Assembly (NCBI RefSeq): GCF_003667275.1
Contig: NZ_RCNV01000003.1
Coordinates: 62,001 to 126,000, forward strand
From: Mesonia aquimarina
GTDB lineage: Bacteria > Bacteroidota > Bacteroidia > Flavobacteriales > Flavobacteriaceae
Direction: 5' to 3'
DNA: 64,000 bases
Shown here: piece by piece, positions 1-64,000 of the stretch
How positions within the stretch are numbered: the stretch's first letter is position 1
Layout of the letters: every line of letters starts with the position of its first letter
Notes under the pieces: model-generated
The model's input: only the letters and a program-made list of their open reading frames with translations
Told to the model about the DNA's origin: nothing
The model's database searches: none
Made by a program: the position numbers and the translations under genes

Positions 1-1199
1 CCATTAGTTAAAGGAGATAAAACAGGAATTTTAAAAGGATTCAATTTTTTGGAAACTGCTTCTAAATTTGAACTTAATAACGGACCAATAACCGCATGAT
101 AATTTTGAAAGTTTTCCTCCGTTAAAAGCGACTCTATATGATTTTTACTTTGTTGTGTATCAAAAAATTTAGCTTTTACCGGAATTCCTAAATGCTCTAC
201 AGAATCTATTGCAGCAACCACTCCGCTATAAAAATCTAAAGAAATTCGTAAAATACGATCACTTTTAATCTGCTCTTTTTTATTTACACTATCTTTTTTA
301 AACTCGTGTAAGTTAAAAGGTAACATTATTGCAATACGCTTTTCTGAAGTGTTTGTTATGTAATTCTCTAATTGAATTATACTAGTTTTTCCTACTTTCA
401 GCGTATCACTTTCCATATAATCCGGTTTAGGGATTTTAAGTGTCATTCCTGCCTCTAAACCTTCTTTTGCTAATTGTGGATTTATTTGTTCAAGTGAATC
501 TTTAGAAATTTGAAATTGTCTTGTTAAACTATAAAAAGTTTCTTTTGGTTTAACTTCATAAGTTAGAAAACCATCATTCTTTTCCTCCTTCTTTTCTTTT
601 TTAGCTTTAGGGTTTTTCACATTTAATACTTGACCCGGTTTTAACGTTCCCATTTCAGGATTTAGGGCTTCAAGTTCTTCAACACTCATCCCGTATTGCT
701 TAGCAATTCTATACTTCCCCTCTTTTGGTAGAACAATATGCTTTAAATTTTTAAAAGTAGAGTTTTGAACAGATTCATTAAAATTTACAACCTCTTTTTT
801 ATTGAAAATAGGAATACGAATTCTGTCTCCATTTCCTAATTCTTCTTCATATAAATAAGGATTGTATTTTTTTAAATCTTCAACACTAATATTATTATCC
901 TTAGCAATGCTGTACAAAGTCCCCTTAGCTTCTACTTCGTACTCTTTGAAACGCAACACATTAGACCCCGAAACGCCGTCTGGTGTTTCTCCATAAGGAA
1001 TCACTAAAACCGTTGCTAAAATATTTCCATTTTTAGCATCAGGATTTAGTTTGTAAATAGCAGCTTCGGTAACTTCGTATTTTTTTGCAATTTCTGCTAT
1101 TGTTTCGCCTTGTTGAACGCGATGCGTTTTATAGTTTTGAGCCAAAACAATAGTTGAAAAGAAATTTACAACTACTAAGAAAACCAATATTTTTTTCAT
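1..1199 (-). CDS. LysM-repeat protein with periplasmic-binding-like domain (3' end outside window)
   Basis: The protein starts MKKILVFLVV with a signal peptide ending near LAQ, so it is exported. Four LysM-type repeats follow (segments beginning HRVQQGETIAEIAKKY, YEVEAKGTLYSIA, HIVLPKEGKYRIA and YEVKPKETFYSLT), which in this family bind peptidoglycan. After about residue 270 a periplasmic-binding-protein-like fold begins (KRIAIMLPFNL, then AVIGPLLSSNLEAVS), as in amino-acid ABC receptor or LpoA-like proteins. The gene runs off the left edge. It starts 11 bases after the guaA stop codon, so it is probably cotranscribed with guaA. A cell-wall role is inferred from the LysM repeats; the ligand of the second domain is unknown. 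Confidence 0.85.
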   Translation of the reverse strand, partial: MKKILVFLVVVNFFSTIVLAQNYKTHRVQQGETIAEIAKKYEVTEAAIYKLNPDAKNGNILATVLVIPYGETPDGVSGSNVLRFKEYEVEAKGTLYSIAKDNNISVEDLKKYNPYLYEEELGNGDRIRIPIFNKKEVVNFNESVQNSTFKNLKHIVLPKEGKYRIAKQYGMSVEELEALNPEMGTLKPGQVLNVKNPKAKKEKKEEKNDGFLTYEVKPKETFYSLTRQFQISKDSLEQINPQLAKEGLEAGMTLKIPKPDYMESDTLKVGKTSIIQLENYITNTSEKRIAIMLPFNLHEFKKDSVNKKEQIKSDRILRISLDFYSGVVAAIDSVEHLGIPVKAKFFDTQQSKNHIESLLTEENFQNYHAVIGPLLSSNLEAVSKKLNPFKIPVLSPLTN

Positions 1200-1210
1200 C
1201 TAGAATAATT

Positions 1211-2740
1211 TTATTCCCACTCAATCGTAGCAGGTGGCTTAGAGCTAATATCGTACACTACTCTATTAACGCCTTTTACACGATTTATTATAGTATTTGA
1301 TGTTTTTTGTAAAAATTCATGTGGTAAATCTACCCAATCTGCAGTCATTCCATCAGTAGATTCTACAGCACGAAGAGCAACTACTTTTTCATAAGTACGT
1401 TCATCTCCCATTACTCCTACAGAACTCACTGGTAGTAAAATTGCGCCGGCTTGCCACACTTTATCATACAACATCCAATCTTTTAGTCCTTGTATAAATA
1501 TGTGATCTACTTCTTGTAACACACGAACTTTTTCTGCTGTAATATCACCTAAAATACGAATTGCTAAACCTGGTCCGGGAAATGGATGTCTTCCTAATAA
1601 TTCAGGATCAATGCCCATTTCTGCTCCTACTCTACGCACCTCATCTTTAAACAACATGCGTAAAGGCTCTACAATTTTTAATTTCATAAAGTCAGGTAAA
1701 CCACCAACATTATGATGTGATTTTATAGTTGCAGAAGGCCCATTTACTGAAATAGATTCAATAACATCTGGGTAAATTGTACCCTGTGCTAAAAAAGTTA
1801 CACCGGTAATTTCATGCGCCTCATCATCAAAAACTTCAATAAAAGTGTTTCCTATCTTTTTTCGTTTTTCTTCAGGATCACTTATACCTTTTAGAGCATC
1901 TAAAAAACGTGCAGAAGAATCTACACCCTTTACATTTAAGCCCATGTCTTTGTATTGATCTAGTACGCTATCAAATTCATTCTTACGCAAAAGACCATTG
2001 TTTACAAAAATACAGTATAAATTATCACCAATAGCTTTGTTTAATAAAACCGCCGCAACAGTAGAATCTACTCCACCACTAAGACCTAAAACAACTTTTT
2101 CATTACCAATTTGTTGTTTTAAATCTGCTACCGTCATATCAACAAAAGCCTCTGGTGTCCACTCTTGTTCAACTTTAGAGATTTTAACTAAGAAATTTTC
2201 TAGTAATTGTTTTCCATCGGTTGAATGATAAACTTCTGGGTGAAATTGTATAGCATACGTTTCTTCGCCATCAATTCTATATGCTGCATTTAGTACGTCG
2301 TGCGTACTTGCTAAACGAACGCCATTTTTTGGTAATTCTTTAATAGTGTCACTATGCGACATCCAAACTTGCGAATTTTCAGTAATATCATCAAAAAGCA
2401 TTTCTGCATCTTTAATTACCGAAAGATTGGCTCTACCATATTCTCTTGTTTCTGATGGTTCTACTTTTCCGCCATGAAAATGAGCTAAGTATTGTGCTCC
2501 GTAGCAAACGGCTAACATTGGCACTTTACCTCTAATTTTTGATAAATCTGGATGCGGGGCATCTTCAGCTCTGACAGAAAACGGACTTCCAGAAAGGATT
2601 ACCGCTTTAAATTCTGAAACATTCTCAGGTATTTTATGGAATGGATGAATTTCGCAGTAAATATTTAATTCTCTTACTCTTCGCGCAATTAATTGCGTGT
2701 ACTGCGAACCGAAATCTAATATAAGTACGTTATTTTGCAT
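1211..2740 (-). CDS. guaA: GMP synthase (glutamine-hydrolysing)
   Basis: Converts XMP to GMP using ATP and glutamine-derived ammonia, the last step of guanine nucleotide synthesis, in the cytoplasm. The N-terminal class I glutamine amidotransferase shows the nucleophile in LAVCYGAQY (Cys about residue 79) and the His/Glu pair in QFHPEVYHS. The ATP pyrophosphatase domain has the P-loop motif [10 protein letters not shown] near residue 220, and the C-terminal dimerisation domain ends in KPPATIEWE, as usual for GuaA. I chose the ATG at 2740 over an in-frame TTG at 2746 because a promoter-like TACTTTTG lies immediately upstream. Length (509 aa) is normal. Confidence 0.97.
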
Positions 2741-2743
2741 AGG

Positions 2744-2751
2744 CAAAAGTA
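2744..2751 (-). promoter_or_regulatory. Candidate -7 box of guaA
   Basis: On the minus strand the sequence TACTTTTG matches the Bacteroidota -7 consensus TAnnTTTG and sits 3 bases before the guaA ATG. Transcripts would be nearly leaderless. No well-spaced TTTG -33 box was seen, so support is moderate. Confidence 0.45.
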
Positions 2752-2835
2752 ATCATTTGCGATAAAAATTAAAGGGCAAATTTCAGATTTTTATTCATTT
2801 AAAATAAGTAAAAGTTATACCTTACAGAAAGCCAA

Positions 2836-4224
2836 TTACTTCATAGAGGCTAAAATTTCTTCGATATCTTTTTCTGTGGTATCTGGATTGATAAAGCAAA
2901 AACGAGAAATAGTTTCTGACTCTCCATTTTTGGTCCATTTAGTTGGAGTTACTAAAGCAAAACCAGATTTATGATTTTCGTAAGTCCAATCTCTATAATC
3001 CTCTGCCGTCCATCCTTTTCTCCTAAACAAAACACAAGATAAACTTGGCTCTCTTACCAACTCTAAATGTGGTGTTTCTTCAATTTGTTTAGCAGCATTA
3101 ATCGCTAAACTTAGCCCCCGTTCTATAGCTTCGGTATATTTTTCGGTTCCGTGCATTGCCAGAGAAAACCATAACGGCAAACCACGCAAACGTCTGGTTA
3201 ATTGAATTTGATAATCTGCAGGATTAAAACCCTGTGCACCTTCATCTTTAAAGATATCTAAATAAGCACCTTTTTGCGAATGGGCGTTTTTAGCGAGTTC
3301 TAAATCTTTATAAATTACCGCACCACAATCATACGGAGAAAACATCCATTTATGCGGATCTATAGTAATGCTATCTGCGCGTTCTATTCCGTTAAATAAA
3401 TGCCTAACCGAAGGAGCTGCCAACGCACCACCACCATAAGCTGCATCTACGTGAAACCAAAGTTGTTCTTTTTCGCAAACATCGGCTACGGTATCTAGTT
3501 CATCTATAATTCCCGCATTTGTGGTTCCGCCGGTTGCCACTACCGCAAAGAGACGTTTTCTGTCAAACTCGCTTAAATTATCAATGGCTTTTTGCAACCA
3601 TTTTCCTGTTAATCGATCATCTTCATCATCATCAACTAAAATAATATCTGCATCAATAACTTTTGCCATCGATTTTACAGATGAATGCGCTCCGTTAGAA
3701 GTGATTAAAAGGGCTCTAAAAGCTCTATTTTCTTCATTTTGATCTCGCCAAGCTTCACGAGCTGCAATCATTGCCGAAAGATTTGCTGAAGTACCGCCAC
3801 TGGTAAAAACACCAAAAGCACCTTCGGGTAAACCGGTTAAAGAAACTAACCACTTCATGGCTTGGTTTTCACAAAAAATTCCGCCGGCACCCGTCATCCA
3901 ATAAGCACCGTGCATACTTGATGCAGAAGTAACCAAATCAAATAAAGTTGCTGCTCTGGTAGGTGCTGCTGGTACAAATGCTAAATGCCTTGGGTGATCT
4001 GCAGGAACAGTTGCTTTTACAAAAACATCTTTAAATAACTCAAATGCTTTTTCGCCACCAATTCCTTTTTCGGTGACTGTTTCTCCCACTAACTTTAGTA
4101 AATCTTCTTCTTTTTTGGGAGAGCCCATTTCTGGAGCAGTATTTGAAATTCTATGAATGGCATATTTCATAATATCTAAGGTCATTTCAACCGTATCGAT
4201 ATCAATGGAGTGCATACTTTTCAT
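2836..4224 (-). CDS. Group II pyridoxal-phosphate-dependent decarboxylase
   Basis: A PLP enzyme of the group II amino-acid decarboxylase family (aromatic amino acid, glutamate and diaminobutyrate decarboxylases). Visible signatures are TSGGTSANLSA (cofactor phosphate binding, about residue 141), WFHVDAAYGGG (residues 256-266) and SITIDPHKWM with the Schiff-base lysine at residue 292. At 462 aa it is typical of the family. The substrate cannot be read from sequence; biosynthesis of an aromatic amine or a polyamine precursor are both possible. The gene lies 37 bases downstream of bshC on the same strand, which suggests cotranscription but not a shared pathway. Confidence 0.88.
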   Translation of the reverse strand: MKSMHSIDIDTVEMTLDIMKYAIHRISNTAPEMGSPKKEEDLLKLVGETVTEKGIGGEKAFELFKDVFVKATVPADHPRHLAFVPAAPTRAATLFDLVTSASSMHGAYWMTGAGGIFCENQAMKWLVSLTGLPEGAFGVFTSGGTSANLSAMIAAREAWRDQNEENRAFRALLITSNGAHSSVKSMAKVIDADIILVDDDEDDRLTGKWLQKAIDNLSEFDRKRLFAVVATGGTTNAGIIDELDTVADVCEKEQLWFHVDAAYGGGALAAPSVRHLFNGIERADSITIDPHKWMFSPYDCGAVIYKDLELAKNAHSQKGAYLDIFKDEGAQGFNPADYQIQLTRRLRGLPLWFSLAMHGTEKYTEAIERGLSLAINAAKQIEETPHLELVREPSLSCVLFRRKGWTAEDYRDWTYENHKSGFALVTPTKWTKNGESETISRFCFINPDTTEKDIEEILASMK

Positions 4225-4261
4225 GATGGTTATTTTTTTTGCGAAAACCTAGATTCGCTTT

Positions 4262-5857
4262 TTATGATAGGTAAATAATTGAAAATTCTTGTTGAAGTGG
4301 ATTTAATTCTTGCTTTAATTGCTGAATTAAACCTTTACCATAAGCTTGATAAAATTCACTAAAATTAGCCTGACGCTCTTGTAAATTTTGCTTCGGAAAT
4401 AATTGATCTTGTAAATTTACTAAACGATCTAGCTCGTCTTTTAATTTTCTCTTTTGCGCTTTTAGCAAGCGTTTCTCTAAATGAGACAATCCGTTAATTT
4501 GTTTTTTTTCTTGCGCTGCAACTGCTCCCACAAAAGATTTATCTGTTTTTTCTGCTAAAGCATATAAATCTTCAAATTGTTGCTGAAGGTGTTTTTTTTG
4601 CACAGAAAAATCAATATCAATTTTAGAAATTTCATTGGTGCGCTTTGTTTCTAAGTCGGATTGATTTAAAAATAAATCGGTTACACGTAGATTTAAATTC
4701 TTTATTTTTTTGTCTTGTTTTTCTGTAATTAACAAGGCAGAATTTCGTAATAATAAGATTGGAAATGGAATTTTTTCTACTTCAAAAAACTCTTTTAATT
4801 GTAACCAGTAAGCCAACTCTCCGCCACCGCCAATGTAGCAAAGGTTTGGTAATATTACTTCTTGGTATAAAGGACGCATAATTACGTTTGGCGAAAAACG
4901 TTCCGGATAATTTTCTATTTCCTTTAAAAGTTCATTTTCGGTAAAACGGATTTCAGTTTCATGAACAAAATATAAATCTTCTTCTTTTATGATTCTTTCT
5001 CGAAGATTCTCTTTTAAATAAAATAGATTGATTTCACGCGGATTTACTTGAATTTTAAAACCTTCACTTTCTAACTTCTCAGTGGTTTCTGTAACTTTTT
5101 TAAAAGAAGTCTGTTTTATTAACTCATTTTTTACAAATGGGCTAAACTCTTTTTTTAAAGCTTTATCGTTTCCATCTAAAATTACCAAACCATATTTCCC
5201 GAATAATTCATTTGCTAAAAACCGTGTAGCTTCGGTTAAAGTTGCGTGTTCCGTATATGCTTTTTTGAAAATGCTTTTTATATATTCTGCATTTTCAGAA
5301 CTGTTTAATTTTGAAGAAAATTGCTCTAAAACTTCTTGTAATCCTTCTGTTGAAAGTTCTCCTACAGCTCCTTTCGATTCTTTTTTCCACTGAATTTTTT
5401 CTTCATTAAAATTAAAGAAATTAATTTCCTCAAAATCATGATCTTCCGTTGCCATCCAATAAATTGGCACAAAATTTTTATCGGGATATTTTTCAGCTAA
5501 ACTTTCGGTTAAATTTAGTGTTGATATTATTTTATATAGAAAATAAAGTGGTCCGGTAAATAAATTTAATTGATGACCGGTTGTTACCGTAAATGTATTT
5601 TCTTGAGCTAAGGCTTGTATATTTTCTTCAGTTGAGGCTGAAATCAACATATTTTTGTATTGCTGCTGAAGACTTTTTACTAAAACTTTTCTGGTTTTAG
5701 TTGAATAGTTTTTTTGTTTTTCTTGAAGCTGTTTTTCAAAATTTTCTAAGCTGGGAAAATGTTGATAAAATTGTTGAAGTGATTTTTTTTCAGCTAAATA
5801 ATCTATTATTAGTTTAGAAAAATAAAAAGTCTCTTCGTAAGAAATACAGTCGGCCAT
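4262..5857 (-). CDS. bshC: Bacillithiol biosynthesis cysteine-adding enzyme BshC
   Basis: The 531-aa protein has the BshC family layout: an N-terminal region with TTGHQLNLFTGPLYFLYK and YWMATEDHDFEE (nucleotide-fold elements, about residues 91-145), the segment PRPLYQE/ NLCYIGGGGELAYW near residue 335, and a coiled-coil-rich C-terminal part. BshC is the putative ligase adding cysteine to glucosaminyl-malate, the last step of making bacillithiol, a low-molecular-weight thiol that buffers redox state and metals. It lies upstream of the PLP decarboxylase. The family assignment is firm; the reaction is known from Firmicutes and transferred by homology. Confidence 0.92.
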   Translation of the reverse strand: MADCISYEETFYFSKLIIDYLAEKKSLQQFYQHFPSLENFEKQLQEKQKNYSTKTRKVLVKSLQQQYKNMLISASTEENIQALAQENTFTVTTGHQLNLFTGPLYFLYKIISTLNLTESLAEKYPDKNFVPIYWMATEDHDFEEINFFNFNEEKIQWKKESKGAVGELSTEGLQEVLEQFSSKLNSSENAEYIKSIFKKAYTEHATLTEATRFLANELFGKYGLVILDGNDKALKKEFSPFVKNELIKQTSFKKVTETTEKLESEGFKIQVNPREINLFYLKENLRERIIKEEDLYFVHETEIRFTENELLKEIENYPERFSPNVIMRPLYQEVILPNLCYIGGGGELAYWLQLKEFFEVEKIPFPILLLRNSALLITEKQDKKIKNLNLRVTDLFLNQSDLETKRTNEISKIDIDFSVQKKHLQQQFEDLYALAEKTDKSFVGAVAAQEKKQINGLSHLEKRLLKAQKRKLKDELDRLVNLQDQLFPKQNLQERQANFSEFYQAYGKGLIQQLKQELNPLQQEFSIIYLS

Positions 5858-6360
5858 AAGTAAGAAAATCTTGAAAGTGCAAAGATAAGTTTATCTCATA
5901 TTTTTTCTACTAATTTTTAGTTAAAGGCTGAAAGCAAGATTAACCTATAATAATTATCATTGTTATCTGGTAAAGAATTAAGACCGCTTTGCTTTTAGAA
6001 CCAAGAAACAAGACTTGACTGTAACTAACTGATAAACAATAATAAAATTAATTAGCATTACTACCTTTATATTTTTACAAAAAGCAAAGCGTCATATTTT
6101 GAAAGCATTTGAAACTCAATTGTAATAGTTCTTTATGTTAATTCAACAAATTTCACTCGGACTCGAACGAATAATTATAGATAAGACTGTTCTATGATTG
6201 CACGTTATCTAGCATAAAACTGTATGGTCACCCTAAATCTAATTCAGGGTTTCATATTCTAAATATTGATTTTTAACACTGTATGAAATTTCGTATCAAG
6301 CCCGAGATGACGAAAATCACAATTATCACAAGTAACAAATATCCTAAAAAGTAGAAGCAT
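5858..6360. other. Long intergenic region with decayed repeat-like sequence
   Basis: About 500 AT-rich bases without a supportable gene. Around 6225-6320 the text CACCCTAAATCTAATTCAGGG and, further on, CGTATCAAGCCCGAGATGACG resembles degraded copies of a palindromic intergenic repeat common in Flavobacteria. Around 5985-6010 there is a simple run rich in CAAGA. I see no RNA gene. The repeat assignment is from memory of the pattern, not from a search. Confidence 0.3.
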
Positions 6361-6362
6361 AA

Positions 6363-6389
6363 AAAAGCCGAAACAAAACTTCGGCTTTT
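6363..6389 (-). terminator. Intrinsic terminator downstream of rimO
   Basis: AAAAGCCGAA and TTCGGCTTTT form a perfect 10-bp stem around a 7-base loop, flanked by A and T runs, so it could work in both directions. It lies 24 bases beyond the rimO stop codon. Confidence 0.8.
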
Positions 6390-6412
6390 AGAAATAAAAA
6401 TTCAATATTTTT

Positions 6413-7720
6413 TTATGAATTTATCGGGACACCGTACAAATCAAAATCGGCAGCTTCGGTAATTTTAATTTCTGTTAAATCTCCGGTTTTTAAATAATGT
6501 TGAGTAGCATCAATTAATACTTCATTATCTACATCAGGAGAATCATACTCAGTTCTTCCAACAAAATAATTACCTTCTTTCCTATCAATTACGCATTTAA
6601 ACGTTTGCCCTATTTTTTGTTGATTAAGCTCCCAAGAAATCTGCGATTGAATTTCCATAATTTCGTTAGCACGTTCTTGTTTAACATCTTCAGGAACATC
6701 GTCTTCTAAATTATACGCATGTGTGTTTTCTTCGTGTGAATATGTAAAACAACCTAAACGCTCAAAACGCATTTCTTTTACCCATTCTTTTAATTCTTGA
6801 AAATGCGCTTCGGTTTCTCCCGGATAACCAACAATAAGTGTCGTTCTTATTGCCATTTGTGGCACGATTTCTCTGAATTTATAAATTAAATCAGTCGTCT
6901 TTTTATGAGTAGTTCCGCGACGCATAGATTTCAGTAAATCATCAGAGATATGCTGTAACGGAATATCTAAATAATTACAAACTTTTGGCTCTTCGTTTAT
7001 TACATCTAATACATCCATTGGGAAACCGGTAGGAAATGCATAATGCAAACGAATCCATTCTATCCCTTCGACTTTTACCAATGCACGGAGTAATTCTGCT
7101 AAGTTTCTCTTTTTATAAAGATCTAATCCGTAATAGGTTAAATCTTGCGCTATAAGAATCAATTCTTTTACACCATCTCTTGCTAAACCTTCGGCTTCTT
7201 TTACCAATTGTTCAATCGGAGTAGATTTATGTCCACCACGCATTAATGGAATCGCACAAAATGAACACGGACGGTCACAACCTTCAGCAATTTTTAAAAA
7301 TGCATAATTTTTTGGAGTAGTTGTAACACGTTCTCCTAATAGTTCGTGTTTATAATCGGCTCCTAATGCTTTTAAAAGTGAAGGCAATTCTGTTGTTCCA
7401 AAGTATTGATCAACATTCGGAATTTCTTTTTCTAAATCAGGTTTATAGCGTTCAGAAAGACATCCAGTTACAAAGACTTTATCTACAATTCCTGCTTCTT
7501 TCTTCTGAGCAAAATCTAAAATTGTATTTACCGATTGTTCTTTAGCATTATCTATAAATCCGCAGGTGTTAATAACAACTACGTTACCTTCTTCTTCGTG
7601 AACAACCTCTTTATTATTAGCTTTTAATTGTCCCATCAACACTTCAGAATCATAGATATTCTTACTACAACCCAGCGTTACTACATTAATCTTGTTCTTC
7701 TTCCGTGATTTTGTTCGCAT
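6413..7720 (-). CDS. rimO: Ribosomal protein S12 (Asp) methylthiotransferase RimO
   Basis: Radical-SAM enzyme that adds a methylthio group to an aspartate of ribosomal protein S12. The N-terminal UPF0004 domain has three cluster cysteines (C18, C53, C87), the radical SAM motif is CDRPCSFC (C148, C152, C155), and the C-terminal TRAM domain ends in DFDLYGVPI, a RimO hallmark distinguishing it from MiaB. The 435-aa length fits. It lies downstream of ftsY and a small membrane gene and ends at a clear terminator. Both 4Fe-4S clusters make it a metal-sensitive enzyme. Confidence 0.95.
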   Translation of the reverse strand: MRTKSRKKNKINVVTLGCSKNIYDSEVLMGQLKANNKEVVHEEEGNVVVINTCGFIDNAKEQSVNTILDFAQKKEAGIVDKVFVTGCLSERYKPDLEKEIPNVDQYFGTTELPSLLKALGADYKHELLGERVTTTPKNYAFLKIAEGCDRPCSFCAIPLMRGGHKSTPIEQLVKEAEGLARDGVKELILIAQDLTYYGLDLYKKRNLAELLRALVKVEGIEWIRLHYAFPTGFPMDVLDVINEEPKVCNYLDIPLQHISDDLLKSMRRGTTHKKTTDLIYKFREIVPQMAIRTTLIVGYPGETEAHFQELKEWVKEMRFERLGCFTYSHEENTHAYNLEDDVPEDVKQERANEIMEIQSQISWELNQQKIGQTFKCVIDRKEGNYFVGRTEYDSPDVDNEVLIDATQHYLKTGDLTEIKITEAADFDLYGVPINS

Positions 7721-7813
7721 AATTTTTTAAAATGTGTGCAAAGATACAAAATCTTATTTTGAACCTTTTTGAAACTATTTTTTGGGGTTAGGACTGAATA
7801 ATTAAAAGTTTAT

Positions 7814-8116
7814 CTACAAGGTCTTTTGAAGATATTGCATGAAAGTGAATTCATAATAGCGCATAAAAGAAACTAGTAAAACACCTAAAATAACATACCA
7901 CCAAGAAAACTTATTGTTTCTTGTCATCCACAGACCGATAATTGCAAAAATTAAATATGGTAGACTTAGTATTAGATTAGGGATTACAGCCATTCCTTTA
8001 AAAGCTGCAATAACTTTCATAACCACATAAAAAACGCTGTAGAAGAAAATCACTTTGCATATGGTTGCCTTAGTTCGCTCTTTTGAAAATGGCTTTGGTC
8101 TATTTTCGTTATCCAT
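7814..8116 (-). CDS. Small membrane protein of unknown function
   Basis: A 100-aa protein with a charged N-terminus (about 18 residues rich in K, R, E) and three hydrophobic stretches near residues 21-36, 43-62 and 72-86, so a three-helix inner-membrane protein is likely. It starts 3 bases after the ftsY stop codon and is probably translated from the same mRNA. I recognise no family. Its position between ftsY and rimO may be conserved in relatives, but I could not check this. Confidence 0.75.
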   Translation of the reverse strand: MDNENRPKPFSKERTKATICKVIFFYSVFYVVMKVIAAFKGMAVIPNLILSLPYLIFAIIGLWMTRNNKFSWWYVILGVLLVSFMRYYEFTFMQYLQKTL

Positions 8117-8119
8117 TAT

Positions 8120-9079
8120 TTAAATACTTTGTTTGAAGAATGAATCTACAAATTCCATTTTATTGAAAATTTGCAAATCTTCTATTCCTTCCCCTACGCC
8201 AATGTATTTTACAGGAATTTGAAATTGGTCACTTATACCAATTACTACACCCCCTTTTGCTGTACCGTCAAGTTTTGTAACGGCGAGAGAAGTTACTTCT
8301 GTCGCGGCGGTAAATTGTTTTGCTTGTTCAAAAGCATTCTGCCCGGTAGAACCATCTAGCACTAGTAAAACTTCGTCAGGAACATCATCAACAACTTTTT
8401 TCATAACGCGTTTAACCTTAGTTAATTCATTCATTAAATTAACTTTATTGTGTAACCTTCCGGCAGTATCTATAATTACAACATCGGCATCATGTTTAAC
8501 AGCACTTTGAATAGTATCAAAAGCCACAGAAGCTGGATCGCTTCCCATTTTTTGCTTCACAATAGGAACATCTACTCGATCTGCCCAAATTTGTAATTGA
8601 TCTATAGCTGCTGCTCTAAATGTATCTGCTGCACCTAAAACTACTTTCTTACCTTGCTTTTTAAATTGATGCGCTAACTTGCCGATTGTAGTTGTTTTCC
8701 CTACACCGTTTACACCAACAACCATTATTACGTATGGTTTTTTTTCTGGCAATGGAAAACTAGCATGATCTCCAGAACCGGTTTCACTTAAAAGAGCGGC
8801 AATTTCTTCTCGAAGAATTTTGTCAAGTTCGTCTGTACCTAAATATTTATCGCGAGCTACACGCTCTTCAATACGATCTATAATTTTTATTGTTGTAGCA
8901 ACTCCAACATCGCTAGATACGAGTACTTCTTCTAAATCATCTAAAACTTCATCATCAACTTTTGACTTTCCGGCAACTGCTTTACTAAGTTTACCAAAAA
9001 AACTTGATTTAGATTTTTCTAGCCCTTTATCTAAGGTTTCCTTTTTTTCTTTTGAAAATATTTTCTTAAATAACCCCAT
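8120..9079 (-). CDS. ftsY: Signal recognition particle receptor FtsY
   Basis: SRP receptor GTPase that docks ribosome-SRP complexes at the membrane. The 319-aa protein has a short basic N-terminus instead of the long acidic A domain of Escherichia coli, as usual in Bacteroidota. NG-domain motifs are visible: GVNGVGKTTTIGKLA (P-loop), DTFRAAAIDQL, IDTAGRLHNK, TKLDGTAKGG and the closing GVGEGIEDLQ. It follows the L28-L33-DUF4295 cluster after a terminator and a structured intergenic stretch, so it probably has its own promoter. Confidence 0.96.
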   Translation of the reverse strand: MGLFKKIFSKEKKETLDKGLEKSKSSFFGKLSKAVAGKSKVDDEVLDDLEEVLVSSDVGVATTIKIIDRIEERVARDKYLGTDELDKILREEIAALLSETGSGDHASFPLPEKKPYVIMVVGVNGVGKTTTIGKLAHQFKKQGKKVVLGAADTFRAAAIDQLQIWADRVDVPIVKQKMGSDPASVAFDTIQSAVKHDADVVIIDTAGRLHNKVNLMNELTKVKRVMKKVVDDVPDEVLLVLDGSTGQNAFEQAKQFTAATEVTSLAVTKLDGTAKGGVVIGISDQFQIPVKYIGVGEGIEDLQIFNKMEFVDSFFKQSI

Positions 9080-9093
9080 ATATACTCGTATTT

Positions 9094-9196
9094 GCGTTAG
9101 GGATAAAGGCTTTGTTGGAGCTCATTTGTTTACTCAAAAAACAAATAGCGACTGCCGATAGCCCGACCCCGTTAAAACGGGGTAACGCCCTAATTA
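9094..9196 (-). other. Structured intergenic element in the ftsY leader
   Basis: Between the DUF4295 terminator and ftsY lies about 100 bases that can fold into a closed multi-branch structure. The ends pair (TTAGGG with CCCTAA). Inside are hairpins CATTTGTTT/AAACAAAT (about 9123-9146) and ACCCCG/CGGGGT (about 9166-9183). On the minus strand it begins AGGGCGTTACCCCG and ends ATCCCTAACGC. It resembles an intergenic element I recall as repeated in Flavobacteria; family membership is not verified. It could be a repeat, or an RNA leader of ftsY. Confidence 0.4.
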
Positions 9197-9223
9197 TTTT
9201 TAAAAAGCAAATATACACAAAAC

Positions 9224-9259
9224 AAAAAAGCCGTCCCGAAAAAACGGAACGGCTTTTTT
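9224..9259 (-). terminator. Terminator after the L28-L33-DUF4295 operon
   Basis: AAAAAAGCCGTCCCG and CGGAACGGCTTTTTT form a 15-bp stem with one G-U position around a 6-base loop, with A and T runs on the two sides. It lies 15 bases beyond the DUF4295 stop codon. Confidence 0.85.
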
Positions 9260-9273
9260 ATTATATAATGAAC

Positions 9274-9426
9274 TTATTTTTTCTTGAAAAAGTCATTTAC
9301 CTGGTCTGGTGCCATAATTTGCTCTACAAATGTATATGCTCCAGTTTTTTCTGACTTCACCATTTTTACAGCTTTGGTAAGTCTTTTAGATCCCGTTTGT
9401 AATGATGCTACCGATTTCTTTGCCAT
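9274..9426 (-). CDS. DUF4295 family protein (50 aa)
   Basis: A short gene reading MAKKSVASLQTGSKRLTKAV and ending NDFFKKK, a basic 50-residue protein of the DUF4295 family, found beside rpmB and rpmG throughout Bacteroidota. The position, 6 bases after the rpmG stop codon, and the very basic composition suggest a ribosome-associated protein; its function is not known. The ATG is preceded by the AT-rich spacer usual here. Confidence 0.9.
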   Translation of the reverse strand: MAKKSVASLQTGSKRLTKAVKMVKSEKTGAYTFVEQIMAPDQVNDFFKKK

Positions 9427-9432
9427 AACTTA

Positions 9433-9615
9433 TTACTTTATTTCTTTGTGAACCGTCATTTTATTAAGAATTGGGTTAAATTTCTTTAACTCCATTCTAT
9501 CCGGCGTATTCTTTTTATTTTTAGTTGTAATGTATCTTGAAGTACCTGGTTTTCCAGATGACTTATGCTCTGTACATTCTAATATAACCTGAACTCTATT
9601 TCCTTTCTTTGCCAT
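9433..9615 (-). CDS. rpmG: Ribosomal protein L33
   Basis: A 60-aa large-subunit ribosomal protein: [18 protein letters not shown], then [20 protein letters not shown] and [14 protein letters not shown], the standard L33 pattern. It lacks the CxxC zinc pairs, so it is the zinc-free (C-) form. It sits between rpmB and DUF4295 in a three-gene operon. Confidence 0.96.
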
Positions 9616-9640
9616 TTCTCTTAGGTATTAAAGGGTTTGA

Positions 9641-9880
9641 TTACTTTTTTAAGAATCCTTTTGCTCTTGCATCTTTGATGACAGCAGAGATCCCTCTTTT
9701 GTTAATATTTTTTAAAGCAGATGTAGATACTTTTAAGGTAATCCATTTATCTTCTTCAGGAATATAAAAACGTTTTTTAACTAAATTCGCATTGAATTTA
9801 CGTTTAGTTTTATTCATTGCGTGAGAAACGTTATTCCCAACCATTGCTTTCTTCCCGGTAAGTTCACAAACTCTTGACAT
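9641..9880 (-). CDS. rpmB: Ribosomal protein L28
   Basis: A 79-aa large-subunit ribosomal protein starting MSRVCELTGKKAMVGNNVSH, followed by NKTKRKFNANLVKKRF and a C-terminus ending KARAKGFLKK-like, all typical of L28. A single Cys (C5) remains of the zinc motif seen in other lineages. It is the first gene of the operon with rpmG and the DUF4295 gene. Confidence 0.96.
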   Translation of the reverse strand: MSRVCELTGKKAMVGNNVSHAMNKTKRKFNANLVKKRFYIPEEDKWITLKVSTSALKNINKRGISAVIKDARAKGFLKK

Positions 9881-9965
9881 TTTTTCTGATCTTTTCTCGT
9901 TATTTCAAAACAGGATGCAAATTAACAATTTTTTTACCTAACTTACAACTATTACTTTATAAATT

Positions 9966-11213
9966 TTAATTTATTTCTTCCAATTCTTTCAGCAACAGCT
10001 CAAAAGCTTTATTTACTGCTTTTTCTGTAACTTTTTCTCGTTGATTTCCTAAATTGAATTCAAAACTTTTTACTGTACTTGAAGTGGCTACTGCAATAAA
10101 AACAGTACCAATATCTGCCTCACTGTCTCCTTTTGTAGGGCCGGCATTTCCGGTTGTGGCAACAGCAAAATCTGAATTAAACAATTTTTGCGTACGTATT
10201 GCCATTTCTTCAGTGATTTCTGCACTTACTACTGAGTATTTTTCAATAAAATCTTTAGGAATATTAAGGACATCATTTTTTGCTGATGTGGCATAAGTAA
10301 CAATACTTCCTTTAAAAAATAAAGAAGCTCCCGGGATTGATGTAAAACGAGCTGCAATTTTTCCGCCAGTACAACTCTCGGCAGTAGCCACACTCCATTC
10401 ATTTAAAGTGAGGTATTTTGCGATTCGCTCTTCAATATTTTCTTCTTCTTCGTAACCTTTTATTATATCACCAATTAAATGATGTAAACCTTTAATTTGT
10501 TCGTCTATTGCTGAAATTAATTTCTGTTCGTTATCACCCCTTGCTGATAAACGCAACCTTACTCTACCTAATCCAGGTAAATACGCTAACTTTATAAAAT
10601 TTGGCAAGTTATTTTCCCAAGATCCAATTTTCTGAGCAATGGTACTTTCGCCAACACCGTAGGTTAGAACAGTTTTATGAATTATATATGGGCGCTGAAA
10701 CCGATCTTTTATTAGCGGAATTACTTGATCGGTCAACAGGCTTTTCATTTCAAAAGGGACACCCGGTAAAGAAACATACACTACATTATTTTCTTCAAAA
10801 AACATTCCCGGAGCTGTGCCGTACGCATTATGAAGCGCAATTGCTTTTGAGGGCAACATAGCCTGATCTCTATTTAAATCTGAAATTTCTGTGTCTAATT
10901 TTTCAAATAGTTTTTCAATATGTGTCAGAACACTTTGATGATGTGTTAACTCATCTTGAAAATAAGTACATAAAGTTTTTTTTGTTATATCATCATTTGT
11001 AGGACCTAGCCCTCCAGTGAGAATAATAACTTTTGCACGTTTTGAAGCTTGTTTTAAGCTATCTAAAATATGCTGTTCTTCATCTTGAATAGATGTTATT
11101 TGCGCTACATCTATTCCTATTTTATTAAACTCTTTTGCAATGAAAGCAGAATTTGTATCAATTATCTGACCTATAAGAATTTCATCGCCAATGGTAATTA
11201 TTTCTGCATTCAT
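9966..11213 (-). CDS. cinA: CinA family protein (nucleotide pyrophosphatase / NMN deamidase)
   Basis: The N-terminal molybdopterin-binding-like (COG1058) domain has [17 protein letters not shown] and [11 protein letters not shown]. The C-terminal CinA/PncC domain, with [15 protein letters not shown] and ATTGNAGPT, corresponds to NMN deamidase, which salvages NMN toward NAD. The two-domain length (415 aa) is the full family form. I chose the ATG at 11213 ([11 protein letters not shown]) over an in-frame TTG at 11222 that abuts the preceding stop codon. It is directly downstream of the HPt gene. Confidence 0.93.
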
Positions 11214-11222
11214 AAAAATCAA

Positions 11223-11561
11223 TTAGAGATTAAAATCTTCTTTTAATTCTTTACAAGCAGTTAGAACAGTTTCTGAAACACTATTAGCGTAAGGTAAAAT
11301 TTCTTCTTTCGTAGAATCGCTTTTTGCCCAACCTTCTATTTTTTTAACTTCTGGCGCAAGGTCTAATCCAAAAATAATTAAGTTTGGTTTCATTTTGTGT
11401 GCGCTTTGATATGCTAATTGAGCATTACCGTTTTCTACAGCTTCGTTCATCGCTCTAATATCTTCTGGCAATTCTTCAATAAAAGTGGTTACCATTTCAA
11501 GAATAAATTCTTGATCGCCTCCTGCCATTTCTTCAACTTGCTCTAAATTATACTTTTTCAT
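11223..11561 (-). CDS. HPt domain protein (histidine phosphotransfer)
   Basis: A 112-aa four-helix-bundle protein with the HPt signature AYQSAHKMKPNLIIFGL, where the His is the likely phosphoacceptor. No kinase or receiver is encoded nearby, so it would act in trans in a multi-step phosphorelay. It ends 9 bases before the cinA start and is probably cotranscribed with the neighbouring hydrolase gene. Confidence 0.85.
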   Translation of the reverse strand: MKKYNLEQVEEMAGGDQEFILEMVTTFIEELPEDIRAMNEAVENGNAQLAYQSAHKMKPNLIIFGLDLAPEVKKIEGWAKSDSTKEEILPYANSVSETVLTACKELKEDFNL

Positions 11562-11577
11562 TTTCTTACTTCTTAAA

Positions 11578-12192
11578 TCACTTTACATCTATAGCAAATA
11601 CACTTTTTTGCTCTATAAATCCTTCTAAACGATCATTTTTTTCTACCGGACCAACTCCTGCGGGTGTTCCTGTAAAAATAACATCACCTATTTTTAAGGT
11701 AAAAAACTGCGAAATATACGCAATTAATTGGTCTATTTTATATATCATTTGCTCGGTATTACCTTGCTGAACGGTTTCTCCATTCTTTTCTAAATGAAAT
11801 GAAAGTGACTGAATATTAGTGAAATTTTCTTTTGAAAACCAATGTTGCCCAATTACGGCTGCACCATCAAATCCTTTTGCTTTTTCCCAAGGCAATCCTT
11901 TTTCTTTAAGTTTTTGCTGCAAATCTCTTGCCGTAAAATCTATTCCTAAACTAATTTGATCGTAATATTTATGAGCAAATTTTTCTTGTATAAATTTACC
12001 TACTTTTTTTATACGAACCAACACCTCTACTTCATAGTGAACATTTGAAGAAAAATCTGGAATAAAAAAGGGTTGTTTTTTTAGTAAAACCGATGTGTCT
12101 GGTTTTAAAAACAATACTGGATCGGTCGGTTTTTCATTTTTTAATTCGTCAATATGCTTTGCATAATTTCTACCTACACAAATTATTTTCAT
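11578..12192 (-). CDS. Fumarylacetoacetate hydrolase family protein
   Basis: A 204-aa FAH-fold enzyme, single-domain like YcgM/acylpyruvase proteins. Visible are CVGRNYAKHIDELKN, PVLFLKPDTSVL, the metal-binding VHYEVEVLVRIKK, GIDFTARDLQ and the closing GDVIFTGTPAGVGPV. Such enzymes hydrolyse or decarboxylate small 2-keto acids (acylpyruvates, oxaloacetate). The exact substrate is not deducible. It lies 6 bases from the exonuclease gene upstream, consistent with an operon. Confidence 0.9.
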   Translation of the reverse strand: MKIICVGRNYAKHIDELKNEKPTDPVLFLKPDTSVLLKKQPFFIPDFSSNVHYEVEVLVRIKKVGKFIQEKFAHKYYDQISLGIDFTARDLQQKLKEKGLPWEKAKGFDGAAVIGQHWFSKENFTNIQSLSFHLEKNGETVQQGNTEQMIYKIDQLIAYISQFFTLKIGDVIFTGTPAGVGPVEKNDRLEGFIEQKSVFAIDVK

Positions 12193-12198
12193 AAACCC

Positions 12199-12975
12199 CT
12201 AATTTAATTTTTCTGAGAGTTTTCTTAATTTAATTGCGGTAAGCACTTTTTTTGTATAAAGCGGAAAATCAGCATTTTGCATCCATCCATAATAACCCGG
12301 CTCTTCATCTAGTACTTTCTCTACTAATTTGCCACGGTGTTTACCAAAAGAGAATATTTCTTTACCTTCTTTATTATAAGCTAGTAAACCCGCAAAATCT
12401 GCAAATTTTTTATGTGCACTAAATTCTGCTAACCATTTGGTATCATTTTCTAAGTCTGGGTAACGATCTAATTGTGATTCTAAAACTTCAAAAGTAGCCA
12501 TTGTATCTGCTTCAGCACTGTGAGCGTTTTCTAAATTTTTATCGCAATAAAATTTATAAGCGGCTTCTAATGTTCTCTTTTCTTTTTTATGAAAAATTGT
12601 CTGTACATCAATTGCAACAGCATTTTTAATATCAAAATCTATTTCTACTCTTAAAAATTCTTCTGCTAAAAGTGGAATATCAAAACGATTACTATTGTAT
12701 CCGCCAAGATCGCAACCTTTAATAAATTCGAATATTTTTTTTGAAAGTGCTTTAAAGGTTGGTTCTCCAGCCACATCTTCATTAGAAATTCCGTGTATTT
12801 TTGTTACTTCAGGCGGAATCGGCATTTCTGGATTTACCCTAAGCGTTATGCTTTCTTTATTACCATTAGGAAACACTTTAAGAATAGCAATTTCTACGAT
12901 TCTGTCTTTAGCTATATTTGTTCCGGTAGTTTCTAAATCGAAAAAACAAATAGGCTTTGTTAGGTTTAATTTCAT
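12199..12975 (-). CDS. 3'-5' exonuclease of the DnaQ/DEDDh family
   Basis: Exonuclease motif I is CFFDLETTGTNIAKDRIVEIA, motif II includes GYNSNRFDIPLLAEEF, and motif III has HSAEADTMAT with the His and Asp of the DEDDh class. After the nuclease domain, about 70 residues (GKEIFSFGKHRGK, EPGYYGWMQN) match the small extension seen in Bacteroidota homologues. I start at the ATG at 12975; an upstream TTG at 12996 overlaps a promoter-like TACCTTTG. It could be a proofreading or repair nuclease rather than the main polymerase III epsilon subunit. Confidence 0.9.
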   Translation of the reverse strand: MKLNLTKPICFFDLETTGTNIAKDRIVEIAILKVFPNGNKESITLRVNPEMPIPPEVTKIHGISNEDVAGEPTFKALSKKIFEFIKGCDLGGYNSNRFDIPLLAEEFLRVEIDFDIKNAVAIDVQTIFHKKEKRTLEAAYKFYCDKNLENAHSAEADTMATFEVLESQLDRYPDLENDTKWLAEFSAHKKFADFAGLLAYNKEGKEIFSFGKHRGKLVEKVLDEEPGYYGWMQNADFPLYTKKVLTAIKLRKLSEKLN

Positions 12976-12993
12976 TGCAATAGAATTTGACAG

Positions 12994-13001
12994 CAAAGGT
13001 A
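12994..13001 (-). promoter_or_regulatory. Candidate -7 box of the exonuclease gene
   Basis: The minus strand reads TACCTTTG, an exact TAnnTTTG match, about 20 bases before the ATG at 12975. A T-rich stretch lies some 20 bases further upstream where a -33 element is expected. It argues against the longer TTG start. Confidence 0.5.
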
Positions 13002-13129
13002 CTACAAGGTAGCGAAGTGATAAAAAAAATAGCCTGTTTTAAAATATTTTTTTAATTTTAGTCCTCAAAAATATTTCAGTTCTAACTAAACTGAATTTTT
13101 TAATTGACTAAAACTTATAACAACAACCA

Positions 13130-13157
13130 AAAAACGCCCGATAATTCGGGCGTTTTT
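13130..13157 (-). terminator. Terminator downstream of the E2 acyltransferase gene
   Basis: AAAACGCCCGA and TCGGGCGTTTT form an 11-bp perfect stem with a short AT loop and trailing T run, about 20 bases beyond the stop codon at 13178. Confidence 0.85.
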
Positions 13158-13177
13158 TTATTTATATCTACAAGAAA

Positions 13178-14488
13178 TTAAATATCTCTATTCTCATCAA
13201 AAGCTTCTAAGTATTGTGCAACACGTTGCACAAATTGACCGCCTAGAGCTCCGTTTACCACACGGTGATCATAACTATGAGATAAGAACATTTTCATTCT
13301 AATACCAATAAAATCTCCATCTGGCGTTTCTATAACTGCCGGTACTTTACGGATTGCTCCTAAAGCTAAAATACCTACTTGTGGTTGATTGATAATTGGA
13401 GTTCCCATAATACTTCCAAAGGTTCCCACATTGGTTACTGTATACGTTCCCCCTTGTGTATCGTCTGGTTTTAATTTTCCGTTTCTGGCTCTGTTTGCTA
13501 AATCATTAACTTGTTTAGCCATTCCTATTAAATTTAACTGATCGGCTTTTTTAATTACCGGAACAATTAAGTTTCCATCTGGTAAAGCAGCAGCCATTCC
13601 TAAATTAATATCTTTTCTTTTTATGATTTTATCACCATCAACAGAAATATTAATTAATGGGAAATCTTTAATAGCTTTTGTTACCGCTTCCATAAAGATT
13701 GGGGTAAAAGTAAGCTTCTCTCCTTCTCTTTTTTGGAATTCGTTTTTTACTTTATTCCTCCAGTTCCAAATTTTAGTAACATCAACTTCTATAAATGATT
13801 GAACATGAGCTGAAGTTTGTACTGAATTTACCATATGATGAGAAATCATTTTGCCCATTCTAGACATTTCAATAATTTCATCTTCACCATTTACACTTAC
13901 TGGTGCAGCAGCTGGTTTTGGTGCGGCGGCTACAGAAGTTTTATTTGATTGTTGCTTTTTAGCTGTTTCTTGCGGAGCATTTTGACGATTTTCTATGTAT
14001 GCTAAAATATCGTTTTTAGTAACTCTTCCATCTTTTCCTGTTCCTTGAACTTTTTCTAATTCTTCTAGGCTAATATTTTCTTCTGAAGCAATACTTTTTA
14101 CCAATGGAGAATAAAAACGTTCTGAATCAGAAAAATCCTGCTGACCTGTACTTTCTTGAGCTTTATTAACCGTATCTTGAACAGCTTCTACATTTTCTTT
14201 AGTTGCTGGAGTTTCTGAAGTACTTTCTGTTTCTGGAGCTTCATCTCCATCTGTTTCAATTATAGCTACAGCTTGCCCTACTTGTACCACATCATCTACA
14301 TCAAAAAGCATTTCAACCAAGGTACCTTCAACTTCACTAGGCACTTCGCTATCTACTTTATCTGTTGCTATTTCTAAAACGGCTTCATCTTCTTCAATTC
14401 TCTCTCCTACTTCTTTCAGCCAATTGGTTACGGTTGCTTCCGCAACACTTTCTCCCATTTTGGGTAATTTCAGTTCAAATTTTGCCAT
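13178..14488 (-). CDS. 2-oxo acid dehydrogenase E2 (dihydrolipoyl acyltransferase)
   Basis: The 436-aa E2 subunit has three parts: an N-terminal lipoyl domain with the lipoylated lysine in EIATDKVDSEVP (about residues 42-53), a flexible linker rich in E, T, S and P, a peripheral-subunit-binding domain (YSPLVKSIASEE, GTGKDGRVTKNDILAYI), and a catalytic domain ending with the active site SYDHRVVNGALGG. It transfers acyl groups to CoA in a pyruvate, 2-oxoglutarate or branched-chain complex. E1 and E3 are not adjacent, as often in Flavobacteria, so the exact complex is open; branched-chain or 2-oxoglutarate are the usual labels. Confidence 0.92.
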   Translation of the reverse strand: MAKFELKLPKMGESVAEATVTNWLKEVGERIEEDEAVLEIATDKVDSEVPSEVEGTLVEMLFDVDDVVQVGQAVAIIETDGDEAPETESTSETPATKENVEAVQDTVNKAQESTGQQDFSDSERFYSPLVKSIASEENISLEELEKVQGTGKDGRVTKNDILAYIENRQNAPQETAKKQQSNKTSVAAAPKPAAAPVSVNGEDEIIEMSRMGKMISHHMVNSVQTSAHVQSFIEVDVTKIWNWRNKVKNEFQKREGEKLTFTPIFMEAVTKAIKDFPLINISVDGDKIIKRKDINLGMAAALPDGNLIVPVIKKADQLNLIGMAKQVNDLANRARNGKLKPDDTQGGTYTVTNVGTFGSIMGTPIINQPQVGILALGAIRKVPAVIETPDGDFIGIRMKMFLSHSYDHRVVNGALGGQFVQRVAQYLEAFDENRDI

Positions 14489-14572
14489 ATTTATAACCCG
14501 AAGGTGCTTTTTTTGTTATCGGTTGCGAATTTAATTAAAAAATGCTTTTCTTAGTAATAATATTTCAAACTT

Positions 14573-15673
14573 TTAGATTTTAATAACATCTCCTTTTCCT
14601 GTATTGCTATCGCTACCGATGATAAAATTAAAATTTGTTGGTTTTATACGAAAATAATTCTGTCCTTTTTTCTGATTTTCCATGATACTAAAAATTTTCT
14701 TTAATGCCATAAATTTTGAATCAAAAACAAATAAAGAATTATTGATTTTCTTTGTTGATATTTTTTCAGGATTCAAATAATTAAAGGTAACCCCTTCAAT
14801 CCTTGGTGTTTTCTCATCCTTAGAAACCCAGTACGTTTGTTTGTAATCTATAATTTCGCTTTGAGCTGAAGAAAAAGAATGGCGCAGTTTTGCCATTTGT
14901 AAAGCTAAAGTAACGGCAGAATTTAAAAAAAAATTTTGCTTAAAATGTTTATGGTAAAAAATCTGCATTGCGCCATAAAATCTTTTTCTATAAATTTTAT
15001 CTTTATTGGTACTTTCACCTTTATAATGCAAAACCGTTTCTGATCCTACATAATAATTTTTATAACCAAATTTCAAGAATTTATAACTTAAGTCTATATC
15101 TTCTCCATACATAAAGTAATCTTCGTCAAGACCGCCAACTTCTATATAGCGATCTTTTCTCATCAACATAAAAGCACCGACTAAAATGTCCACTTCTCCT
15201 TCTTTATCTGAACCTAGGTTTGAATAATACTTACTTGAATTTCCTATTAATTTTTGAAATGCTATTTGGGGTGTAGGTAAATTGCGTTTACTTTCCGGTA
15301 AAAAAAAGCCTCTACCATCTATTAATTTAACTCCTAAAGCTCCAATATGCTCATGTTTTTCTGCAAAAAGCAAAGTTTTTTCAAAAACTGTTTCACTAAC
15401 CACCGTATCAGGATTTAGCAAACAAATATATTTTCCACGAGCAATTTTCACTCCTTGATTATTACCTTTACTAAAGCCACCATTTTTAGTATTTTCTATT
15501 AGGATAACTTCAGGAAAGTGTTTTTTCACCAGTGTGCAACTTTCATCCTCAGAATTATTATCAACAACAATAATTTCTGATTCAATATTTTCTACCGCTT
15601 TCTTTACACTCCAAATACATTGAAGTAAATAAAAAGGAACTTTGTAATTTAAAATAATAACCGATAAATGCAC
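14573..15673 (-). CDS. Family 2 glycosyltransferase
   Basis: A GT-A fold sugar transferase: LSVIILNYKVPFYLLQCIWSV at the start, IIVVDNNSEDES near residue 35, and NGGFSKGNNQGVKIARGKYICLL with the LLNPDTVV metal/nucleotide site, followed by ALGVKLIDG and YFMYGEDIDLSYK. This is the rhamnosyl/dTDP-sugar-like GT2 pattern used for surface polysaccharide synthesis. A C-terminal tail of about 100 residues has no recognised domain. It starts immediately after the recR stop codon and is probably cotranscribed with recR. Confidence 0.9.
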   Translation of the reverse strand: MHLSVIILNYKVPFYLLQCIWSVKKAVENIESEIIVVDNNSEDESCTLVKKHFPEVILIENTKNGGFSKGNNQGVKIARGKYICLLNPDTVVSETVFEKTLLFAEKHEHIGALGVKLIDGRGFFLPESKRNLPTPQIAFQKLIGNSSKYYSNLGSDKEGEVDILVGAFMLMRKDRYIEVGGLDEDYFMYGEDIDLSYKFLKFGYKNYYVGSETVLHYKGESTNKDKIYRKRFYGAMQIFYHKHFKQNFFLNSAVTLALQMAKLRHSFSSAQSEIIDYKQTYWVSKDEKTPRIEGVTFNYLNPEKISTKKINNSLFVFDSKFMALKKIFSIMENQKKGQNYFRIKPTNFNFIIGSDSNTGKGDVIKI

Positions 15674-16294
15674 TTACTGACTTTTAAGTGAGTTTTCAAA
15701 AGGAACTCGATTAGTTATACTTCTTCCTAAAGTAATTTCGTCTGCATATTCCAATTCATCACCAACGCCAATTCCTCTTGCAATTGTAGACATATTAACC
15801 TCAGAATTCTCTAATTGTTTATAAATATAAAAGTTTGTAGTATCTCCTTCCATAGTACTGCTTAGTGCAAAAATAAGCTCTTTAATTTCTCCCTCTTTAA
15901 CTTTTTCTACTAGTGAATTTATAGTTAATTGACCAGGACCAATTCCATCCATTGGACTAATTTTTCCTCCCAAAACATGATACAAACCTCGAAATTGACT
16001 CGTGTTTTCTATAGCCATAACGTCACGAACGTCTTCTACAACGCAAACCAAACTTTTATCACGAGAAGTATTAGCACAAATTGCACATAATTCTGTATCA
16101 CTAATATTATGACACTTTTTGCAGAAATTTATTTCAGTTCTTAAATCGACTAATGCTTTTGCTAAATGTGCTGTTTGACTTTCTGGTTGACGTAATAAAT
16201 GTAAAACCAAACGCAAAGCTGTACGCTTACCAATACCTGGCAATTGCGACATCTCTGAAACAGCATTACTTAACAATTTCGAAGAAAATTCCAT
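15674..16294 (-). CDS. recR: Recombination protein RecR
   Basis: RecFOR-pathway protein that helps load RecA at gaps. The 206-aa protein shows an N-terminal helix-hairpin-helix ([19 protein letters not shown]), a C4 zinc finger ([17 protein letters not shown]), a Toprim core ([12 protein letters not shown]) and a C-terminal ATP-like motif region ([25 protein letters not shown]). It is the last chromosomal gene before the integrated element; its start is about 60 bases from a bidirectional terminator. Confidence 0.96.
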
Positions 16295-16352
16295 AGCCGC
16301 AAATTTACAATTTTAAAAAGGCTATTTTATAAACTTTTAAATTTTATTAATA

Positions 16353-16386
16353 AAAAAGCCTGATGATTATCTCATCAGGCTTTTTA
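16353..16386. terminator. Bidirectional terminator between recR and the tRNA-Leu remnant
   Basis: AAAAAGCCTGATGA and TCATCAGGCTTTTT make a perfect 14-bp stem with a 5- to 6-base loop. It lies just beyond the 3' end of the tRNA-Leu sequence and upstream of recR; it most likely terminated the original tRNA transcript. Confidence 0.85.
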
Positions 16387-16391
16387 TAATG

Positions 16392-16448
16392 TGCGGGCGG
16401 AGAGACTCGAACTCTCACGCCGTGAAGCACTAGATCCTAAGTCTAGCG
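16392..16448 (-). other. Attachment site: displaced 3' part of a tRNA-Leu(UAG) gene
   Basis: Read on the minus strand, this is a tRNA-Leu from the anticodon arm to the discriminator base: stem CTAGA, loop CTTAGGA with anticodon TAG (16437-16439), stem TCTAG, a long class II variable arm, the T arm (AGAGTTCGAGTCTCT) and the acceptor strand CCGCCCGC followed by A. The 5' half is missing: upstream sequence has no D arm and no GCGGGCG acceptor strand. This is what a tyrosine recombinase leaves when it integrates into the 3' half of a tRNA gene; the restored full tRNA should lie at the other end of the element, outside the window. Confidence 0.85.
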
Positions 16449-16546
16449 TATATTGCACCAAATTGAAACAAAGTCATTCATTTTCAATTGATTATACGAT
16501 TCTACATTTTCTTTAATATCATCTAATATCAATTGATTTCAACATT

Positions 16547-16569
16547 TGTTGTACCTATGTTGTACCTGA
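16547..16569 (+). repeat. Direct repeat copy 1 near the integrase
   Basis: A 23-base unit made of two tandem GTTGTACCT words (consensus TGTTGTACCTA then TGTTGTACCTGA), identical to 16632-16654. Repeats of this kind between the att site and an integrase gene are typical arm-type binding sites of tyrosine recombinases; binding here is inferred. Confidence 0.7.
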
Positions 16570-16586
16570 AAAGAACAATAATTTCG

Positions 16587-16594
16587 TATCTTTA
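16587..16594 (+). promoter_or_regulatory. Possible -7 box for the integrase gene
   Basis: TATCTTTA, preceded by TTTCG, is close to the TAnnTTTG consensus. It sits between the two direct repeats, so integrase binding could repress its own promoter. No -33 box at the proper distance was seen. Confidence 0.3.
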
Positions 16595-16631
16595 TGGTGT
16601 ACTTAGGTAAAGGAATACATTCAAAATGGAA

Positions 16632-16654
16632 TGTTGTACCTATGTTGTACCTGA
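16632..16654 (+). repeat. Direct repeat copy 2 near the integrase
   Basis: Exact second copy of the 23-base unit at 16547-16569, 85 bases further on and 30 bases before the integrase ATG. A single degenerate word (GTGTACTTAGG) lies between the two copies. Confidence 0.7.
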
Positions 16655-16684
16655 TTTGACTTTCGTACTCAAAACAGGTCAATT

Positions 16685-17899
16685 ATGTCATCAAACGCAA
16701 AGATAGTTCTACGTAAAAAACCAAACAGTAAAGGGCTTTACCCATTAGCTGTTCGAATTACAAAAAATCGTCGTTCAACATATCAATATATAGGTCATTA
16801 TATTGACATAGAGGATTGGGACGAAAAAAATATTCGAGTAAGAAAGTCTAATTCAAATGCTGATAGTTTAAACAAGTTGCTATCACAGGAACTCTCGAAC
16901 GCCAATAAAGCACTTATTGACTTACAATCCGAGCATAAAGATGCATCTGCCAACCAAATCAAAAAAGAGATATATGCCTCGGGAAACTCTGCTACCTTTT
17001 TTGAACTAGCACAAGAGCATCTGGACGAATTGGAAATCGCCGAAAAATTAAACCGCTTATCTACGGATAGTGCTTTGGTTAGCTATATCATAAAGTTTAA
17101 TAAATCAAAACAGTTGGCTTTTCAGGAAATTAACGAACGCTTCCTAAAAAAGCTGATGATATATTTGAAAGCCAAACACGAACTTTCAGAAACATCAGTA
17201 ATGAACATCTTAGTCCTCATTAGGTTGTTGTTCAACAGAGCTATTAAGCTCAAAATAGTTAGTAGGGAATTATATCCTTTTGGTGGTGACAAGATTAAAA
17301 TTAAGTTTCCAGAAACAAGCAAAGTCGGGTTGAATATTATTGAAGTAAGAGCCATAGAAGCTCTTGAGAATTTAACTTTGAGTGAAATACACACTCGAAA
17401 TGTCTGGCTCTTTAGTTTTAATTTTGCCGGAATGCGAGTTACCGATGTATTGTGGACAAAGTGGTCTGACATATACGACAAAAGGTTGCATTATAGAATG
17501 AACAAAAACTCAAAATTACTATCATTAAAAATTCCAGATAAGGTTTTCAAAATTTTAGATTATTACAAAGAAGACAAAAGATATGCAACCGATTTTGTTT
17601 TTCCCGAATTGAAAAAAGCGAATCTCGATGATGCAAAAGATGTCTATAACAAGAGAAAGACAGCTACCAAGAAATTTAATGACAACTTAAAATCTATAGC
17701 TAAAAAGGCGAAAATTGATAAGAAAATTACAATGCATATTGCGAGGCATACCTTTGGCAATATTGCTGGTGATACCATCCATCCCTTTATGCTGCAAAAA
17801 TTGTATCGTCATAGCGATTTAAAAACCACATTGAACTATCAAGCTAATTTTATTCACAAAGAAGCAGATGATGCTTTGGATAGTGTGGTAAATTTTTGA
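16685..17899 (+). CDS. Tyrosine-type site-specific integrase
   Basis: Catalyses integration and excision of the element at the tRNA-Leu. The 404-aa protein has the Bacteroidota layout: an N-terminal arm-binding domain (about 1-75, SKGLYPLAVRITKNRR), a SAM-like core-binding domain (about 105-200) and the catalytic domain. Active-site residues are visible: R251 in NFAGMRVTD, a beta-hairpin Lys near 275, H351 and R354 in MHIARHTFG, H376 in LYRHSD and the nucleophile Y385 in TTLNYQ. All are present, so it should be active. It is transcribed away from the att site into the element. Confidence 0.95.
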   Translation: MSSNAKIVLRKKPNSKGLYPLAVRITKNRRSTYQYIGHYIDIEDWDEKNIRVRKSNSNADSLNKLLSQELSNANKALIDLQSEHKDASANQIKKEIYASGNSATFFELAQEHLDELEIAEKLNRLSTDSALVSYIIKFNKSKQLAFQEINERFLKKLMIYLKAKHELSETSVMNILVLIRLLFNRAIKLKIVSRELYPFGGDKIKIKFPETSKVGLNIIEVRAIEALENLTLSEIHTRNVWLFSFNFAGMRVTDVLWTKWSDIYDKRLHYRMNKNSKLLSLKIPDKVFKILDYYKEDKRYATDFVFPELKKANLDDAKDVYNKRKTATKKFNDNLKSIAKKAKIDKKITMHIARHTFGNIAGDTIHPFMLQKLYRHSDLKTTLNYQANFIHKEADDALDSVVNF

Positions 17900-17984
17900 A
17901 CTATTATCAGCCATCTGCAAATATTTTAAAGTCATATTTCAACATATTCAATTGCCATTCCCTTACCTTTACCAACATAATTTT

Positions 17985-18896
17985 ATGTTTATGGTGTTAA
18001 AGGTTAAATGGACTGAATTTAAAAGTAGTCTTGAAAATTTTCAGTCCGAAGGAAATGCGCTTATTAAAAAATATAAAGCAGCAAGAACTGAGGATTTATT
18101 AAATGAATTGAAAGAGGAAAAACAATCGTGGGAAAGCGATGTAATCAGTTATGTAAAGGCTTCTTTTGACCCTGAACACACCAATTTTGCATACGAGTTT
18201 AAGGCTCAACAAGGATATAATTTCGGAATGAAATTAGGTATCGACCAAAGAGTCAAAAACACTATTCAAACCATTAAAGATGAAATTAATGGGCTTGATT
18301 ACTATTTAAAAATATTATTCATTTCAGATGCTATTGTGCGAGCTGATGACATTGATTTAGAAGAGCGTAAAAACCTTGATACCGAAGGCATTCTTGATCT
18401 TATACTTTCTAAACTATATGAACTGTATAATGATGGGAAATACTATTCTATTAAGTGGATTCTTGAAGGTAACGGCCTAAAGTTAGGTGGGCGTAGCGAA
18501 GATTGGGACTATGGTAGAATGCTTGAAGAACGAGGCCTTATTGAGACTATGAATGGTCGTGAGGTAAATGCCAAACTAAAACTTGAGGGAAAGTATGCCA
18601 TTGAACAAGCCAGAAAATCCCAAGTGCCCGACTACTCAAAAATTAGCGATTCTGATGAAGAATTAAAAACACTTCTCAAAGAGGTACTTGCCGAAGTTAA
18701 AAGATCAGGATATGGTCAGCAAATCATCTTCGATGAGTTTGATGAGCTGCGCAAAGACATTCCGCATCTTAGCAAAAAATCGTTTGGTCAGTTATTAAAA
18801 TCAAAACTTGGCGATTTGGTCGCAGCCAAAGCCTTTGACAAAGCTATCGCCAGCGACATATTCAAACAATTTACTAACCAAATATTTCCATTTTAA
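17985..18896 (+). CDS. Unrecognised protein, first gene of a two-gene unit
   Basis: A 303-aa, highly charged, largely helical protein with no signal peptide or membrane segment. The N-terminal third (about 1-110) is predicted-coil-like (KKYKAARTEDLLNELKEEKQ). The middle includes LISKLYELYNDGKYYSIKWILEGNGLKLGG and a possible winged-helix-like MLEERGLIETMNGREVNAKL. A C-terminal module of about 65 residues (YGQQIIFDEFDELR...SFGQLLKSKLGDL) could be separable. I recognise no family. I chose the ATG at 17985 (17991 is equally possible) over a TTG at 17952. Its stop is 3 bases before the next gene, so the two are translated together. Its place beside an integrase makes a defence role possible but unproven. 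Confidence 0.75.
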   Translation: MFMVLKVKWTEFKSSLENFQSEGNALIKKYKAARTEDLLNELKEEKQSWESDVISYVKASFDPEHTNFAYEFKAQQGYNFGMKLGIDQRVKNTIQTIKDEINGLDYYLKILFISDAIVRADDIDLEERKNLDTEGILDLILSKLYELYNDGKYYSIKWILEGNGLKLGGRSEDWDYGRMLEERGLIETMNGREVNAKLKLEGKYAIEQARKSQVPDYSKISDSDEELKTLLKEVLAEVKRSGYGQQIIFDEFDELRKDIPHLSKKSFGQLLKSKLGDLVAAKAFDKAIASDIFKQFTNQIFPF

Positions 18897-18899
18897 CGT

Positions 18900-19679
18900 A
18901 TGAGAATATGGGCAGGTATTAAAAATAGAATAGTTCAATTCTTCCGAAAAGAACCACCACCAGAATATGAGGTGACAGAATATGTGTTTTCGGATAGACA
19001 ACCTCTTGATGGTTCTTCGACCATTTCATTTTTCGTAAACAATCCCAAGCCAGATGTAAGTGTTACCAGAACTTTTGATAGCGAAGACCAAGCCGTTAAT
19101 TGGCTTATGGAAAATCGAGATTTCAAAAAGATGTTATTTAGTAATGTATTTCCATCCGCAAATTCGGTGAAATACCAATGTGGCGTTAAAGAACCTATCA
19201 CAATCCCAAACAAAATGCCAGGGGATATTGACATTCTTCTGTATGAACAAGGAAAGGAACAAAATGCGGTTGGAATAGAATGTAAAATAGTAAAAACCGA
19301 ATCGCTTGAAAATCAACCACCAAAAATAAACAAGATTACAAGCGTTCAAAAAAAGGGAACTATTCAGGCAAATGGATATACCGAAATTGGATTCAACAGG
19401 GTTTATCTGCTAATCATACTATTGGATGATGGCCGGCATTACAAAAACCCCAATGTTATGTTCAGAACTACACCTTTTAAATGGTTGAAAGAATTGTATG
19501 GTTTTGACTGGCAAACCCGAATGAGTGATGATATTGGAATTATTTACGTTCACATAAATCAATTTACTACTAACCATATAAATCAGACCAAAGGATTGGG
19601 ATTGCGTGTAGAACGTGAAGCAATACCAATTTTACAACCTGAAGAACTAACTGATAAAATCAAAAAACTGGATTCATAG
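18900..19679 (+). CDS. Putative PD-(D/E)XK nuclease-like protein, partner of the preceding gene
   Basis: A 259-aa protein with a possible restriction-endonuclease-fold core: MPGDIDILLYEQG (D109, D111), then VGIECKIVK (E127, K129) about 16 residues later, then IQANGYTEIGFNRVYLLII, reminiscent of the Q-containing helix and strand that follow in Mrr-like nucleases. An N-terminal part of about 95 residues is unassigned. This is motif reading, not a database match. It is encoded 3 bases after the preceding gene and probably works with it. Candidate roles are phage defence or DNA processing of the element. Confidence 0.65.
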   Translation: MRIWAGIKNRIVQFFRKEPPPEYEVTEYVFSDRQPLDGSSTISFFVNNPKPDVSVTRTFDSEDQAVNWLMENRDFKKMLFSNVFPSANSVKYQCGVKEPITIPNKMPGDIDILLYEQGKEQNAVGIECKIVKTESLENQPPKINKITSVQKKGTIQANGYTEIGFNRVYLLIILLDDGRHYKNPNVMFRTTPFKWLKELYGFDWQTRMSDDIGIIYVHINQFTTNHINQTKGLGLRVEREAIPILQPEELTDKIKKLDS

Positions 19680-19685
19680 GATAAT

Positions 19686-19778
19686 TTGAAACGTAAAGGA
19701 ACTTGCAGGATATGCGGAAATCATAGTAAACTAACGTTTGAGCACGTTACACGAGAGTGTAAACTGAACTCTCTATAG
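19686..19778 (+). pseudogene. 5' stump of an HNH-endonuclease-like gene
   Basis: A 30-codon frame from a TTG, just after the preceding gene, reads CRICGNHSKLTFEHV, the characteristic start of a zinc-finger HNH nuclease family (CxxCG followed by LTFEHV, normally continuing PP). The next residues TRECKLNSL and a stop do not fit, so the gene is truncated at this point. The break coincides with the switch from plus-strand integrase cargo to the minus-strand metal cluster, suggesting a recombination junction. Confidence 0.5.
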
Positions 19779-19796
19779 TTTGCCTGATTCATTTTC

Positions 19797-20570
19797 TCAA
19801 GTGCTCGGTTCTTGCCTAAAACATTCCACCAACATCCCATAAAGTTCTGGATGTTTTCTTTTTAGTAAATCCGCTCGTTCAAAAAAATACTCTGAAGCAA
19901 CCGCAAAGAATTCAGCTTGATTTGTTCCACCATATTTACGAATATCTGAATGGTTATCGTTAATCGCTTCCATTTCTTTATGGATTAAGTTTAACCAAGG
20001 TATGGCATATTGATGTTCCATTAGCCGCTCTGGCACACCGTCTGTTCTATCGTCCAACTTATCTATAAGGTGCACAAATTCGTGTATGCCAGTATTGCTT
20101 TTATCGGTTGTATTTTTAAAGCCGTGGTACAATGCTTTCTTGGAAAGTATCATCTGTTTCTCGAACCTTCCATTTCCAACTATTCCACCAATATTCCGTG
20201 AGTTATCCTTACTGCTAAATTGCATATCCTCATTAAAATTATCAGGATATAAAAGGATGCCACTTAAATTTGTGTAGTGCCATTCCTTGAAGCCAAAAAC
20301 TGGAATGACGGCACTTGCTGCAATTAAAACCTTATCCAACTCTTCCAGTTCAAACTGCACAGCATCGATATAGACCTCACTTAAAAATAGCATCATTTTT
20401 TGCTGAAAAATTAGCTGTGCGTCTTTTGATAGATTTCTATAAAACAGCACATTATCCGTCAATAATTTATGCCAATGTTCTGGAAATGGCTTTACACTAT
20501 GACGTTTTGCTTTTCTATAAAAATGAACAGCAAAAAGAACAATCACAACCGAAATAAAAATATAAGCCAT
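19797..20570 (-). CDS. MtfA/M90-family zinc peptidase
   Basis: The 257-aa protein has one N-terminal membrane helix (about residues 2-15) and a cytoplasmic or periplasmic metallopeptidase domain with the zinc site GIHEFVHLIDKLD (HExxH) followed downstream by NQAEFFAVASEYFF, whose Glu is the likely third ligand. This is the MtfA fold; in Escherichia coli MtfA binds the repressor Mlc and has peptidase activity. Its job in a metal island is unknown. It converges with the HNH stump and ends the minus-strand copper operon 12 bases after the chaperone gene's stop. Confidence 0.85.
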   Translation of the reverse strand: MAYIFISVVIVLFAVHFYRKAKRHSVKPFPEHWHKLLTDNVLFYRNLSKDAQLIFQQKMMLFLSEVYIDAVQFELEELDKVLIAASAVIPVFGFKEWHYTNLSGILLYPDNFNEDMQFSSKDNSRNIGGIVGNGRFEKQMILSKKALYHGFKNTTDKSNTGIHEFVHLIDKLDDRTDGVPERLMEHQYAIPWLNLIHKEMEAINDNHSDIRKYGGTNQAEFFAVASEYFFERADLLKRKHPELYGMLVECFRQEPST

Positions 20571-20582
20571 ATTAAAAACGTA

Positions 20583-20795
20583 TTAATCTACAGGTTCGGC
20601 CTTAAATCCCACTTTTTGCAAAGTCGCCTTTACATCTTCTTCGGTTACACCATCGCTTTCAATGGTTAGGATTTTATCAGGATTAGAGGTATCTACTTCC
20701 CAACTTTCTACACCTTCTTGTTTGTTTAAAAAAGGGGTGACTTTTGATACGCACCCACCACAATTGATATTTGTTTTAAATTTTAAAGTTTTCAT
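20583..20795 (-). CDS. Heavy-metal-associated domain protein (CopZ-like chaperone)
   Basis: A 70-aa ferredoxin-like HMA domain protein: MKTLKFKTNINCGGCVSKVTP, in which the usual MxCxxC loop is N-I-N-C-G-G-C. It likely carries Cu(I) to the CopA ATPase encoded just upstream in the operon (20 bases apart). The CGGC variant is frequent in Bacteroidota chaperones. Metal specificity is inferred from the neighbour. Confidence 0.88.
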   Translation of the reverse strand: MKTLKFKTNINCGGCVSKVTPFLNKQEGVESWEVDTSNPDKILTIESDGVTEEDVKATLQKVGFKAEPVD

Positions 20796-20815
20796 AGTAT
20801 TGAATTTATTTATTA

Positions 20816-23074
20816 TTAAAGTTTTACTCGTTTAAGTCTTAAGCTATTTGCAACTACGGATACACTACTGAATGCCATTGCTGCACCTGCAATCATCGGA
20901 TCCAACAAAAACCCATTTACAGGATAAAGAACTCCCGCTGCAATTGGAATGCCAATAATGTTGTAAATAAATGCCCAGAATAAGTTCTGACGTATGCCCA
21001 ACACGGTTCTTTTTGATAGTTTCAATGCTTTTGGGATAGATTGTAAATCTGATGTTATCAAGGTCATTTTTGCTACATCCATTGCGATATCCGAACCTTT
21101 GCCCATAGCAATACTCACATTGGCTTGCGCCAGGGCGTGCGAATCGTTGATACCATCGCCCACCATTGCTACTATCTTTCCGTCCGCCTGTAATTTTTCG
21201 ACAAAAGCCGCTTTGTCCGAAGGCATCACTTCTCCTTGGTAATTTGTTATTCCTACTTGTTTTGCGACAGCAGATGCGGTTTTATTGTTATCTCCAGTAA
21301 GCATATAGACCTCAATGCCTCGTTCTTGAAGTGTTGCTATGGCCATTTTTGAAGTTTCCTTAATCTTGTCTGCAATGGCGAGTATCGCCAGCACTTGTTT
21401 TTCATTGCCAAAGAAAATGACGGTTTTCGCTTGCTCTTCGAGACTTTCTGCTGTTTGCATCAAGGAAGCATCGATTTGAATATTTTTCTCAAGCATTAGT
21501 TTATGGTTTCCAACATAGTATGGTGAACCATTTTCTGTTTGAGCTTTCACACCTTTTCCTGTAATACTTTCAAAAGAAGCAATTTCAGCTTTTTCAATAT
21601 TTTCATCTTTTAAGTGATTGACTACAGCTTCCGCCAAAGGGTGTTCTGATTGTGCTTCAATAGCTAGAAGAACTTTTTTGTATTCGTTGATATCTTCGAG
21701 TTTATCCTTCCAAAATATATCAGTTACTAAAGGCTTTCCTTCTGTAATTGTACCTGTTTTATCAAGAATGACAGCATTCACTTTATGACCGAGTTCTAAA
21801 CTTTCGGCATCCTTTATAAGGATATTATTTTCTGCGCCTTTACCAATTCCCACCATAATGGCGGTAGGTGTTGCCAATCCCAAAGCACAAGGACAGGCGA
21901 TTACCAATACTGCTACAGAGGTCAATAAGGCTTGTGAAAAGGCATTATCGCCTCCTAAAGACATCCAAACAATGAAGGTTACAATGGAAATACCCAATAC
22001 CACAGGAACGAAAATACCGGCAATCTTATCGACCAGTTTTTGAACGGGTGCCTTACTCCCTTGCGCTTGCTGAACCATTTTAATGATTTGGGAAAGCAGG
22101 GTTTCTCCACCTACTTTTTCAGCGGTAAATTGAAAACTTCCTTTTTGATTAACGGTACCAGCGAATACCTTTTCCCCTTGGGATTTCTGAACTGGAACGG
22201 GTTCTCCAGTAATCATACTTTCATCTACATATGAGCTTCCCTTGGAAACTTCGCCATCCACGGGAATCTTTTCTCCGGGACGCACCAAAATGGTCTGACC
22301 AACCTGTACGGATGAAATAGGGATTTCCCTCTCTTCCCCATTCTCAATAATTTTAAGGGTTTTAGGCTGAAGCCCCATTAGTTTTTTAATGGCTGAAGAT
22401 GTATTTGATTTTGCCTTTTCTTCCAATAGTTTCCCCAAGGAAATAAAGGTGATAATCACGGTAGCCGCTTCGTAATATACGTGAGGCTCGATGCCACGAC
22501 TTAACCAAAATTCAGGAAAAAAGGTATTGAATACACTAAAGAGGAAGGCGATTCCGGTACTCAACGCCACCAAGGTATCCATATTTGCTTTACCGTGTTT
22601 GGCCTGCTTGAAGGCATTGATGAAAAAACTGCGCCCAAACCAAAAAAGAATTGGAAAGGCCAATACCAATGAAATCCATTTGCCTGGTTCCCATTGCATA
22701 AAAAACATTCCTAATACAAAAATGGGAAGGGTAAGTATCGCCGACCAGATGGTTCGGTTTTTTATGTCCTGATAATGCTTTTGCTGAAGTTCTTGCTGTA
22801 CTTCCGAAGGGTCTTCGGCATCAATTATAATATCGTAACCGACCTCACGAAGCGCGTTTTGAAGTTGATTTGGACTCAACTCCTTGTCATATTCCACAAG
22901 AACGGAACTATTGGCAAAATTAACACTTGCATCAAACACACCTTCTGTGTGTTTTAATACAGATTCAACACTCGCTGCACAAGAGGCACAGGTCATTCCC
23001 GTAACTGGAAATGATTCTTTCACACCCTGTTTATGATTCTTCTTTTTGGTTTCAAATATGTTGATTGTCTCCAT
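20816..23074 (-). CDS. copA: Copper-exporting P1B-type ATPase CopA
   Basis: Pumps Cu(I) or Ag(I) out of the cytoplasm. The 752-aa protein has one N-terminal HMA domain ([12 protein letters not shown], about 26-37), eight predicted membrane segments, the actuator motif ITGEPVPV, the metal-binding CPC (C394, C396) in IACPCALGL, the phosphorylated Asp in DKTGTIT (D438), SEHPLAEA and [10 protein letters not shown]. The CPC class and the C-terminal MA/SS pattern indicate the Cu(I) subgroup IB-1. It is followed by its presumed chaperone. A second, CPH-type ATPase is encoded at the right end of the island. Confidence 0.96.
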
Positions 23075-23238
23075 AAATCCGTTCTTATTTGTATGTTACA
23101 AATTTCAGGATTAAAAGACTGTAATGTGTTACGTTATATGCTGAATGATTTGTAGAATTTACTCTTCACGAATTATTACTACCAATTGGATAAGTCGTTT
23201 TTAATTTATCTTTTATCACCGCAATGGATACGTGTCTA

Positions 23239-23850
23239 TCAGTCTCTACTATTTGTAATCAAATACCCTTTTGATTGAATGACCTTTTTTATCTCATCGA
23301 CATTCGTTTTAGTGGTATCAAATTCTATAATTGAAGTCCCTTCTTCAAAAGACGTAGATACATTTGTAACCCCGTCAATTTTGTTTACCGAATGGTTGAT
23401 GTTTTCTTCACAACCCGAGCATACCATCCCTTCAATATTCAACTTTACAGTTTGAATATCGGTATTGTTTGTTGCAACAATTCCTACTTTCTCCGTTGAA
23501 TGAAATATTTGTGGATAATAAGAAACCAATGTCATTACAACAACAAACACTGTAACCAACCACAAATAGAATTTCGACTTAAAAAATGATGGCTTAGCCA
23601 TATCACAGTTACCACAATCGTCCACCTTCTTTTTTTTATAAACCTGATAAAAGGCCAGTCCCAATGACAAAAATGCTATAACCAACAGATAAGGTTTCAA
23701 GGCAATAAGCCAAGAAAAATAGACAGAACTTCCACTAATACCAGCTACACTTGTAAGTAGCAAAGGACCCCAGCAGCATAGTTTAAGGGAAACTGCTGAA
23801 AATACAGCAGTCCCCATAGATGTTTTTTTGTTCCATTTAGTAATTGCCAT
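23239..23850 (-). CDS. merTP: MerTP-type mercuric transport protein (second copy)
   Basis: A membrane importer fused to a periplasmic-type metal-binding domain. The ATG at 23850 (MAITKWNKK) follows the preceding stop by 2 bases; the longer reading upstream lies inside that gene. The MerT part (about 1-110) has the paired cysteines in LKLCCWGPLLL of the first helix, further helices, and a cysteine loop DDCGNCD. The MerP-like C-terminus (about 135-203) has GMVCSGCEENIN. Known MerT/MerP pairs bring Hg(II) to MerA; no merA lies in the window. About 40% of positions look shared with the copy at 24818-25414 by eye. Confidence 0.85.
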   Translation of the reverse strand: MAITKWNKKTSMGTAVFSAVSLKLCCWGPLLLTSVAGISGSSVYFSWLIALKPYLLVIAFLSLGLAFYQVYKKKKVDDCGNCDMAKPSFFKSKFYLWLVTVFVVVMTLVSYYPQIFHSTEKVGIVATNNTDIQTVKLNIEGMVCSGCEENINHSVNKIDGVTNVSTSFEEGTSIIEFDTTKTNVDEIKKVIQSKGYLITNSRD

Positions 23851-23852
23851 AC

Positions 23853-24122
23853 CTAACAACTTCCTATTCCCGCGTTTACCAAATCCTCTTTTGTGATTTC
23901 GATTTTGGTGCAGCAATTCAGTAGTTTTCCGTCCACAGCAATGGCGGGAACTCTTGTAACCCCATATTCCTTCATTTTTGAAACACAGATTTTACTTTCG
24001 CATTGCTCGGACAGATTATGAAGTGTGATTTCGCAGTCCTTTCCTGCTGTCTCTTTTACTAATTGCACCACAGGCTCGCATACCGGGCAACCTGCTGTAA
24101 AAATCTCGATTTGTCGTTTCAT
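23853..24122 (-). CDS. Thioredoxin-fold small protein with CPVC motif
   Basis: An 89-aa thioredoxin/glutaredoxin-like protein, MKRQIEIFTAGCPVCEPVV, with an active-site CPVC at residues 12-15, a cis-Pro motif TRVPAIAVDGKLL and additional cysteines (CESKICV, LNCC). Similar small redox proteins occur in Bacteroidota mer and arsenic clusters, where they may handle thiol-bound metal. It is cotranscribed with the MerTP gene 2 bases downstream. Confidence 0.85.
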   Translation of the reverse strand: MKRQIEIFTAGCPVCEPVVQLVKETAGKDCEITLHNLSEQCESKICVSKMKEYGVTRVPAIAVDGKLLNCCTKIEITKEDLVNAGIGSC

Positions 24123-24190
24123 CTTATTTAAGTTTAAATTAATAATGGAACAAAGATGAGAACGTGAGGTAGGGGGTCACCAAACTTTTT

Positions 24191-24577
24191 TTAACCTTTT
24201 TTTTCGTTGTAGTTTTTTAATCTGGTTTCAATAGTTTGGATTTCTTTTAAGCGATTGGTCAAATCGGATAATTCCAAATTGGGGAATTCACTTTTTAAAT
24301 ATTCAATTTTATCTTCATTGCCACAATTTCCTGGGCAAGAGTCCACGGCCTTTACAATTCCAATAGCAAGTGCTTTTCGATAGACTTCATCCAGCAGTAA
24401 GTAATGTGCTTTTTGAATCCCCTTATCAATGGATCTGAACTGTATGTTTATTTGTTCGGGGTCCTTTCCTTCATCAAGCATTTTAACAATGCCGTTTATT
24501 TGACCACTCAAAGTTTTTAATCTGGATTTAATATCCAAGATTAAATCAGTAGGTAATTTGTACTGTTCCATATTCAT
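24191..24577 (-). CDS. CsoR/FrmR-family (DUF156) metal-sensing regulator, divergent ligands
   Basis: A 128-aa all-helical repressor: DLILDIKSRLKTLSGQINGIVKMLDEG at the start is the DUF156 DNA-binding helix pattern, followed by KAHYLLLDEVYRKAL. I start at ATG 24577 (MNMEQYKLP); the longer frame overlaps the upstream gene. The canonical first-ligand Cys of CsoR (usual YC) is replaced (EQINIQF), while a new CPGNC motif occurs after the last helix. Its sensing chemistry may therefore differ from copper CsoR. Its position inside the mer-like operon suggests control of these genes. Confidence 0.78.
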   Translation of the reverse strand: MNMEQYKLPTDLILDIKSRLKTLSGQINGIVKMLDEGKDPEQINIQFRSIDKGIQKAHYLLLDEVYRKALAIGIVKAVDSCPGNCGNEDKIEYLKSEFPNLELSDLTNRLKEIQTIETRLKNYNEKKG

Positions 24578-24596
24578 AATTTGTCCATTATAATGT

Positions 24597-24818
24597 TTAG
24601 CAACAACTTGAATTATTACATCTTTTATTTTCTTGAATTGGTGGGCAGGCCACAGTACCGTAAGAACAGAATACGCAGCAATCTCCTTCTTTTGGTTTAA
24701 GTATTTGTTTGCAATTATCACATTCATAAAAGAATTGACAGGATTCTGTTGGCATTTCTTCTACTTTTTTGTGTCCACAATTTGGACAGGTAATTTCTGA
24801 TTTTAATTGGATTTCCAT
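24597..24818 (-). CDS. GDCCVxC-domain protein (mer-operon cysteine-rich protein)
   Basis: A 73-aa cysteine-rich protein with a CPNCGHKK zinc-ribbon-like start (C11, C14), CDNCKQ, and the signature GDCCVFCSYGTVACPPIQ, typical of small proteins placed beside MerTP in Bacteroidota and Proteobacteria. It ends in CNNSSCC. With 11 or more Cys residues it can bind soft metals. It overlaps the MerTP stop codon by one base (24818), indicating translational coupling. Confidence 0.88.
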   Translation of the reverse strand: MEIQLKSEITCPNCGHKKVEEMPTESCQFFYECDNCKQILKPKEGDCCVFCSYGTVACPPIQENKRCNNSSCC

Positions 24819-25414
24819 TAGTTTTTTCTGTCAGTTACTTTATAGCCTGTTGCGTTAATTGCATTTTCAATTTCTTTTTCATTGGTTTTGGTTTTATCAA
24901 ACTCAATGATTGCATTTCCATTTTCGTAAGACGCCTTTGAGTTTACAATTCCGTTGAGTTTGTTTACTTCGTGATTGACGTGTTCTTCGCAACTTGCACA
25001 AGTCATTCCGCTAATTTTAAATTCCATTGTTTTAATATCCGATTTGTCAACTACGATTATTTGCTTTTCTATGTTTGGATAAAAAATGGATGAATAATAT
25101 GGAAATGCCAGCATTATAATTGCAAATACAGTTACAATTCCTAAAAACTTTTTTGATTGTATAAATTTTGGTTTTTCGTCTGTTTCACATTCGCAGTCAA
25201 TTTCTTTTTGAGGTTTTAGTTTTTGATACCAAGCAAAGCCGAGCACTAAAATTGTTAGCCCGATTAGATAAGGTCTAAAAGGCTCAAGCCAAGAAAATGT
25301 TGAGGCAATTCCACTTGTTCCCGCGATTAAAGCCAAAACGGGTGTAATACAACATAATGAAGCTGTAATAGCAGCAAGTAAACCTGCACCAATTAATTTG
25401 TTCTCACGTTTCAT
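24818..25414 (-). CDS. merTP: MerTP-type mercuric transport protein (first copy)
   Basis: The 198-aa fusion has MerT-like helices with the vicinal cysteines in SLCCITPVLALIAG (first helix), a cytoplasmic Cys loop (DCECETDE), a third helix, and a C-terminal MerP/HMA domain with SGMTCASCEEHVNHEVNKL. In known systems Hg(II) passes from the periplasmic HMA domain to the membrane cysteines and on to mercuric reductase. The start overlaps the arsR-family stop codon by 4 bases, so regulator and transporter form one operon. Confidence 0.9.
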   Translation of the reverse strand: MKRENKLIGAGLLAAITASLCCITPVLALIAGTSGIASTFSWLEPFRPYLIGLTILVLGFAWYQKLKPQKEIDCECETDEKPKFIQSKKFLGIVTVFAIIMLAFPYYSSIFYPNIEKQIIVVDKSDIKTMEFKISGMTCASCEEHVNHEVNKLNGIVNSKASYENGNAIIEFDKTKTNEKEIENAINATGYKVTDRKN

Positions 25415-25785
25415 ATCGTTTCTAAAACTTTGTTTTTATCGAGTATTTCAAAAAACGGATTTAATAATGTTGAATATTCAGGGGTTAGTGAGTAAAAAAT
25501 CGTTTGAGCATCTCTTTCGGTTTCCAATAAATTTCTGTCCTTCATTTTTCTCAAATGTTGAGAGATAGCAGAAATATTCATTTCGAGAATATCACTTAAG
25601 TCGCAAACGCAAAGTCGTTTCTCCTCAAAGAGTAGGTAAAGAATTTTTAGCCGAACATTATTTCCGACTAAAGAAAGTCCATTTGCCAAATAGTCAAACG
25701 ATTCATTTAATTCTGAAACTGTCTTTTTACAACGGTTTATCTGTTCAATATCTGCCTGTTGTCTTATGCAAGAATTATTTTTCAT
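25411..25785 (-). CDS. ArsR-family metal-responsive repressor
   Basis: A 124-aa winged-helix repressor. The metal motif CVCDLSD (ELCVCDL type) sits at the start of the recognition region, as in ArsR/CadC-class sensors, followed by the DNA-reading helix NISAISQHLRKMKD and the wing LLETERDAQTIFYSL. Further cysteines occur at C5 and C19. It is the first gene of the mer-like operon and lies behind a promoter with a perfect palindrome, so autoregulation with derepression by Hg, As or similar soft metal is likely. Confidence 0.93.
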   Translation of the reverse strand: MKNNSCIRQQADIEQINRCKKTVSELNESFDYLANGLSLVGNNVRLKILYLLFEEKRLCVCDLSDILEMNISAISQHLRKMKDRNLLETERDAQTIFYSLTPEYSTLLNPFFEILDKNKVLETI

Positions 25786-25789
25786 AAGG

Positions 25790-25831
25790 CAAAGTTACAA
25801 TTATTTCTTATTTAAGCAAATACTTAAATAC
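25790..25831 (-). promoter_or_regulatory. Promoter and palindromic operator of the mer-like operon
   Basis: On the minus strand: a -33 TTTG (25818-25821), 20 bases, then a -7 box TAACTTTG (25790-25797), an ideal Bacteroidota promoter. The -33 box is embedded in a perfect inverted repeat TATTTAAG-6-CTTAAATA (25810-25831), the kind of site ArsR proteins bind. The start codon is 4 bases after the -7 box, so the mRNA would be leaderless. Confidence 0.8.
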
Positions 25832-25927
25832 AAAAAAGAATGATATGTAAATTTTGATCATTATGTTCCTTTTGTTTTGATTTGTGTTTTGCAAAAACTA
25901 AAACTACCGAATTGTACATCTGTTCTT

Positions 25928-26575
25928 TTAGCTTGTAGGTGAAGGTATTGCTGGCTTTACAGTTAATTGTCTTTTAAAACTACAAAACAGAAAATTCTGT
26001 ATGGTGTTGAATGGTGTTGTGTGGTCCTCTGATACACAGCGAATTTTGTCAAATCCTTTTTTTAATTCCGATGTTAATTCCTCTTCATTGTATTGTTTTA
26101 TTTCAAGTCCGCTACATTTTTTTGGTCCGTTTTGTGAAAAGGTTCCTATTATTAAATAACCTCTTACAAATTTTGTCGCTATGTTAGTATATTTTTTAAT
26201 CTGATCATCTGTTGTAAGAAAATGAAAAGTTGCTCTGTCGTGCCAAACATCGAAAGATGTATCTGGTTCAAATTCGGTAATGTCGCTTACAATCCAATTT
26301 ACTTTACTTGCCTTTTCTCCCAGTCTTTTTTTAGCTTTCGCAATTGCTTTTTCTGAAATATCAAGTACAGTAATGTTATTATACCCTTCCTTGAGTAAAT
26401 AGTCAACAAGTTTACTGTCGCCACCACCAATGTCTATAATTTTTGCCTTTTTATTTAGTTTGAACGAACGTATAAACTTCAGTGAAGTTTTTGGTATTTC
26501 TTGCGTCCAACTTACCTGGTCTGGATTTTTAGTTTCGTAAACTGTTTCCCAATGTTTCTTTCTGTCTAATTTCAT
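25928..26575 (-). CDS. Class I SAM-dependent methyltransferase
   Basis: A 215-aa methyltransferase with motif I KIIDIGGGDSKLVDYLL, motif II ITVLDISEKAI, and DVWHDRATFHFL, a pattern shared with thiopurine- and metalloid-type methyltransferases of the TPMT-like group. A GTFSQNGPKKCSGL segment follows. In mer or ars clusters such enzymes may methylate metalloids or thiols, but no arsM-type cysteine triad is visible. Function is inferred only at the level of the family. It stands alone with about 140 bases upstream of the arsR operon. Confidence 0.85.
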   Translation of the reverse strand: MKLDRKKHWETVYETKNPDQVSWTQEIPKTSLKFIRSFKLNKKAKIIDIGGGDSKLVDYLLKEGYNNITVLDISEKAIAKAKKRLGEKASKVNWIVSDITEFEPDTSFDVWHDRATFHFLTTDDQIKKYTNIATKFVRGYLIIGTFSQNGPKKCSGLEIKQYNEEELTSELKKGFDKIRCVSEDHTTPFNTIQNFLFCSFKRQLTVKPAIPSPTS

Positions 26576-26657
26576 TTTGATATCTAAATTCGGTTCATTG
26601 GTAAATCAATATATCATCTACTGATTTAAATACCCCTTTAATAGTGGTAAACACACC

Positions 26658-27224
26658 CTAAATCTCATCCAAGGATTTTCGGTTTTTGTCTACAGATTTC
26701 TTGAACTGCGTAGGTGTCATTCCGGTTACTTTTTTGAATTGATTGCTTAAGTACGCAACGCTACTATAATGTAGTTGAAAAGCTATCTCGCTTAATGTCA
26801 ATTCGTCGTAGACAATGAGTTCTTTTACACGTTCAATTTTTTGGTTGATGATGTATTGCTCGAACGTGATGCTTTCTACCGACGAGAATAGGGAACTTAA
26901 ATATTTATAGTCCAAGTTAAGTTCGCCAGTAACAATATCTGCCCATTTTAATTCGGTCTTTTCATTAGAATAATGTATCTTCTCAATTACCAAATTCTTC
27001 ATTTGCTCAATAAGCTGACTTTTACGGTCGTCAATCAAACTAAATCCTGCATTTTGTAGCTTTTTTTGCAAAGATTCTTTTTCGAATTCATTGAGCATCG
27101 AAACCAATTCTACTTCTCCTAACTTGACAGCTTTGTAATCAATATTCAAGCCTACCAAAATTTGGGAAACTGCCGATAAACATCTCGGACAGACCATATT
27201 TTTTATGTGGATGGTATTATTCAT
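26658..27224 (-). CDS. AraC-family regulator with N-terminal metal-binding (HMA-like) motif
   Basis: A 188-aa regulator. The first 65 residues read like a degenerate HMA domain: HIKNMVCPRCLSAVSQIL with an MxCxxC loop (MVCPRC). After a helical linker comes the AraC double helix-turn-helix (QKIERVKELIVYDELTLSEIA, YSSVAYLSNQFKKVTGMTPTQF). This would be a one-component copper or silver sensor. A paralogue with the same design lies at 42127-42708. Its start overlaps the stop of the small membrane gene upstream (ATGA), so it belongs to the cusB transcript and could autoregulate it. Confidence 0.85.
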   Translation of the reverse strand: MNNTIHIKNMVCPRCLSAVSQILVGLNIDYKAVKLGEVELVSMLNEFEKESLQKKLQNAGFSLIDDRKSQLIEQMKNLVIEKIHYSNEKTELKWADIVTGELNLDYKYLSSLFSSVESITFEQYIINQKIERVKELIVYDELTLSEIAFQLHYSSVAYLSNQFKKVTGMTPTQFKKSVDKNRKSLDEI

Positions 27225-27403
27225 AGGTTGAACAAATGCCTAATAAAATCTAAATTTAGATATATGATTAGTATTACAGCAGCAATAAATAATCCTATCA
27301 TCGCTGAAATTCCGATTACCTTATCTTTTTTTGTAACCGGATTTTTCTGTTTATATGTATTTTTCTTGTTTTTTCTTCTATTTCTTCTACTTTCACTCAT
27401 CAT
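27221..27403 (-). CDS. Small basic single-pass membrane protein
   Basis: A 60-aa protein: a very basic N-terminus (about 28 residues with 12 or more K/R) followed by one hydrophobic helix (VIGISAMIGLFIAAVILIIYL) and a short tail. The ATGA overlap with the AraC gene downstream supports real translation. I recognise no family; an accessory to the efflux complex or a regulator of it is possible. Confidence 0.6.
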   Translation of the reverse strand: MMSESRRNRRKNKKNTYKQKNPVTKKDKVIGISAMIGLFIAAVILIIYLNLDFIRHLFNL

Positions 27404-27467
27404 CTTTCTTCACTTTAAAATATTAAAGGCTGAAGAATCCGCTTTTACCAATTAACTCTAACCCTGA

Positions 27468-29270
27468 TTATTTTAACGTATCTCTAACCTCACCACAGGT
27501 TAACATTGCTTCGCCATAATATGGGTTACGGACTTCTTCCTCTAAACTTATCCAGTACGCTCCCTTATTATTGTCTGCCATTGGACAAAACTGGATATAA
27601 ACATTTTCATTGACCCCAAAGAGCTGTACACTACTTATCATATGCGCAGACAAATGCTTAAAATGCCCTCTTTGTTTTGAAATATCCGTATTACTTGAAA
27701 TAGCATCTGCCGAAGTATTTAATTCTTTCTGAATGGTCATCCAATGGTTATGTGCTTTTTCATCAGACAACAACTTCATATCTACATATTTCAGGGATTG
27801 TATTATTTGTTTTCCTGCTTGCTGTGCACTTTTGGCATCGTCATTAACCAAAGCATCTTTCAAAAGAATATAATCATCAAAAACCTGTTTTAACTGGCCT
27901 TGAAATTTGTTTGAAACGGCTATCCTTTCTTTCATTTCTGAATGGTCAGTATTCCCCTTACTATCTCCAGAATTGTTTCCTTGTATACCTAAATGCCCTT
28001 CGTGACCGGTCATTGTTTTACCTCCTGCTGTGTTCATCATAGATTTTTTGCCTTGTAACTGTGCAGCAGCATCTACCGTAAACGTACCATTAGTTACAAC
28101 CTCATCTCCATTTTCAAGACCTTCAATTATGGTATAGGTGTCTCCATTGGCATTACCGAGTAAGACTTCTCTCATTTCAAAAACAGCTTCGTTAGGATTA
28201 GTTTTAATATAAACCACAGAACGTTCACCAGTCCACATCACAGCTGTAGCAGGAACTGTTATTTTACTTGAAGTGCTTTCTTGAGCACCTTCAATTTTAC
28301 CTTCGACAAACATTCCTGGTTTAAATAGGTCGTTCTTATTATTAAGTACAGCTCTAACTACGACGGTACGTGTAGAAGAATTTAATAAAGGGTCAATAAA
28401 TGAAACCTTTGCATCAAATACTTCATTGCGATACGCATTGGTAGTCACTTTAATGGTTTGACCAACTTTCAAGGAAGCAATCTGATTCTCATAAGCATCA
28501 AATTCTGCCCATACTGTATTGAGATTGGCAATTTTGTATAAGGGTTGTCCTTGTTTTACATAGTCACCTTCTTCTACCATTTTCTGTGTTACCGTTCCTG
28601 ATACGGTTGCGTACACAGGAAAGTTTTCTTGTACTTTCCCAGAGTTTTCTATGGCGTTGATTTGCTTTTCTGAAAGTTTCCAAAGTTTGAGCTTGTTTCT
28701 AACAGCTTTATATAATTCTGGTTGCGATTCTTTCAATGATGAAGCGGTAAGCAGTTCTTGTTGTGCCGCAACTAATTCTGGCGAATAAATAGTTGCCAAG
28801 CGTTGTCCTGCGCCAACACGTTCTCCTGTTGAATTAACGTATAGTTTTTCAATTCTTCCTCCAAAATATGTGACCTGTACGGCATTTGACTCTTCATTTG
28901 CTTTTATCTTTCCAGATAATTTTAGGGAATTATTTCCTATTTGTCCTTGTCCCACAAGTGACGTTTGAATATTGGCTAGAGCCATTGCGTTATCGGTCAT
29001 TTTGATTTCATTGGCATTGAGGCCATCGGCACCCGATTCAGCTGGAATTAAATCCATTCCACATATTGGGCAGTCGCCAGGTTCTGGTTGCATAATCTGT
29101 GGGTGCATAGAACAGGTCCACATTTGATTAGTAGCAATTTCTTCTGAATGTTCGTGATTGTCTTTAGCACTATTTGTTGCCTTATCAGTAGAATCTCCAC
29201 CGAACAGTAGAAAGCCACCTAGAAGGCCAACAATCAAGGCAATACCTATATAAATGATGTTTTTTTTCAT
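27468..29270 (-). CDS. cusB: CusB-type RND periplasmic adaptor with metal-binding ends
   Basis: The adaptor links the CusA pump to the CusC outer-membrane channel. The 600-aa protein has an N-terminal membrane anchor (about 5-24), a heavy-metal-binding domain (TCSMHPQIMQPEPGDCPICGMDLIP-type, C and M ligands, about 52-78), lipoyl/barrel-sandwich and beta-barrel parts (GRIEKLYVNSTGERV, FPVYATVSGTV, VEEGDYVKQGQPLYKI), and a C-terminal DUF3347 domain of about 150 residues from QLKQVFDDYILLKDAL to MLTCGEVRDTL. The last domain is also encoded twice as a free protein in this block. It is separated from cusA and cusC by 6 kb. Confidence 0.93.
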   Translation of the reverse strand: MKKNIIYIGIALIVGLLGGFLLFGGDSTDKATNSAKDNHEHSEEIATNQMWTCSMHPQIMQPEPGDCPICGMDLIPAESGADGLNANEIKMTDNAMALANIQTSLVGQGQIGNNSLKLSGKIKANEESNAVQVTYFGGRIEKLYVNSTGERVGAGQRLATIYSPELVAAQQELLTASSLKESQPELYKAVRNKLKLWKLSEKQINAIENSGKVQENFPVYATVSGTVTQKMVEEGDYVKQGQPLYKIANLNTVWAEFDAYENQIASLKVGQTIKVTTNAYRNEVFDAKVSFIDPLLNSSTRTVVVRAVLNNKNDLFKPGMFVEGKIEGAQESTSSKITVPATAVMWTGERSVVYIKTNPNEAVFEMREVLLGNANGDTYTIIEGLENGDEVVTNGTFTVDAAAQLQGKKSMMNTAGGKTMTGHEGHLGIQGNNSGDSKGNTDHSEMKERIAVSNKFQGQLKQVFDDYILLKDALVNDDAKSAQQAGKQIIQSLKYVDMKLLSDEKAHNHWMTIQKELNTSADAISSNTDISKQRGHFKHLSAHMISSVQLFGVNENVYIQFCPMADNNKGAYWISLEEEVRNPYYGEAMLTCGEVRDTLK

Positions 29271-29281
29271 TGTCTTTGTTT

Positions 29282-29764
29282 TTATTTGTTATTTTCTAAT
29301 CGTTTAATCATTGCTTTCATTTCTGCAATTTCCTTTTCTTGTGCTTTAATTATATCATCTGCTAATTTCTTCACTTCCGGGTCTTGTATATCCGCTCGCT
29401 TACTGGTTAAAATGGCGATAGAGTGATGCGGAATCATAGCTTTCATATAGAGCACATCGCCAATAATTGGGGCCTGTGCCCTCACAAGGCCTAACGCGCC
29501 ACCAAATAGAACAATACTTCCAAGAACAATTGCTATATTTTTCTTTTTGTTTTGGTACATATTACGCATTGTTACAAACATAATAATGGCCATAGCGGCA
29601 ATACCCAAACAGCTCATATAAAATCGGGTAAGACTAAAATAGACGTGGTCAATTTCATAAGAGTTTAAGTACATTGTAACGTACATTGCTATGAAGGATG
29701 CCACGAGCATACCTACAAATTTTGTGTAGTTGTTTTTCTTTGAATTTTGATTTGAATTTTCCAT
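29282..29764 (-). CDS. DUF305 family membrane protein
   Basis: A 160-aa protein with three to four membrane helices in the first 100 residues and a C-terminal DUF305 helix bundle with the ligands MKAMIPHHSIAILTS and IIKAQEKEIAEMKAMI. The HH and M-rich pattern is thought to bind copper. It lies 11 bases upstream of cusB in the same operon and probably acts on the periplasmic side. Confidence 0.88.
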   Translation of the reverse strand: MENSNQNSKKNNYTKFVGMLVASFIAMYVTMYLNSYEIDHVYFSLTRFYMSCLGIAAMAIIMFVTMRNMYQNKKKNIAIVLGSIVLFGGALGLVRAQAPIIGDVLYMKAMIPHHSIAILTSKRADIQDPEVKKLADDIIKAQEKEIAEMKAMIKRLENNK

Positions 29765-29786
29765 TTTATGTTGGTTTTAGTGTTAC

Positions 29787-30497
29787 TTATTTTCGTTTCT
29801 TTTTAACCAATTTTCTAATTGTGGGCGACGATATGTACCAAAGTAAGAACCCACTTAATACTGTAATTAACCCTAACAATGAAAACGCCCGCAGGATTAT
29901 GGTATTAAAGTTGTCCCTGCCTTGATAGTCCATAGTGTGGTTCATCCACAAAAAATCGAACCAGCGCCAGTTTCTATGACGAACGGTCTGAAATGCACCA
30001 TTTTCTATGGCGACATAAGCCTTCAAGTTTTGTGGGGTTTTATATGAAATCTCATAGGCTGGTAATGGACGACCACGGTATTCGTGATGTGCATCTACTT
30101 TCTCAATTCGTTTTATACCCCTTATTTCCAAATCGGGCAGCATATATCTATTGGCTACCTGTTTTGCTTCAGCTTTAGTAATACCATTTTTTTCATTTCC
30201 CGTTTTAGCACTAAATAAATTAGCTTCGTTAATCCAATAGTACGGCTCATTGGCTATTTCCAATAATTTTAGTGTTTGGATTGGTTCTTCACTCGCTAAT
30301 TGCTCAGTCCCCAATAGGTTGGAAAAAGCAGTTTGCCGTGGCTTTTCTTTTTTGAACTGGTCGCCGTGTATTTCATCAATGTCCGTCCAGCTAAAATACA
30401 TTCCGCTGATAGTCCACATCAAGAACTGAATGCCGAGGAATATACCCAAGTATCGGTGCGCTTTTCGAATCCATTTTGCTGTCTTTCTGTTGACCAT
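29787..30497 (-). CDS. PepSY-associated membrane protein
   Basis: A 236-aa protein of the PepSY_TM type: an N-terminal helix after RKAHRYLGIFLGIQFLMWTISGMYFSW, a periplasmic part with two PepSY-like repeats (ITKAEAKQVANRYM and YRGRPLPAYEIS-type) and C-terminal helix LLGLITVLSGFLLWYI. PepSY proteins occur with copper and iron reduction systems, perhaps as electron-transfer or accessory proteins. It starts 12 bases from the end of a broken small gene. Confidence 0.85.
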   Translation of the reverse strand: MVNRKTAKWIRKAHRYLGIFLGIQFLMWTISGMYFSWTDIDEIHGDQFKKEKPRQTAFSNLLGTEQLASEEPIQTLKLLEIANEPYYWINEANLFSAKTGNEKNGITKAEAKQVANRYMLPDLEIRGIKRIEKVDAHHEYRGRPLPAYEISYKTPQNLKAYVAIENGAFQTVRHRNWRWFDFLWMNHTMDYQGRDNFNTIILRAFSLLGLITVLSGFLLWYISSPTIRKLVKKKRK

Positions 30498-30509
30498 ACT
30501 TTCTATAAT

Positions 30510-30715
30510 TTAATTCACAAAATATTTGACAATTATTCCACCTACCAACCAGACGTAACAGATATAGGCAACATACTTTAAAATCTTTTCAAGCAATGGG
30601 CTTTTAGGTGCCATCCCGCTCATCGTACTTTCAACACCCTTATTTTTAAAGAACCCTAAATAGTTGTTTGTAAAACCCTGTGTTTTCAGATTTTTTTCTT
30701 GTTGTCATTAACCAT
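30510..30715 (-). pseudogene. Small membrane protein gene with a -1 frameshift in a homopolymer
   Basis: A frame starts at ATG 30715 (MVNDNKKK) and stops after nine codons. The adjoining frame continues without a break: LKTQGFTNNYLGFFKNKG, STMSGMAPKSPLLEKILKYV, AYICYVWLVGGIIVKYFVN. One extra A in the run of seven (plus-strand T's at 30691-30697) joins them into one 68-aa protein with a C-terminal helix. It is either a decayed gene, a phase-variable one, or a sequencing error. The internal ATG at 30623 would still give a 37-aa protein. It lies in the operon directly before the PepSY gene. Confidence 0.6.
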
Positions 30716-30729
30716 TTTAATTTAAGCTC

Positions 30730-30864
30730 TTAACTAAATAATTGAAGTGCCAATGCACCACCAACTATTAATATTAGGATTGTATATACTATATAATTGA
30801 GCCATTTTTTAACCACAGATTTACCTATTATTTGTTGGCAACCGTTCTTGCAACATTCTTTCAT
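30730..30864 (-). CDS. Small Cys-rich single-pass membrane protein (44 aa)
   Basis: Reads MKECCKNGCQQIIGKSVVKK, then one hydrophobic helix (LNYIVYTILILIVGGALAL) and QLFS. Cysteines at 4, 5 and 9 (CCxxxC) before the helix could bind Cu(I). It is spaced 14 bases from the start of the broken small gene downstream. I know of no named family; it fits the pattern of tiny membrane metal-site proteins in copper operons. Confidence 0.6.
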   Translation of the reverse strand: MKECCKNGCQQIIGKSVVKKWLNYIVYTILILIVGGALALQLFS

Positions 30865-31011
30865 TGTTATAAATTCTTTTCTTTATTGTTATTTGCAAAA
30901 CCATATAAATAATACTTGAAGATGAGAGGTAAACTTTAATGAACCAACCAAATTTTTACCCCTCAAAATCAAGCATCTTCACTAAACTTCTTTTCTGCGA
31001 AATTTTAATTT

Positions 31012-31260
31012 GCCCGACCTAGGAAGAGAGACGCTATATTTAGGGATTTAATCTCTCTCCCAGTTCAGGCTGCTATTAACCAAATCAACTTCTCTTTTTC
31101 AAAAGTTCATTGTGCCTGACTTGGGAAGGAACTAACACTAATCATCAACATTGTTTTCCTTCCCACGACAGGACTTTACAACTATTCAGGTAACCCTGCC
31201 ATCTCCTAAGCTACTGTTAACTAATAAACCAGTATATTTAAAAGAGTATTAAAGGCAGGG
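31012..31260 (-). repeat. Three tandem palindromic hairpin units
   Basis: In the 402-base gap between the 44-aa gene and the DUF3347 gene are three large imperfect inverted repeats: 31012-31070 (arms GCCCGACCTAGGAAGAGAGA and TCTCTCTCCCAGTTCAGGC), 31113-31174 (TGCCTGACTTGGGAAGGAA and TTCCTTCCCACGACAGGAC) and 31194-31260 (outer arms CCCTGCC/GGCAGGG). The arms of the first two resemble each other and the hairpin at 42785-42851. They may be structured RNA, attenuators, or mobile palindromic units. The rest of the gap (30865-31011) is AT-rich and shows nothing else. Confidence 0.55.
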
Positions 31261-31266
31261 GATTAT

Positions 31267-31827
31267 TTATTGAATAGTTTTTTGCACTTTTCCACATTTA
31301 AGCATTCTGCTACCGTAATATGGGTTTTTTACTTCTTTGCTGGTACTCAACCACGCACTACCTTTATCGTACATTGGGCAAAATTGTTGGTAAAGCGTGT
31401 TTTTTGTTCCCGTAATAGCTACCAAATCTGTTATGTCCTTACTTAAGGTCTTAAAATGTTCGCGCTGGTGGTCTATGGCACTTTCAGAAATATGCTCGGC
31501 GTGCTCTACGGCATCTTCTATAATATCTTCTAATTCTTCTTGATTTTCTTTTGAATAACTGTCCGTATCAAAAGCTTTAAGAGAAACTACCAATTTAGAC
31601 CCAGCTTGGGCTGCTTTTTTGGTGTCATCTGCAACCAAAGCATTTTTTAAATTAAAGTAATCACTTAAAATTGTTTCTGTTTTTGCATCACTTTTCATAG
31701 TTGTCATTTTACTATGATCCATTTTCATATCTTCGTGATCGTGGTTCATTTTTTCTTTTTCCTGTGCATTGGTAAAAGAAACTGCTAACAATAGCATTGC
31801 TGCAATACTCATTTTTAAATTTTTCAT
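31267..31827 (-). CDS. DUF3347 domain protein (periplasmic, His/Met-rich)
   Basis: A 186-aa exported protein (signal peptide ending near TNAQ) with a His/Met-rich segment [19 protein letters not shown], then one DUF3347 domain: [21 protein letters not shown], then [16 protein letters not shown] and the C-terminal [16 protein letters not shown] ... MLKCGKVQ. The conserved Cys, His and Met residues suggest copper binding in the periplasm. It is the last gene before the hairpin units and a paralogue of the gene at 32304-32906. Confidence 0.88.
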
Positions 31828-31850
31828 TTTAATTACTTTTAAATTATTGT

Positions 31851-32303
31851 TTATAAACTATCTTTTAATTGTGTGATAAAATTGATTAACTCTTCTGCTT
31901 CAGCTTCTGTAAATGTTGCCTCACTATGTATCAAAGTGTAAGAATCCAAAGGCATTTCGCCATTTTCAATCTGCTTGATAATAGACCTTAACTTACTTGC
32001 TTTTCTTCGGCTGGATAATGAATCCCATTCGTTGAAATTAAGTTCAGCTTTTCCTTCTTTAATATGGTCTTCCAAAAACCAAGCAACAGGTTGAATCTTA
32101 TTATACCAAGGGTATTGAGTATTATTGCTGTGGCAATCATAGCAGGATACCTGTAACTTTTTTTGAATAGTTTCTGGTACATTATTGACCAGCATAAAAT
32201 CAGTTGACGGTACAGTATCACTTTGATTGCGTGTAGTCGGAATAAATTGAATTCCCACGAACGCTACCAGTAGTACTATTGTTATAATCTTTACAATTTT
32301 CAT
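31851..32303 (-). CDS. Haem-binding domain protein (cytochrome-c-like)
   Basis: A 150-aa protein with an N-terminal membrane anchor ([15 protein letters not shown]) and a c-type haem site [21 protein letters not shown] (CxxCH), the haem-binding domain common in Bacteroidota (PF14376-like). An additional segment [13 protein letters not shown] holds the likely distal Met. Role: periplasmic electron transfer, perhaps with the multicopper oxidase or PepSY protein. The start directly abuts the upstream DUF3347 stop codon. Confidence 0.88.
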
Positions 32304-32906
32304 TTAGTTAATTTCACGTTGTACTTTGCCGCATTTTAACATTTGACTACCATAGTATGGATTGCGCACTTCCTCTTTAGTACTTAGCCAAGCTGTACCG
32401 CCATCATACATAGGGCAAAACTGCTCGTAAAGCTTCATCTCTGCTCCTGTTATAGCAACCATATCTATAACATCTTTACTTAAAACTTTAAAATGTTCGC
32501 GCTGGTGTGCTATATCACTTTCTGAAATGTGTTCTGCGTGTTCAACTGCATCCTCTACAATATCCTTTAATTCCGATTGCTGGGTATCGTTATATTGTGA
32601 GGCGTCAAAATTTCCTAAGGATGTTGCTAGGGTTGCCCCAAGTTCTTTGGCTTTGCCATTATCATCTCCCACCAAGGCATTCTTTAAGTTGAAATAGTCA
32701 TTTAATACCGCTTGTGTATTACTATCTCCACCCATTGCCATTTCCCTCTTTTCGCCGTCGTGATGACCATCACTGTTATCGTGGTTCATTTCTGAATGGT
32801 CTCCATCCGTGCTATTTTGTTCTTTGCTGTTGTCTTTACAAGACATTACTGTTAAGGTTATGAATGCTATCGCAACTATACCTAATGTTGATTTTAATTT
32901 GCTCAT
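32304..32906 (-). CDS. DUF3347 domain lipoprotein
   Basis: A 200-aa lipoprotein: signal with lipobox TVMSCKDN (Cys about 22), a His/Asp-rich linker ([19 protein letters not shown]), then a DUF3347 domain almost the same as in 31267-31827 ([57 protein letters not shown]). It is probably a duplicated copper-binding protein. The stop codon abuts the start of the haem-binding gene. Confidence 0.9.
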
Positions 32907-32963
32907 TTTGTTTTAATTTAAGTTTGTGTTTATTAATTATTATTACTGCCTTTTTATAGTGTC

Positions 32964-33350
32964 TTATAATTTTTCAATGACGTTTTCCAACATTGCAGTT
33001 ATTTCGCTGGCTACCTCATTCAATTTTTCATTTTTTACAGCTTGCATTGAAGCCATTGGGTTTACGGCCGCAACTTCAATGATACCTGCTTCGATTTCCT
33101 GTACTATGACATTGCAGGGCAACATCGTTCCAATTTTATCTTCTGCTTGCAAAGCTTTATGTGCATAGGGCGGATTACAAGCTCCGAGTATCCTATACTT
33201 TTTAAAGTCTATATCCAGTTTTTTCTTTAGTGTTTCTGTTACATCAATTTCTGTAAGGATTCCAAAACCTTCTTCCTTTAATCCTTGTGTCACTTTCTCT
33301 ATGACCTCTTCGAAGGTTCCATTGATTGTTTTATTAAAATAATAGTTCAT
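32964..33350 (-). CDS. DUF302 family protein
   Basis: A 128-aa cytoplasmic or periplasmic protein with the DUF302 pattern: EEVIEKVTQGLKEEGFGILTEIDV at the start, YRILGACNPPYAHKAL (with a conserved Cys) and GTMLPCNVIVQE. The fold is ferredoxin-like; homologues occur beside copper oxidases and DsrE-type proteins, and the function is unknown. It follows the multicopper oxidase by 21 bases. Confidence 0.9.
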   Translation of the reverse strand: MNYYFNKTINGTFEEVIEKVTQGLKEEGFGILTEIDVTETLKKKLDIDFKKYRILGACNPPYAHKALQAEDKIGTMLPCNVIVQEIEAGIIEVAAVNPMASMQAVKNEKLNEVASEITAMLENVIEKL

Positions 33351-33371
33351 CTTTTTTTAATTTTTAGTTGT

Positions 33372-35741
33372 TTAAAATCTTGCTAATAGTCCACCACCCA
33401 ATCCATATCGGTTATTGTAGTTAGCTTGGATTGAAAAATTGCGCGAAAGAATGTATGCAACCCCTACCAACCATTGTGTTTCGCTTTCAAATGATTTATT
33501 ATTCTCTAAATCATTGACCCATCCAAAATCTGCTCTGTATTCGTATTCGCCTTCCAAAAAAATTCTTGGAAAAATCAATAATTCTCTGTCCAAACGTATT
33601 CTTGGGCGTAGCTGATGGTCCATACTCACATCTACATTAAATCTATAAGGCGTAAAATACTTTACACCAACCAATCCTACGGTATTAAATGTATCGTAAG
33701 AATCTGGTGTTGACGTTTCGGTATTTACTCCTGCATAAACACGTACCCAATCGTTCAGATACCTATTATAACTTATTTCGGCTTCAAGATTTTGGTCGTA
33801 ATCGAACTCTGTTCTCAAACCAAATTCATTTCGGATATTGCTCGACGTTAAAAAGAGTTCATTAAAATTTGAACCTGCACGAGCCAATCCCCACGAATAA
33901 TAATGGTCTGTCTCATCGATAAGTTTCTGAACTGGATAATCTTTCATTCTATCATCCCTTGGGGTATCGTAACTAAACACTCTTGCCATACCACCCATCA
34001 TATGGTACAATACGTGACAATGAAAGAACCAATCGCCATACTCTTCGTTATAAAATTCAATAATAACTTTCTGCATTGGTGGTACGTTCACGGTATGCTT
34101 TAATGGGGAACGTTCTCCTTTTTCATTAATGACTCTGAAAAAATGACCGTGCAAGTGCATTGGATGGTGCATCATAGTCAGGTTATTTAATGTAATTCTG
34201 GTTACCTCGCCTCCTTTTATATTTATCTTATCGGTTTCTGATAATGGAACCCCATTCATACTCCATACATAGCGATTCATATTACCTGTTAGGTTAAGCA
34301 ACACTTCATTTACTGGTAAATCTGCCTTAAATTCAGTTTTTTCTTTTGCCTCTAAAAAATCATAGTTGAAGTATGTCTTTCGCTCCTCATAATCAAAAGA
34401 AGTAGAATCCTTCTGCATCATTGGCATATTGTGCATATGACCTTCCATTTTATTTGATGCTCCATTATGGCTCATTGACATCGAGTCTTTTTTCATTCCC
34501 ATTGTATCATCCATCTTCATATCCATTTGGTCATTCATTTTGCCATCTTTCATCGACATCTTATCGTTCCCCATTTTCATCTCGCCGTCCTTCATATTCA
34601 TCTTCATTCCGTACTTCTGCATTAAAACTTCGGGTGTATTCTTCTTCTTGTTTCCAACCATTGCAGGTGCTCCCATTTTCATATCCATTTTAGCCATTTG
34701 CTTCATCATCGCTACCTTATCAGGTCTATCAATTCTTTTGGCTGGGTAAAGAGTGCCATTACCTAACTGTATAGAGGTATGACCTGAACCATCTTGAGCG
34801 GTTGCGGTAATTTCAATAGTTCCTTCTGGAATAGTTACAATTACATCATACGTTTCGGCTATGCCAAAGAGAAATCTGCTTTTGGAAACGGGTTGCACGT
34901 CAACACCATCACTGGAAACCAACATTGGGTTACCTCCGCCAAAGTCCATCCAATAATAGGTAGAAGCCGATGCGTTAATGAAGCGAAGCCTTACTTTTTC
35001 GCCAGCCGTAAATTCTGGATACTCTGCCAGTTTTTTACCGTTGGACAAAAATGCGGGATAATAAATGTCTGCAATATCTGCACCTTCCATTCTGTCCCGC
35101 CAAAATTTGAATTGTGCTCCTAATGCACCTTCTTTTATTACTCTACTTAAAGGTACTGCTGTTCCTTTTTTTACTTGATACCATTCGTTTCCTCTTTTAA
35201 GGTTACGTAATACATTCATTGGTTTTTCGTTTGTCCAATCCGAAAGAACTACCACTAAATCCTTGTCGTAGTCCAATGTTTTTTCTTTGGGCTGAATAAC
35301 GATGGAACCGTACACTCCTTTTTGCTCCTGAAGCATTGTATGGGAATGGTACCAATATGTTCCCGATTGGTTGATTGGAATCCTGTATTGGAAGGTTGTT
35401 CCTGGCTCAATCGGTGGGGTAGTTAAATATGGAACCCCGTCGTAAAAATTGGGAAGTATCAATCCGTGCCAATGCACTGAAGTTTCTTCATCCATTTTAT
35501 TGGTTACGTTGATTATAGCAAGGTCTCCTTCATTAAATTCCAAAACAGGCCCAGGGATACCTCCATTGATGGTCATTGCATTGGCAGTAACACCTCCAAG
35601 TGTCATTTCGTTTTCCTCAATGGTAAGGTTATACTCCTTAACAGGTCGCCCATCTTCCTTTCTATCATTTCCGTTTGTGCCTACTTGGGCAAAAATTGAA
35701 GTTGTGAAAAGTAATAGCGTAATAATTTTTATTGTTTTCAT
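33372..35741 (-). CDS. Multicopper oxidase fused to a CopB-like outer-membrane barrel
   Basis: Likely oxidises periplasmic Cu(I) to the less toxic Cu(II). The 789-aa protein has a signal peptide, two cupredoxin copper-site blocks at the front (SVHWHGLILPN at 89-93, YWYHSHTML at 130-136) and the third at the back (MHHPMHLHGHFF and WFFHCHVLYHMMGGM), which complete the T1/T2/T3 copper sites. Between them (about 342-455) is a Met-, Asp- and Lys-rich stretch with repeated MKMDxxM words. From about residue 635 the chain continues as a beta-barrel with alternating aromatic strands matching CopB. The oxidase part resembles CopA of Pseudomonas. It overlaps the cusC start by 4 bases. Confidence 0.92.
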   Translation of the reverse strand: MKTIKIITLLLFTTSIFAQVGTNGNDRKEDGRPVKEYNLTIEENEMTLGGVTANAMTINGGIPGPVLEFNEGDLAIINVTNKMDEETSVHWHGLILPNFYDGVPYLTTPPIEPGTTFQYRIPINQSGTYWYHSHTMLQEQKGVYGSIVIQPKEKTLDYDKDLVVVLSDWTNEKPMNVLRNLKRGNEWYQVKKGTAVPLSRVIKEGALGAQFKFWRDRMEGADIADIYYPAFLSNGKKLAEYPEFTAGEKVRLRFINASASTYYWMDFGGGNPMLVSSDGVDVQPVSKSRFLFGIAETYDVIVTIPEGTIEITATAQDGSGHTSIQLGNGTLYPAKRIDRPDKVAMMKQMAKMDMKMGAPAMVGNKKKNTPEVLMQKYGMKMNMKDGEMKMGNDKMSMKDGKMNDQMDMKMDDTMGMKKDSMSMSHNGASNKMEGHMHNMPMMQKDSTSFDYEERKTYFNYDFLEAKEKTEFKADLPVNEVLLNLTGNMNRYVWSMNGVPLSETDKINIKGGEVTRITLNNLTMMHHPMHLHGHFFRVINEKGERSPLKHTVNVPPMQKVIIEFYNEEYGDWFFHCHVLYHMMGGMARVFSYDTPRDDRMKDYPVQKLIDETDHYYSWGLARAGSNFNELFLTSSNIRNEFGLRTEFDYDQNLEAEISYNRYLNDWVRVYAGVNTETSTPDSYDTFNTVGLVGVKYFTPYRFNVDVSMDHQLRPRIRLDRELLIFPRIFLEGEYEYRADFGWVNDLENNKSFESETQWLVGVAYILSRNFSIQANYNNRYGLGGGLLARF

Positions 35742-36955
35742 TTTGTCAAATAATTTATGATGGCATATTCTGTATAATACCCTCTATTAGATTCGATTAA
35801 ATTGATTTGAAACCTTAACTGCAATTCTTGTACATCGAGCACATCGTTAAAATCTATAGTTCCGGTTTCGTAATTCTTAATGAGAATTTCTTCGGCGTCA
35901 TTCGCCTGCTTTAAATTGTCTGTTTGTACATTAAACTTAATTCTCATTGTATTTCTATTATAAATAGCTTGTGCAAGACGTGTTTCAAGGTTATTGAGCC
36001 TCTCTTCTTTCTGTGATTTTATTTCCAATTGTTTCAATTCATTTTGCTTTGTCACTGACTTATATTTATTATTGAAAATGGGAATTGAAATAGAAACCAT
36101 AGGCATCACAATGTCTTTACCATTATCGGAAAAATTCATATCTGGACGTTCTGACACAGGCACATAGTCCAAACCAAAACCGATATTGGGCGCACTCTCT
36201 TTTTGGTTTAATAATTCGGCTTCTTCGATAGATTCATATAATTTATCGTATTTGATAAGTTCTGGGTTAAGCTGTAGATTGTCAGTCAAAATAAACACAT
36301 CTTCTTCGGGAATTATCATCTGCTTTACGACCTCTACGGCAATATTTTCATCACGATTCAAAAGATTATTAAAGAGCGCTTGCTCCGCCAAATAATCCTG
36401 TTCCAGCACTTCTTTCTGCTGAATCAACTCGTTCTGTCTTATCTGAAGGCGAAGTACATCAACCGCTGATGCCTTTCCCACTTCTACAGAGGTTAATGCA
36501 AGGCGTTCATAGGTTTCCAGAAGTTCTATATTCTCATCCAGAATACCCTGTTTTGCACTTATGGCATAGAGTTTATAATAGGATTGGGATACTGATAACG
36601 AAAGTTTTCTTTTTGCAATCGCTATATCAACAAATTGGGCTTCGGCCATTGATGAAGCATAGTTTTCCCTTGCTGATATGGTTCCAAACCAAGGCAACAT
36701 TTGCTTTACTGAAAAACGTGCACGTTGCGCCCCTGTTCGGGTTTCTGGTTCGCTCACAAAGTAGCCTACGCCAATCTCTGTATTTGGTAACCAATCTGCT
36801 TCATTTACCTTTTCTTCCGCTATGTTGTAGCGCAATTCAAAAGCTTGGATTTCTGGATTGTTCTTTTCAGCTTCCTGAATATAGGATGCTAAATCTTGTG
36901 CATTTACTTCCGCGAAAGCGAAAAAAACAAGTGCTATTAAAATTATATATCTCAT
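35738..36955 (-). CDS. cusC: TolC-family outer-membrane channel (CusC)
   Basis: A 405-aa outer-membrane efflux protein with signal peptide ending near NAQD. Two OEP repeats are visible by their long alpha-helical stretches (VNEADWLPNTEIGVGYF, VDVLRLQIRQNEL, later TRLAQAIYNRNTMRIKFN and GTIDFNDVLDVQELQL). It would form the exit duct for CusA/CusB. Its start overlaps the cusA stop and its stop overlaps the oxidase start, each by 4 bases, so the three are translationally coupled. Confidence 0.92.
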   Translation of the reverse strand: MRYIILIALVFFAFAEVNAQDLASYIQEAEKNNPEIQAFELRYNIAEEKVNEADWLPNTEIGVGYFVSEPETRTGAQRARFSVKQMLPWFGTISARENYASSMAEAQFVDIAIAKRKLSLSVSQSYYKLYAISAKQGILDENIELLETYERLALTSVEVGKASAVDVLRLQIRQNELIQQKEVLEQDYLAEQALFNNLLNRDENIAVEVVKQMIIPEEDVFILTDNLQLNPELIKYDKLYESIEEAELLNQKESAPNIGFGLDYVPVSERPDMNFSDNGKDIVMPMVSISIPIFNNKYKSVTKQNELKQLEIKSQKEERLNNLETRLAQAIYNRNTMRIKFNVQTDNLKQANDAEEILIKNYETGTIDFNDVLDVQELQLRFQINLIESNRGYYTEYAIINYLTK

Positions 36956-39900
36956 TTTGTAGCTCGTTTTAATTGAAATTCTTCTTTCCAGCTAAATAAA
37001 ACTGGCACAACAAATAGGGTTACAAGTGCAATTAACATCCCACCAAAAGAAGGAATAGCCATTGGAATCATTATATCACTCCCTCGACCTGTTGATGTTA
37101 ATACAGGCAACAAAGCAAGAATAGTTGTCGCCGTTGTCATTAAACACGGACGGATACGTTTTTCTCCTGCCTCAACTACGGATGCCCTAATGCTTTTTCT
37201 ATCTTTAGGTTTGTTTTTGTCAAAGGTTTGCGTAAGGTAGGTAGCCATTACTACGCCATCATCGGTAGCAATACCGAATAGAGCAATAAAACCAACCCAT
37301 ACAGCGACACTTAAATTAATGGTGTGCATTTGAAAGAGGTCTCGTAAATTTTCTCCGAAAAAGCTGAAGTTTAAGAACCAATCTTGGCCGTAGAACCATA
37401 TCATTAAAAAACCTCCCGCAAAGGCGACAGCAATTCCAGTAAAGACCATTAATGACGTTCCAACAGAACGGAACTGGAAATATAGGATTAGAAAAATAAT
37501 AGCCAAAGCCAGAGGTACTACCACGCTCAATGTTTTTTCTGCTCGTAACTGATTTTCATACGTTCCCGTAAATTGATAATTGATACCCTTTGGAACGGTC
37601 AATTCGCCATTGTCAATTTTTTCTTGAATAAGGGCTTGGGCATTTTCCACCACATCTACTTCGGCGAAACCATCTAATTTATCAAAAAGGACATAGCCTA
37701 CTAAAAAAGTGTCTTCACTCTTTATAACCTGTGGTCCTTTCTCATATCTAATAGTGACCAACTCACTTAACGGAACCGGACTTCCTTTTTCTACAGGCAC
37801 ATAAATATCTTTTAAATCGTTTGGATTTGCGCGTAATTCCCTTGGGTAGCGTACACGAATACCATAGCGCTCCCTACCTTCTACTGTTTGTGAAAGCACC
37901 ATACCACCAACAGAAACCTGTATAACTTGCTGTACTTGCTCTATGGTTATGCCATAGCGCGCAAGTCGTTCTCTGTCAATATCTATAAGTAGGTATGGCT
38001 TCCCCACAATACGGTCGGCAAAAACTGCTTCATCCTTTACACCCTCTGCTTGTTTTAAGATATCTTCCAATTGTACCCCAAACGCCTCAATTTCTTTTAA
38101 ATCCTGTCCTTTTACCTTAATCCCCATAGGTGCTCGCATACCAGTCTGTAGCATCACCAAGCGTGTTTCTATGGGCTGTAGCTTGGGTGCAGAAGTAACA
38201 CCTGGAAGCTTTGTAACCCTTACGATTTCTTTCCAAATATCGTCTGGCGATTCAATTTCAGGTCGCCAATTTCTAAAGTACTCTCCATCGTCATCTGGTA
38301 TTAGCTGTGAACTTGTCACAGAGAATGGGTCTGTAATTTTTGAGGCTTTATAGTCATCATCTTCTACTTCAATTTCGCTATTAGGGTTGGTTACTAAACT
38401 GCCATCCTTTAAAACAAATAAGCCGTCTTCGTTTACCTTAAAGCGTTGTCTTTTGCGATTTTCATTTAAAATATATTCAGATTTATATTGAATAACATTC
38501 TCATACATCGATAACGGTGCAGGGTCTAATGCTGATTCTGTACGCCCAGATTTACCGACTACGGTTTCAATTTCTGGGATACTGGCTACTGCCATATCCA
38601 ATTGTTGTAATACGCGTTTGTTTTCTTCAACGCCGGCGTGTGGCATTGATGTGGGCATTAACAAAAAAGAACCTTCATTAAGTGACGGCATAAATTCCTT
38701 ACCTGTATTATTCATAATCATAACTCCAAAAATTACGATGGTTGTAGGTACAGAAAGGAACAACAGCTTGTTGCGTAATGCCCAATTTAATATTCGAACA
38801 TAATAATTTCTAAAAAGTGTAAATACACCCAAAAGACCAAAACAGATAAGACCAACGAAGATTAAGTTTATAAGGATACTTCTATCTACTCCCAGTGGTC
38901 TCCAATATTCCGCCAATAGGAATATGATAGCAAAAGCCGAAACAAATATATTGATGATGTTGGCGCGTTTTGACGTAATCTTTTCCTTTAGTGAAAGGAA
39001 GCCAACAACGCCAAATGCAACTAATATTAATCCAAGCGGATAGCCTAAAATTAAAGATAAAACGCCAAAAACAATCAATGCTCCATTTAGCATATAACTA
39101 AAAGAAGTTTTTAAATTTCTCTTTTTAAATAAATAGGCCGCAAATGGTGGAATTAAAAATAGGGCAACAATAAGAGATGCGGTGAGTGCTGCCGTTTTTG
39201 TAAATGCCAATGGCCTAAACAATTTCCCTTCTGCACCAATCATAGTAAATACAGGAATGAAACTAATAATAGTGGTCATTACTGCCGTTAAGATGGCGCC
39301 AGAAACTTCGGCAGTCGCATTATAAACTACCGTATTCATAGGTAGCTTTTCTTCATTTTCATCAATATGCCGCAAGACATTTTCCGAAAGGATAACGCCC
39401 ACATCGACCATAGTTCCAATAGCAATTGCAATACCAGATAAGGCGACAATATTTGCATCTACATTGAACAGTTTCATAGAAATAAAGACCATCAAAACCG
39501 CAACAGGCAATAATCCGGAAATCAATACGGAAGCCCTTAAATTGAAGACCATTATGATAATCACAAAAATGGTAATCAATATCTCTAAAGTTAGCGCTTC
39601 ATCAAGTGTGCCCAAGGTTTCTTGGATTAGTTCTGTTCTGTCATAAAAGGGTACGATGGTTAATTGCGAAGTCCTCCCATCGCTTAATGTTTTTGATGGA
39701 AGCCCAGAACTTAACTCGTTTATTTTTTCTTTAACATTGTTGATGACTTCCATAGGATTGGCCCCATAACGAGCCACTACAACACCACCAACAACCTCGG
39801 CTCCTTCCTTGTCCAATAAGCCTCTTCTTGTAGCAGGACCGTGTGTTACTTTCGCAATATCCTTTATACGGATGGATGTAAAATCTTTTGAAGTAACTAC

Positions 39901-40692
39901 CGCGTTTTCTAAATCAGATAGTTTCTTAATATAACCCAATCCTCTTATAAGGTATTCAGCTTGGTTGATTTCAAGCGTTTGTGCACCAACATCTTTGTTG
40001 CTTTGTTTTACTGCTTTTACAACCTCACTCAAGCCTATGTTGTATTGCCGCATTAATTCGGGATTAACATCCACTTGATATTCCAAAACATATCCGCCGA
40101 TGGAAGCCACTTCTGAAACGCCACTCGCAGATGACAACGCATATTTCACGTAGAAGTCTTGAATGCTTCTTAATTCTTGTAAATCCCATCCACCTGTAAC
40201 ATTACCATCTTTATCACGTCCCTCAAGGGTGTACCAATATATTTGCCCTAATCCTGTGGCATCGGGACCTAGAGCTGGATTAACGCCTTCTGGTAGAAGT
40301 CCGGCTGGTAATGAGTTTAATTTTTCAAGTATTCGGCTTCTGCTCCAATAAAATTCAATATCTTCTTCGAAAATGATATAAATGCTCGAAAACCCGAACA
40401 TAGATGAACTACGTATTGTTTTAACCCCTGGAATACCAAGAAGCGATGTGGTTAGAGGATAAGTAATTTGATCCTCAATATCTTGAGGGGAACGACCATC
40501 CCATTTAGTAAATACAATTTGTTGGTTTTCGCCAATATCTGGTATGGCATCTACGGCAACAGGGTCTCGAGGAAGTGAGCCTGTATTCCATTCAAACGGG
40601 GCGTTTACGACTCCCCAAGCAATAAAAAGTGTAAGTAGTAGAACGGCTACTAGCTTGTTCTCGATTAAAAATTTGATGCTTTTATTCAGCAT
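36952..40692 (-). CDS. cusA: Heavy-metal efflux RND pump CusA (extended form)
   Basis: Inner-membrane proton-driven exporter of Cu(I)/Ag(I). I start at ATG 40692 (MLNKSIKFLIEN), discarding 21 residues upstream. The pump motifs are LPRDPVAVDAIPDIGENQQ at the start, PATRRGLLDKEGAEVVGG, and Met-rich cleft residues (LLMPTSMPHAG, VMLQTGMRAPMG). At 1246 aa it is about 200 longer than Escherichia coli CusA: an extra block of hydrophobic helices between the two halves (about 540-640) and a charged periplasmic insert (YILNENRKRQRF to WRPEIESP). Such extended forms are common in Bacteroidota. CusB is encoded separately about 8 kb downstream. Confidence 0.95.
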   Translation of the reverse strand: MLNKSIKFLIENKLVAVLLLTLFIAWGVVNAPFEWNTGSLPRDPVAVDAIPDIGENQQIVFTKWDGRSPQDIEDQITYPLTTSLLGIPGVKTIRSSSMFGFSSIYIIFEEDIEFYWSRSRILEKLNSLPAGLLPEGVNPALGPDATGLGQIYWYTLEGRDKDGNVTGGWDLQELRSIQDFYVKYALSSASGVSEVASIGGYVLEYQVDVNPELMRQYNIGLSEVVKAVKQSNKDVGAQTLEINQAEYLIRGLGYIKKLSDLENAVVTSKDFTSIRIKDIAKVTHGPATRRGLLDKEGAEVVGGVVVARYGANPMEVINNVKEKINELSSGLPSKTLSDGRTSQLTIVPFYDRTELIQETLGTLDEALTLEILITIFVIIIMVFNLRASVLISGLLPVAVLMVFISMKLFNVDANIVALSGIAIAIGTMVDVGVILSENVLRHIDENEEKLPMNTVVYNATAEVSGAILTAVMTTIISFIPVFTMIGAEGKLFRPLAFTKTAALTASLIVALFLIPPFAAYLFKKRNLKTSFSYMLNGALIVFGVLSLILGYPLGLILVAFGVVGFLSLKEKITSKRANIINIFVSAFAIIFLLAEYWRPLGVDRSILINLIFVGLICFGLLGVFTLFRNYYVRILNWALRNKLLFLSVPTTIVIFGVMIMNNTGKEFMPSLNEGSFLLMPTSMPHAGVEENKRVLQQLDMAVASIPEIETVVGKSGRTESALDPAPLSMYENVIQYKSEYILNENRKRQRFKVNEDGLFVLKDGSLVTNPNSEIEVEDDDYKASKITDPFSVTSSQLIPDDDGEYFRNWRPEIESPDDIWKEIVRVTKLPGVTSAPKLQPIETRLVMLQTGMRAPMGIKVKGQDLKEIEAFGVQLEDILKQAEGVKDEAVFADRIVGKPYLLIDIDRERLARYGITIEQVQQVIQVSVGGMVLSQTVEGRERYGIRVRYPRELRANPNDLKDIYVPVEKGSPVPLSELVTIRYEKGPQVIKSEDTFLVGYVLFDKLDGFAEVDVVENAQALIQEKIDNGELTVPKGINYQFTGTYENQLRAEKTLSVVVPLALAIIFLILYFQFRSVGTSLMVFTGIAVAFAGGFLMIWFYGQDWFLNFSFFGENLRDLFQMHTINLSVAVWVGFIALFGIATDDGVVMATYLTQTFDKNKPKDRKSIRASVVEAGEKRIRPCLMTTATTILALLPVLTSTGRGSDIMIPMAIPSFGGMLIALVTLFVVPVLFSWKEEFQLKRATK

Positions 40693-40796
40693 TACAATGA
40701 TTATTAAATAGTTATACATCGAATAATATCTTGATAAAATCAAAACATTAAACACAACAAAGTAAGCCCAAGATGGAAGTAACCATAGAGCAAATC

Positions 40797-40816
40797 TTTC
40801 CGATAATTATCGGAAA
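40797..40816. promoter_or_regulatory. Perfect 20-base palindrome upstream of cusA
   Basis: TTTCCGATAATTATCGGAAA, perfect without a loop, lies about 105 bases before the cusA ATG and 10 bases from the stop of the HYC_CC_PP gene. It could be an operator for the cusA operon or a Flavobacterial short palindrome. No T-run follows, so a terminator is unlikely. Confidence 0.45.
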
Positions 40817-40826
40817 CTGTTTAAAA

Positions 40827-41243
40827 TCAAATTAAATACGTCTCGTGCAGTTTTTGTATATCCCGTATGAGAAAGGGAACCGCATAATCTCTAAATGGTA
40901 CAATGTGTGAATCAAGAGTCTCAAAGAGATTGATATAAGAATGTACAAAAGAGACAACAAAGACTTGTTGCTCAAAATTTAAGGTGTTAAAAGACATCTT
41001 CAGGTCGTCCTGACCTTCAACAACTAATTGCTTATCTGAACAGCAGGAATCATCCTGAACTTCACTTTGACAATCATTTTTGGATAGTTGTTTATCCATT
41101 CCGCAAGTTTCAACGTGCCCAAATAAAGAAGAATCCACTAAAGTATCGCCACAGTAATGACTATCAATAGTAAAAGAAACTGTTGACAATAGCACGATAA
41201 GTGCTATACTAAAAGATGATATTTTGTAGAAAATCTTTTTCAT
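40827..41243 (-). CDS. HYC_CC_PP family protein (copy A)
   Basis: A 138-aa exported protein with an N-terminal helix (IALIVLLSTVSFTI), the hallmark SHYCGDTLVDSSLFG, then CGMDKQLSKNDCQSEVQDDSCCSDK and the C-terminal VPFRDYAVPFLIRDIQ motif. The family is a Bacteroidota set of small Cys-rich exported proteins, often in metal-efflux loci; function unknown, metal buffering likely. It lies upstream of cusA on the same strand and is divergent from its homologue at 41535. Confidence 0.88.
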   Translation of the reverse strand: MKKIFYKISSFSIALIVLLSTVSFTIDSHYCGDTLVDSSLFGHVETCGMDKQLSKNDCQSEVQDDSCCSDKQLVVEGQDDLKMSFNTLNFEQQVFVVSFVHSYINLFETLDSHIVPFRDYAVPFLIRDIQKLHETYLI

Positions 41244-41251
41244 TAATGTTG

Positions 41252-41259
41252 CAAATTTA
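41252..41259 (-). promoter_or_regulatory. Candidate -7 box before the minus-strand HYC_CC_PP gene
   Basis: On the minus strand TAAATTTG fits TAnnTTTG and lies 8 bases before the ATG at 41243. The divergent gap 41260-41534 (about 275 bases) is very AT-rich and holds no gene that I can support. Confidence 0.4.
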
Positions 41260-41534
41260 TAAAAAAATTTATCTCAATTTGTTTATTTAACAATTTTTTT
41301 TGATTTATCAATGTTTATTTTGCACGAAACCGCTTAAATATTATTTGCAAATAAAATTCTTTTGCAGCTTCCTTTATATGATATAAATCATAGTTCTGTT
41401 GAACTTTTAGAATTATATTTGTACTGATTAATTTTGTTGTTTTTTTGTAAAAAACTGATAATAAAATAATTGAACAGTTTAATTTTATTTTCCAAAATCC
41501 TTTAATGTTAATCAAAATTTATTAACTTTACAAT

Positions 41535-41957
41535 GTGAAAACATTTTTTACTAAAATATTGTCTTTCTTTTTAGCAGTTTTAATACTGTTTTCTACCTCT
41601 TCTTTTACGGTAGATATGCATTTTTGTTGTAATCAATTGGTAGATATAGCTGTTTGGAACAAAGCAAAAACCTGCACAGAAAAGGTTCAACAGAAAGATT
41701 CACCGTTAAAGCAGTGCACTACGTTACAAGAAAAAGACTGTTGTAGTAATGAATCTTTTGTAAAAACTGGAAATGACACCATTAAAAAGGCTAATACAAA
41801 ACTTGAGGCCGAAACCGTAATTTTCCTTAATACTTTTTTTTACGTTTATGTAAATTTATTTGAAGGGCTTGAAAAAAATATAGTTCCTTTTAAACAATAT
41901 AGGCCGCCCTTGATATCCAAGGACATACAAACTCTTTACGAGACTTACTTAATTTGA
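41535..41957 (+). CDS. HYC_CC_PP family protein (copy B)
   Basis: A 140-aa exported protein homologous to 40827-41243: signal helix FFLAVLILFSTSSFTV, MHFCCNQLVDIAVW in place of SHYCG, CTTLQEKDCCSNE, and VPFKQYRPPLISKDIQTLYETYL at the end. The start is GTG at 41535 because the overlapping ATG at 41533 is followed at once by a stop. A TAACTTTA box lies directly upstream. It is the first gene of the plus-strand block. Confidence 0.88.
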   Translation: MKTFFTKILSFFLAVLILFSTSSFTVDMHFCCNQLVDIAVWNKAKTCTEKVQQKDSPLKQCTTLQEKDCCSNESFVKTGNDTIKKANTKLEAETVIFLNTFFYVYVNLFEGLEKNIVPFKQYRPPLISKDIQTLYETYLI

Positions 41958-42126
41958 TTTTCTTCCTTGCAGATTGAACATATCAATCTGTATCCTCTAT
42001 TATAGCCAAAGAACATCTTCTGGCTAAATGTTGCTGTACCCAATTCTCAACAACACTATTAACCTTGTACTATTAAGAAAATTCAAACTATTTGGCAAAA
42101 TGCCTAATAGCAATACATCGATTATT

Positions 42127-42708
42127 ATGAAAGGACCCAAAGAATTTTGGATTAAGAATATGGTCTGTAGCCGCTGCTTAAAAGTTATTAAGCAAGAACT
42201 ACAAGAATTGGGAGTTACTGTGCTTTCATTAGAATTAGGAAGATTATTGGTAGAAGCACCAAAAAAAACCAGCAATGAAATTGTCGAAGCTGTTACAACT
42301 GTGCTTCACGCCAATAATTTTGAAATTGTTCAGAATGAAGAAGAAATGCTCACAGAAAGAATCAAGATTATTCTAATAGAACAATTGCAAGAGCTACCGT
42401 TACATATTAAGGTAAAAACATCTGAACTATTGGCTTCAAGACTTCATAAAGATTACAAGACATTGAGCAGATTGTTTTCAGCAAATCAACAGACAACCAT
42501 TGAAAAGTACTTTATCAAATTAAAAATAGAAAAAGTCAAAGAGCTCATTCAGCTTAAACAACATTCCTTTTCAGATATAGGATGTTTATTGGACTACAGT
42601 AGTGTCAACCACCTGTCTAGACAGTTTAAGGAAGTGGTGGGAATGAGTATGACCGATTACAAAAACACAGAAAAATGGAAACGAAATTTCTATGATGAAA
42701 TTATATAA
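42127..42708 (+). CDS. AraC-family regulator with N-terminal metal-binding motif (second copy)
   Basis: From ATG 42127 (MKGPKEFW; an upstream ATG at 42100 is also possible) the 193-aa protein opens with WIKNMVCSRCLKVIKQELQ, an HMA-like MxCxxC motif, followed by a helical linker and an AraC double helix-turn-helix (LKIEKVKELIQLKQHSFSDIG, YSSVNHLSRQFKEVVGMSMTDY). It has the same architecture as 26658-27224 on the other strand, and clear similarity by eye. It precedes the hairpin and the long plus-strand operon, so it probably controls that operon in response to copper. Confidence 0.86.
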   Translation: MKGPKEFWIKNMVCSRCLKVIKQELQELGVTVLSLELGRLLVEAPKKTSNEIVEAVTTVLHANNFEIVQNEEEMLTERIKIILIEQLQELPLHIKVKTSELLASRLHKDYKTLSRLFSANQQTTIEKYFIKLKIEKVKELIQLKQHSFSDIGCLLDYSSVNHLSRQFKEVVGMSMTDYKNTEKWKRNFYDEII

Positions 42709-42714
42709 ATAACA

Positions 42715-42760
42715 ACGAAAGTTATGCAGATGAAGTAGCATAAAAACAGATAGCTTTCGT
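42715..42760 (+). terminator. Hairpin after the AraC gene
   Basis: ACGAAAGTTAT (42715-42725) pairs with ATAGCTTTCGT (42750-42760) apart from one G-U position, with a 24-base loop. It is followed by an AT-rich stretch but no strong T run. It may terminate the AraC transcript. Confidence 0.5.
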
Positions 42761-42784
42761 GTTAATTATAATATTAAAAACCCT

Positions 42785-42851
42785 AAAGCCTGAACTCCCT
42801 AAGGCTTGTGTTGATAATCCCCCAATTACAACATAAGCCAGTTCAGGTCTT
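42785..42851 (+). repeat. Long hairpin upstream of the plus-strand operon
   Basis: CCTGAACT (42789-42796) pairs with AGTTCAGG (42840-42847), and GGCTTGTGTTG (42803-42813) with CAACATAAGCC (42829-42839). The outer word is shared with the palindromic unit at 31052-31070 (AGTTCAGGC). It lies 40 bases before the first gene of the operon, in the leader or promoter. Confidence 0.55.
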
Positions 42852-42890
42852 AAAAAGGCGAGGAATAAACATTAATTAAAATAAAAAACA

Positions 42891-43118
42891 ATGAAAAATC
42901 ACTGGTTATGGATGGTCCTCGGTTGTGGACTGCCGCTTTTACTCATCTTTTTAGCACCATCTATTGGAATTGGTGGTGGCACCTGGCTTTTTGCATTTAT
43001 TATAATAATGTTCGCAGTACACTTGTTAATGCCCATGCGGCACGGGAGCCATACGCACGGATTGTCCAATGAGAACTTAAAAAAGAAGGATAAAAAAAAA
43101 GAAGGACAACATCACTAA
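42891..43118 (+). CDS. DUF2933-type small membrane protein
   Basis: A 75-aa protein with two hydrophobic helices (WLWMVLGCGLPLLLIFLA and TWLFAFIIIMFAVHLLM), and a C-terminus containing HGSHTHG and many Lys. This is the pattern of DUF2933 proteins that accompany copper and silver efflux genes. The His-containing tail could bind metal on the cytoplasmic side. It is the first gene of the long plus-strand operon, 10 bases ahead of the metallochaperone. Confidence 0.8.
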   Translation: MKNHWLWMVLGCGLPLLLIFLAPSIGIGGGTWLFAFIIIMFAVHLLMPMRHGSHTHGLSNENLKKKDKKKEGQHH

Positions 43119-43128
43119 AATTTATGTT

Positions 43129-43341
43129 ATGAAACGAAAATTTCAAATTAATGGTATTAGTTGCGGCGGCTGCATTAGCAGGGTCAAAAAGACATTGGAA
43201 GAACATCCAAAGATTGAAAAGGCAGAAATTTTTCTGGCACCAAAAGGAGCTACAATCATCACTATGAAGGAAACGCTTTCAGTAGATGAATTACAAAAAC
43301 AACTCAGCAACCTTGAGGGTTACACAATTGAAAAACTATAA
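43129..43341 (+). CDS. Heavy-metal-associated domain protein
   Basis: A 70-aa HMA protein: MKRKFQINGISCGGCISRVKK with the CxxC metal site ISCGGC. It is the counterpart of the chaperone at 20583, and is probably paired with the CPH-type ATPase at the far end of the operon. Length and motif are regular. Confidence 0.88.
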   Translation: MKRKFQINGISCGGCISRVKKTLEEHPKIEKAEIFLAPKGATIITMKETLSVDELQKQLSNLEGYTIEKL

Positions 43342-43363
43342 AAGTAACTTAAAATCAAAAATT

Positions 43364-43582
43364 ATGTTTTTTCACGACGGAAGTTTCGGAGGTATGCACC
43401 TGATATGGTGGATTATTTGGATGGCGTTTATCATTTGGATTTTCTTTATCCCAACTGATATCCCATACCAAAAACCAAAAAAAGAAAAGCCATTGGACAT
43501 CCTAAAAAACAGGTTTGCCAAGGGCGAAATTTCAAAGGAAGAATTTGAGGAATCCAAAAAATTATTAAAATCAGACAACTAA
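43364..43582 (+). CDS. SHOCT-domain membrane protein
   Basis: From ATG 43364 the 72-aa protein is MFFHDGSFGGMHLIWWIIWM followed by a helix and a C-terminal SHOCT domain (LDILKNRFAKGEISKEEFEESKKLL). The longer frame beginning at 43286 overlaps the chaperone gene and is rejected. SHOCT domains mediate oligomerisation; such proteins occur widely in copper loci. Confidence 0.85.
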   Translation: MFFHDGSFGGMHLIWWIIWMAFIIWIFFIPTDIPYQKPKKEKPLDILKNRFAKGEISKEEFEESKKLLKSDN

Positions 43583-43599
43583 CTCAAAACTTTAAAATT

Positions 43600-43878
43600 A
43601 TGTATCGATTAAACGTAAAAAAACTCGGATTTGCTTTCGGTCTTACGGCGGCACTAATTTACTTAGGCTGTATGATAGTTATGTCAACAGCAGGTCGAGA
43701 AGCCACTATCGATTTTTTCAACAGCCTATTGCACGGTTTAGATACCACAAGCATTATCAGGATGGATGTGCCACTATGGGAAGCTGGTTTGGGAATAGTA
43801 CAGATATTCATTTTAGGATGGCTAATAGGTGCCTGTATTGCGGCTTTTTATAATGCGCAAATAAAAGTCAAAAAATAA
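43600..43878 (+). CDS. DUF5676-type membrane protein
   Basis: A 92-aa protein with two membrane helices (LGFAFGLTAALIYLGCMIVM and GIVQIFILGWLIGACIAAFY) linked by a stretch that includes IDFFNSLLHGLD. This is the DUF5676 pattern found in copper-resistance and stress islands. The function is unknown; it probably lies in the inner membrane with the neighbouring small proteins. Confidence 0.85.
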   Translation: MYRLNVKKLGFAFGLTAALIYLGCMIVMSTAGREATIDFFNSLLHGLDTTSIIRMDVPLWEAGLGIVQIFILGWLIGACIAAFYNAQIKVKK

Positions 43879-43896
43879 GAGAGTAAAATAAAATTT

Positions 43897-44607
43897 ATGC
43901 AATATGTCTGGTTCATATGGTCTCTTATAATTCTTGCTCTTTGGGCAATAATCTATTTGTCAAAAAAGGGGTATAGAAAAGAAATGCTCAAAATGAGCCT
44001 TATTACGATGCCCTTTGGTTTAACAGAACCATTATTTGTACCAGAATATTGGATGCCACCTTCCTTATTCCATTTAGCGGAAAGAACAGGTTTTGATATT
44101 GAGAGCCTTATCTTCTCTTTTGCCATTGGCGGAATAGGGGCGGTATTGTATAATCTGATATTCAAAAAAGGCTATATAGATATGCCTCATACCGAACGGA
44201 GCCACCAAAGACATAAGCTACATATTTATATACTTTTTGTTCCAGCCATTGTATTCGTCATATTTAGTCTTTTCACCACGCTTAACCACATCTATTGTGG
44301 CATCATTGCAATGTTTTTTGGTGGTTTGGCAACATTGTACTGTCGCCCAGATTTAAAAGGAAAGATATGGGTTGGAGGAATCTTGTTTACCATACTGTAC
44401 TTCATTTATTTCGGAAGCATCCTTCCGTTTTATCCGCAATATGTGGAGCTGTACTGGAATCTAGACAACCTGACCCATATTCTTGTTTTGGGAATCCCAA
44501 TTGAAGAGTTACTGTTCGCTTTCACCTTTGGTATGTATTGGTCTGGATTATATGAACACTTGTATTGGAGAAAACTTATAAAATCGAAAGAAATGTCAAC
44601 CAACTAA
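43897..44607 (+). CDS. Lycopene-cyclase-domain-like membrane protein
   Basis: A 236-aa protein with about six to seven membrane helices. The motif GIPIEELLFAFTFGMYWSGLYEH near the C-terminus and YWMPPSLF, GYIDMPHTER in the middle resemble the CrtYcd-type lycopene cyclase family, whose PxEE motif is catalytic. Two copies of a three-helix unit seem to be present, as in CrtYcd fusions. No carotenoid genes are nearby, so either it acts on an isoprenoid from elsewhere or the domain has another membrane task. The assignment is to the fold only. Confidence 0.6.
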   Translation: MQYVWFIWSLIILALWAIIYLSKKGYRKEMLKMSLITMPFGLTEPLFVPEYWMPPSLFHLAERTGFDIESLIFSFAIGGIGAVLYNLIFKKGYIDMPHTERSHQRHKLHIYILFVPAIVFVIFSLFTTLNHIYCGIIAMFFGGLATLYCRPDLKGKIWVGGILFTILYFIYFGSILPFYPQYVELYWNLDNLTHILVLGIPIEELLFAFTFGMYWSGLYEHLYWRKLIKSKEMSTN

Positions 44608-44619
44608 AACATTCAAATT

Positions 44620-45081
44620 ATGAAAATATTATTGGCCATAGATGGTTCAGATTTCAGTAAAGTAGCCATTCACGAACTTATAAAAATGACCCTATCCTCA
44701 AATAGTGAAATTCATATTATAAATGTTTATGAACTTCCTAAAACAACCGGTCTGGGATTGCATACTATGGGCGGCAAGATAGGAAATTACATAGAAGAAA
44801 TTAGAAGTAACGCTCAAAAATTGGGAAACAAAATCGTTTCAGAAGCTTTCGATAAAATCAAGGCCGAAAACAAGGCACTTACCATAACCACAAGTGTTGT
44901 TAGTGGCCTGCCCAAAAGTACTATTAATGAAAAAGCAGAAAATTGGGGTGCAGATTTAATTGTAGTAGGCTCTCAGGGTCACGGTGCACTTTCACGCTTA
45001 GTATTGGGCTCTGTATCCCAATATTTGACCACAAATGCCAAATGTTCAGTACTGATTGCAAGAGATAGAAATAAAAAATGA
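44620..45081 (+). CDS. Universal stress protein (single domain)
   Basis: A 153-aa UspA-fold protein: MKILLAIDGSDFSKVAIHEL, and the ATP-binding loop VVGSQGHGALSRLVLGSVSQ with the G-x2-G-x9-G-S/T pattern intact. It is probably ATP-binding. Its stop overlaps the start of the next gene (ATGA). A second, tandem-domain USP is encoded 9 kb later in the same block. Confidence 0.92.
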   Translation: MKILLAIDGSDFSKVAIHELIKMTLSSNSEIHIINVYELPKTTGLGLHTMGGKIGNYIEEIRSNAQKLGNKIVSEAFDKIKAENKALTITTSVVSGLPKSTINEKAENWGADLIVVGSQGHGALSRLVLGSVSQYLTTNAKCSVLIARDRNKK

Positions 45082-46433
45082 AAGAAAAGCAAACACATAG
45101 CATTCCGTTGGAATCCACCTGTAAGATAACAGATGAGATATGTCTTCCCGATACTAAATTACCTCGTGTGGTTATCGTTGGTGGAGGATTTGCAGGTTTG
45201 GCATTGGTTGAGAAACTGAAACACAAAGAAGTTCAAGTGGTTTTACTCGATAAAAATAACTTCCATCAGTTTCAGCCTTTATTATATCAAGTGGCAACGA
45301 GTGCCCTGGAGCCTGACAGTATTGTATTTCCATTCAGAAAACAAATCAATGGCTATAAAAATGTTTTCTTTCGTTTGGCTGAAGTTGAGGAAATTCAACC
45401 TGATTCAAATACTATATTGACCAATAAGGGAAGTGTTTCTTATGACTATTTAGTGTTGGCTACTGGCACGACCACCAATTTCTTTGGGATGGATTCTGTG
45501 GCCGAAAATAGTTTGGGGATGAAGGATATTCGCGATTCCCTCAACATCCGTCATATGATGTTGCAAAATTTGGAACAGGCAGCTATTACTTGTGATGATA
45601 AAGAACGCGACGCGCTGACAAATTTTGTAATAGTAGGTGGTGGTCCAGCAGGCGTAGAAATGGCAGGAGCTTTGGCAGAGTTTTGCAAATACATCCTTCC
45701 CAAAGATTACCCAGAGTACCCTTCTTCCATTATGAATATTTATCTAATAGAAGCCATTGATGAGTTGTTAGGCACAATGTCAGACAAGGCATCATCGAAA
45801 ACCCTCAAATATTTAGAGGATTTGAATGTAAAGGTATTATTAAATGAAGCTGTAAGCAATTATGACGGCAACGAAGTCACTACCAAAAGTGGTAAGACCA
45901 TTTTGGCTAAAAATCTTATCTGGACGGCTGGCGTAAAAGGACAATTCCCAAATGGTATTGATGAAAAACACATAGTCAGGGGCAACCGGATTAAAACCGA
46001 TGCTAATTTAAAAGTAGAAGGCTACGAAAACATTTTTGCCATAGGCGATATAGCTGCGCTTATTTCTGAAGAAAGACCCAAAGGGCATCCACAGGTGGCG
46101 CAGGCAGCAATTCAACAAGGAAAATATCTGGGTAATTCTATATTAAACCTCATAAATAATAAACCCACACAACCTTTCGAATATAAAGACAAAGGCTCCT
46201 TGGCCACTGTAGGAAAACGCAAGGCAGTTGCCGATTTGGGCAAATTTAAATTTGCAGGCTATTTCGCCTGGTTGCTGTGGTCCGTTGTTCACTTGATGTC
46301 CATAAGTGGATTTAGAAATAGATTGATGGTTGGTTTTAATTGGGCGGTAAGTTATTTCACTTATGAAAAGAGCAACCGCCTGATTATTAGAAACTTTAAA
46401 CCGAAATCTTCGGTTAAAAACAGAACAAAATAA
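45078..46433 (+). CDS. NDH-2-type FAD-dependent NADH dehydrogenase
   Basis: A 451-aa flavoprotein: RVVIVGGGFAGLALVEKL (FAD site, about 30-47), VVLLDKNNFHQFQPLLYQVAT, VVGGGPAGVEMAGAL (NADH site), FAIGDIAALI, and a C-terminal membrane anchor (FAWLLWSVVHLMSISGFRN). This is the single-subunit, non-proton-pumping NADH:quinone oxidoreductase. It contains no Fe-S cluster, unlike complex I, and would remain active when Cu(I) damages clusters. It has an N-terminal extension of about 25 residues with two Cys. It overlaps the USP gene by 4 bases. Confidence 0.9.
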   Translation: MKEKQTHSIPLESTCKITDEICLPDTKLPRVVIVGGGFAGLALVEKLKHKEVQVVLLDKNNFHQFQPLLYQVATSALEPDSIVFPFRKQINGYKNVFFRLAEVEEIQPDSNTILTNKGSVSYDYLVLATGTTTNFFGMDSVAENSLGMKDIRDSLNIRHMMLQNLEQAAITCDDKERDALTNFVIVGGGPAGVEMAGALAEFCKYILPKDYPEYPSSIMNIYLIEAIDELLGTMSDKASSKTLKYLEDLNVKVLLNEAVSNYDGNEVTTKSGKTILAKNLIWTAGVKGQFPNGIDEKHIVRGNRIKTDANLKVEGYENIFAIGDIAALISEERPKGHPQVAQAAIQQGKYLGNSILNLINNKPTQPFEYKDKGSLATVGKRKAVADLGKFKFAGYFAWLLWSVVHLMSISGFRNRLMVGFNWAVSYFTYEKSNRLIIRNFKPKSSVKNRTK

Positions 46434-46440
46434 TTTTGAA

Positions 46441-47787
46441 ATGAAAAACACCACAGATAAAAATAATAAGCTTTCCCTAATAGGTTCCATATCTCTTGGT
46501 ACAGGCGTAATGATTGGTGCTGGCATATTTGTCCTTATGGGGCAAATAGCAGAGTTGGTGGGTGATCTATTTCCCATTGCATTTATTGCAGGTGCTGTTG
46601 TGGTGGGTTTTAGCTCATATTCCTATGTCAAGTTTTCAAATGCTTTTCCATCGTCTGGAGGTGTGGTTAAATTCCTTAACAAATCCTATGGACCTGGAAC
46701 AACAACAGGGTTTTATTCTTTGCTGATGTACGTATCAATGGTAGTTTCCGAAAGTCTGGTGGCGGGCACTTTTGGAGCATATACGTTGAGACTATTTCCC
46801 GAGTCCTATGCAGGTTATGCCTCTACCCTGGGTGTTGGGCTAATTGTTGTTGCTTATATAGTGAACATCCTGGGCAATAAGGTTATTGGTGCCACCGCGA
46901 CATTTACCGCTATTATAAAGGTAGTGGGAATAGCAATTTTAGCTATTGCCGGCCTTGCAATTTCAGGTTTTGCCGATATTACGGGAAACTATATTCCCAA
47001 AAATACTGAGACATTACCACAAGGCTTCGGATTTGTGGCCGCTTTGGCGTTATCTATCCTTGCTTATAAAGGCTTTACCACTATCACGAACCAAGGGGCC
47101 GATATTAAAAACCCGCATAAAAATCTTGGTAGGTCTATCGTGTTTTCCATACTTATCTGCACACTGATATATGTAGCCTTGGCATTAGCTGTTGCGGGAG
47201 GTTTAAGCATTCCTGAAATAATCGAAGCTAAAGATTATGCCCTTGCAGCCGCCGCAAAACCTGTTTTTGGGGAATGGGGTTCCTGGATTACCATTGGCAT
47301 TGCCATTATTGCCACGGTTTCTGGGGTCATTGCCAGTATCTTTTCCTCTTCACGCTTGTTGGCAATGCTCAGCAATATGAAACAGGTGCCTTCTTTAACC
47401 AAACTTGGTAGCTTAAAAAATCCAGCACTAATATTCACGTCTTCCCTCGCCATTTTACTGACCGTGCTTTTCGATTTGACAAGGATAGCATCCATTGGGG
47501 CTATTTTTTACCTTATTATGGATATCGCTATCCATTGGGGGCTGTTCCGTCACCTTAAAAACAAAGTGGTTTTTCAGCCTATCATCCCATTAATAGCCAT
47601 CGTATTGGACATTGCGGTATTGGCAGCTTTTCTTTATATAAAATATCTGAACGATCCTTTGGTGCTTATCGTAGCAGCGATTGGGATTGTTCTAATACTT
47701 GTTGCAGAACGCCTTTTTATGATTTCACACACAGACGATGAAGGTAATATGCCAATGGGAATGGAAACTACGAACAATAAAACATAA
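46441..47787 (+). CDS. APC-family permease
   Basis: A 448-aa transporter with about 12 membrane helices and the amino-acid/polyamine/organocation signature GTGVMIGAGIFVLMGQIAEL in the first helix, then GGVVKFLNKSYGPG and ASIFSSSRLLAMLSNMKQVP. It probably imports amino acids or polyamines; substrate unknown. It lies between the NDH-2 and gap genes and is spaced 7 bases from NDH-2. Confidence 0.9.
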   Translation: MKNTTDKNNKLSLIGSISLGTGVMIGAGIFVLMGQIAELVGDLFPIAFIAGAVVVGFSSYSYVKFSNAFPSSGGVVKFLNKSYGPGTTTGFYSLLMYVSMVVSESLVAGTFGAYTLRLFPESYAGYASTLGVGLIVVAYIVNILGNKVIGATATFTAIIKVVGIAILAIAGLAISGFADITGNYIPKNTETLPQGFGFVAALALSILAYKGFTTITNQGADIKNPHKNLGRSIVFSILICTLIYVALALAVAGGLSIPEIIEAKDYALAAAAKPVFGEWGSWITIGIAIIATVSGVIASIFSSSRLLAMLSNMKQVPSLTKLGSLKNPALIFTSSLAILLTVLFDLTRIASIGAIFYLIMDIAIHWGLFRHLKNKVVFQPIIPLIAIVLDIAVLAAFLYIKYLNDPLVLIVAAIGIVLILVAERLFMISHTDDEGNMPMGMETTNNKT

Positions 47788-47806
47788 TTAATAAAAATCA
47801 ATTTAT

Positions 47807-48820
47807 ATGAAAAATATAGCAGTTATAGGATACGGAGTCATTGGAAAAAGGGTGGCAGATGCCATCAACTTACAAAACGATATGAAGCTTTCGGGAGTAT
47901 GTGATATCATTAGCGACTGGCGAATTCAAAATGCCGTAAGAAAGGAATACGACATTTATGCAGCAACTAAAGATGCTGCTGATAAAATGAAATCTGAAGG
48001 GATTTCGGTAAAAGGCGATATGCAGGAACTTTTAAAGAAATCAGATCTTGTTGTGGACTGTACACCCAAAAAAATTGCCGCTCAGAATGTCGTTATCTAC
48101 AAGGAGCAAAACATCAAATTTATTCTACACGGTGGCGAAAAACACGAAACCACAGGGCATTCCTTTAGTGCAGAAAATAATTACAAATCAGCTCTAAACT
48201 TGAATGCGACAAGAGTAGTTTCCTGTAATACTACGTCTATTTTAAGAACCTTGACCGCTTTAAAAAGAGCCGATTTATTGGATTATGCCAGAGGTACACT
48301 TTTAAGAAGAGCTACAGACCCTTGGGAAAGTCATTTGGGTGGTATTATGAATACGATGGTTCCCGAAAAAGATATCCCAAGCCATCAAGGTCCGGATGCT
48401 AAAAGTGTTGACCCAGAACTGGATGTCATCACCGCAGCAGTAAAAGTACCGCAAACCTTAAGCCATCTGCACTATTGGAATGTGAAATTGAAAAAACAGG
48501 CGACAAAGCAAGAAGTGCTAAATGCTTTCAAAACGTCCAGCCGTATTAAATTGATTCAATATGACCAAGGTCTGGTTTCTAACAATACCATTAAGGAAAT
48601 GTTCTTGGATATGGGAAGGCCTTGGGGCGATATGTACGAAGTAGCACTATGGGAAGATATGCTGAAGGTACAGGGAGACGAACTCTTTTATGCCTACGTG
48701 GTCGATAACCAAGCTATTGTAATCCCGGAAACAATTGATGCTATTAGGGCTTTAACTGGAATTGAAACAGATGGTACAAAATCCATAGCCAAAACAAATG
48801 AAAGTTTAGGAATCCATTAA
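47807..48820 (+). CDS. Type II (archaeal-type) glyceraldehyde-3-phosphate dehydrogenase
   Basis: Oxidises glyceraldehyde-3-phosphate to 1,3-bisphosphoglycerate. The 337-aa protein matches the archaeal class: [18 protein letters not shown] (nucleotide site), [25 protein letters not shown], and the catalytic Cys in [13 protein letters not shown], quite different from the bacterial SNASCTTNCL site. Among Bacteria this form is uncommon. Type I GAPDH is a known copper target, so a second isozyme here is notable. It opens a run of glycolytic genes and is followed after 11 bases by an aldolase. Confidence 0.9.
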
Positions 48821-48831
48821 ATACTATCAAA

Positions 48832-49893
48832 ATGAAAACAGACAAGAATATAGTAGAACTTTTAGGAGAAAAAGCAGACTTCTATTTAGAACACGTTTGT
48901 GAAAAAATAACAAAGGATGAATTGCAAGTGCCAAGCAAAAATAGTTTAGAAAAAGTATTTGGCAGTAGCAACAGAAATCCGCAGGTGCTTCGAAGTCTTT
49001 CACAATTGTACAACAACGGAAATCTGGGAGGTACAGGCTATTTAAGTATCCTTCCTGTGGACCAAGGTATTGAGCATAGCGCGGCCTTTTCATTCTATAA
49101 AAACCCAGATTATTTCGACCCAGAGAACATTATAAAACTCGCCCTTGAGGCCGGTTGTAATGGGGTGGCTTCCACGTTTGGGGTTTTGGGTTTGAATGCC
49201 CGAAAATATGCCCATAAAATCCCTTTTATCGTTAAGATTAACCACAATGAACTGCTTACCTACCCGAACAAATATGACCAAACACTCTTTGGTAAGGTAA
49301 AAACCGCTTGGGATATGGGAGCAATTGCCGTAGGAGCTACGATTTATTTTGGTTCAGCGGAAAGTAACAGACAACTCAAAGAAATAGCAGAGGCTTTTGA
49401 AGAAGCTCATAATCTTGGTATGGCTACCATTTTATGGTGCTATACACGAAATGAAGCTTTTAAAACCGATAAAGAAGATTATCACGCATCGGCCGATGTA
49501 ACCGGACAAGCCAATCATATTGGAGTAACGATACAGGCAGATATCATCAAACAAAAATTACCAACCAATAATTTTGGTTTCAAAGAGATAGGATTTGGAA
49601 AATATGATGATGAAATGTATAAAACCCTTACCACAGACCACCCTATTGACCTTTGCAGGTTGCAAGTAGCCAATTGCTATATGGGTAAAATAGGGCTGAT
49701 TAATTCAGGTGGTGGTTCCAAAGGCAAATCAGATTTGTCCGAAGCTGTAACAACTGCCGTCATCAATAAAAGGGCTGGTGGCTCTGGGCTGATAATGGGA
49801 AGAAAAGCATTTCAAAAGCCCTTTAGCGAAGGCGTGAAAGTATTACAATCTGTTCAGGAAGTTTATTTGGACGATAAAATTAGTGTAGCATAA
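48832..49893 (+). CDS. Class I fructose-bisphosphate aldolase (DhnA type)
   Basis: Cleaves fructose-1,6-bisphosphate to two triose phosphates through a lysine Schiff base, without metal. The 353-aa protein shows [16 protein letters not shown] near residue 70, the barrel strand [11 protein letters not shown] with a probable Schiff-base Lys in the family (position uncertain), and [13 protein letters not shown] with [13 protein letters not shown] binding phosphate. The class is archaeal/DhnA-like, not the Zn-dependent class II usual in bacteria. It follows gap type II, consistent with a linked pathway. Confidence 0.9.
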
Positions 49894-49901
49894 TCAACAG
49901 A

Positions 49902-51242
49902 ATGTTTGACACAGAGATAAAATCATTAAAATCACTTAACCACTACCTCCTTAAACTGGTAGAAAGCCGTCTATGGCTTAAAGTAATCATTGCTTTGTTG
50001 TTAGGTGTTGGATTTGGTCTGTTATTGAGTCCACAAAATGGATGGATTTCTAAAGAAACAGCAGATATCGCGGGGAATTGGCTGGCATTGCCCGGTGTAC
50101 TATTTCTGAAACTGGTTCAAATGATTATGATTCCGTTGATTGTGGCTTCCATCATCACAGGAATCGCAAGTAATGATAAGGACAGTTTAAAAAAATTAGG
50201 TGGTGGTGTTTTACTATATTTTTTGGGCACAACAATAGTTTCGGTTAGCATTGGTACGATACTATCCCAAATTTTTAGACCGGGTCGTTTTCTTCATAAA
50301 CAAGCACTAAAAGAGCATAATGAAATTACGGCAGTTTCAACTGATGAACCCGAGCTTTCCTTCGGAGTTGAAACGATTCCTGATGCCATCTCAAACCTGC
50401 TTCCTGAAAATCCATTGGCATCTATGGTAAGTGGTGAAATGTTAAGTATTGTGATTTTCACAATCATTATTGGTGTAGCTGTGCTATCTCTTGAAAATGA
50501 TTTACTGCGCCCAGTAAAGCTGCTTCTAAGTGCCATTCAGGAAGTCTGTATGACGGTGGTAAAATGGTCTATGTTATTAGTCCCTATTGCTGTTTTCGGA
50601 CTTATGGCGCAGCTTACCTCTAGTGTTGGTTTAAGTTCTCTATCTGGTCTCACCTATTATGTTGGCGTCGTCCTGCTCGGTCTATTACTTTTGGTAATTT
50701 TCTATTTAGGGCTAATTGTGCTTCTTGGAAAAGCAAACCCTATGCATTTCTTAAAAAAAATAAGGGACGTTCAATTATTGGCCTTTTCAACCACAAGCTC
50801 TGCGGCCGTGATGCCACTTTCCCTTCAAACAGCCGAAGAAGAATTGAAGGTGGACAAGACCATTAGCAATTTTATCATTCCCATAGGTGCAACCGTCAAT
50901 ATGGATGGCACTGCACTTTATCAAACGATAACAACCCTTTTTATAGCCCAAGCCTATGGACTGGAAATGAGTTTACTCAATATTATTGTGGTCATTGTAA
51001 CTATCGTTGCTGCTTCAATCGGCACACCTGCCATTCCCGGAGGTGGTGTGGTGATACTCGCTTCTGTTTTGGGAAGTGTCGGTATTCCAGCCGAAGGCAT
51101 CATCATTATCATTGGTGTAGAAAGATTGTTGGGAATGTTCAGGACTGCTGTAAACGTAACGGGTGACCTTACAGCTTGTATGGTTTTTAATAGGTTGTAT
51201 GGTATAAAAAATACTGAAATTCTTAAAAAAGAAGCTTTATAA
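49902..51242 (+). CDS. Dicarboxylate/amino acid:cation symporter (DAACS)
   Basis: A 446-aa transporter with the GltP/DctA-family motifs: TTSSAAVMPLSLQTAEEEL (serine-rich hairpin), PIGATVNMDGTALYQTITTLFIAQAYG and IGTPAIPGGGVVILASVL, ending with ERLLGMFRTAVNVTGDLTACMV. It imports glutamate, aspartate or C4-dicarboxylates with Na+ or H+. It interrupts the glycolytic genes and would supply carbon or redox partners. Confidence 0.93.
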   Translation: MFDTEIKSLKSLNHYLLKLVESRLWLKVIIALLLGVGFGLLLSPQNGWISKETADIAGNWLALPGVLFLKLVQMIMIPLIVASIITGIASNDKDSLKKLGGGVLLYFLGTTIVSVSIGTILSQIFRPGRFLHKQALKEHNEITAVSTDEPELSFGVETIPDAISNLLPENPLASMVSGEMLSIVIFTIIIGVAVLSLENDLLRPVKLLLSAIQEVCMTVVKWSMLLVPIAVFGLMAQLTSSVGLSSLSGLTYYVGVVLLGLLLLVIFYLGLIVLLGKANPMHFLKKIRDVQLLAFSTTSSAAVMPLSLQTAEEELKVDKTISNFIIPIGATVNMDGTALYQTITTLFIAQAYGLEMSLLNIIVVIVTIVAASIGTPAIPGGGVVILASVLGSVGIPAEGIIIIIGVERLLGMFRTAVNVTGDLTACMVFNRLYGIKNTEILKKEAL

Positions 51243-51244
51243 CT

Positions 51245-52216
51245 ATGGATAGTACTATAAAACATATAGGTGTATTTACCTCTGGAGGTGATAGTCCAGG
51301 GATGAATGCAGCCTTGTACGCCATTACAAAAACGGCTGAAGTAAATGGTATAAACGTAAGCGGCTTTCGAAAAGGATATGAAGGATTGATAGACGGTGAC
51401 TTGGTTCAATTAAAATCACACGAATTACAAAAACTGACCCAAAAGGGTGGCACTATCCTTAAGACAGCCCGAAGCAAACGTTTTCTCGAACTGGAAGGTC
51501 GAAAAAAAGCCTTGCAAACTCTAAATGTAAACAAAATAGACGCTTTAATTGCCATTGGTGGTGATGGTACATTTAAAGGATTACTTGCTTTTTCAGAGAT
51601 ATGCGATATCCCATTCATAGGGATTCCCGGAACTATTGATAACGATATTTCGGGTACGGATTACACCCTTGGTTTTGATTCCGCAGTTAACACAGCCATT
51701 GAAAATATTGATAAAATAAGGGATACTGCCGAATCCCATAACCGTGTGTTCATTGTTGAAGTAATGGGAAGGGATTCGGGTTACATCGGTATTCATTCTG
51801 GATTGATGGTTGGTGCGGACGCCATATTAATTCCGGAGAGCGGTACGGACTTTATTAACCTTTTGGGTAAGGTGAAAAATTACGATAGCGAGGATGCTTT
51901 TCTAATCGTAGTTTCTGAAGGTGACGAAATTGGTGCCGAACTTGTTTCTTCAAAAATAAAGGAAGTCAATCCCAATGTCGATTTACGCATAACAAAGCTT
52001 GGCCACATACAGCGAGGTGGAAATCCTTCTGCTTTGGATAGAATGTTGGGCATAAGGCTTGGGGTGGAAGCCGTAAAATCGCTTTTACAAAGTAAAAAGA
52101 ATGTAATGATCGGGATTTTAAACAATCAATTGCACTTAACCCCTTTTAATGAGGTGGTCAAGCAACATCAGGTCAATAAAGAATTGCACGAACTTTTAGA
52201 ACTATTTGGAACATAA
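51245..52216 (+). CDS. pfkA: ATP-dependent 6-phosphofructokinase
   Basis: Phosphorylates fructose-6-phosphate. The 323-aa protein has GVFTSGGDSPGMNAALYAI, IGGDGTFKGLLAF, PGTIDNDISGTDYTLGFDSA, VEVMGRDSGYIG and GHIQRGGNPSALDRML. The GTIDND triad (not KTIDND) points to ATP as phosphate donor. It follows the symporter by 2 bases and precedes the dehydrogenase by 3, so these genes are transcribed together. Confidence 0.95.
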   Translation: MDSTIKHIGVFTSGGDSPGMNAALYAITKTAEVNGINVSGFRKGYEGLIDGDLVQLKSHELQKLTQKGGTILKTARSKRFLELEGRKKALQTLNVNKIDALIAIGGDGTFKGLLAFSEICDIPFIGIPGTIDNDISGTDYTLGFDSAVNTAIENIDKIRDTAESHNRVFIVEVMGRDSGYIGIHSGLMVGADAILIPESGTDFINLLGKVKNYDSEDAFLIVVSEGDEIGAELVSSKIKEVNPNVDLRITKLGHIQRGGNPSALDRMLGIRLGVEAVKSLLQSKKNVMIGILNNQLHLTPFNEVVKQHQVNKELHELLELFGT

Positions 52217-52219
52217 ATT

Positions 52220-53209
52220 ATGAAAACAACAATATACAGCACACATAAATTCGATAAGCCTTCCATTGAAAACGCTAATAAAGGAAAACATCAATTGAAT
52301 TTTCTGGAATTTAGGCTAACAAAGGAAACCGCCTTATTGGCAGAAGGTTCAAAGGCCATAGCACTTTTCTCAAGTGACGGTGCCTCTTCGGAAGTTTTGG
52401 ATATTTTACACAAACTAGGCATAAAATTTATCGCATTACGTTCGGCAGGTTTCAATCACGTCGATTTAGAAAAAGCAGCTGAATTGAATATAAAAGTGGC
52501 CCGTGTCCCAGCCTATTCACCTTATGCCATTGCAGAACATACAATGGCTTTGATACTTGCATTAAACCGAAGACTGATTAAAGCCCACAATAGAGTGCGC
52601 GAACAAAACTTCTCATTGAACGGTCTTACCGGTTTCGACCTCAATGGAAAAACCGTCGGCGTTATCGGGACTGGAAAAATTGGGTCTGTATTGGTAAAAA
52701 TACTACACGGTTTTGGTTGTAAAATACTTGTTCAGGATGTCATTGAGGATGAAAATTTAATCAAGTTTTACAATGTAATCTATACCAATTGTGAAACTAT
52801 TTGTAAGCAGTCCGATATCATAAGCTTACACGTACCACTAACGTCTTCAACGAAACACTTGATTGATGCAAAACATATTTCATTAATGAAGCAAGGCGTA
52901 ATGCTTATCAATACAAGTCGTGGTGGATTGGTCGATACCAAAGCTGTTATCGAAGGATTGAAAACTAAAAAAATTGGGTATTTCGGAATAGATGTGTATG
53001 AGGAAGAAGAAGGATTGTTCTTTGAAGACCATTCCGATGACATTTTGCAAGACGATGTCATTGCACGCTTAATGACTTTTAATAATGTTTTAATTACCAG
53101 TCATCAGGCCTTTTTAACCGAAACTGCATTGACAAATATTGCTGAAACCACAATATATAATCTGGATTGTTTTGAAAAAGGCAAAGTTTCAGGAAACGAA
53201 GTTTCTTGA
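52220..53209 (+). CDS. D-lactate dehydrogenase / 2-hydroxyacid dehydrogenase
   Basis: A 329-aa NAD-dependent enzyme of the D-isomer family: IALRSAGFNHVDLEKA (LdhA-type substrate site), RVPAYSPYAIAEH, the Rossmann motif GKTVGVIGTGKIGSVLVKIL, HVPLTSSTKHLID, and NTSRGGLVDTKAV with the catalytic His in ITSHQAFLTETAL. This agrees with fermentative D-lactate dehydrogenase, which reoxidises NADH from the GAPDH step. Other 2-ketoacid substrates remain possible. Confidence 0.92.
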   Translation: MKTTIYSTHKFDKPSIENANKGKHQLNFLEFRLTKETALLAEGSKAIALFSSDGASSEVLDILHKLGIKFIALRSAGFNHVDLEKAAELNIKVARVPAYSPYAIAEHTMALILALNRRLIKAHNRVREQNFSLNGLTGFDLNGKTVGVIGTGKIGSVLVKILHGFGCKILVQDVIEDENLIKFYNVIYTNCETICKQSDIISLHVPLTSSTKHLIDAKHISLMKQGVMLINTSRGGLVDTKAVIEGLKTKKIGYFGIDVYEEEEGLFFEDHSDDILQDDVIARLMTFNNVLITSHQAFLTETALTNIAETTIYNLDCFEKGKVSGNEVS

Positions 53210-53251
53210 TTAAGAAGCAAAAAATAGTAGTAACACTTAAATCTTAAAATT

Positions 53252-54025
53252 ATGAAACGAGTAAAAAATAAAGTAGCCATTGTCACAGGAGGAGCATCTG
53301 GTTTGGGAAAATCAAGTGCTAAACTATTGGCACGAGAAGGAGCAAAAATAGTCGTGTCCGATATAGACGAAGAAGGTGGTAAAAAAGTAGTTCAACAAAT
53401 AAAAGAAGACGGTGGTGAGGCCATATTCATTAAACAAGATGTTGCCAAAGAAGATGAATGGAAAAACGTTATTGAAACTACCCTTGAAACTTATGGGAAA
53501 TTACACATTTTAGCAAATTCTGCTGGAATAGGGCTCGGAGGAACAGTTGAAGATGTAACCCTTGAAGATTGGAAAAACCTTATAGATATAAACCTAAATG
53601 GCACTTTTTTAGGCACCAAATATGGTATAAAAGGTATGAGGAAAACAGATGAAGGTGGTTCCATCATTAACTTCTCTTCCATTGAAGGACTTATCGGTGA
53701 CCCCAATTTACCTGCGTATAACGCAAGTAAAGGCGGTGTTACCATTTTCACTAAATCTGCCGCCCTACATTGTGCTAAACAAGGCTATGGCATCCGTATC
53801 AATTCTATCCATCCTGCTTATATCTGGACCCCAATGGTAGAGAATTTTCTCAAGGCTCAAGGTGACGTAGAAGAAGGCAAAAAACAATTGGAAAGTTTAC
53901 ATCCAATTGGTCATTTGGGAGAACCTGACGATATAGGGTACGGAGTTGTATATCTGGCCTCTGATGAATCCAAATTTATGACCGGTTCCGAACTGGTTAT
54001 CGATGGTGGCTATACCGCCCAATAA
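53252..54025 (+). CDS. Short-chain dehydrogenase/reductase
   Basis: A 257-aa classical SDR: VAIVTGGASGLGKSSAKLLA (TGxxxGxG), NSAGIGLGG, SIINFSSIEGL, the catalytic YNASKGG (YxxxK) and HPAYIWTPMVENF. It has the sequence style of hydroxysteroid or cyclohexanol/glucose dehydrogenases. The substrate is unknown; a role in clearing reactive carbonyls under stress fits the setting. Confidence 0.92.
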   Translation: MKRVKNKVAIVTGGASGLGKSSAKLLAREGAKIVVSDIDEEGGKKVVQQIKEDGGEAIFIKQDVAKEDEWKNVIETTLETYGKLHILANSAGIGLGGTVEDVTLEDWKNLIDINLNGTFLGTKYGIKGMRKTDEGGSIINFSSIEGLIGDPNLPAYNASKGGVTIFTKSAALHCAKQGYGIRINSIHPAYIWTPMVENFLKAQGDVEEGKKQLESLHPIGHLGEPDDIGYGVVYLASDESKFMTGSELVIDGGYTAQ

Positions 54026-54047
54026 GAAAAACAATAAAACTAAAATT

Positions 54048-54884
54048 ATGAAAAACATACTCGTACCTACCGATTTCTCGAAAAACTGCACTAAAGCAGC
54101 AAATCTTGGTATCGAAATAGCCAAACTATACGATGCAGAGATACACTTTTTACATCAAATGACTACCCCTGTTGATTGGGTAAAACTGGATAAACAAAAA
54201 GAAAAAAGGTATCCCGAAACTTTAAAGGAAATTGGAGTCGTTAAATCAAAATTGCGGGAACTGGAAAAAAAGGCTGAGCACGAAGGTCTTAAATGTCGAA
54301 CTTTTCTTCAATTTGATTCGGGACAGAAAGATATTTTAGAACATTCTGGTCATTTCCATCACGATTTCATCGTTACCGGCAGCAGTGGAACCAAAGGTGT
54401 CATTAGAGAAATTACGGGTAGTAATGTTGAAAAAATAGTTCGAAAAGCCAATGCACCCATTATCGTTGTCAAAGAAGAGGATGTAACGTTTCCCTTCAAG
54501 GACATTCTATTTGTTTCTTCTTTTGAAGAGGATGTCACGCATCCATTTCAAGAAATCTTGTCAATAGCCAAAAAATGCGATGCTAAAATCCATTTGTTAC
54601 GAGTAAACACAGAAACTGACTTTAATAGCATAGAGCTTGGCTTAAATCCTGTAAAGGAATTTCTTGAAAAATTCCCCAATCTGAAGAACTTCTCAATGAG
54701 CGTCCATAATGAGTCTTCCGTAGAGGCAGGCATCAATACATTTTTAAAACATCAGCCCGCAGATTTAATTGCAATGAGCACCCACGGAAAAACGGGATTT
54801 TTGAGCCTATTTTCAAAAAGTATTGCCGAAGGTGTTACAAACCATTCTTCTCTACCTGTAATGACCATACATATTAAAAAATGA
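54048..54884 (+). CDS. Universal stress protein (tandem domain)
   Basis: A 278-aa protein with two UspA domains: MKNILVPTDFSKNCTKAANL at the front and IAMSTHGKTGFLSLFSKSIAEGV at the back. The second domain has the nearly intact ATP loop. I begin at ATG 54048 (MKNILVP) rather than an earlier ATG that lies inside the SDR gene. Its stop overlaps the next gene by 4 bases. Confidence 0.92.
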   Translation: MKNILVPTDFSKNCTKAANLGIEIAKLYDAEIHFLHQMTTPVDWVKLDKQKEKRYPETLKEIGVVKSKLRELEKKAEHEGLKCRTFLQFDSGQKDILEHSGHFHHDFIVTGSSGTKGVIREITGSNVEKIVRKANAPIIVVKEEDVTFPFKDILFVSSFEEDVTHPFQEILSIAKKCDAKIHLLRVNTETDFNSIELGLNPVKEFLEKFPNLKNFSMSVHNESSVEAGINTFLKHQPADLIAMSTHGKTGFLSLFSKSIAEGVTNHSSLPVMTIHIKK

Positions 54885-55723
54885 AAAATCCAATCAACAT
54901 AGTAAAGTATTCAGGTGATGTGGTAGCCTTTGATGTAGATAAGCTTATCAATTCCTTAAGGCGTTCACAAGCGAGCGAAGAATTAATTCAGCAAATAGTT
55001 GAACAAGTCGAAGGTCAACTCTATGATGGAATTACCACAAAAAAAATCTATCAGATGGCATTTAAAATGCTTAAGCGTAAATCTCGTGTAAGTGCCTCAA
55101 AGTACAAGCTCAAAAAAGCTTTAATGGAACTAGGTCCAACCGGTTTTCCATTTGAAAAATTAGTAGGCAAACTATTGGCACACGAAGGTTTTGATACAGA
55201 AGTTGATGTTATTGTTCAAGGTAATTGTGTACAACACGAAGTTGATGTAATCGCCGAAAAAGAAAACAAACACTATATGATTGAATGCAAATACCATAGC
55301 GACCAAGGTAGGTTTTGTAATGTAAAAATCCCATTATATATCCATTCACGGTTTTTGGACGTAGAAAAGCAATGGGAACACCAAAAAGGTCACGAGGCTA
55401 AACTTCATAAAGGAGGTGTGTACACCAATACGCGTTTCACAACCGATGCCATTCAGTACGGGAAATGTGTTGGAATGCTTTTAAGCAGTTGGGATTATCC
55501 AAGAGGAAATGGTCTCAAGGACAGAATAGATAAATCTGGGCTACATCCCTTAACCGCTTTAACAACACTTACTAAAGCTGAAAAAACAAAATTATTAGAT
55601 GAAGGCATCGTACTCTGTAAAGAGCTTCACGAAACCCCAAAAATTTTAGAACAAGTAGGAGTGCCAAAATCAAGACACAAAAAGGTTCTCGAAGATTCAA
55701 GAGAATTATGTGGAATTCATTAG
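54881..55723 (+). CDS. ATP-cone domain fused to an Mrr-like restriction endonuclease domain
   Basis: A 280-aa fusion. Residues 5-85 form an ATP-cone (VVAFDVDKLINSLRRSQAS, ITTKKIYQMAFKML), the nucleotide-sensing domain of NrdR and ribonucleotide reductases. From residue 88 an Mrr-type PD-(D/E)XK domain follows: GFPFEKLVGKLLAHEGF (E92), HEVDVIAE (D122), MIECKYH (E135, K137) and a Mrr-like TNTRFTTDAIQYG. The nuclease triad is complete, so it may cut DNA in a nucleotide-dependent way. It overlaps the USP gene and clusters with stress and nucleotide genes, not with a methylase. Confidence 0.86.
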   Translation: MKNPINIVKYSGDVVAFDVDKLINSLRRSQASEELIQQIVEQVEGQLYDGITTKKIYQMAFKMLKRKSRVSASKYKLKKALMELGPTGFPFEKLVGKLLAHEGFDTEVDVIVQGNCVQHEVDVIAEKENKHYMIECKYHSDQGRFCNVKIPLYIHSRFLDVEKQWEHQKGHEAKLHKGGVYTNTRFTTDAIQYGKCVGMLLSSWDYPRGNGLKDRIDKSGLHPLTALTTLTKAEKTKLLDEGIVLCKELHETPKILEQVGVPKSRHKKVLEDSRELCGIH

Positions 55724-55761
55724 AGCACTACTTAAATTTTTAATCTAAATAAATAGGACAA

Positions 55762-56016
55762 ATGAAAACAGAAGAACTGAAAGAACAGAACCGTATAGAT
55801 TTAGAGCCATTTTACCAAGCATTGGAAGATGATTCTAAACTACTTGAAGAAGCCCTCGAAATATTATTGGGTATGGTACACTTCGAGCCTAAATCCGTAA
55901 AGAAGTTGGCACTCGTAATAAAAGAGGATTCCCGCAATCTATATAACGAAATAGCGGAATTGAGCAAATCGAACCAAGACAAAGGAAATACGCCTTCCTG
56001 TTGTGGTGGACATTAA
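55762..56016 (+). CDS. Small acidic protein with C-terminal CCGGH
   Basis: An 84-aa acidic helical protein (LEPFYQALEDDSKLLEEALEILLG) ending in KGNTPSCCGGH. The terminal Cys-Cys-Gly-Gly-His could bind a metal ion. It is positioned between the ATP-cone/Mrr gene and the beta-CASP gene within the same operon. I recognise no family and claim no function. Confidence 0.7.
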   Translation: MKTEELKEQNRIDLEPFYQALEDDSKLLEEALEILLGMVHFEPKSVKKLALVIKEDSRNLYNEIAELSKSNQDKGNTPSCCGGH

Positions 56017-56030
56017 TAAATACTATAACG

Positions 56031-57407
56031 ATGAAAAACAAAAAAATAAACATCCACTTTTTGGGAGCGGCAGGCACCGTGACTGGCTCAAAATATTTGG
56101 TGGATACAGGAGATAGAAAGATACTTATAGACTGTGGCCTCTTCCAAGGGTTAAAGGAATTACGCCTTAAAAACTGGGAGTACCCACCTGTTAATGTAGG
56201 TGATATTGATGCTGTTTTGCTTACCCACGGTCATATGGACCATACAGGTTATTTACCCAGATTGGTAAAACAAGGCTTCAAAGGGCCCATTTATGGTACG
56301 AATCCTACTTTGGACATTGCAAAAATCATTTTGAATGATAGTGCAAAAATACAGGAGCAAGAAGCCGAACGTGCCAATAAGGAAGGCTATTCCAAACATA
56401 GTCCCGCAGAACCATTATACGATTTAAAGGATGTAGAAAAAACTATCCCACACTTTAAAGGAATTCCACAATCACAATGGATTCCGTTATTTGATGGTAT
56501 TAGGGCTCGCTTCCAATACAACGGACATATTCTGGGTGCAACCTATATTGAGTTGGATGTGCACGGAAAACGTTTTGTCTTTTCAGGAGACATTGGTAGA
56601 ACCAATGATTTATTGCTCTATCCACCCCTTAAACCAAAAAAAGCGGATGTGCTTTTCATTGAATCCACTTATGGTGGAAGGTTTCATCCCGATGAAATAG
56701 AAGCACTTCCGCAGATTGAAAAATTGGTCAATGACACTATCAATAGAGGTGGAAGTCTTTTTATTCCAAGTTTTTCGGTAGAACGCGCCCAACTGATGAT
56801 GGTGATTTTTTGGAAATTATTGAAAGAGAAGAAAATCCCAAAAGTACGAATGATAATGGACAGCCCAATGGGCGCTAGTGTATTGGAATTGTTTCATCGC
56901 ACAAGGGACTGGCACAGACTAGATGAGAATGAATGTGACGAAATGTGTTCACACTTTACTGTCGTGAGCAGCTATCGCGAGACTATGGAATTACGAACCG
57001 ATAACAAACCAAAAATTGTGATTGCAGGAAGCGGAATGCTTACTGGCGGAAGAATGCTCAACTATCTCGAAACCCAAGCACAAAATTCAAACAACACTTT
57101 GCTCTTTGTGGGTTATCAGGCCGAAGGTACTCGGGGAAGAAAATTATTGGAAGGTGATAAGGAATTGAAAGTGTACGGAAAATGGGTGCCGTTTCATATG
57201 GAAGTTGCAGAAATTGAAGGGCTTTCGGCACACGCAGACCATAAAGAACTTATAGAATGGATGGGCAAAATAAAAAATACGCCAGAGCGCATTTTCATAG
57301 TACACGGTGAAAAAGAAAGTGCGGAAGCATTGCAAAAAGGCATCAAGGAAACTTATGGGTGGGATGCAGAAATTCCGCAATTATACACTATCGAAGAAAT
57401 AGAATAA
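56031..57407 (+). CDS. Metallo-beta-lactamase-fold RNase (beta-CASP)
   Basis: A 458-aa RNA-processing-type enzyme from ATG 56031 (MKNKKINIHFLGAAGTV). The zinc motif is LTHGHMDHTGYLPRL, further ligands lie in GAT and SGDIGR, and the beta-CASP part includes ESTYGG, PSFSVERAQ and a C-terminal SAHADHKEL. It is the CPSF-like exonuclease family (RNase of archaeal and bacterial types), not a beta-lactamase. A role in RNA turnover under stress is inferred. It precedes the nucleotide-salvage genes. Confidence 0.92.
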   Translation: MKNKKINIHFLGAAGTVTGSKYLVDTGDRKILIDCGLFQGLKELRLKNWEYPPVNVGDIDAVLLTHGHMDHTGYLPRLVKQGFKGPIYGTNPTLDIAKIILNDSAKIQEQEAERANKEGYSKHSPAEPLYDLKDVEKTIPHFKGIPQSQWIPLFDGIRARFQYNGHILGATYIELDVHGKRFVFSGDIGRTNDLLLYPPLKPKKADVLFIESTYGGRFHPDEIEALPQIEKLVNDTINRGGSLFIPSFSVERAQLMMVIFWKLLKEKKIPKVRMIMDSPMGASVLELFHRTRDWHRLDENECDEMCSHFTVVSSYRETMELRTDNKPKIVIAGSGMLTGGRMLNYLETQAQNSNNTLLFVGYQAEGTRGRKLLEGDKELKVYGKWVPFHMEVAEIEGLSAHADHKELIEWMGKIKNTPERIFIVHGEKESAEALQKGIKETYGWDAEIPQLYTIEEIE

Positions 57408-57435
57408 ATCGAAAAATCACAACAACCAATAAAAT

Positions 57436-58938
57436 ATGGACACACACTCAAACATATTAAAATATAAACATCTCGGAATCTATACCCAAAACGAAAATGT
57501 AGTGTATATGCGCGAAGATTGCCACGTCTGTATTTCAGAAGGGTTTGAGGCACTTACCCGAATAAGAATATCCAATGCAAATACATCAATCGTAGCAAGT
57601 CTTAATGTCCTGAATTCTGATATTCTGTTGCCTAATGAAATCGGACTATCAGATGCTGCTGCGAAAAAACTCAATGTTTCCCCAAACGATACATTATATG
57701 TTTCCCATTTAGAGCCTATTGAATCCTTAAGCCACGTCAGGGCAAAAATCTATAACAAAAAACTGGATTATAAGGCCTATAACAACATCATAACCGATAT
57801 CGTGGAAGGCGATTATTCCAACATCCACCTTTCGGCATTTATTACTGCCTGTGCTGGCGACCGAATGGATATTGATGAAATATCCGACCTAACGAAAGCA
57901 ATGATTGCTTCCGGAAAGCAACTGAACTGGAACAAGGATATCGTGGTCGACAAACATTGTATTGGCGGATTGCCTGGCAATAGGACAACACCATTGGTAG
58001 TTGCCATTGTTGCCGCGTATGGGCTTACTATGCCAAAAACATCCTCACGGGCAATCACTTCGCCAGCAGGCACAGCAGATACAATGGAAGTACTGACCAA
58101 TGTTACGCTCTCTTCCGAGGAAATAAAGACCGTAGTAGAAAAAGAAGGCGGATGTTTTGTTTGGGGCGGTACAGCGCAGTTAAGTCCTGCCGATGATGTG
58201 CTCATTAAAATTGAAAAAGCCTTGGATATTGATAGCGAAGGTCAGCTCATCGCTTCAGTACTCTCTAAAAAGGCAGCAGCTGGTTCTACTCACGTGGTCA
58301 TTGATATTCCCGTGGGAGAAACCGCCAAGGTTCGCAGTACCGAAATGGCAGAAAAACTAAAAAATCATATGGAAACCGTTGGAACTGCTGTTGGGTTGAA
58401 TGTAAAAGTTGTAGTTACGGATGGCACGCAGCCTGTTGGAAGGGGTATCGGTCCAACTTTAGAAGCCATAGATATATTAAAAGTTTTGAAAAATGAGGAA
58501 GATGCACCTAAAGACTTAACAGAAAGAGCATTGCTTTTAGCTACTGAACTATTAGAACTTTCTGGAAAAGTAGAAAAAGGAAAGGGACAGGAAACCGCAC
58601 ATAAAATTCTCAAATCTGGAAAAGCATATGAAAAATTCGTAGCCATTTGTAAGGCGCAAGGTCAATTTTCAAAACCAGTTTTAGCACCTTATAAAATTGA
58701 AATTAAAGCTGAAAAGTCAGGCGTTTTGCAACGAATTGATAACCGTAAAATTGCAAAACTGGCCAAGCTTTCTGGAGCACCACAATCTAAATCGGCAGGG
58801 ATTCTTCTAAATGTGCATTTGGGAGAACAAATCGAAGAGAACCAACTGCTTTATACCATATATGCTGAATCCAAAGGTGAACTTAATTATGCCTTGGAAT
58901 ATGAAAACAACCATAACGACATCATAACTATAAATTAA
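57436..58938 (+). CDS. Archaeal-type AMP/thymidine phosphorylase
   Basis: A 500-aa pyrimidine/AMP phosphorylase-family enzyme. The N-terminal 80 residues form the extra domain of archaeal AMP phosphorylase (IGLSDAAAKKLNV), followed by the catalytic core with GDRMDIDEISDLTKAM, CIGGLPGNRTTPLVVAI, SRAITSPAGTADTMEVL, and the C-terminal barrel LSGKVEKGKG, SGVLQRID. AMP phosphorylase gives adenine and ribose-1,5-bisphosphate from AMP and phosphate. Thymidine phosphorylase activity is the alternative. It lies 10 bases before a PRPP synthetase gene. Confidence 0.88.
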   Translation: MDTHSNILKYKHLGIYTQNENVVYMREDCHVCISEGFEALTRIRISNANTSIVASLNVLNSDILLPNEIGLSDAAAKKLNVSPNDTLYVSHLEPIESLSHVRAKIYNKKLDYKAYNNIITDIVEGDYSNIHLSAFITACAGDRMDIDEISDLTKAMIASGKQLNWNKDIVVDKHCIGGLPGNRTTPLVVAIVAAYGLTMPKTSSRAITSPAGTADTMEVLTNVTLSSEEIKTVVEKEGGCFVWGGTAQLSPADDVLIKIEKALDIDSEGQLIASVLSKKAAAGSTHVVIDIPVGETAKVRSTEMAEKLKNHMETVGTAVGLNVKVVVTDGTQPVGRGIGPTLEAIDILKVLKNEEDAPKDLTERALLLATELLELSGKVEKGKGQETAHKILKSGKAYEKFVAICKAQGQFSKPVLAPYKIEIKAEKSGVLQRIDNRKIAKLAKLSGAPQSKSAGILLNVHLGEQIEENQLLYTIYAESKGELNYALEYENNHNDIITIN

Positions 58939-58948
58939 AGAACATACT

Positions 58949-59842
58949 ATGAAAACAATATTATTCAGTCTTCCCGGAAATGAAGAACTCACAGAACTAA
59001 TGGCTACAAAAATGGATGCTGAAGTGGGTCAAGCCACATTAAGGAAATTCCCTGACGGGGAATCATACACGCGCATATTGTCTGATGTTAAAGATAAATG
59101 TGTGGTACTGGTATGCACCTTGCACGAACCGGACGAAAAACTGTTGTCACTATATTTTTTAAGCCACACAGCCAAATCATTAGGAGCTATGTGTACCTGT
59201 TTGGTAGCACCCTATTTGGCGTATATGCGGCAGGACAAAGTATTTAATGAAGGAGAAGGAGTGACTTCCGGTTTCTTCGGAAAATTGATTTCTGGTTTCG
59301 CCGATAGCATTACCACGGTTGACCCTCACTTGCACAGAATTAGTTCGTTGGGAGAAGTGTATCAAATTCCAAATAAAGTGATTCACGCTGCCGACGCAAT
59401 TTCAGAATGGATTAAAGAAAATATCGAAAACCCGGTACTTATCGGACCTGATTCTGAAAGTGAACAATGGGTATCAGAAGTCGCCAAAAATGCAGGAGCA
59501 CCATTTACGGTATTACAAAAGGTGCGTCACGGTGACCGTGATGTAGAAGTCTCTGTTCCCGATGTGGATATATATAAAGATGCTACACCCATTTTGGTAG
59601 ATGATATTATTTCCACAGCCCGAACAATGATTGAAACCGTACAACATCTTAAAAAAGCAGGAATGAAACCACCTATTTGTGTAGGCATTCACGCCGTTTT
59701 TTCAGGAAACGCCTATCAAGATTTATTGGATTCCGGAGTAGAAAAAATAGTGACTTGTAATACCATCCCACACTCTTCAAATGGAATAGATTTAAGTGAT
59801 ATTATGGCAAAAGAGGTAAAAAAATTAATGCACCATATATGA
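58949..59842 (+). CDS. prs: Ribose-phosphate pyrophosphokinase (PRPP synthetase)
   Basis: A 297-aa PRPP synthetase: LRKFPDGESYTRIL, ARQDKVF-like YMRQDKVFNEGE, DPHLHRISSLG, and the PRPP loop LVDDIISTARTMIET. Some 15-20 residues shorter than Escherichia coli Prs, resembling archaeal class II/III enzymes with phosphate-independent behaviour. It would turn ribose-5-phosphate to PRPP, and with AMP phosphorylase it links nucleotide breakdown to resynthesis. Its stop codon overlaps the next gene by 4 bases. Confidence 0.9.
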   Translation: MKTILFSLPGNEELTELMATKMDAEVGQATLRKFPDGESYTRILSDVKDKCVVLVCTLHEPDEKLLSLYFLSHTAKSLGAMCTCLVAPYLAYMRQDKVFNEGEGVTSGFFGKLISGFADSITTVDPHLHRISSLGEVYQIPNKVIHAADAISEWIKENIENPVLIGPDSESEQWVSEVAKNAGAPFTVLQKVRHGDRDVEVSVPDVDIYKDATPILVDDIISTARTMIETVQHLKKAGMKPPICVGIHAVFSGNAYQDLLDSGVEKIVTCNTIPHSSNGIDLSDIMAKEVKKLMHHI

Positions 59843-60483
59843 GAAAACAAGGCTTTATAGTACTAATCACTTTATTCAGCATCACAATGACTGGACAAAC
59901 TGAAATGCTCATTGGGCAGATTTCAGGCAGAGTTGTTATTCGGGAAAACTTTGATAAAGAAGGTGATTTTCTCAATAAACAAACTTTTGAAGCTGGAGAA
60001 ACAATAAAGGAAAATGGATATTATGAAATAAAGGTAGTTACAGAATTGTTTGATAAAGACAAAAAATTGACCGATAAATACACCACAACCTATCGTTGCA
60101 AGCCTGATGAAGCAAGTGTAGTGGTAATGGCTTTCCCGTTTTCCAATCCAAAATCAAAGAAAACAGAAATCAACACCACTTCAAAGAAATTTAAAGAACT
60201 ATACAATTTGGATAATCTGAAAAATATTGAATTGGAAATGAGTTTTGACTCGGGCTTGTTGAATTTTTTCGGTTCAAAAAGCATCATAAAAATTTACGAT
60301 CGAAAATTAGAAGCTGGCAAAAACACTATTAAATCAAAAATAAATATTAAGGCCTATGCCTGGGGTATTCGCATCAAGCAATTCAATTATACTGTTATTG
60401 AAAAATTAAATGAAAAAGGATTATTGACTTTTCAGAAATTTTCAGAAGCAGATAACAGCTATTTTACAATAAACTATAAATAA
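59839..60483 (+). CDS. Exported protein of unknown function
   Basis: A 214-aa protein with a signal peptide (FIVLITLFSITMTGQ) and otherwise mainly beta-strand character. It includes SGRVVIRENFDKEGDF and YTTTYRCKPDEASVVVMAFPF with a single Cys. It overlaps the PRPP synthetase gene by 4 bases, so it is translated with it. No family recognised; a periplasmic protein is likely. Confidence 0.7.
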   Translation: MRKQGFIVLITLFSITMTGQTEMLIGQISGRVVIRENFDKEGDFLNKQTFEAGETIKENGYYEIKVVTELFDKDKKLTDKYTTTYRCKPDEASVVVMAFPFSNPKSKKTEINTTSKKFKELYNLDNLKNIELEMSFDSGLLNFFGSKSIIKIYDRKLEAGKNTIKSKINIKAYAWGIRIKQFNYTVIEKLNEKGLLTFQKFSEADNSYFTINYK

Positions 60484-60489
60484 AGACAG

Positions 60490-60783
60490 ATGAAAAATTA
60501 CGATACACTTTCTGAAGCCATAAACGATTTACAGGGAAATGGCTATACATATGATTTTAACCTAAAACCAGAATGTTTGGAGTGTGCCTCACTAAAAATT
60601 GAAATACACCCAGAAGATTTTAATGTTGACGAGATGCATCGTTTTGAGGGTATGAGCAGTACCGACGATAATAGTGTGCTTTATGCTATTTCATCAAAAA
60701 ATGGAATTAAAGGACTTTTGGTAGATGCCTATGGCGTCTATGCCGAAAACATTTCGGAAGCTATGAGAAAAAAATTACGATAA
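60490..60783 (+). CDS. Small conserved protein often labelled PRPP synthetase
   Basis: A 97-aa protein: NYDTLSEAINDLQGNGYTYDFN, then CLECASLKIEIHPEDFNVDE and GLLVDAYGVYAEN. This family occurs throughout Bacteroidota and is often called 'phosphoribosylpyrophosphate synthetase', which looks like a misannotation because no PRPP motif is present. The CLECAS motif (Cys 34, 37) may bind metal. It is 6 bases after the exported protein gene. Confidence 0.75.
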   Translation: MKNYDTLSEAINDLQGNGYTYDFNLKPECLECASLKIEIHPEDFNVDEMHRFEGMSSTDDNSVLYAISSKNGIKGLLVDAYGVYAENISEAMRKKLR

Positions 60784-60801
60784 CACTTAAACAAGACAAT
60801 A

Positions 60802-62904
60802 ATGGAAAATCACGAACACCACAATCACGATGAAATGGACCATTCTAAAATGGACCATTCGAAGATGAAACACAAAAAAGAAGACCATTCTAAAATGAAC
60901 CACAAAGGTGGAGACCATTCTGGCCACAATCCAGGGCACGGAGAACACGGGCACGACCATCATAAAATGATGATTGCCGATTTTAGAAAACGGTTTTGGG
61001 TAACCCTTGTACTTACTATTCCCATACTGTTCTTCTCGCCGATGATTCAGGACTTTTTTGGATATGAGTTTTTGCTTCCCGGAAATCCATATATCCTTTT
61101 TGCACTTTCCACAATCGTATATTTCTATGGTGGTTGGCCATTTTTAAAAGGATTCTGGTCTGAAATCAAAAAAGGTGCGCCAGGAATGATGACCTTGATT
61201 TCTATGGCAATTTCTGTAGCTTATTTTTATAGCACCGCGACCGTATTTGGCTTAAGAGGCGAAGACTTTTTCTGGGAGCTATCAACACTTATAGCCATAA
61301 TGTTGCTTGGTCATTGGATAGAAATGAAAAGTGTGTTAGGTGCGTCAAAAGCTTTACAGTTACTGGTAAGTATGATGCCTGCGGAAGCGCACAGGGTAAA
61401 AGGCGACATCATAGAAGACATCCCTCTTGAAGATTTACTAAAGGATGATGTGATTTTGGTTAAACCAGGTGAAAAAGTTCCTGCTGATGGGATTATAGTA
61501 GACGGTTCAAGTTACCTGAACGAATCTATGCTTACAGGCGAATCCAAACCTGTAAAAAAAGATGAAAACGATAAGGTTATTGGTGGTTCGGTAAATGGTA
61601 ACAGTACCTTAAAAGTAAAGGTTGAGCATACTGGAAAAGATAGCTATCTCAACAAGGTCATCAAAATGGTCGAAGAAGCGCAAAAAACCAAATCCAAGAT
61701 GCAAAATCTTTCAGACAGGGCTGCAAAATGGTTAACCTATATCGCTTTGGCTATTGGTTTTGGAACATTAGCGGTATGGCTGATTTTAGGCTTTCCATTT
61801 GTCTATGCTTTAGAAAGAATGGTTACCGTTATGGTCATTGCTTGTCCACACGCATTAGGTCTTGCCATACCACTTGTGGTTGCTATTTCTACTGCTGTTT
61901 CAGCTCAAAACGGGTTATTAATTCGAAATAGGACAGCTTTTGAAGAATCCCGAAAAATATCAGCTTTATTGTTTGATAAAACGGGAACATTGACCAAAGG
62001 CGATTTTGGCGTTACTCGAATTGAGTCTGTTAGCGAAACTTATTCATCTGAAGAAATTTTAAGGCTTTCGAGTGCATTGGAACAAAGTTCGGAACATCCT
62101 ATCGCCGTAGGTATTATTAAAAAAGTCAAAGAAGATAATATGACCATCCCAAAGCCTGAAAACTTTAATGCAATTACAGGTAAAGGCGTTGAGGCCAATG
62201 TAGAAGGTAAGCAAGTAAAAGTGGTTAGTCCTGGTTTTTTAAGGGATGAAAAAATCACTATTCCTGAAGATGCTTATAGTGACGCTGCTGAAACTGTTGT
62301 ATTTGTATTAATTGAAGGACAACTAGCAGGATACATTGCGCTTGCTGATGAAATAAGACCTGAATCTGCGGAAGCTATAAAAATATTTAAAAAGAATAAT
62401 ATCAAAGTTTTGATGGCAACAGGAGATAACGAAAAAACAGCCAAAGCTGTAAGTGATAAGCTTGGCTTGGATGGTTACTATGCTGAAGTGCTGCCACATC
62501 AAAAGGTAGAAATTGTAGAAGAGTTACAGAACAAAGGCGATTTTGTAGCGATGACGGGCGATGGTGTAAACGATGCGCCTGCACTTGCAAAAGCTGATGT
62601 TGGTATTGCCGTTGGTTCCGGAACAGATGTGGCTGCTGAAACTGCCGATATTATTTTGGTAAATAGCAATCCACAGGATATTGCCAATCTAATTCTATTC
62701 GGAAAAGCGACCTATAACAAAATGATTCAGAATCTAATCTGGGCTACGGGATATAATGTAGTGGCTATTCCTTTAGCAGCTGGCGTACTATATTCTTCAG
62801 GCTTTGTTTTAGGACCTGCCGTTGGAGCTGTATTTATGAGTTTGAGCACCATTATAGTGGCCATTAATGCACAATTGTTAAAAAGAAAAATCGGTAAAAA
62901 ATAA
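60802..62904 (+). CDS. CopB-type copper-exporting P1B ATPase (CPH class)
   Basis: Exports copper or silver from the cytoplasm. The 700-aa protein begins with about 50 residues rich in His, Asp and Met (HHNHDEMDHSKMDHSKMKH) instead of HMA domains. The transmembrane metal site is CPH (ACPHALGLAIP) rather than CPC, placing it in the IB-3/CopB group. Other motifs: TGESKPVKK, DKTGTLTKGD, SEHPIAVG, GDGVNDAPAL. It complements CopA at 20816-23074, which has CPC and an HMA domain. Its stop codon precedes the MFS start directly. Confidence 0.95.
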   Translation: MENHEHHNHDEMDHSKMDHSKMKHKKEDHSKMNHKGGDHSGHNPGHGEHGHDHHKMMIADFRKRFWVTLVLTIPILFFSPMIQDFFGYEFLLPGNPYILFALSTIVYFYGGWPFLKGFWSEIKKGAPGMMTLISMAISVAYFYSTATVFGLRGEDFFWELSTLIAIMLLGHWIEMKSVLGASKALQLLVSMMPAEAHRVKGDIIEDIPLEDLLKDDVILVKPGEKVPADGIIVDGSSYLNESMLTGESKPVKKDENDKVIGGSVNGNSTLKVKVEHTGKDSYLNKVIKMVEEAQKTKSKMQNLSDRAAKWLTYIALAIGFGTLAVWLILGFPFVYALERMVTVMVIACPHALGLAIPLVVAISTAVSAQNGLLIRNRTAFEESRKISALLFDKTGTLTKGDFGVTRIESVSETYSSEEILRLSSALEQSSEHPIAVGIIKKVKEDNMTIPKPENFNAITGKGVEANVEGKQVKVVSPGFLRDEKITIPEDAYSDAAETVVFVLIEGQLAGYIALADEIRPESAEAIKIFKKNNIKVLMATGDNEKTAKAVSDKLGLDGYYAEVLPHQKVEIVEELQNKGDFVAMTGDGVNDAPALAKADVGIAVGSGTDVAAETADIILVNSNPQDIANLILFGKATYNKMIQNLIWATGYNVVAIPLAAGVLYSSGFVLGPAVGAVFMSLSTIIVAINAQLLKRKIGKK

Positions 62905-64000
62905 ATGGAAAGAAAAGAAAAACTCAACAGGATATTTTTAATCCTGTTGAGTTTATTTGTAGTGATGTTGGGCTATGGTATATTATTGCCAACCCTTCCT
63001 TACTATACCGAAAGATTAGCTTTAAAAGACAATCTTGATACCGATTTAATCAACTTCCATATTGGACTGCTTACAAGCATTTATCCATTATTTCAATTAA
63101 TTTTTGTTGTGGTATGGGGAAAGCTTTCAGATAGATATGGACGTAAACCAATTATATTAATCGGTCTAATTGGGTTTGTTATAATGCAATTGCTTACTGG
63201 TCTAGCAACATCTTTGACAATGCTATATATTGCTCGAATATTTGGAGGTATTTTTACGTCTTCAGTTATTCCTGTTAGCAACGCATATTTAAGCGACATT
63301 ACTTCAGAAAAACGGAGAACCAAAATAATGGCCTGGTCTGGTGTTGCTATTAGCTCTGGTGTTATTTTTGGCCCTGTCATTGGTGGCTTTCTGTCTCAAA
63401 CTGACCTTCATTTAAAATATACGATAGGTCTGCTGCATTTAGACCGATTTTCAGTACCCTTTTTGTTTGCCGCTCTTCTAGGACTTATAGTCTTATTTGT
63501 AGTAGCAAAATGGTTAAAAAACACCACTCGCGTACATACGTTCACAACACAAAAAGCGAGCTTGCGATTCACATTTACCAAATATTTTGTCGTATTACTG
63601 GGTCTGTCGTTTGTCATCCAATTTGTAGTAACGCTGTTTGAAACTGTCTTTTCAATATATGGGAAAGATGAATTAGGATTTAACAGTAACCAAATAGGTA
63701 TTGGTTTTATGCTATGTGGTTCAATAATGGCTGTTTTACAACCTTTGTTCGCTACTTACGGAGAGAAGTTTTTATCCACAAAGAAACAAATTGCATTAGG
63801 GTTGTTTATATCTGGATTATCCTTAATTGTCTTTCCCTTTTTTAAGAATGAATACTTGGTATATGTGTTAATCGTTGTTTTCGCTGCTGGAGGTGCTATG
63901 GTAACCCCAAATTTACTTTCTGCGGTCTCATTAATATCAAAGCAAAATACTGGCAGGAACATTTCTATTCAGAGCTCTACTAATAGCGTTGGTCAAATTC
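62905..64000 (+). CDS. MFS transporter, TCR/Tet-like (3' end outside window)
   Basis: The reading frame starts MERKEKLNRIFLILLSLFVVM at the stop codon of the copper ATPase. It shows helices and motif A in the loop after helix 2 (WGKLSDRYGRKPIIL), with a conserved D/E in helix 4 region (LYIARIFGGIFTSSVIPV), as in tetracycline-type H+-antiporters. The frame is open to the window edge (365 codons seen), so the substrate and end are unknown. It probably exports a drug or a metal-chelating metabolite. Confidence 0.85.
   Translation, partial: MERKEKLNRIFLILLSLFVVMLGYGILLPTLPYYTERLALKDNLDTDLINFHIGLLTSIYPLFQLIFVVVWGKLSDRYGRKPIILIGLIGFVIMQLLTGLATSLTMLYIARIFGGIFTSSVIPVSNAYLSDITSEKRRTKIMAWSGVAISSGVIFGPVIGGFLSQTDLHLKYTIGLLHLDRFSVPFLFAALLGLIVLFVVAKWLKNTTRVHTFTTQKASLRFTFTKYFVVLLGLSFVIQFVVTLFETVFSIYGKDELGFNSNQIGIGFMLCGSIMAVLQPLFATYGEKFLSTKKQIALGLFISGLSLIVFPFFKNEYLVYVLIVVFAAGGAMVTPNLLSAVSLISKQNTGRNISIQSSTNSVGQI

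Follow-up and report, generated by a model that had tools for sequence, protein, structure and literature searches.

A second glycolytic gene set in a copper-gene island of Mesonia aquimarina

Why would a bacterium that already owns a glycolysis carry further glycolytic enzymes among genes for copper export? The question is raised by a 64,000-nucleotide stretch of the Mesonia aquimarina genome, here called the window, in which 24 genes on one strand (the forward strand) form a run at 42028–62904 that closes with a CPH-type copper ATPase. Throughout 42891–62904 every gene lies on this strand and the intergenic gaps are at most 42 nt (for the second USP the start codon is not certain, and this gene may overlap the preceding one).

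Gene content of the run

The original prediction placed in this region a type II GAPDH, a class I fructose-bisphosphate aldolase (FBA-I), an ATP-dependent 6-phosphofructokinase (PFK), a D-lactate dehydrogenase (D-LDH) and a type II NADH dehydrogenase (NDH-2), and both the coordinates and the identities of these genes were borne out. In addition, the run encodes a beta-CASP RNase, an AMP phosphorylase, a PRPP synthetase, two USPs and a terminal CopB, which were absent from that prediction.

The type II (archaeal-type) GAPDH (47807–48820) scores 446.2 bits against a cut-off of 185 for NF003251 and 324 against 232.9 for TIGR01546; it matches the solved structure 1cf2 at 261 bits, and its SCNTT motif aligns with 1cf2 and 2czc. 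Cys140 and His220, which we take to be the catalytic residues, are present in 81 of 81 rows, and the reactive Cys is retained in 41/41 rows of a further alignment. FBA-I (48832–49893), a Schiff-base aldolase of the DhnA/FbaB group, reaches 636.5 bits for NF006707 (cut-off 327). Its Lys240 is found in 78/78 sequences and was aligned with 1ojx; the residue aligned with it is presumably the Schiff-base lysine of the T. tenax enzyme, Lys177. Among genes shared with the window, FBA-I comes first after GAPDH-II in 79 of 80 relatives; in seven an additional gene intervenes. Two lesions were seen: the FBA-I match of locus L076 contains an internal stop, and GAPDH-II is in two pieces, as if frame-shifted, in one of the 23 genomes that carry it (G241).

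PFK (51245–52216) passes the subfamily model NF002872 (366.7 bits, cut-off 253) and falls below the equivalog model TIGR02482 (352.6, cut-off 371.35). Gly occupies its two donor positions, G108 and G129, in 53/53 sequences; Gly at the donor positions (the position-104 equivalent), rather than Asp or Lys, presumably marks the ATP type. The D-LDH-like dehydrogenase (52220–53209) is assigned to the fermentative (LdhA) type from its closest solved relatives, D-2-hydroxyacid and D-lactate dehydrogenases at 334–343 bits, and reaches no NCBIfam D-LDH cut-off (NF006374, 203 against 356); the catalytic R234 and E261 are present in 41/41 rows and H295 in 40/41, with one gap. The NDH-2-like flavoprotein (45078–46433) has PF07992 and PF22366 (NDH2_C) above cut-off and occurs in 73/80 relatives.

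Three genes of nucleotide and RNA metabolism lie further downstream. The beta-CASP metallo-beta-lactamase RNase (56031–57407) carries PF10996 and PF07521, and its top NCBIfam models, MBL-CASP Cas14 (391 bits) and aCPSF1 (302 bits), are both under cut-off. Pfam describes its domain as a Zn-dependent hydrolase, and a member of a Zn family runs counter to the description of the cassette, in the original prediction, as one of metal-independent isozymes. The AMP/thymidine phosphorylase family member (57436–58938), single copy in the genome, scores 692.8 bits for NF003338 (cut-off 434) and 495, under the cut-off of 535, for TIGR03327; its best solved relative is 4ga5. The archaeal AMP pathway was considered, but neither R15P isomerase nor RuBisCO accompanies AMP phosphorylase among those genes of the run that were identified. 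The divergent ribose-phosphate pyrophosphokinase (Prs, PRPP synthetase; 58949–59842) scores 397 bits for NF005537 (cut-off 322) and shares 22% identity with the host's own Prs.

The remaining genes encode a small membrane protein (42891–43118), present in 71/80 relatives, with no match in the NCBIfam search and by our assumption DUF2933-like (genes annotated DUF2933 occur in similar islands elsewhere); a SHOCT protein, a DUF5676 protein, a lycopene-cyclase-domain protein and USP1 (43364–45081); an APC-family amino acid permease (46441–47787; PF13520), found in 44/80 relatives; an SDF-family symporter of the glutamate/dicarboxylate type (49902–51242; PF00375, 395 bits); an SDR oxidoreductase (53252–54025; PF13561); USP2 and an ATP-cone plus Mrr-like protein (54003–55723); and a conserved 97-aa protein of no assigned function (60490–60783), without a Pfam match and present in 21 of the 22 relatives that extend to the end of the run. 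Across ten genes of the run the median dN/dS is 0.03–0.09 (40 random pairs per gene, dS often >1) and the catalytic residues are invariant, so the gene content of the run is not due to chance.

Copper genes, regulator and island edge

The ATPase that closes the run (60802–62904) is of the CopB (CPH) type, with 616.5 bits for TIGR01511 (cut-off 397) and a VIACPHALG motif. Near the head lies a CopZ-like HMA metallochaperone (43129–43341), which has relatives at 50% identity or more in 72 of 80 cases and matches CopZ and MerA-type HMA models below their cut-offs. A divergent copper block on the reverse strand (27468–41243) encodes a CusB-like adaptor, DUF305, DUF3347 and DUF302 proteins, a multicopper oxidase (MCO), an outer-membrane efflux protein and a CusA-type RND pump. 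The pump passes TIGR00914 (779, cut-off 701.45); the oxidase passes the Pfam MCO domains and stays below the CopA-type model TIGR01480 (418.7 against 478.95). Besides CopB there is another heavy-metal P-type ATPase, which carries an HMA domain and lies on the same strand as this block (20816–23074; PF00403, PF00122). The tyrosine-recombinase integrase (16685–17899, forward strand; PF00589, PF17293) probably marks the left edge of the island. Beside it the 3' half of a tRNA-Leu was read by eye at about 16393–16450; ARAGORN reported no tRNA in the window. An Rfam search of 40000–64000, which covered the fluoride riboswitch, gave no match over threshold.

At the head of the run, a CopZ-like HMA-fold domain is fused to an AraC-type HTH (42028–42708; HTH_18, 48.9 bits). 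In the aligned HMA-fold domain, M11, C13 and C16 of the MxCxxC loop are invariant in 19/19 rows, and both Cys are kept in 52/52. The predicted structure (pLDDT 84.5) has the beta-alpha-beta-beta-alpha order, and Foldseek matched it to CopZ, CopP and Atx1 (TMt up to 0.75) and to AraC domains, with a best E of 4e-3 and none reaching 1e-3. This protein is the probable metal sensor of the run.

The host's own set and linkage in other genomes

The original prediction presupposed a type I GAPDH and a class II aldolase elsewhere in the host, and both were found: the genome contains three Gp_dh_N loci for type I GAPDH, as well as its own class II FBA, PFK and Prs. Since the host keeps these enzymes, those of the island are a second set. 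The proposal that they are metal-independent isozymes holds for the aldolase, where class I stands beside class II. It does not hold for PFK, which is of the host's class (51% identical to the host enzyme). GAPDH needs a metal in neither of its classes, according to the available passages of PMC6350627, and GAPDH-II keeps its active-site Cys and His, so that its copper-proofness is at most a possibility. Cys residues are more numerous in the FBA-I and Prs of the island than in the host's FBA-II and Prs; thiols are thus not generally avoided. The class of PFK, the absence of thiol avoidance and the kept reactive Cys were all counted against a replacement of copper's targets.

In a survey of 299 Flavobacteriaceae genomes, the window's genome included, GAPDH-II was found over cut-off in 23, and all 23 carry CopB (at 86% or more) on the same strand, 8.3–21.3 kb downstream; four further genomes carry that CopB without GAPDH-II (Fisher 1e-30, uncorrected for shared ancestry). 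The linkage to copper ATPase genes on which the original prediction had been staked is thus present in every carrier. Relatives of CopB, CusA, MCO or HMA genes occur near GAPDH-II at 22/22 Flavobacteriaceae loci (one, L140, counted on a weak MCO-like match alone), at 11 of 16 loci from Bacteroidota more widely (the 16 include a further Flavobacteriaceae locus) and at 13 of 15 plasmid loci, or 12 when a non-heavy-metal ATPase is set aside; copper genes lie near none of 20 control loci with housekeeping GAPDH or FBA.

The plasmid neighbourhoods, mostly from other phyla, include a heavy-metal ATPase in 10 of 15 cases. Neighbours of a metal type recur: cueR plus an ATPase in Agrobacterium, a CopY/BlaI family gene in Rhodococcus, and a CPH ATPase–Prs–RNase–AMP phosphorylase series in Paracoccus. 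Note that in several ATPases from proteobacteria and actinobacteria the motif is CPD instead of CPC or CPH, so that their metal is uncertain, and that the Phenylobacterium ATPase falls outside the heavy-metal type. Two compact copper islands, L220 and L221, retain USP2 and the ATP-cone/Mrr-like gene and hold no relatives of the glycolysis genes.

Explanations and meaning

The leading explanation, tentative and given just short of an even chance, is that the run supplies the metabolic half of a mobile island for copper tolerance and replaces copper-poisoned enzymes alongside export. The CopZ-like/AraC regulator would probably sense cytosolic Cu(I) and turn on one long transcript. This would yield the metallochaperone and the CopB exporter, together with substitutes for copper-poisoned GAPDH and Prs, for the metal-dependent class II aldolase and for Fe-S based NADH oxidation, while PFK and D-LDH would keep glucose feeding ATP synthesis and restore NAD+ as host enzymes and respiration are impaired. 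We infer a single transcript and its induction by copper, and that the substitutes may be copper-insensitive and of benefit to the cell.

The available passages of the literature bear on this explanation in both directions. Cu(I) inhibits GapA of S. aureus, and gapA overexpression left copper tolerance unraised (PMC6350627, authors' data not shown); Prs of the same species is inhibited by Cu(I), and more prs lowers copper sensitivity (PMC10249872). As in copper-resistance islands and ICEs, such as the ICE13534 cargo (PMC13393423, in part), CusA/CusB, MCO, copper ATPases, a metallochaperone gene and an integrase are present. The same source describes in a P. aeruginosa ICE a copper-induced cluster of 18 genes ending in a GAPDH gene, of a type unstated in its passages, whose expression differed with copper in one of the two strains; transfer of the ICE left the Cu MIC of P. 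putida unchanged, which the authors attribute to a high baseline. Unlike those elements, the run here joins GAPDH-II to aldolase, PFK, D-LDH, NDH-2, Prs and AMP phosphorylase, and its core is conserved in relatives across Flavobacteriaceae. Fluoride operons, in which enolase and pyrophosphatase stand under fluoride riboswitches, likewise encode the target enzymes of an ion, but supply more enzyme (PMC11139923, in part), whereas here the isozymes are distant or unrelated and the ion would be copper.

Counted against the leading explanation were the S. aureus gapA result, the P. putida MIC, the G241 and L076 lesions, the Sphingobium island L213, the CPD ATPases and L220/L221.

A general stress or low-energy survival module settled in metal islands, with copper one of several stresses and isozyme class incidental, is a distinctly less probable but still weighty alternative. 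It fits the genes for substrate-level ATP, redox, salvage and USPs, and also what relatives add to the same run: acetate kinase (at least 6/80), phosphoketolase (at least 4/80), alpha-glucan (glycogen) phosphorylase (at least 6/80), alpha-amylase (at least 6/80) and NhaA (at least 21/80), counts that are lower bounds because right flanks are incomplete. Roseovarius adds the arginine deiminase pathway and Legionella anisa an alternate F1Fo ATPase, Pta and AckA. The phosphoketolase, acetate kinase and glycogen phosphorylase of relatives are as compatible with a role in ATP and redox supply as with target replacement, and emergency ATP supply is therefore a serious rival or co-function. Plasmid stress and energy islands likewise combine AMP phosphorylase–Prs with USPs, Pta-AckA and phosphoketolase (Sphingobium L213, free of copper genes within 10 kb) or with ATP-cone and RNase genes (Criblamydia L211); unlike the window's run, both lack a GAPDH-II relative in 21 kb each, and L211 has CusA and a P-type ATPase where L213 has no copper genes in that stretch. 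In Agrobacterium a gene of the Crp/Fnr family is found within 10 kb, and in Croceicoccus one for a cyclic-nucleotide-binding protein. Against such a module, the CopZ-like/AraC protein is the only regulator found in the window's run, with no Crp/Fnr match among its searched proteins, CopB is linked to GAPDH-II in 23/23 genomes, and none of the 20 control loci shows copper genes.

It is unlikely that the extra glycolysis simply keeps the copper ATPases supplied with ATP when respiration is blocked by copper, with no part played by insensitivity of the enzymes to the metal. The P-type ATPase does share the run with PFK, GAPDH and D-LDH, steps of an ATP-yielding fermentation, and the accessory genes of relatives are likewise ATP-yielding, but GAPDH and aldolase of another class, beside intact host sets, and a divergent Prs are left unexplained. 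We give very little weight to an ordinary second glycolysis for a particular sugar, hitch-hiking without a metal link: GH130 (11/80), amylase and glycogen phosphorylase do occur in the run of some relatives, but the host is already equipped with GAPDH, aldolase and PFK, and the metal-gene linkage is near universal in the family and recurs in other phyla. In the ArsJ system GAPDH makes the product that is exported. Arsenate detoxification of this kind, through 1-arseno-3-phosphoglycerate and an export permease, shows, as far as its description extends, that a GAPDH gene can belong to a toxic-element (metalloid) operon, but is the least probable reading here, where the GAPDH is type II and the permeases of the run are APC and SDF, with no MFS partner in it.

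More broadly, replacement of poisoned enzymes could be a layer of copper tolerance that is general and spreads by horizontal transfer. In Bacteroidota, Pseudomonadota, Actinomycetota and Deinococcota, metal-regulated islands would back each Cu(I)-inactivated enzyme (GAPDH, Prs, metal-dependent aldolase, Fe-S respiration) with an unrelated or very distant isozyme and add substrate-level ATP generators; we consider this possible but on balance doubtful. Copper tolerance has so far been described mostly as export, sequestration and oxidation. If the proposal is true, enzyme swapping would be a further layer, moving between phyla with the pumps, and the type II GAPDH of these bacteria would serve copper resistance above all, which would explain an archaeal-type GAPDH in bacteria that already own one. 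The cargo of GAPDH, Prs and aldolase would then be evolution's answer when one asks which enzymes of the cytosol are limiting for growth under copper, and that question would become directly testable.

Organization of the gene run and its island

The coordinates and gene calls originally predicted for the glycolysis cassette were upheld. The cassette is part of a run of 23 genes on the + strand (42891-62904), in which the largest gap is at most 42 nt and which is preceded by a regulator gene (42028-42708). In order, the genes encode a DUF2933-like protein, an HMA chaperone, a SHOCT protein, a DUF5676 protein, a lycopene-cyclase-domain protein, a USP, NDH-2, an APC permease, type II GAPDH (GAPDH-II), class I aldolase (FBA-I), an SDF symporter, ATP-PFK, D-LDH, an SDR, a second USP (USP2), an ATP-cone/Mrr protein, an 84-aa protein, a beta-CASP RNase, AMP/thymidine phosphorylase, PRPP synthetase (Prs), two unknown proteins and the copper ATPase CopB. 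Of the 22 named loci extending to this end of the run, 21 encode a conserved 97-aa protein without a Pfam match (60490-60783 in the window). Pseudogenes or drifting cargo are ruled out by an analysis of active-site residues and dN/dS in relatives, from which matches with an internal stop (nine AraC, one HMA and one FBA1) or below 80% length were excluded.

On the strand opposite to the run lie a copper block (27468-41243), which contains CusB, DUF305, DUF3347, DUF302, a multicopper oxidase (MCO), an outer-membrane protein and CusA, and a second heavy-metal ATPase with an HMA domain (20816-23074). A tyrosine integrase (16685-17899) is located directly to the right of the 3' half of a tRNA-Leu gene, identified by eye (together 16393-17899), which is probably the insertion site of the island. 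Farther left are chromosomal genes, including BshC and genes whose Pfam domains we interpret as a MiaB-like radical-SAM protein and FtsY. Since the integrase at the tRNA-Leu half is flanked by chromosomal genes on the left and accompanied by copper genes, the cassette most likely sits in a mobile island. The right edge was not found, the 46-base tRNA-Leu piece being single-copy in the whole genome with up to three mismatches allowed. Directly right of the window (3598-15339 of locus L222, in the same genome) lie defence genes of the DUF6577, AbiEii and Wadjet-like (JetD_C, MksE) types, possibly further island cargo. An M90 glucose-regulated metallopeptidase (19797-20570), presumably MtfA-like, adjoins the HMA-domain ATPase of the island and hints at a second sign of sugar-metabolism control inside it.

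In the structural model, the regulator consists of a CopZ-like domain with an invariant MxCxxC loop fused to an AraC DNA-binding domain; its Foldseek matches, with E-values of 4e-3 and weaker, span half its length. On this model, it may be a Bacteroidota Cu(I) sensor that works as a single protein. A strong hairpin (42780-42850; outer stem CCTGAACT...AGTTCAGG, inner stem GGCTTGTGTTG...CAACATAAGCC), a possible leader or attenuator, separates the regulator from the DUF2933-like gene with which the run begins. This hairpin has counterparts 3' of the regulator in 12/80 named loci, in two sequence forms that mostly retain the outer stem. A known riboswitch leader is rejected for the run, Rfam giving 0 matches over threshold in 40000-64000, hairpin included, and a sigma-70 scan found no excess of promoter-like sites (60, against 61.7 in shuffled sequences).

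Linkage to copper genes in other genomes

We compared 80 named loci, which ranked highest by GAPDH-II similarity (86-100% identity) among 152 confirmed relatives; they come from many Flavobacteriaceae, Membranihabitans (Saprospiraceae) and a Cyclobacterium MAG. FBA-I is the next gene of the window's set after GAPDH-II in 79 of them, with a methyltransferase-like gene intervening in 7. The HMA gene is found in 72 loci strictly, or in 74 when two matches below 40% identity are counted. A full 10 kb flank is absent on the left in 12/80 loci and on the right in 9/80. Among the 68 loci whose left flank is complete, 66 carry DUF5676, 65 HMA at 50% identity or more, 62 NDH-2 and 57 the regulator. Of the 61 loci extending as far as USP2 or Mrr, 42 have PFK and 38 have LDH. 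CopB (17/80) and Prs (23/80) are undercounted among these best 80 of 152 because both genes lie far to the right, where flanks are incomplete.

In an even draw of 299 Flavobacteriaceae, GAPDH-II over the cut-off is found in 23 genomes (including that of the window), CopB at 86% identity or more in 27, and DUF5676 in 27. The linkage to CopB named in the original prediction as a check was borne out: all 23 genomes with GAPDH-II have CopB and DUF5676, and in each of them CopB lies downstream of GAPDH-II on the same strand, at a distance of 8.3-21.3 kb (Fisher value 1e-30, uncorrected for common ancestry or transfer). GAPDH-II of G241, one of these genomes, matches in two pieces, as if frame-shifted. 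Four genomes have CopB without GAPDH-II: G114 has an island divided between contigs, G232 an island lacking GAPDH-II, and G144 and G083 have reduced loci, the latter cut by a contig end. More distant CopB relatives (62%) occur at loci L220 and L221, in two genomes, each in a compact copper island with the layout CusA-regulator-DUF2933-DUF5676-USP2-Mrr-CopB and without relatives of the glycolysis genes. From these compact islands we infer that the metabolic genes were inserted into a copper core. The ATP-cone plus Mrr-like protein (54881-55723 in the window) is kept with USP2 and CopB even there; in Criblamydia, this protein adjoins the RNase and AMP phosphorylase.

Relatives of CopB, CusA, MCO or HMA occur around GAPDH-II in 22/22 Flavobacteriaceae loci (in L140, only as a weak MCO-like match) and in 11 of 16 wider Bacteroidota loci (the ATPase counted at L165 has an unusual CPG motif), as compared with none of 20 housekeeping control loci, namely 19 GAPDH loci (three from the host, the others treated as type I on the basis of ORF lengths and weak matches) and a single class II FBA. 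Three of the five wider Bacteroidota loci without a copper-type match are cut by a contig end. In a tree of 41 rows, the Flavobacteriaceae-type GAPDH-II, including that of Membranihabitans, forms one starred clade next to Pontibacter, and the wider Bacteroidota loci L162, L163, L166, L174 and L176 form a separate clade, with an ATPase only at L176.

GAPDH-II also occurs on 37 of 72,556 plasmid records. Among 15 of these neighbourhoods, chosen for organism spread, 13 contain a copper-type match, in stretches of 14-40 kb as against 14-20 kb for the controls (in four cases, the excess over the controls is larger than about 1 kb). The strict count is 12, without Phenylobacterium, whose sole match is a P-type ATPase of the non-heavy-metal type with an IPEG motif; ten of the 12 have a heavy-metal-type ATPase, Pontibacter has only CusA and Mycolicibacterium only MCO. 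Croceicoccus and Acidovorax show no copper-type match, and these two, Indioceanicola and Phenylobacterium are weak or negative for proper copper genes. Examples include Agrobacterium (GAPDH-II, cueR, a heavy-metal ATPase and CusA), Hoeflea (MCO, GAPDH-II and a CPH ATPase), Rhodococcus (phosphoketolase, an ATPase, GAPDH-II and a CopY/BlaI family regulator) and Meiothermus (aldolase, glycogen phosphorylase, PFK and GAPDH-II, followed by a metal-sensitive regulator and an ATPase). The Paracoccus locus has GAPDH-II, a CPH ATPase, Prs, a gene of phosphoketolase length with an epimerase annotation, the RNase and AMP phosphorylase, and that of Roseovarius has AMP phosphorylase-Prs-copper ATPase, GAPDH-II and the arginine deiminase pathway. 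Plasmid neighbourhoods were also examined for five of 155 AMP phosphorylase matches. A 4-kb record labelled as phage from human faeces (MT839732.1) encodes, at its positions 449-1447, a GAPDH-II 62.5% identical to that of the window; the label is probably wrong and the record a fragment of a plasmid or island.

A second enzyme set and its possible role

The host genome, with a given completeness of 99.99%, contains three further loci with a type I GAPDH N-domain, one class II FBA, a second PFK adjoining one of the GAPDH loci, and its own Prs. These genes rule out the cassette as the sole glycolysis of the host; it is a second set of enzymes. The island PFK and Prs are 51% and 22% identical to their host counterparts, respectively, and BLAST at E 1e-3 matches neither GAPDH-II to the host GAPDH-I nor FBA-I to the host FBA-II. 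A genome search found no second copy of AMP phosphorylase or class I FBA of these families, and GAPDH-II over the cut-off is absent from two genomes of the same genus. The run adds a class I aldolase alongside the metal-dependent class II enzyme of the host, and an NDH-2, a type of enzyme without Fe-S. The original idea of a backup glycolysis built throughout from metal-free isozymes is weakened by the PFK and the RNase. Cysteine counts similarly weaken a reading as thiol-poor enzymes: GAPDH-II has 3, against 3, 5 and 1 in the host type I copies, and the island and host values are 5 and 2 for FBA, 6 and 4 for Prs, and 1 and 4 for PFK.

In Staphylococcus aureus, Cu(I) inhibits GAPDH (PMC6350627) and, in vitro, Prs, PRPP drops, and raised prs expression makes cells less copper-sensitive (PMC10249872). 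The run encodes distant versions of both enzymes. In a Pseudomonas aeruginosa ICE, a copper-induced cluster ends in a GAPDH gene, whose type the text leaves unstated and which is differentially expressed in strain 13534 and not in 24TCP (PMC13393423). Because of these inhibited targets, their substitutes in the run, the regulator model and the ICE precedent, we favour a reading in which copper would switch on the run to bypass poisoned targets while its fermentation genes would supply ATP and NAD+. The weakest link is copper insensitivity of the island enzymes, since GAPDH-II keeps a reactive cysteine of the same kind in 81/81 rows, gapA overexpression brought S. aureus no benefit (PMC6350627), and P. 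aeruginosa ICEs left the copper MIC of P. putida unchanged (PMC13393423). Acetate kinase, phosphoketolase, glycogen phosphorylase and NhaA among the accessory genes of relatives, together with a copper-free stretch in Sphingobium, point to a module with a wider stress or energy role, a reading that overlaps with target bypass. An ArsJ reading is rejected, the run having no MFS gene.

A description of the island or cassette was not found in searches of open-access PMC papers, judged mainly on titles and the beginnings of abstracts; the available text of PMC2864759 covers only general glycolysis genes, and that of PMC13393423 names the GAPDH gene in passing. As a metal island that would duplicate poisoned targets, the run resembles fluoride operons with enolase (PMC11139923). 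The component families are known, and what is new is their combination and its tie to CopB.
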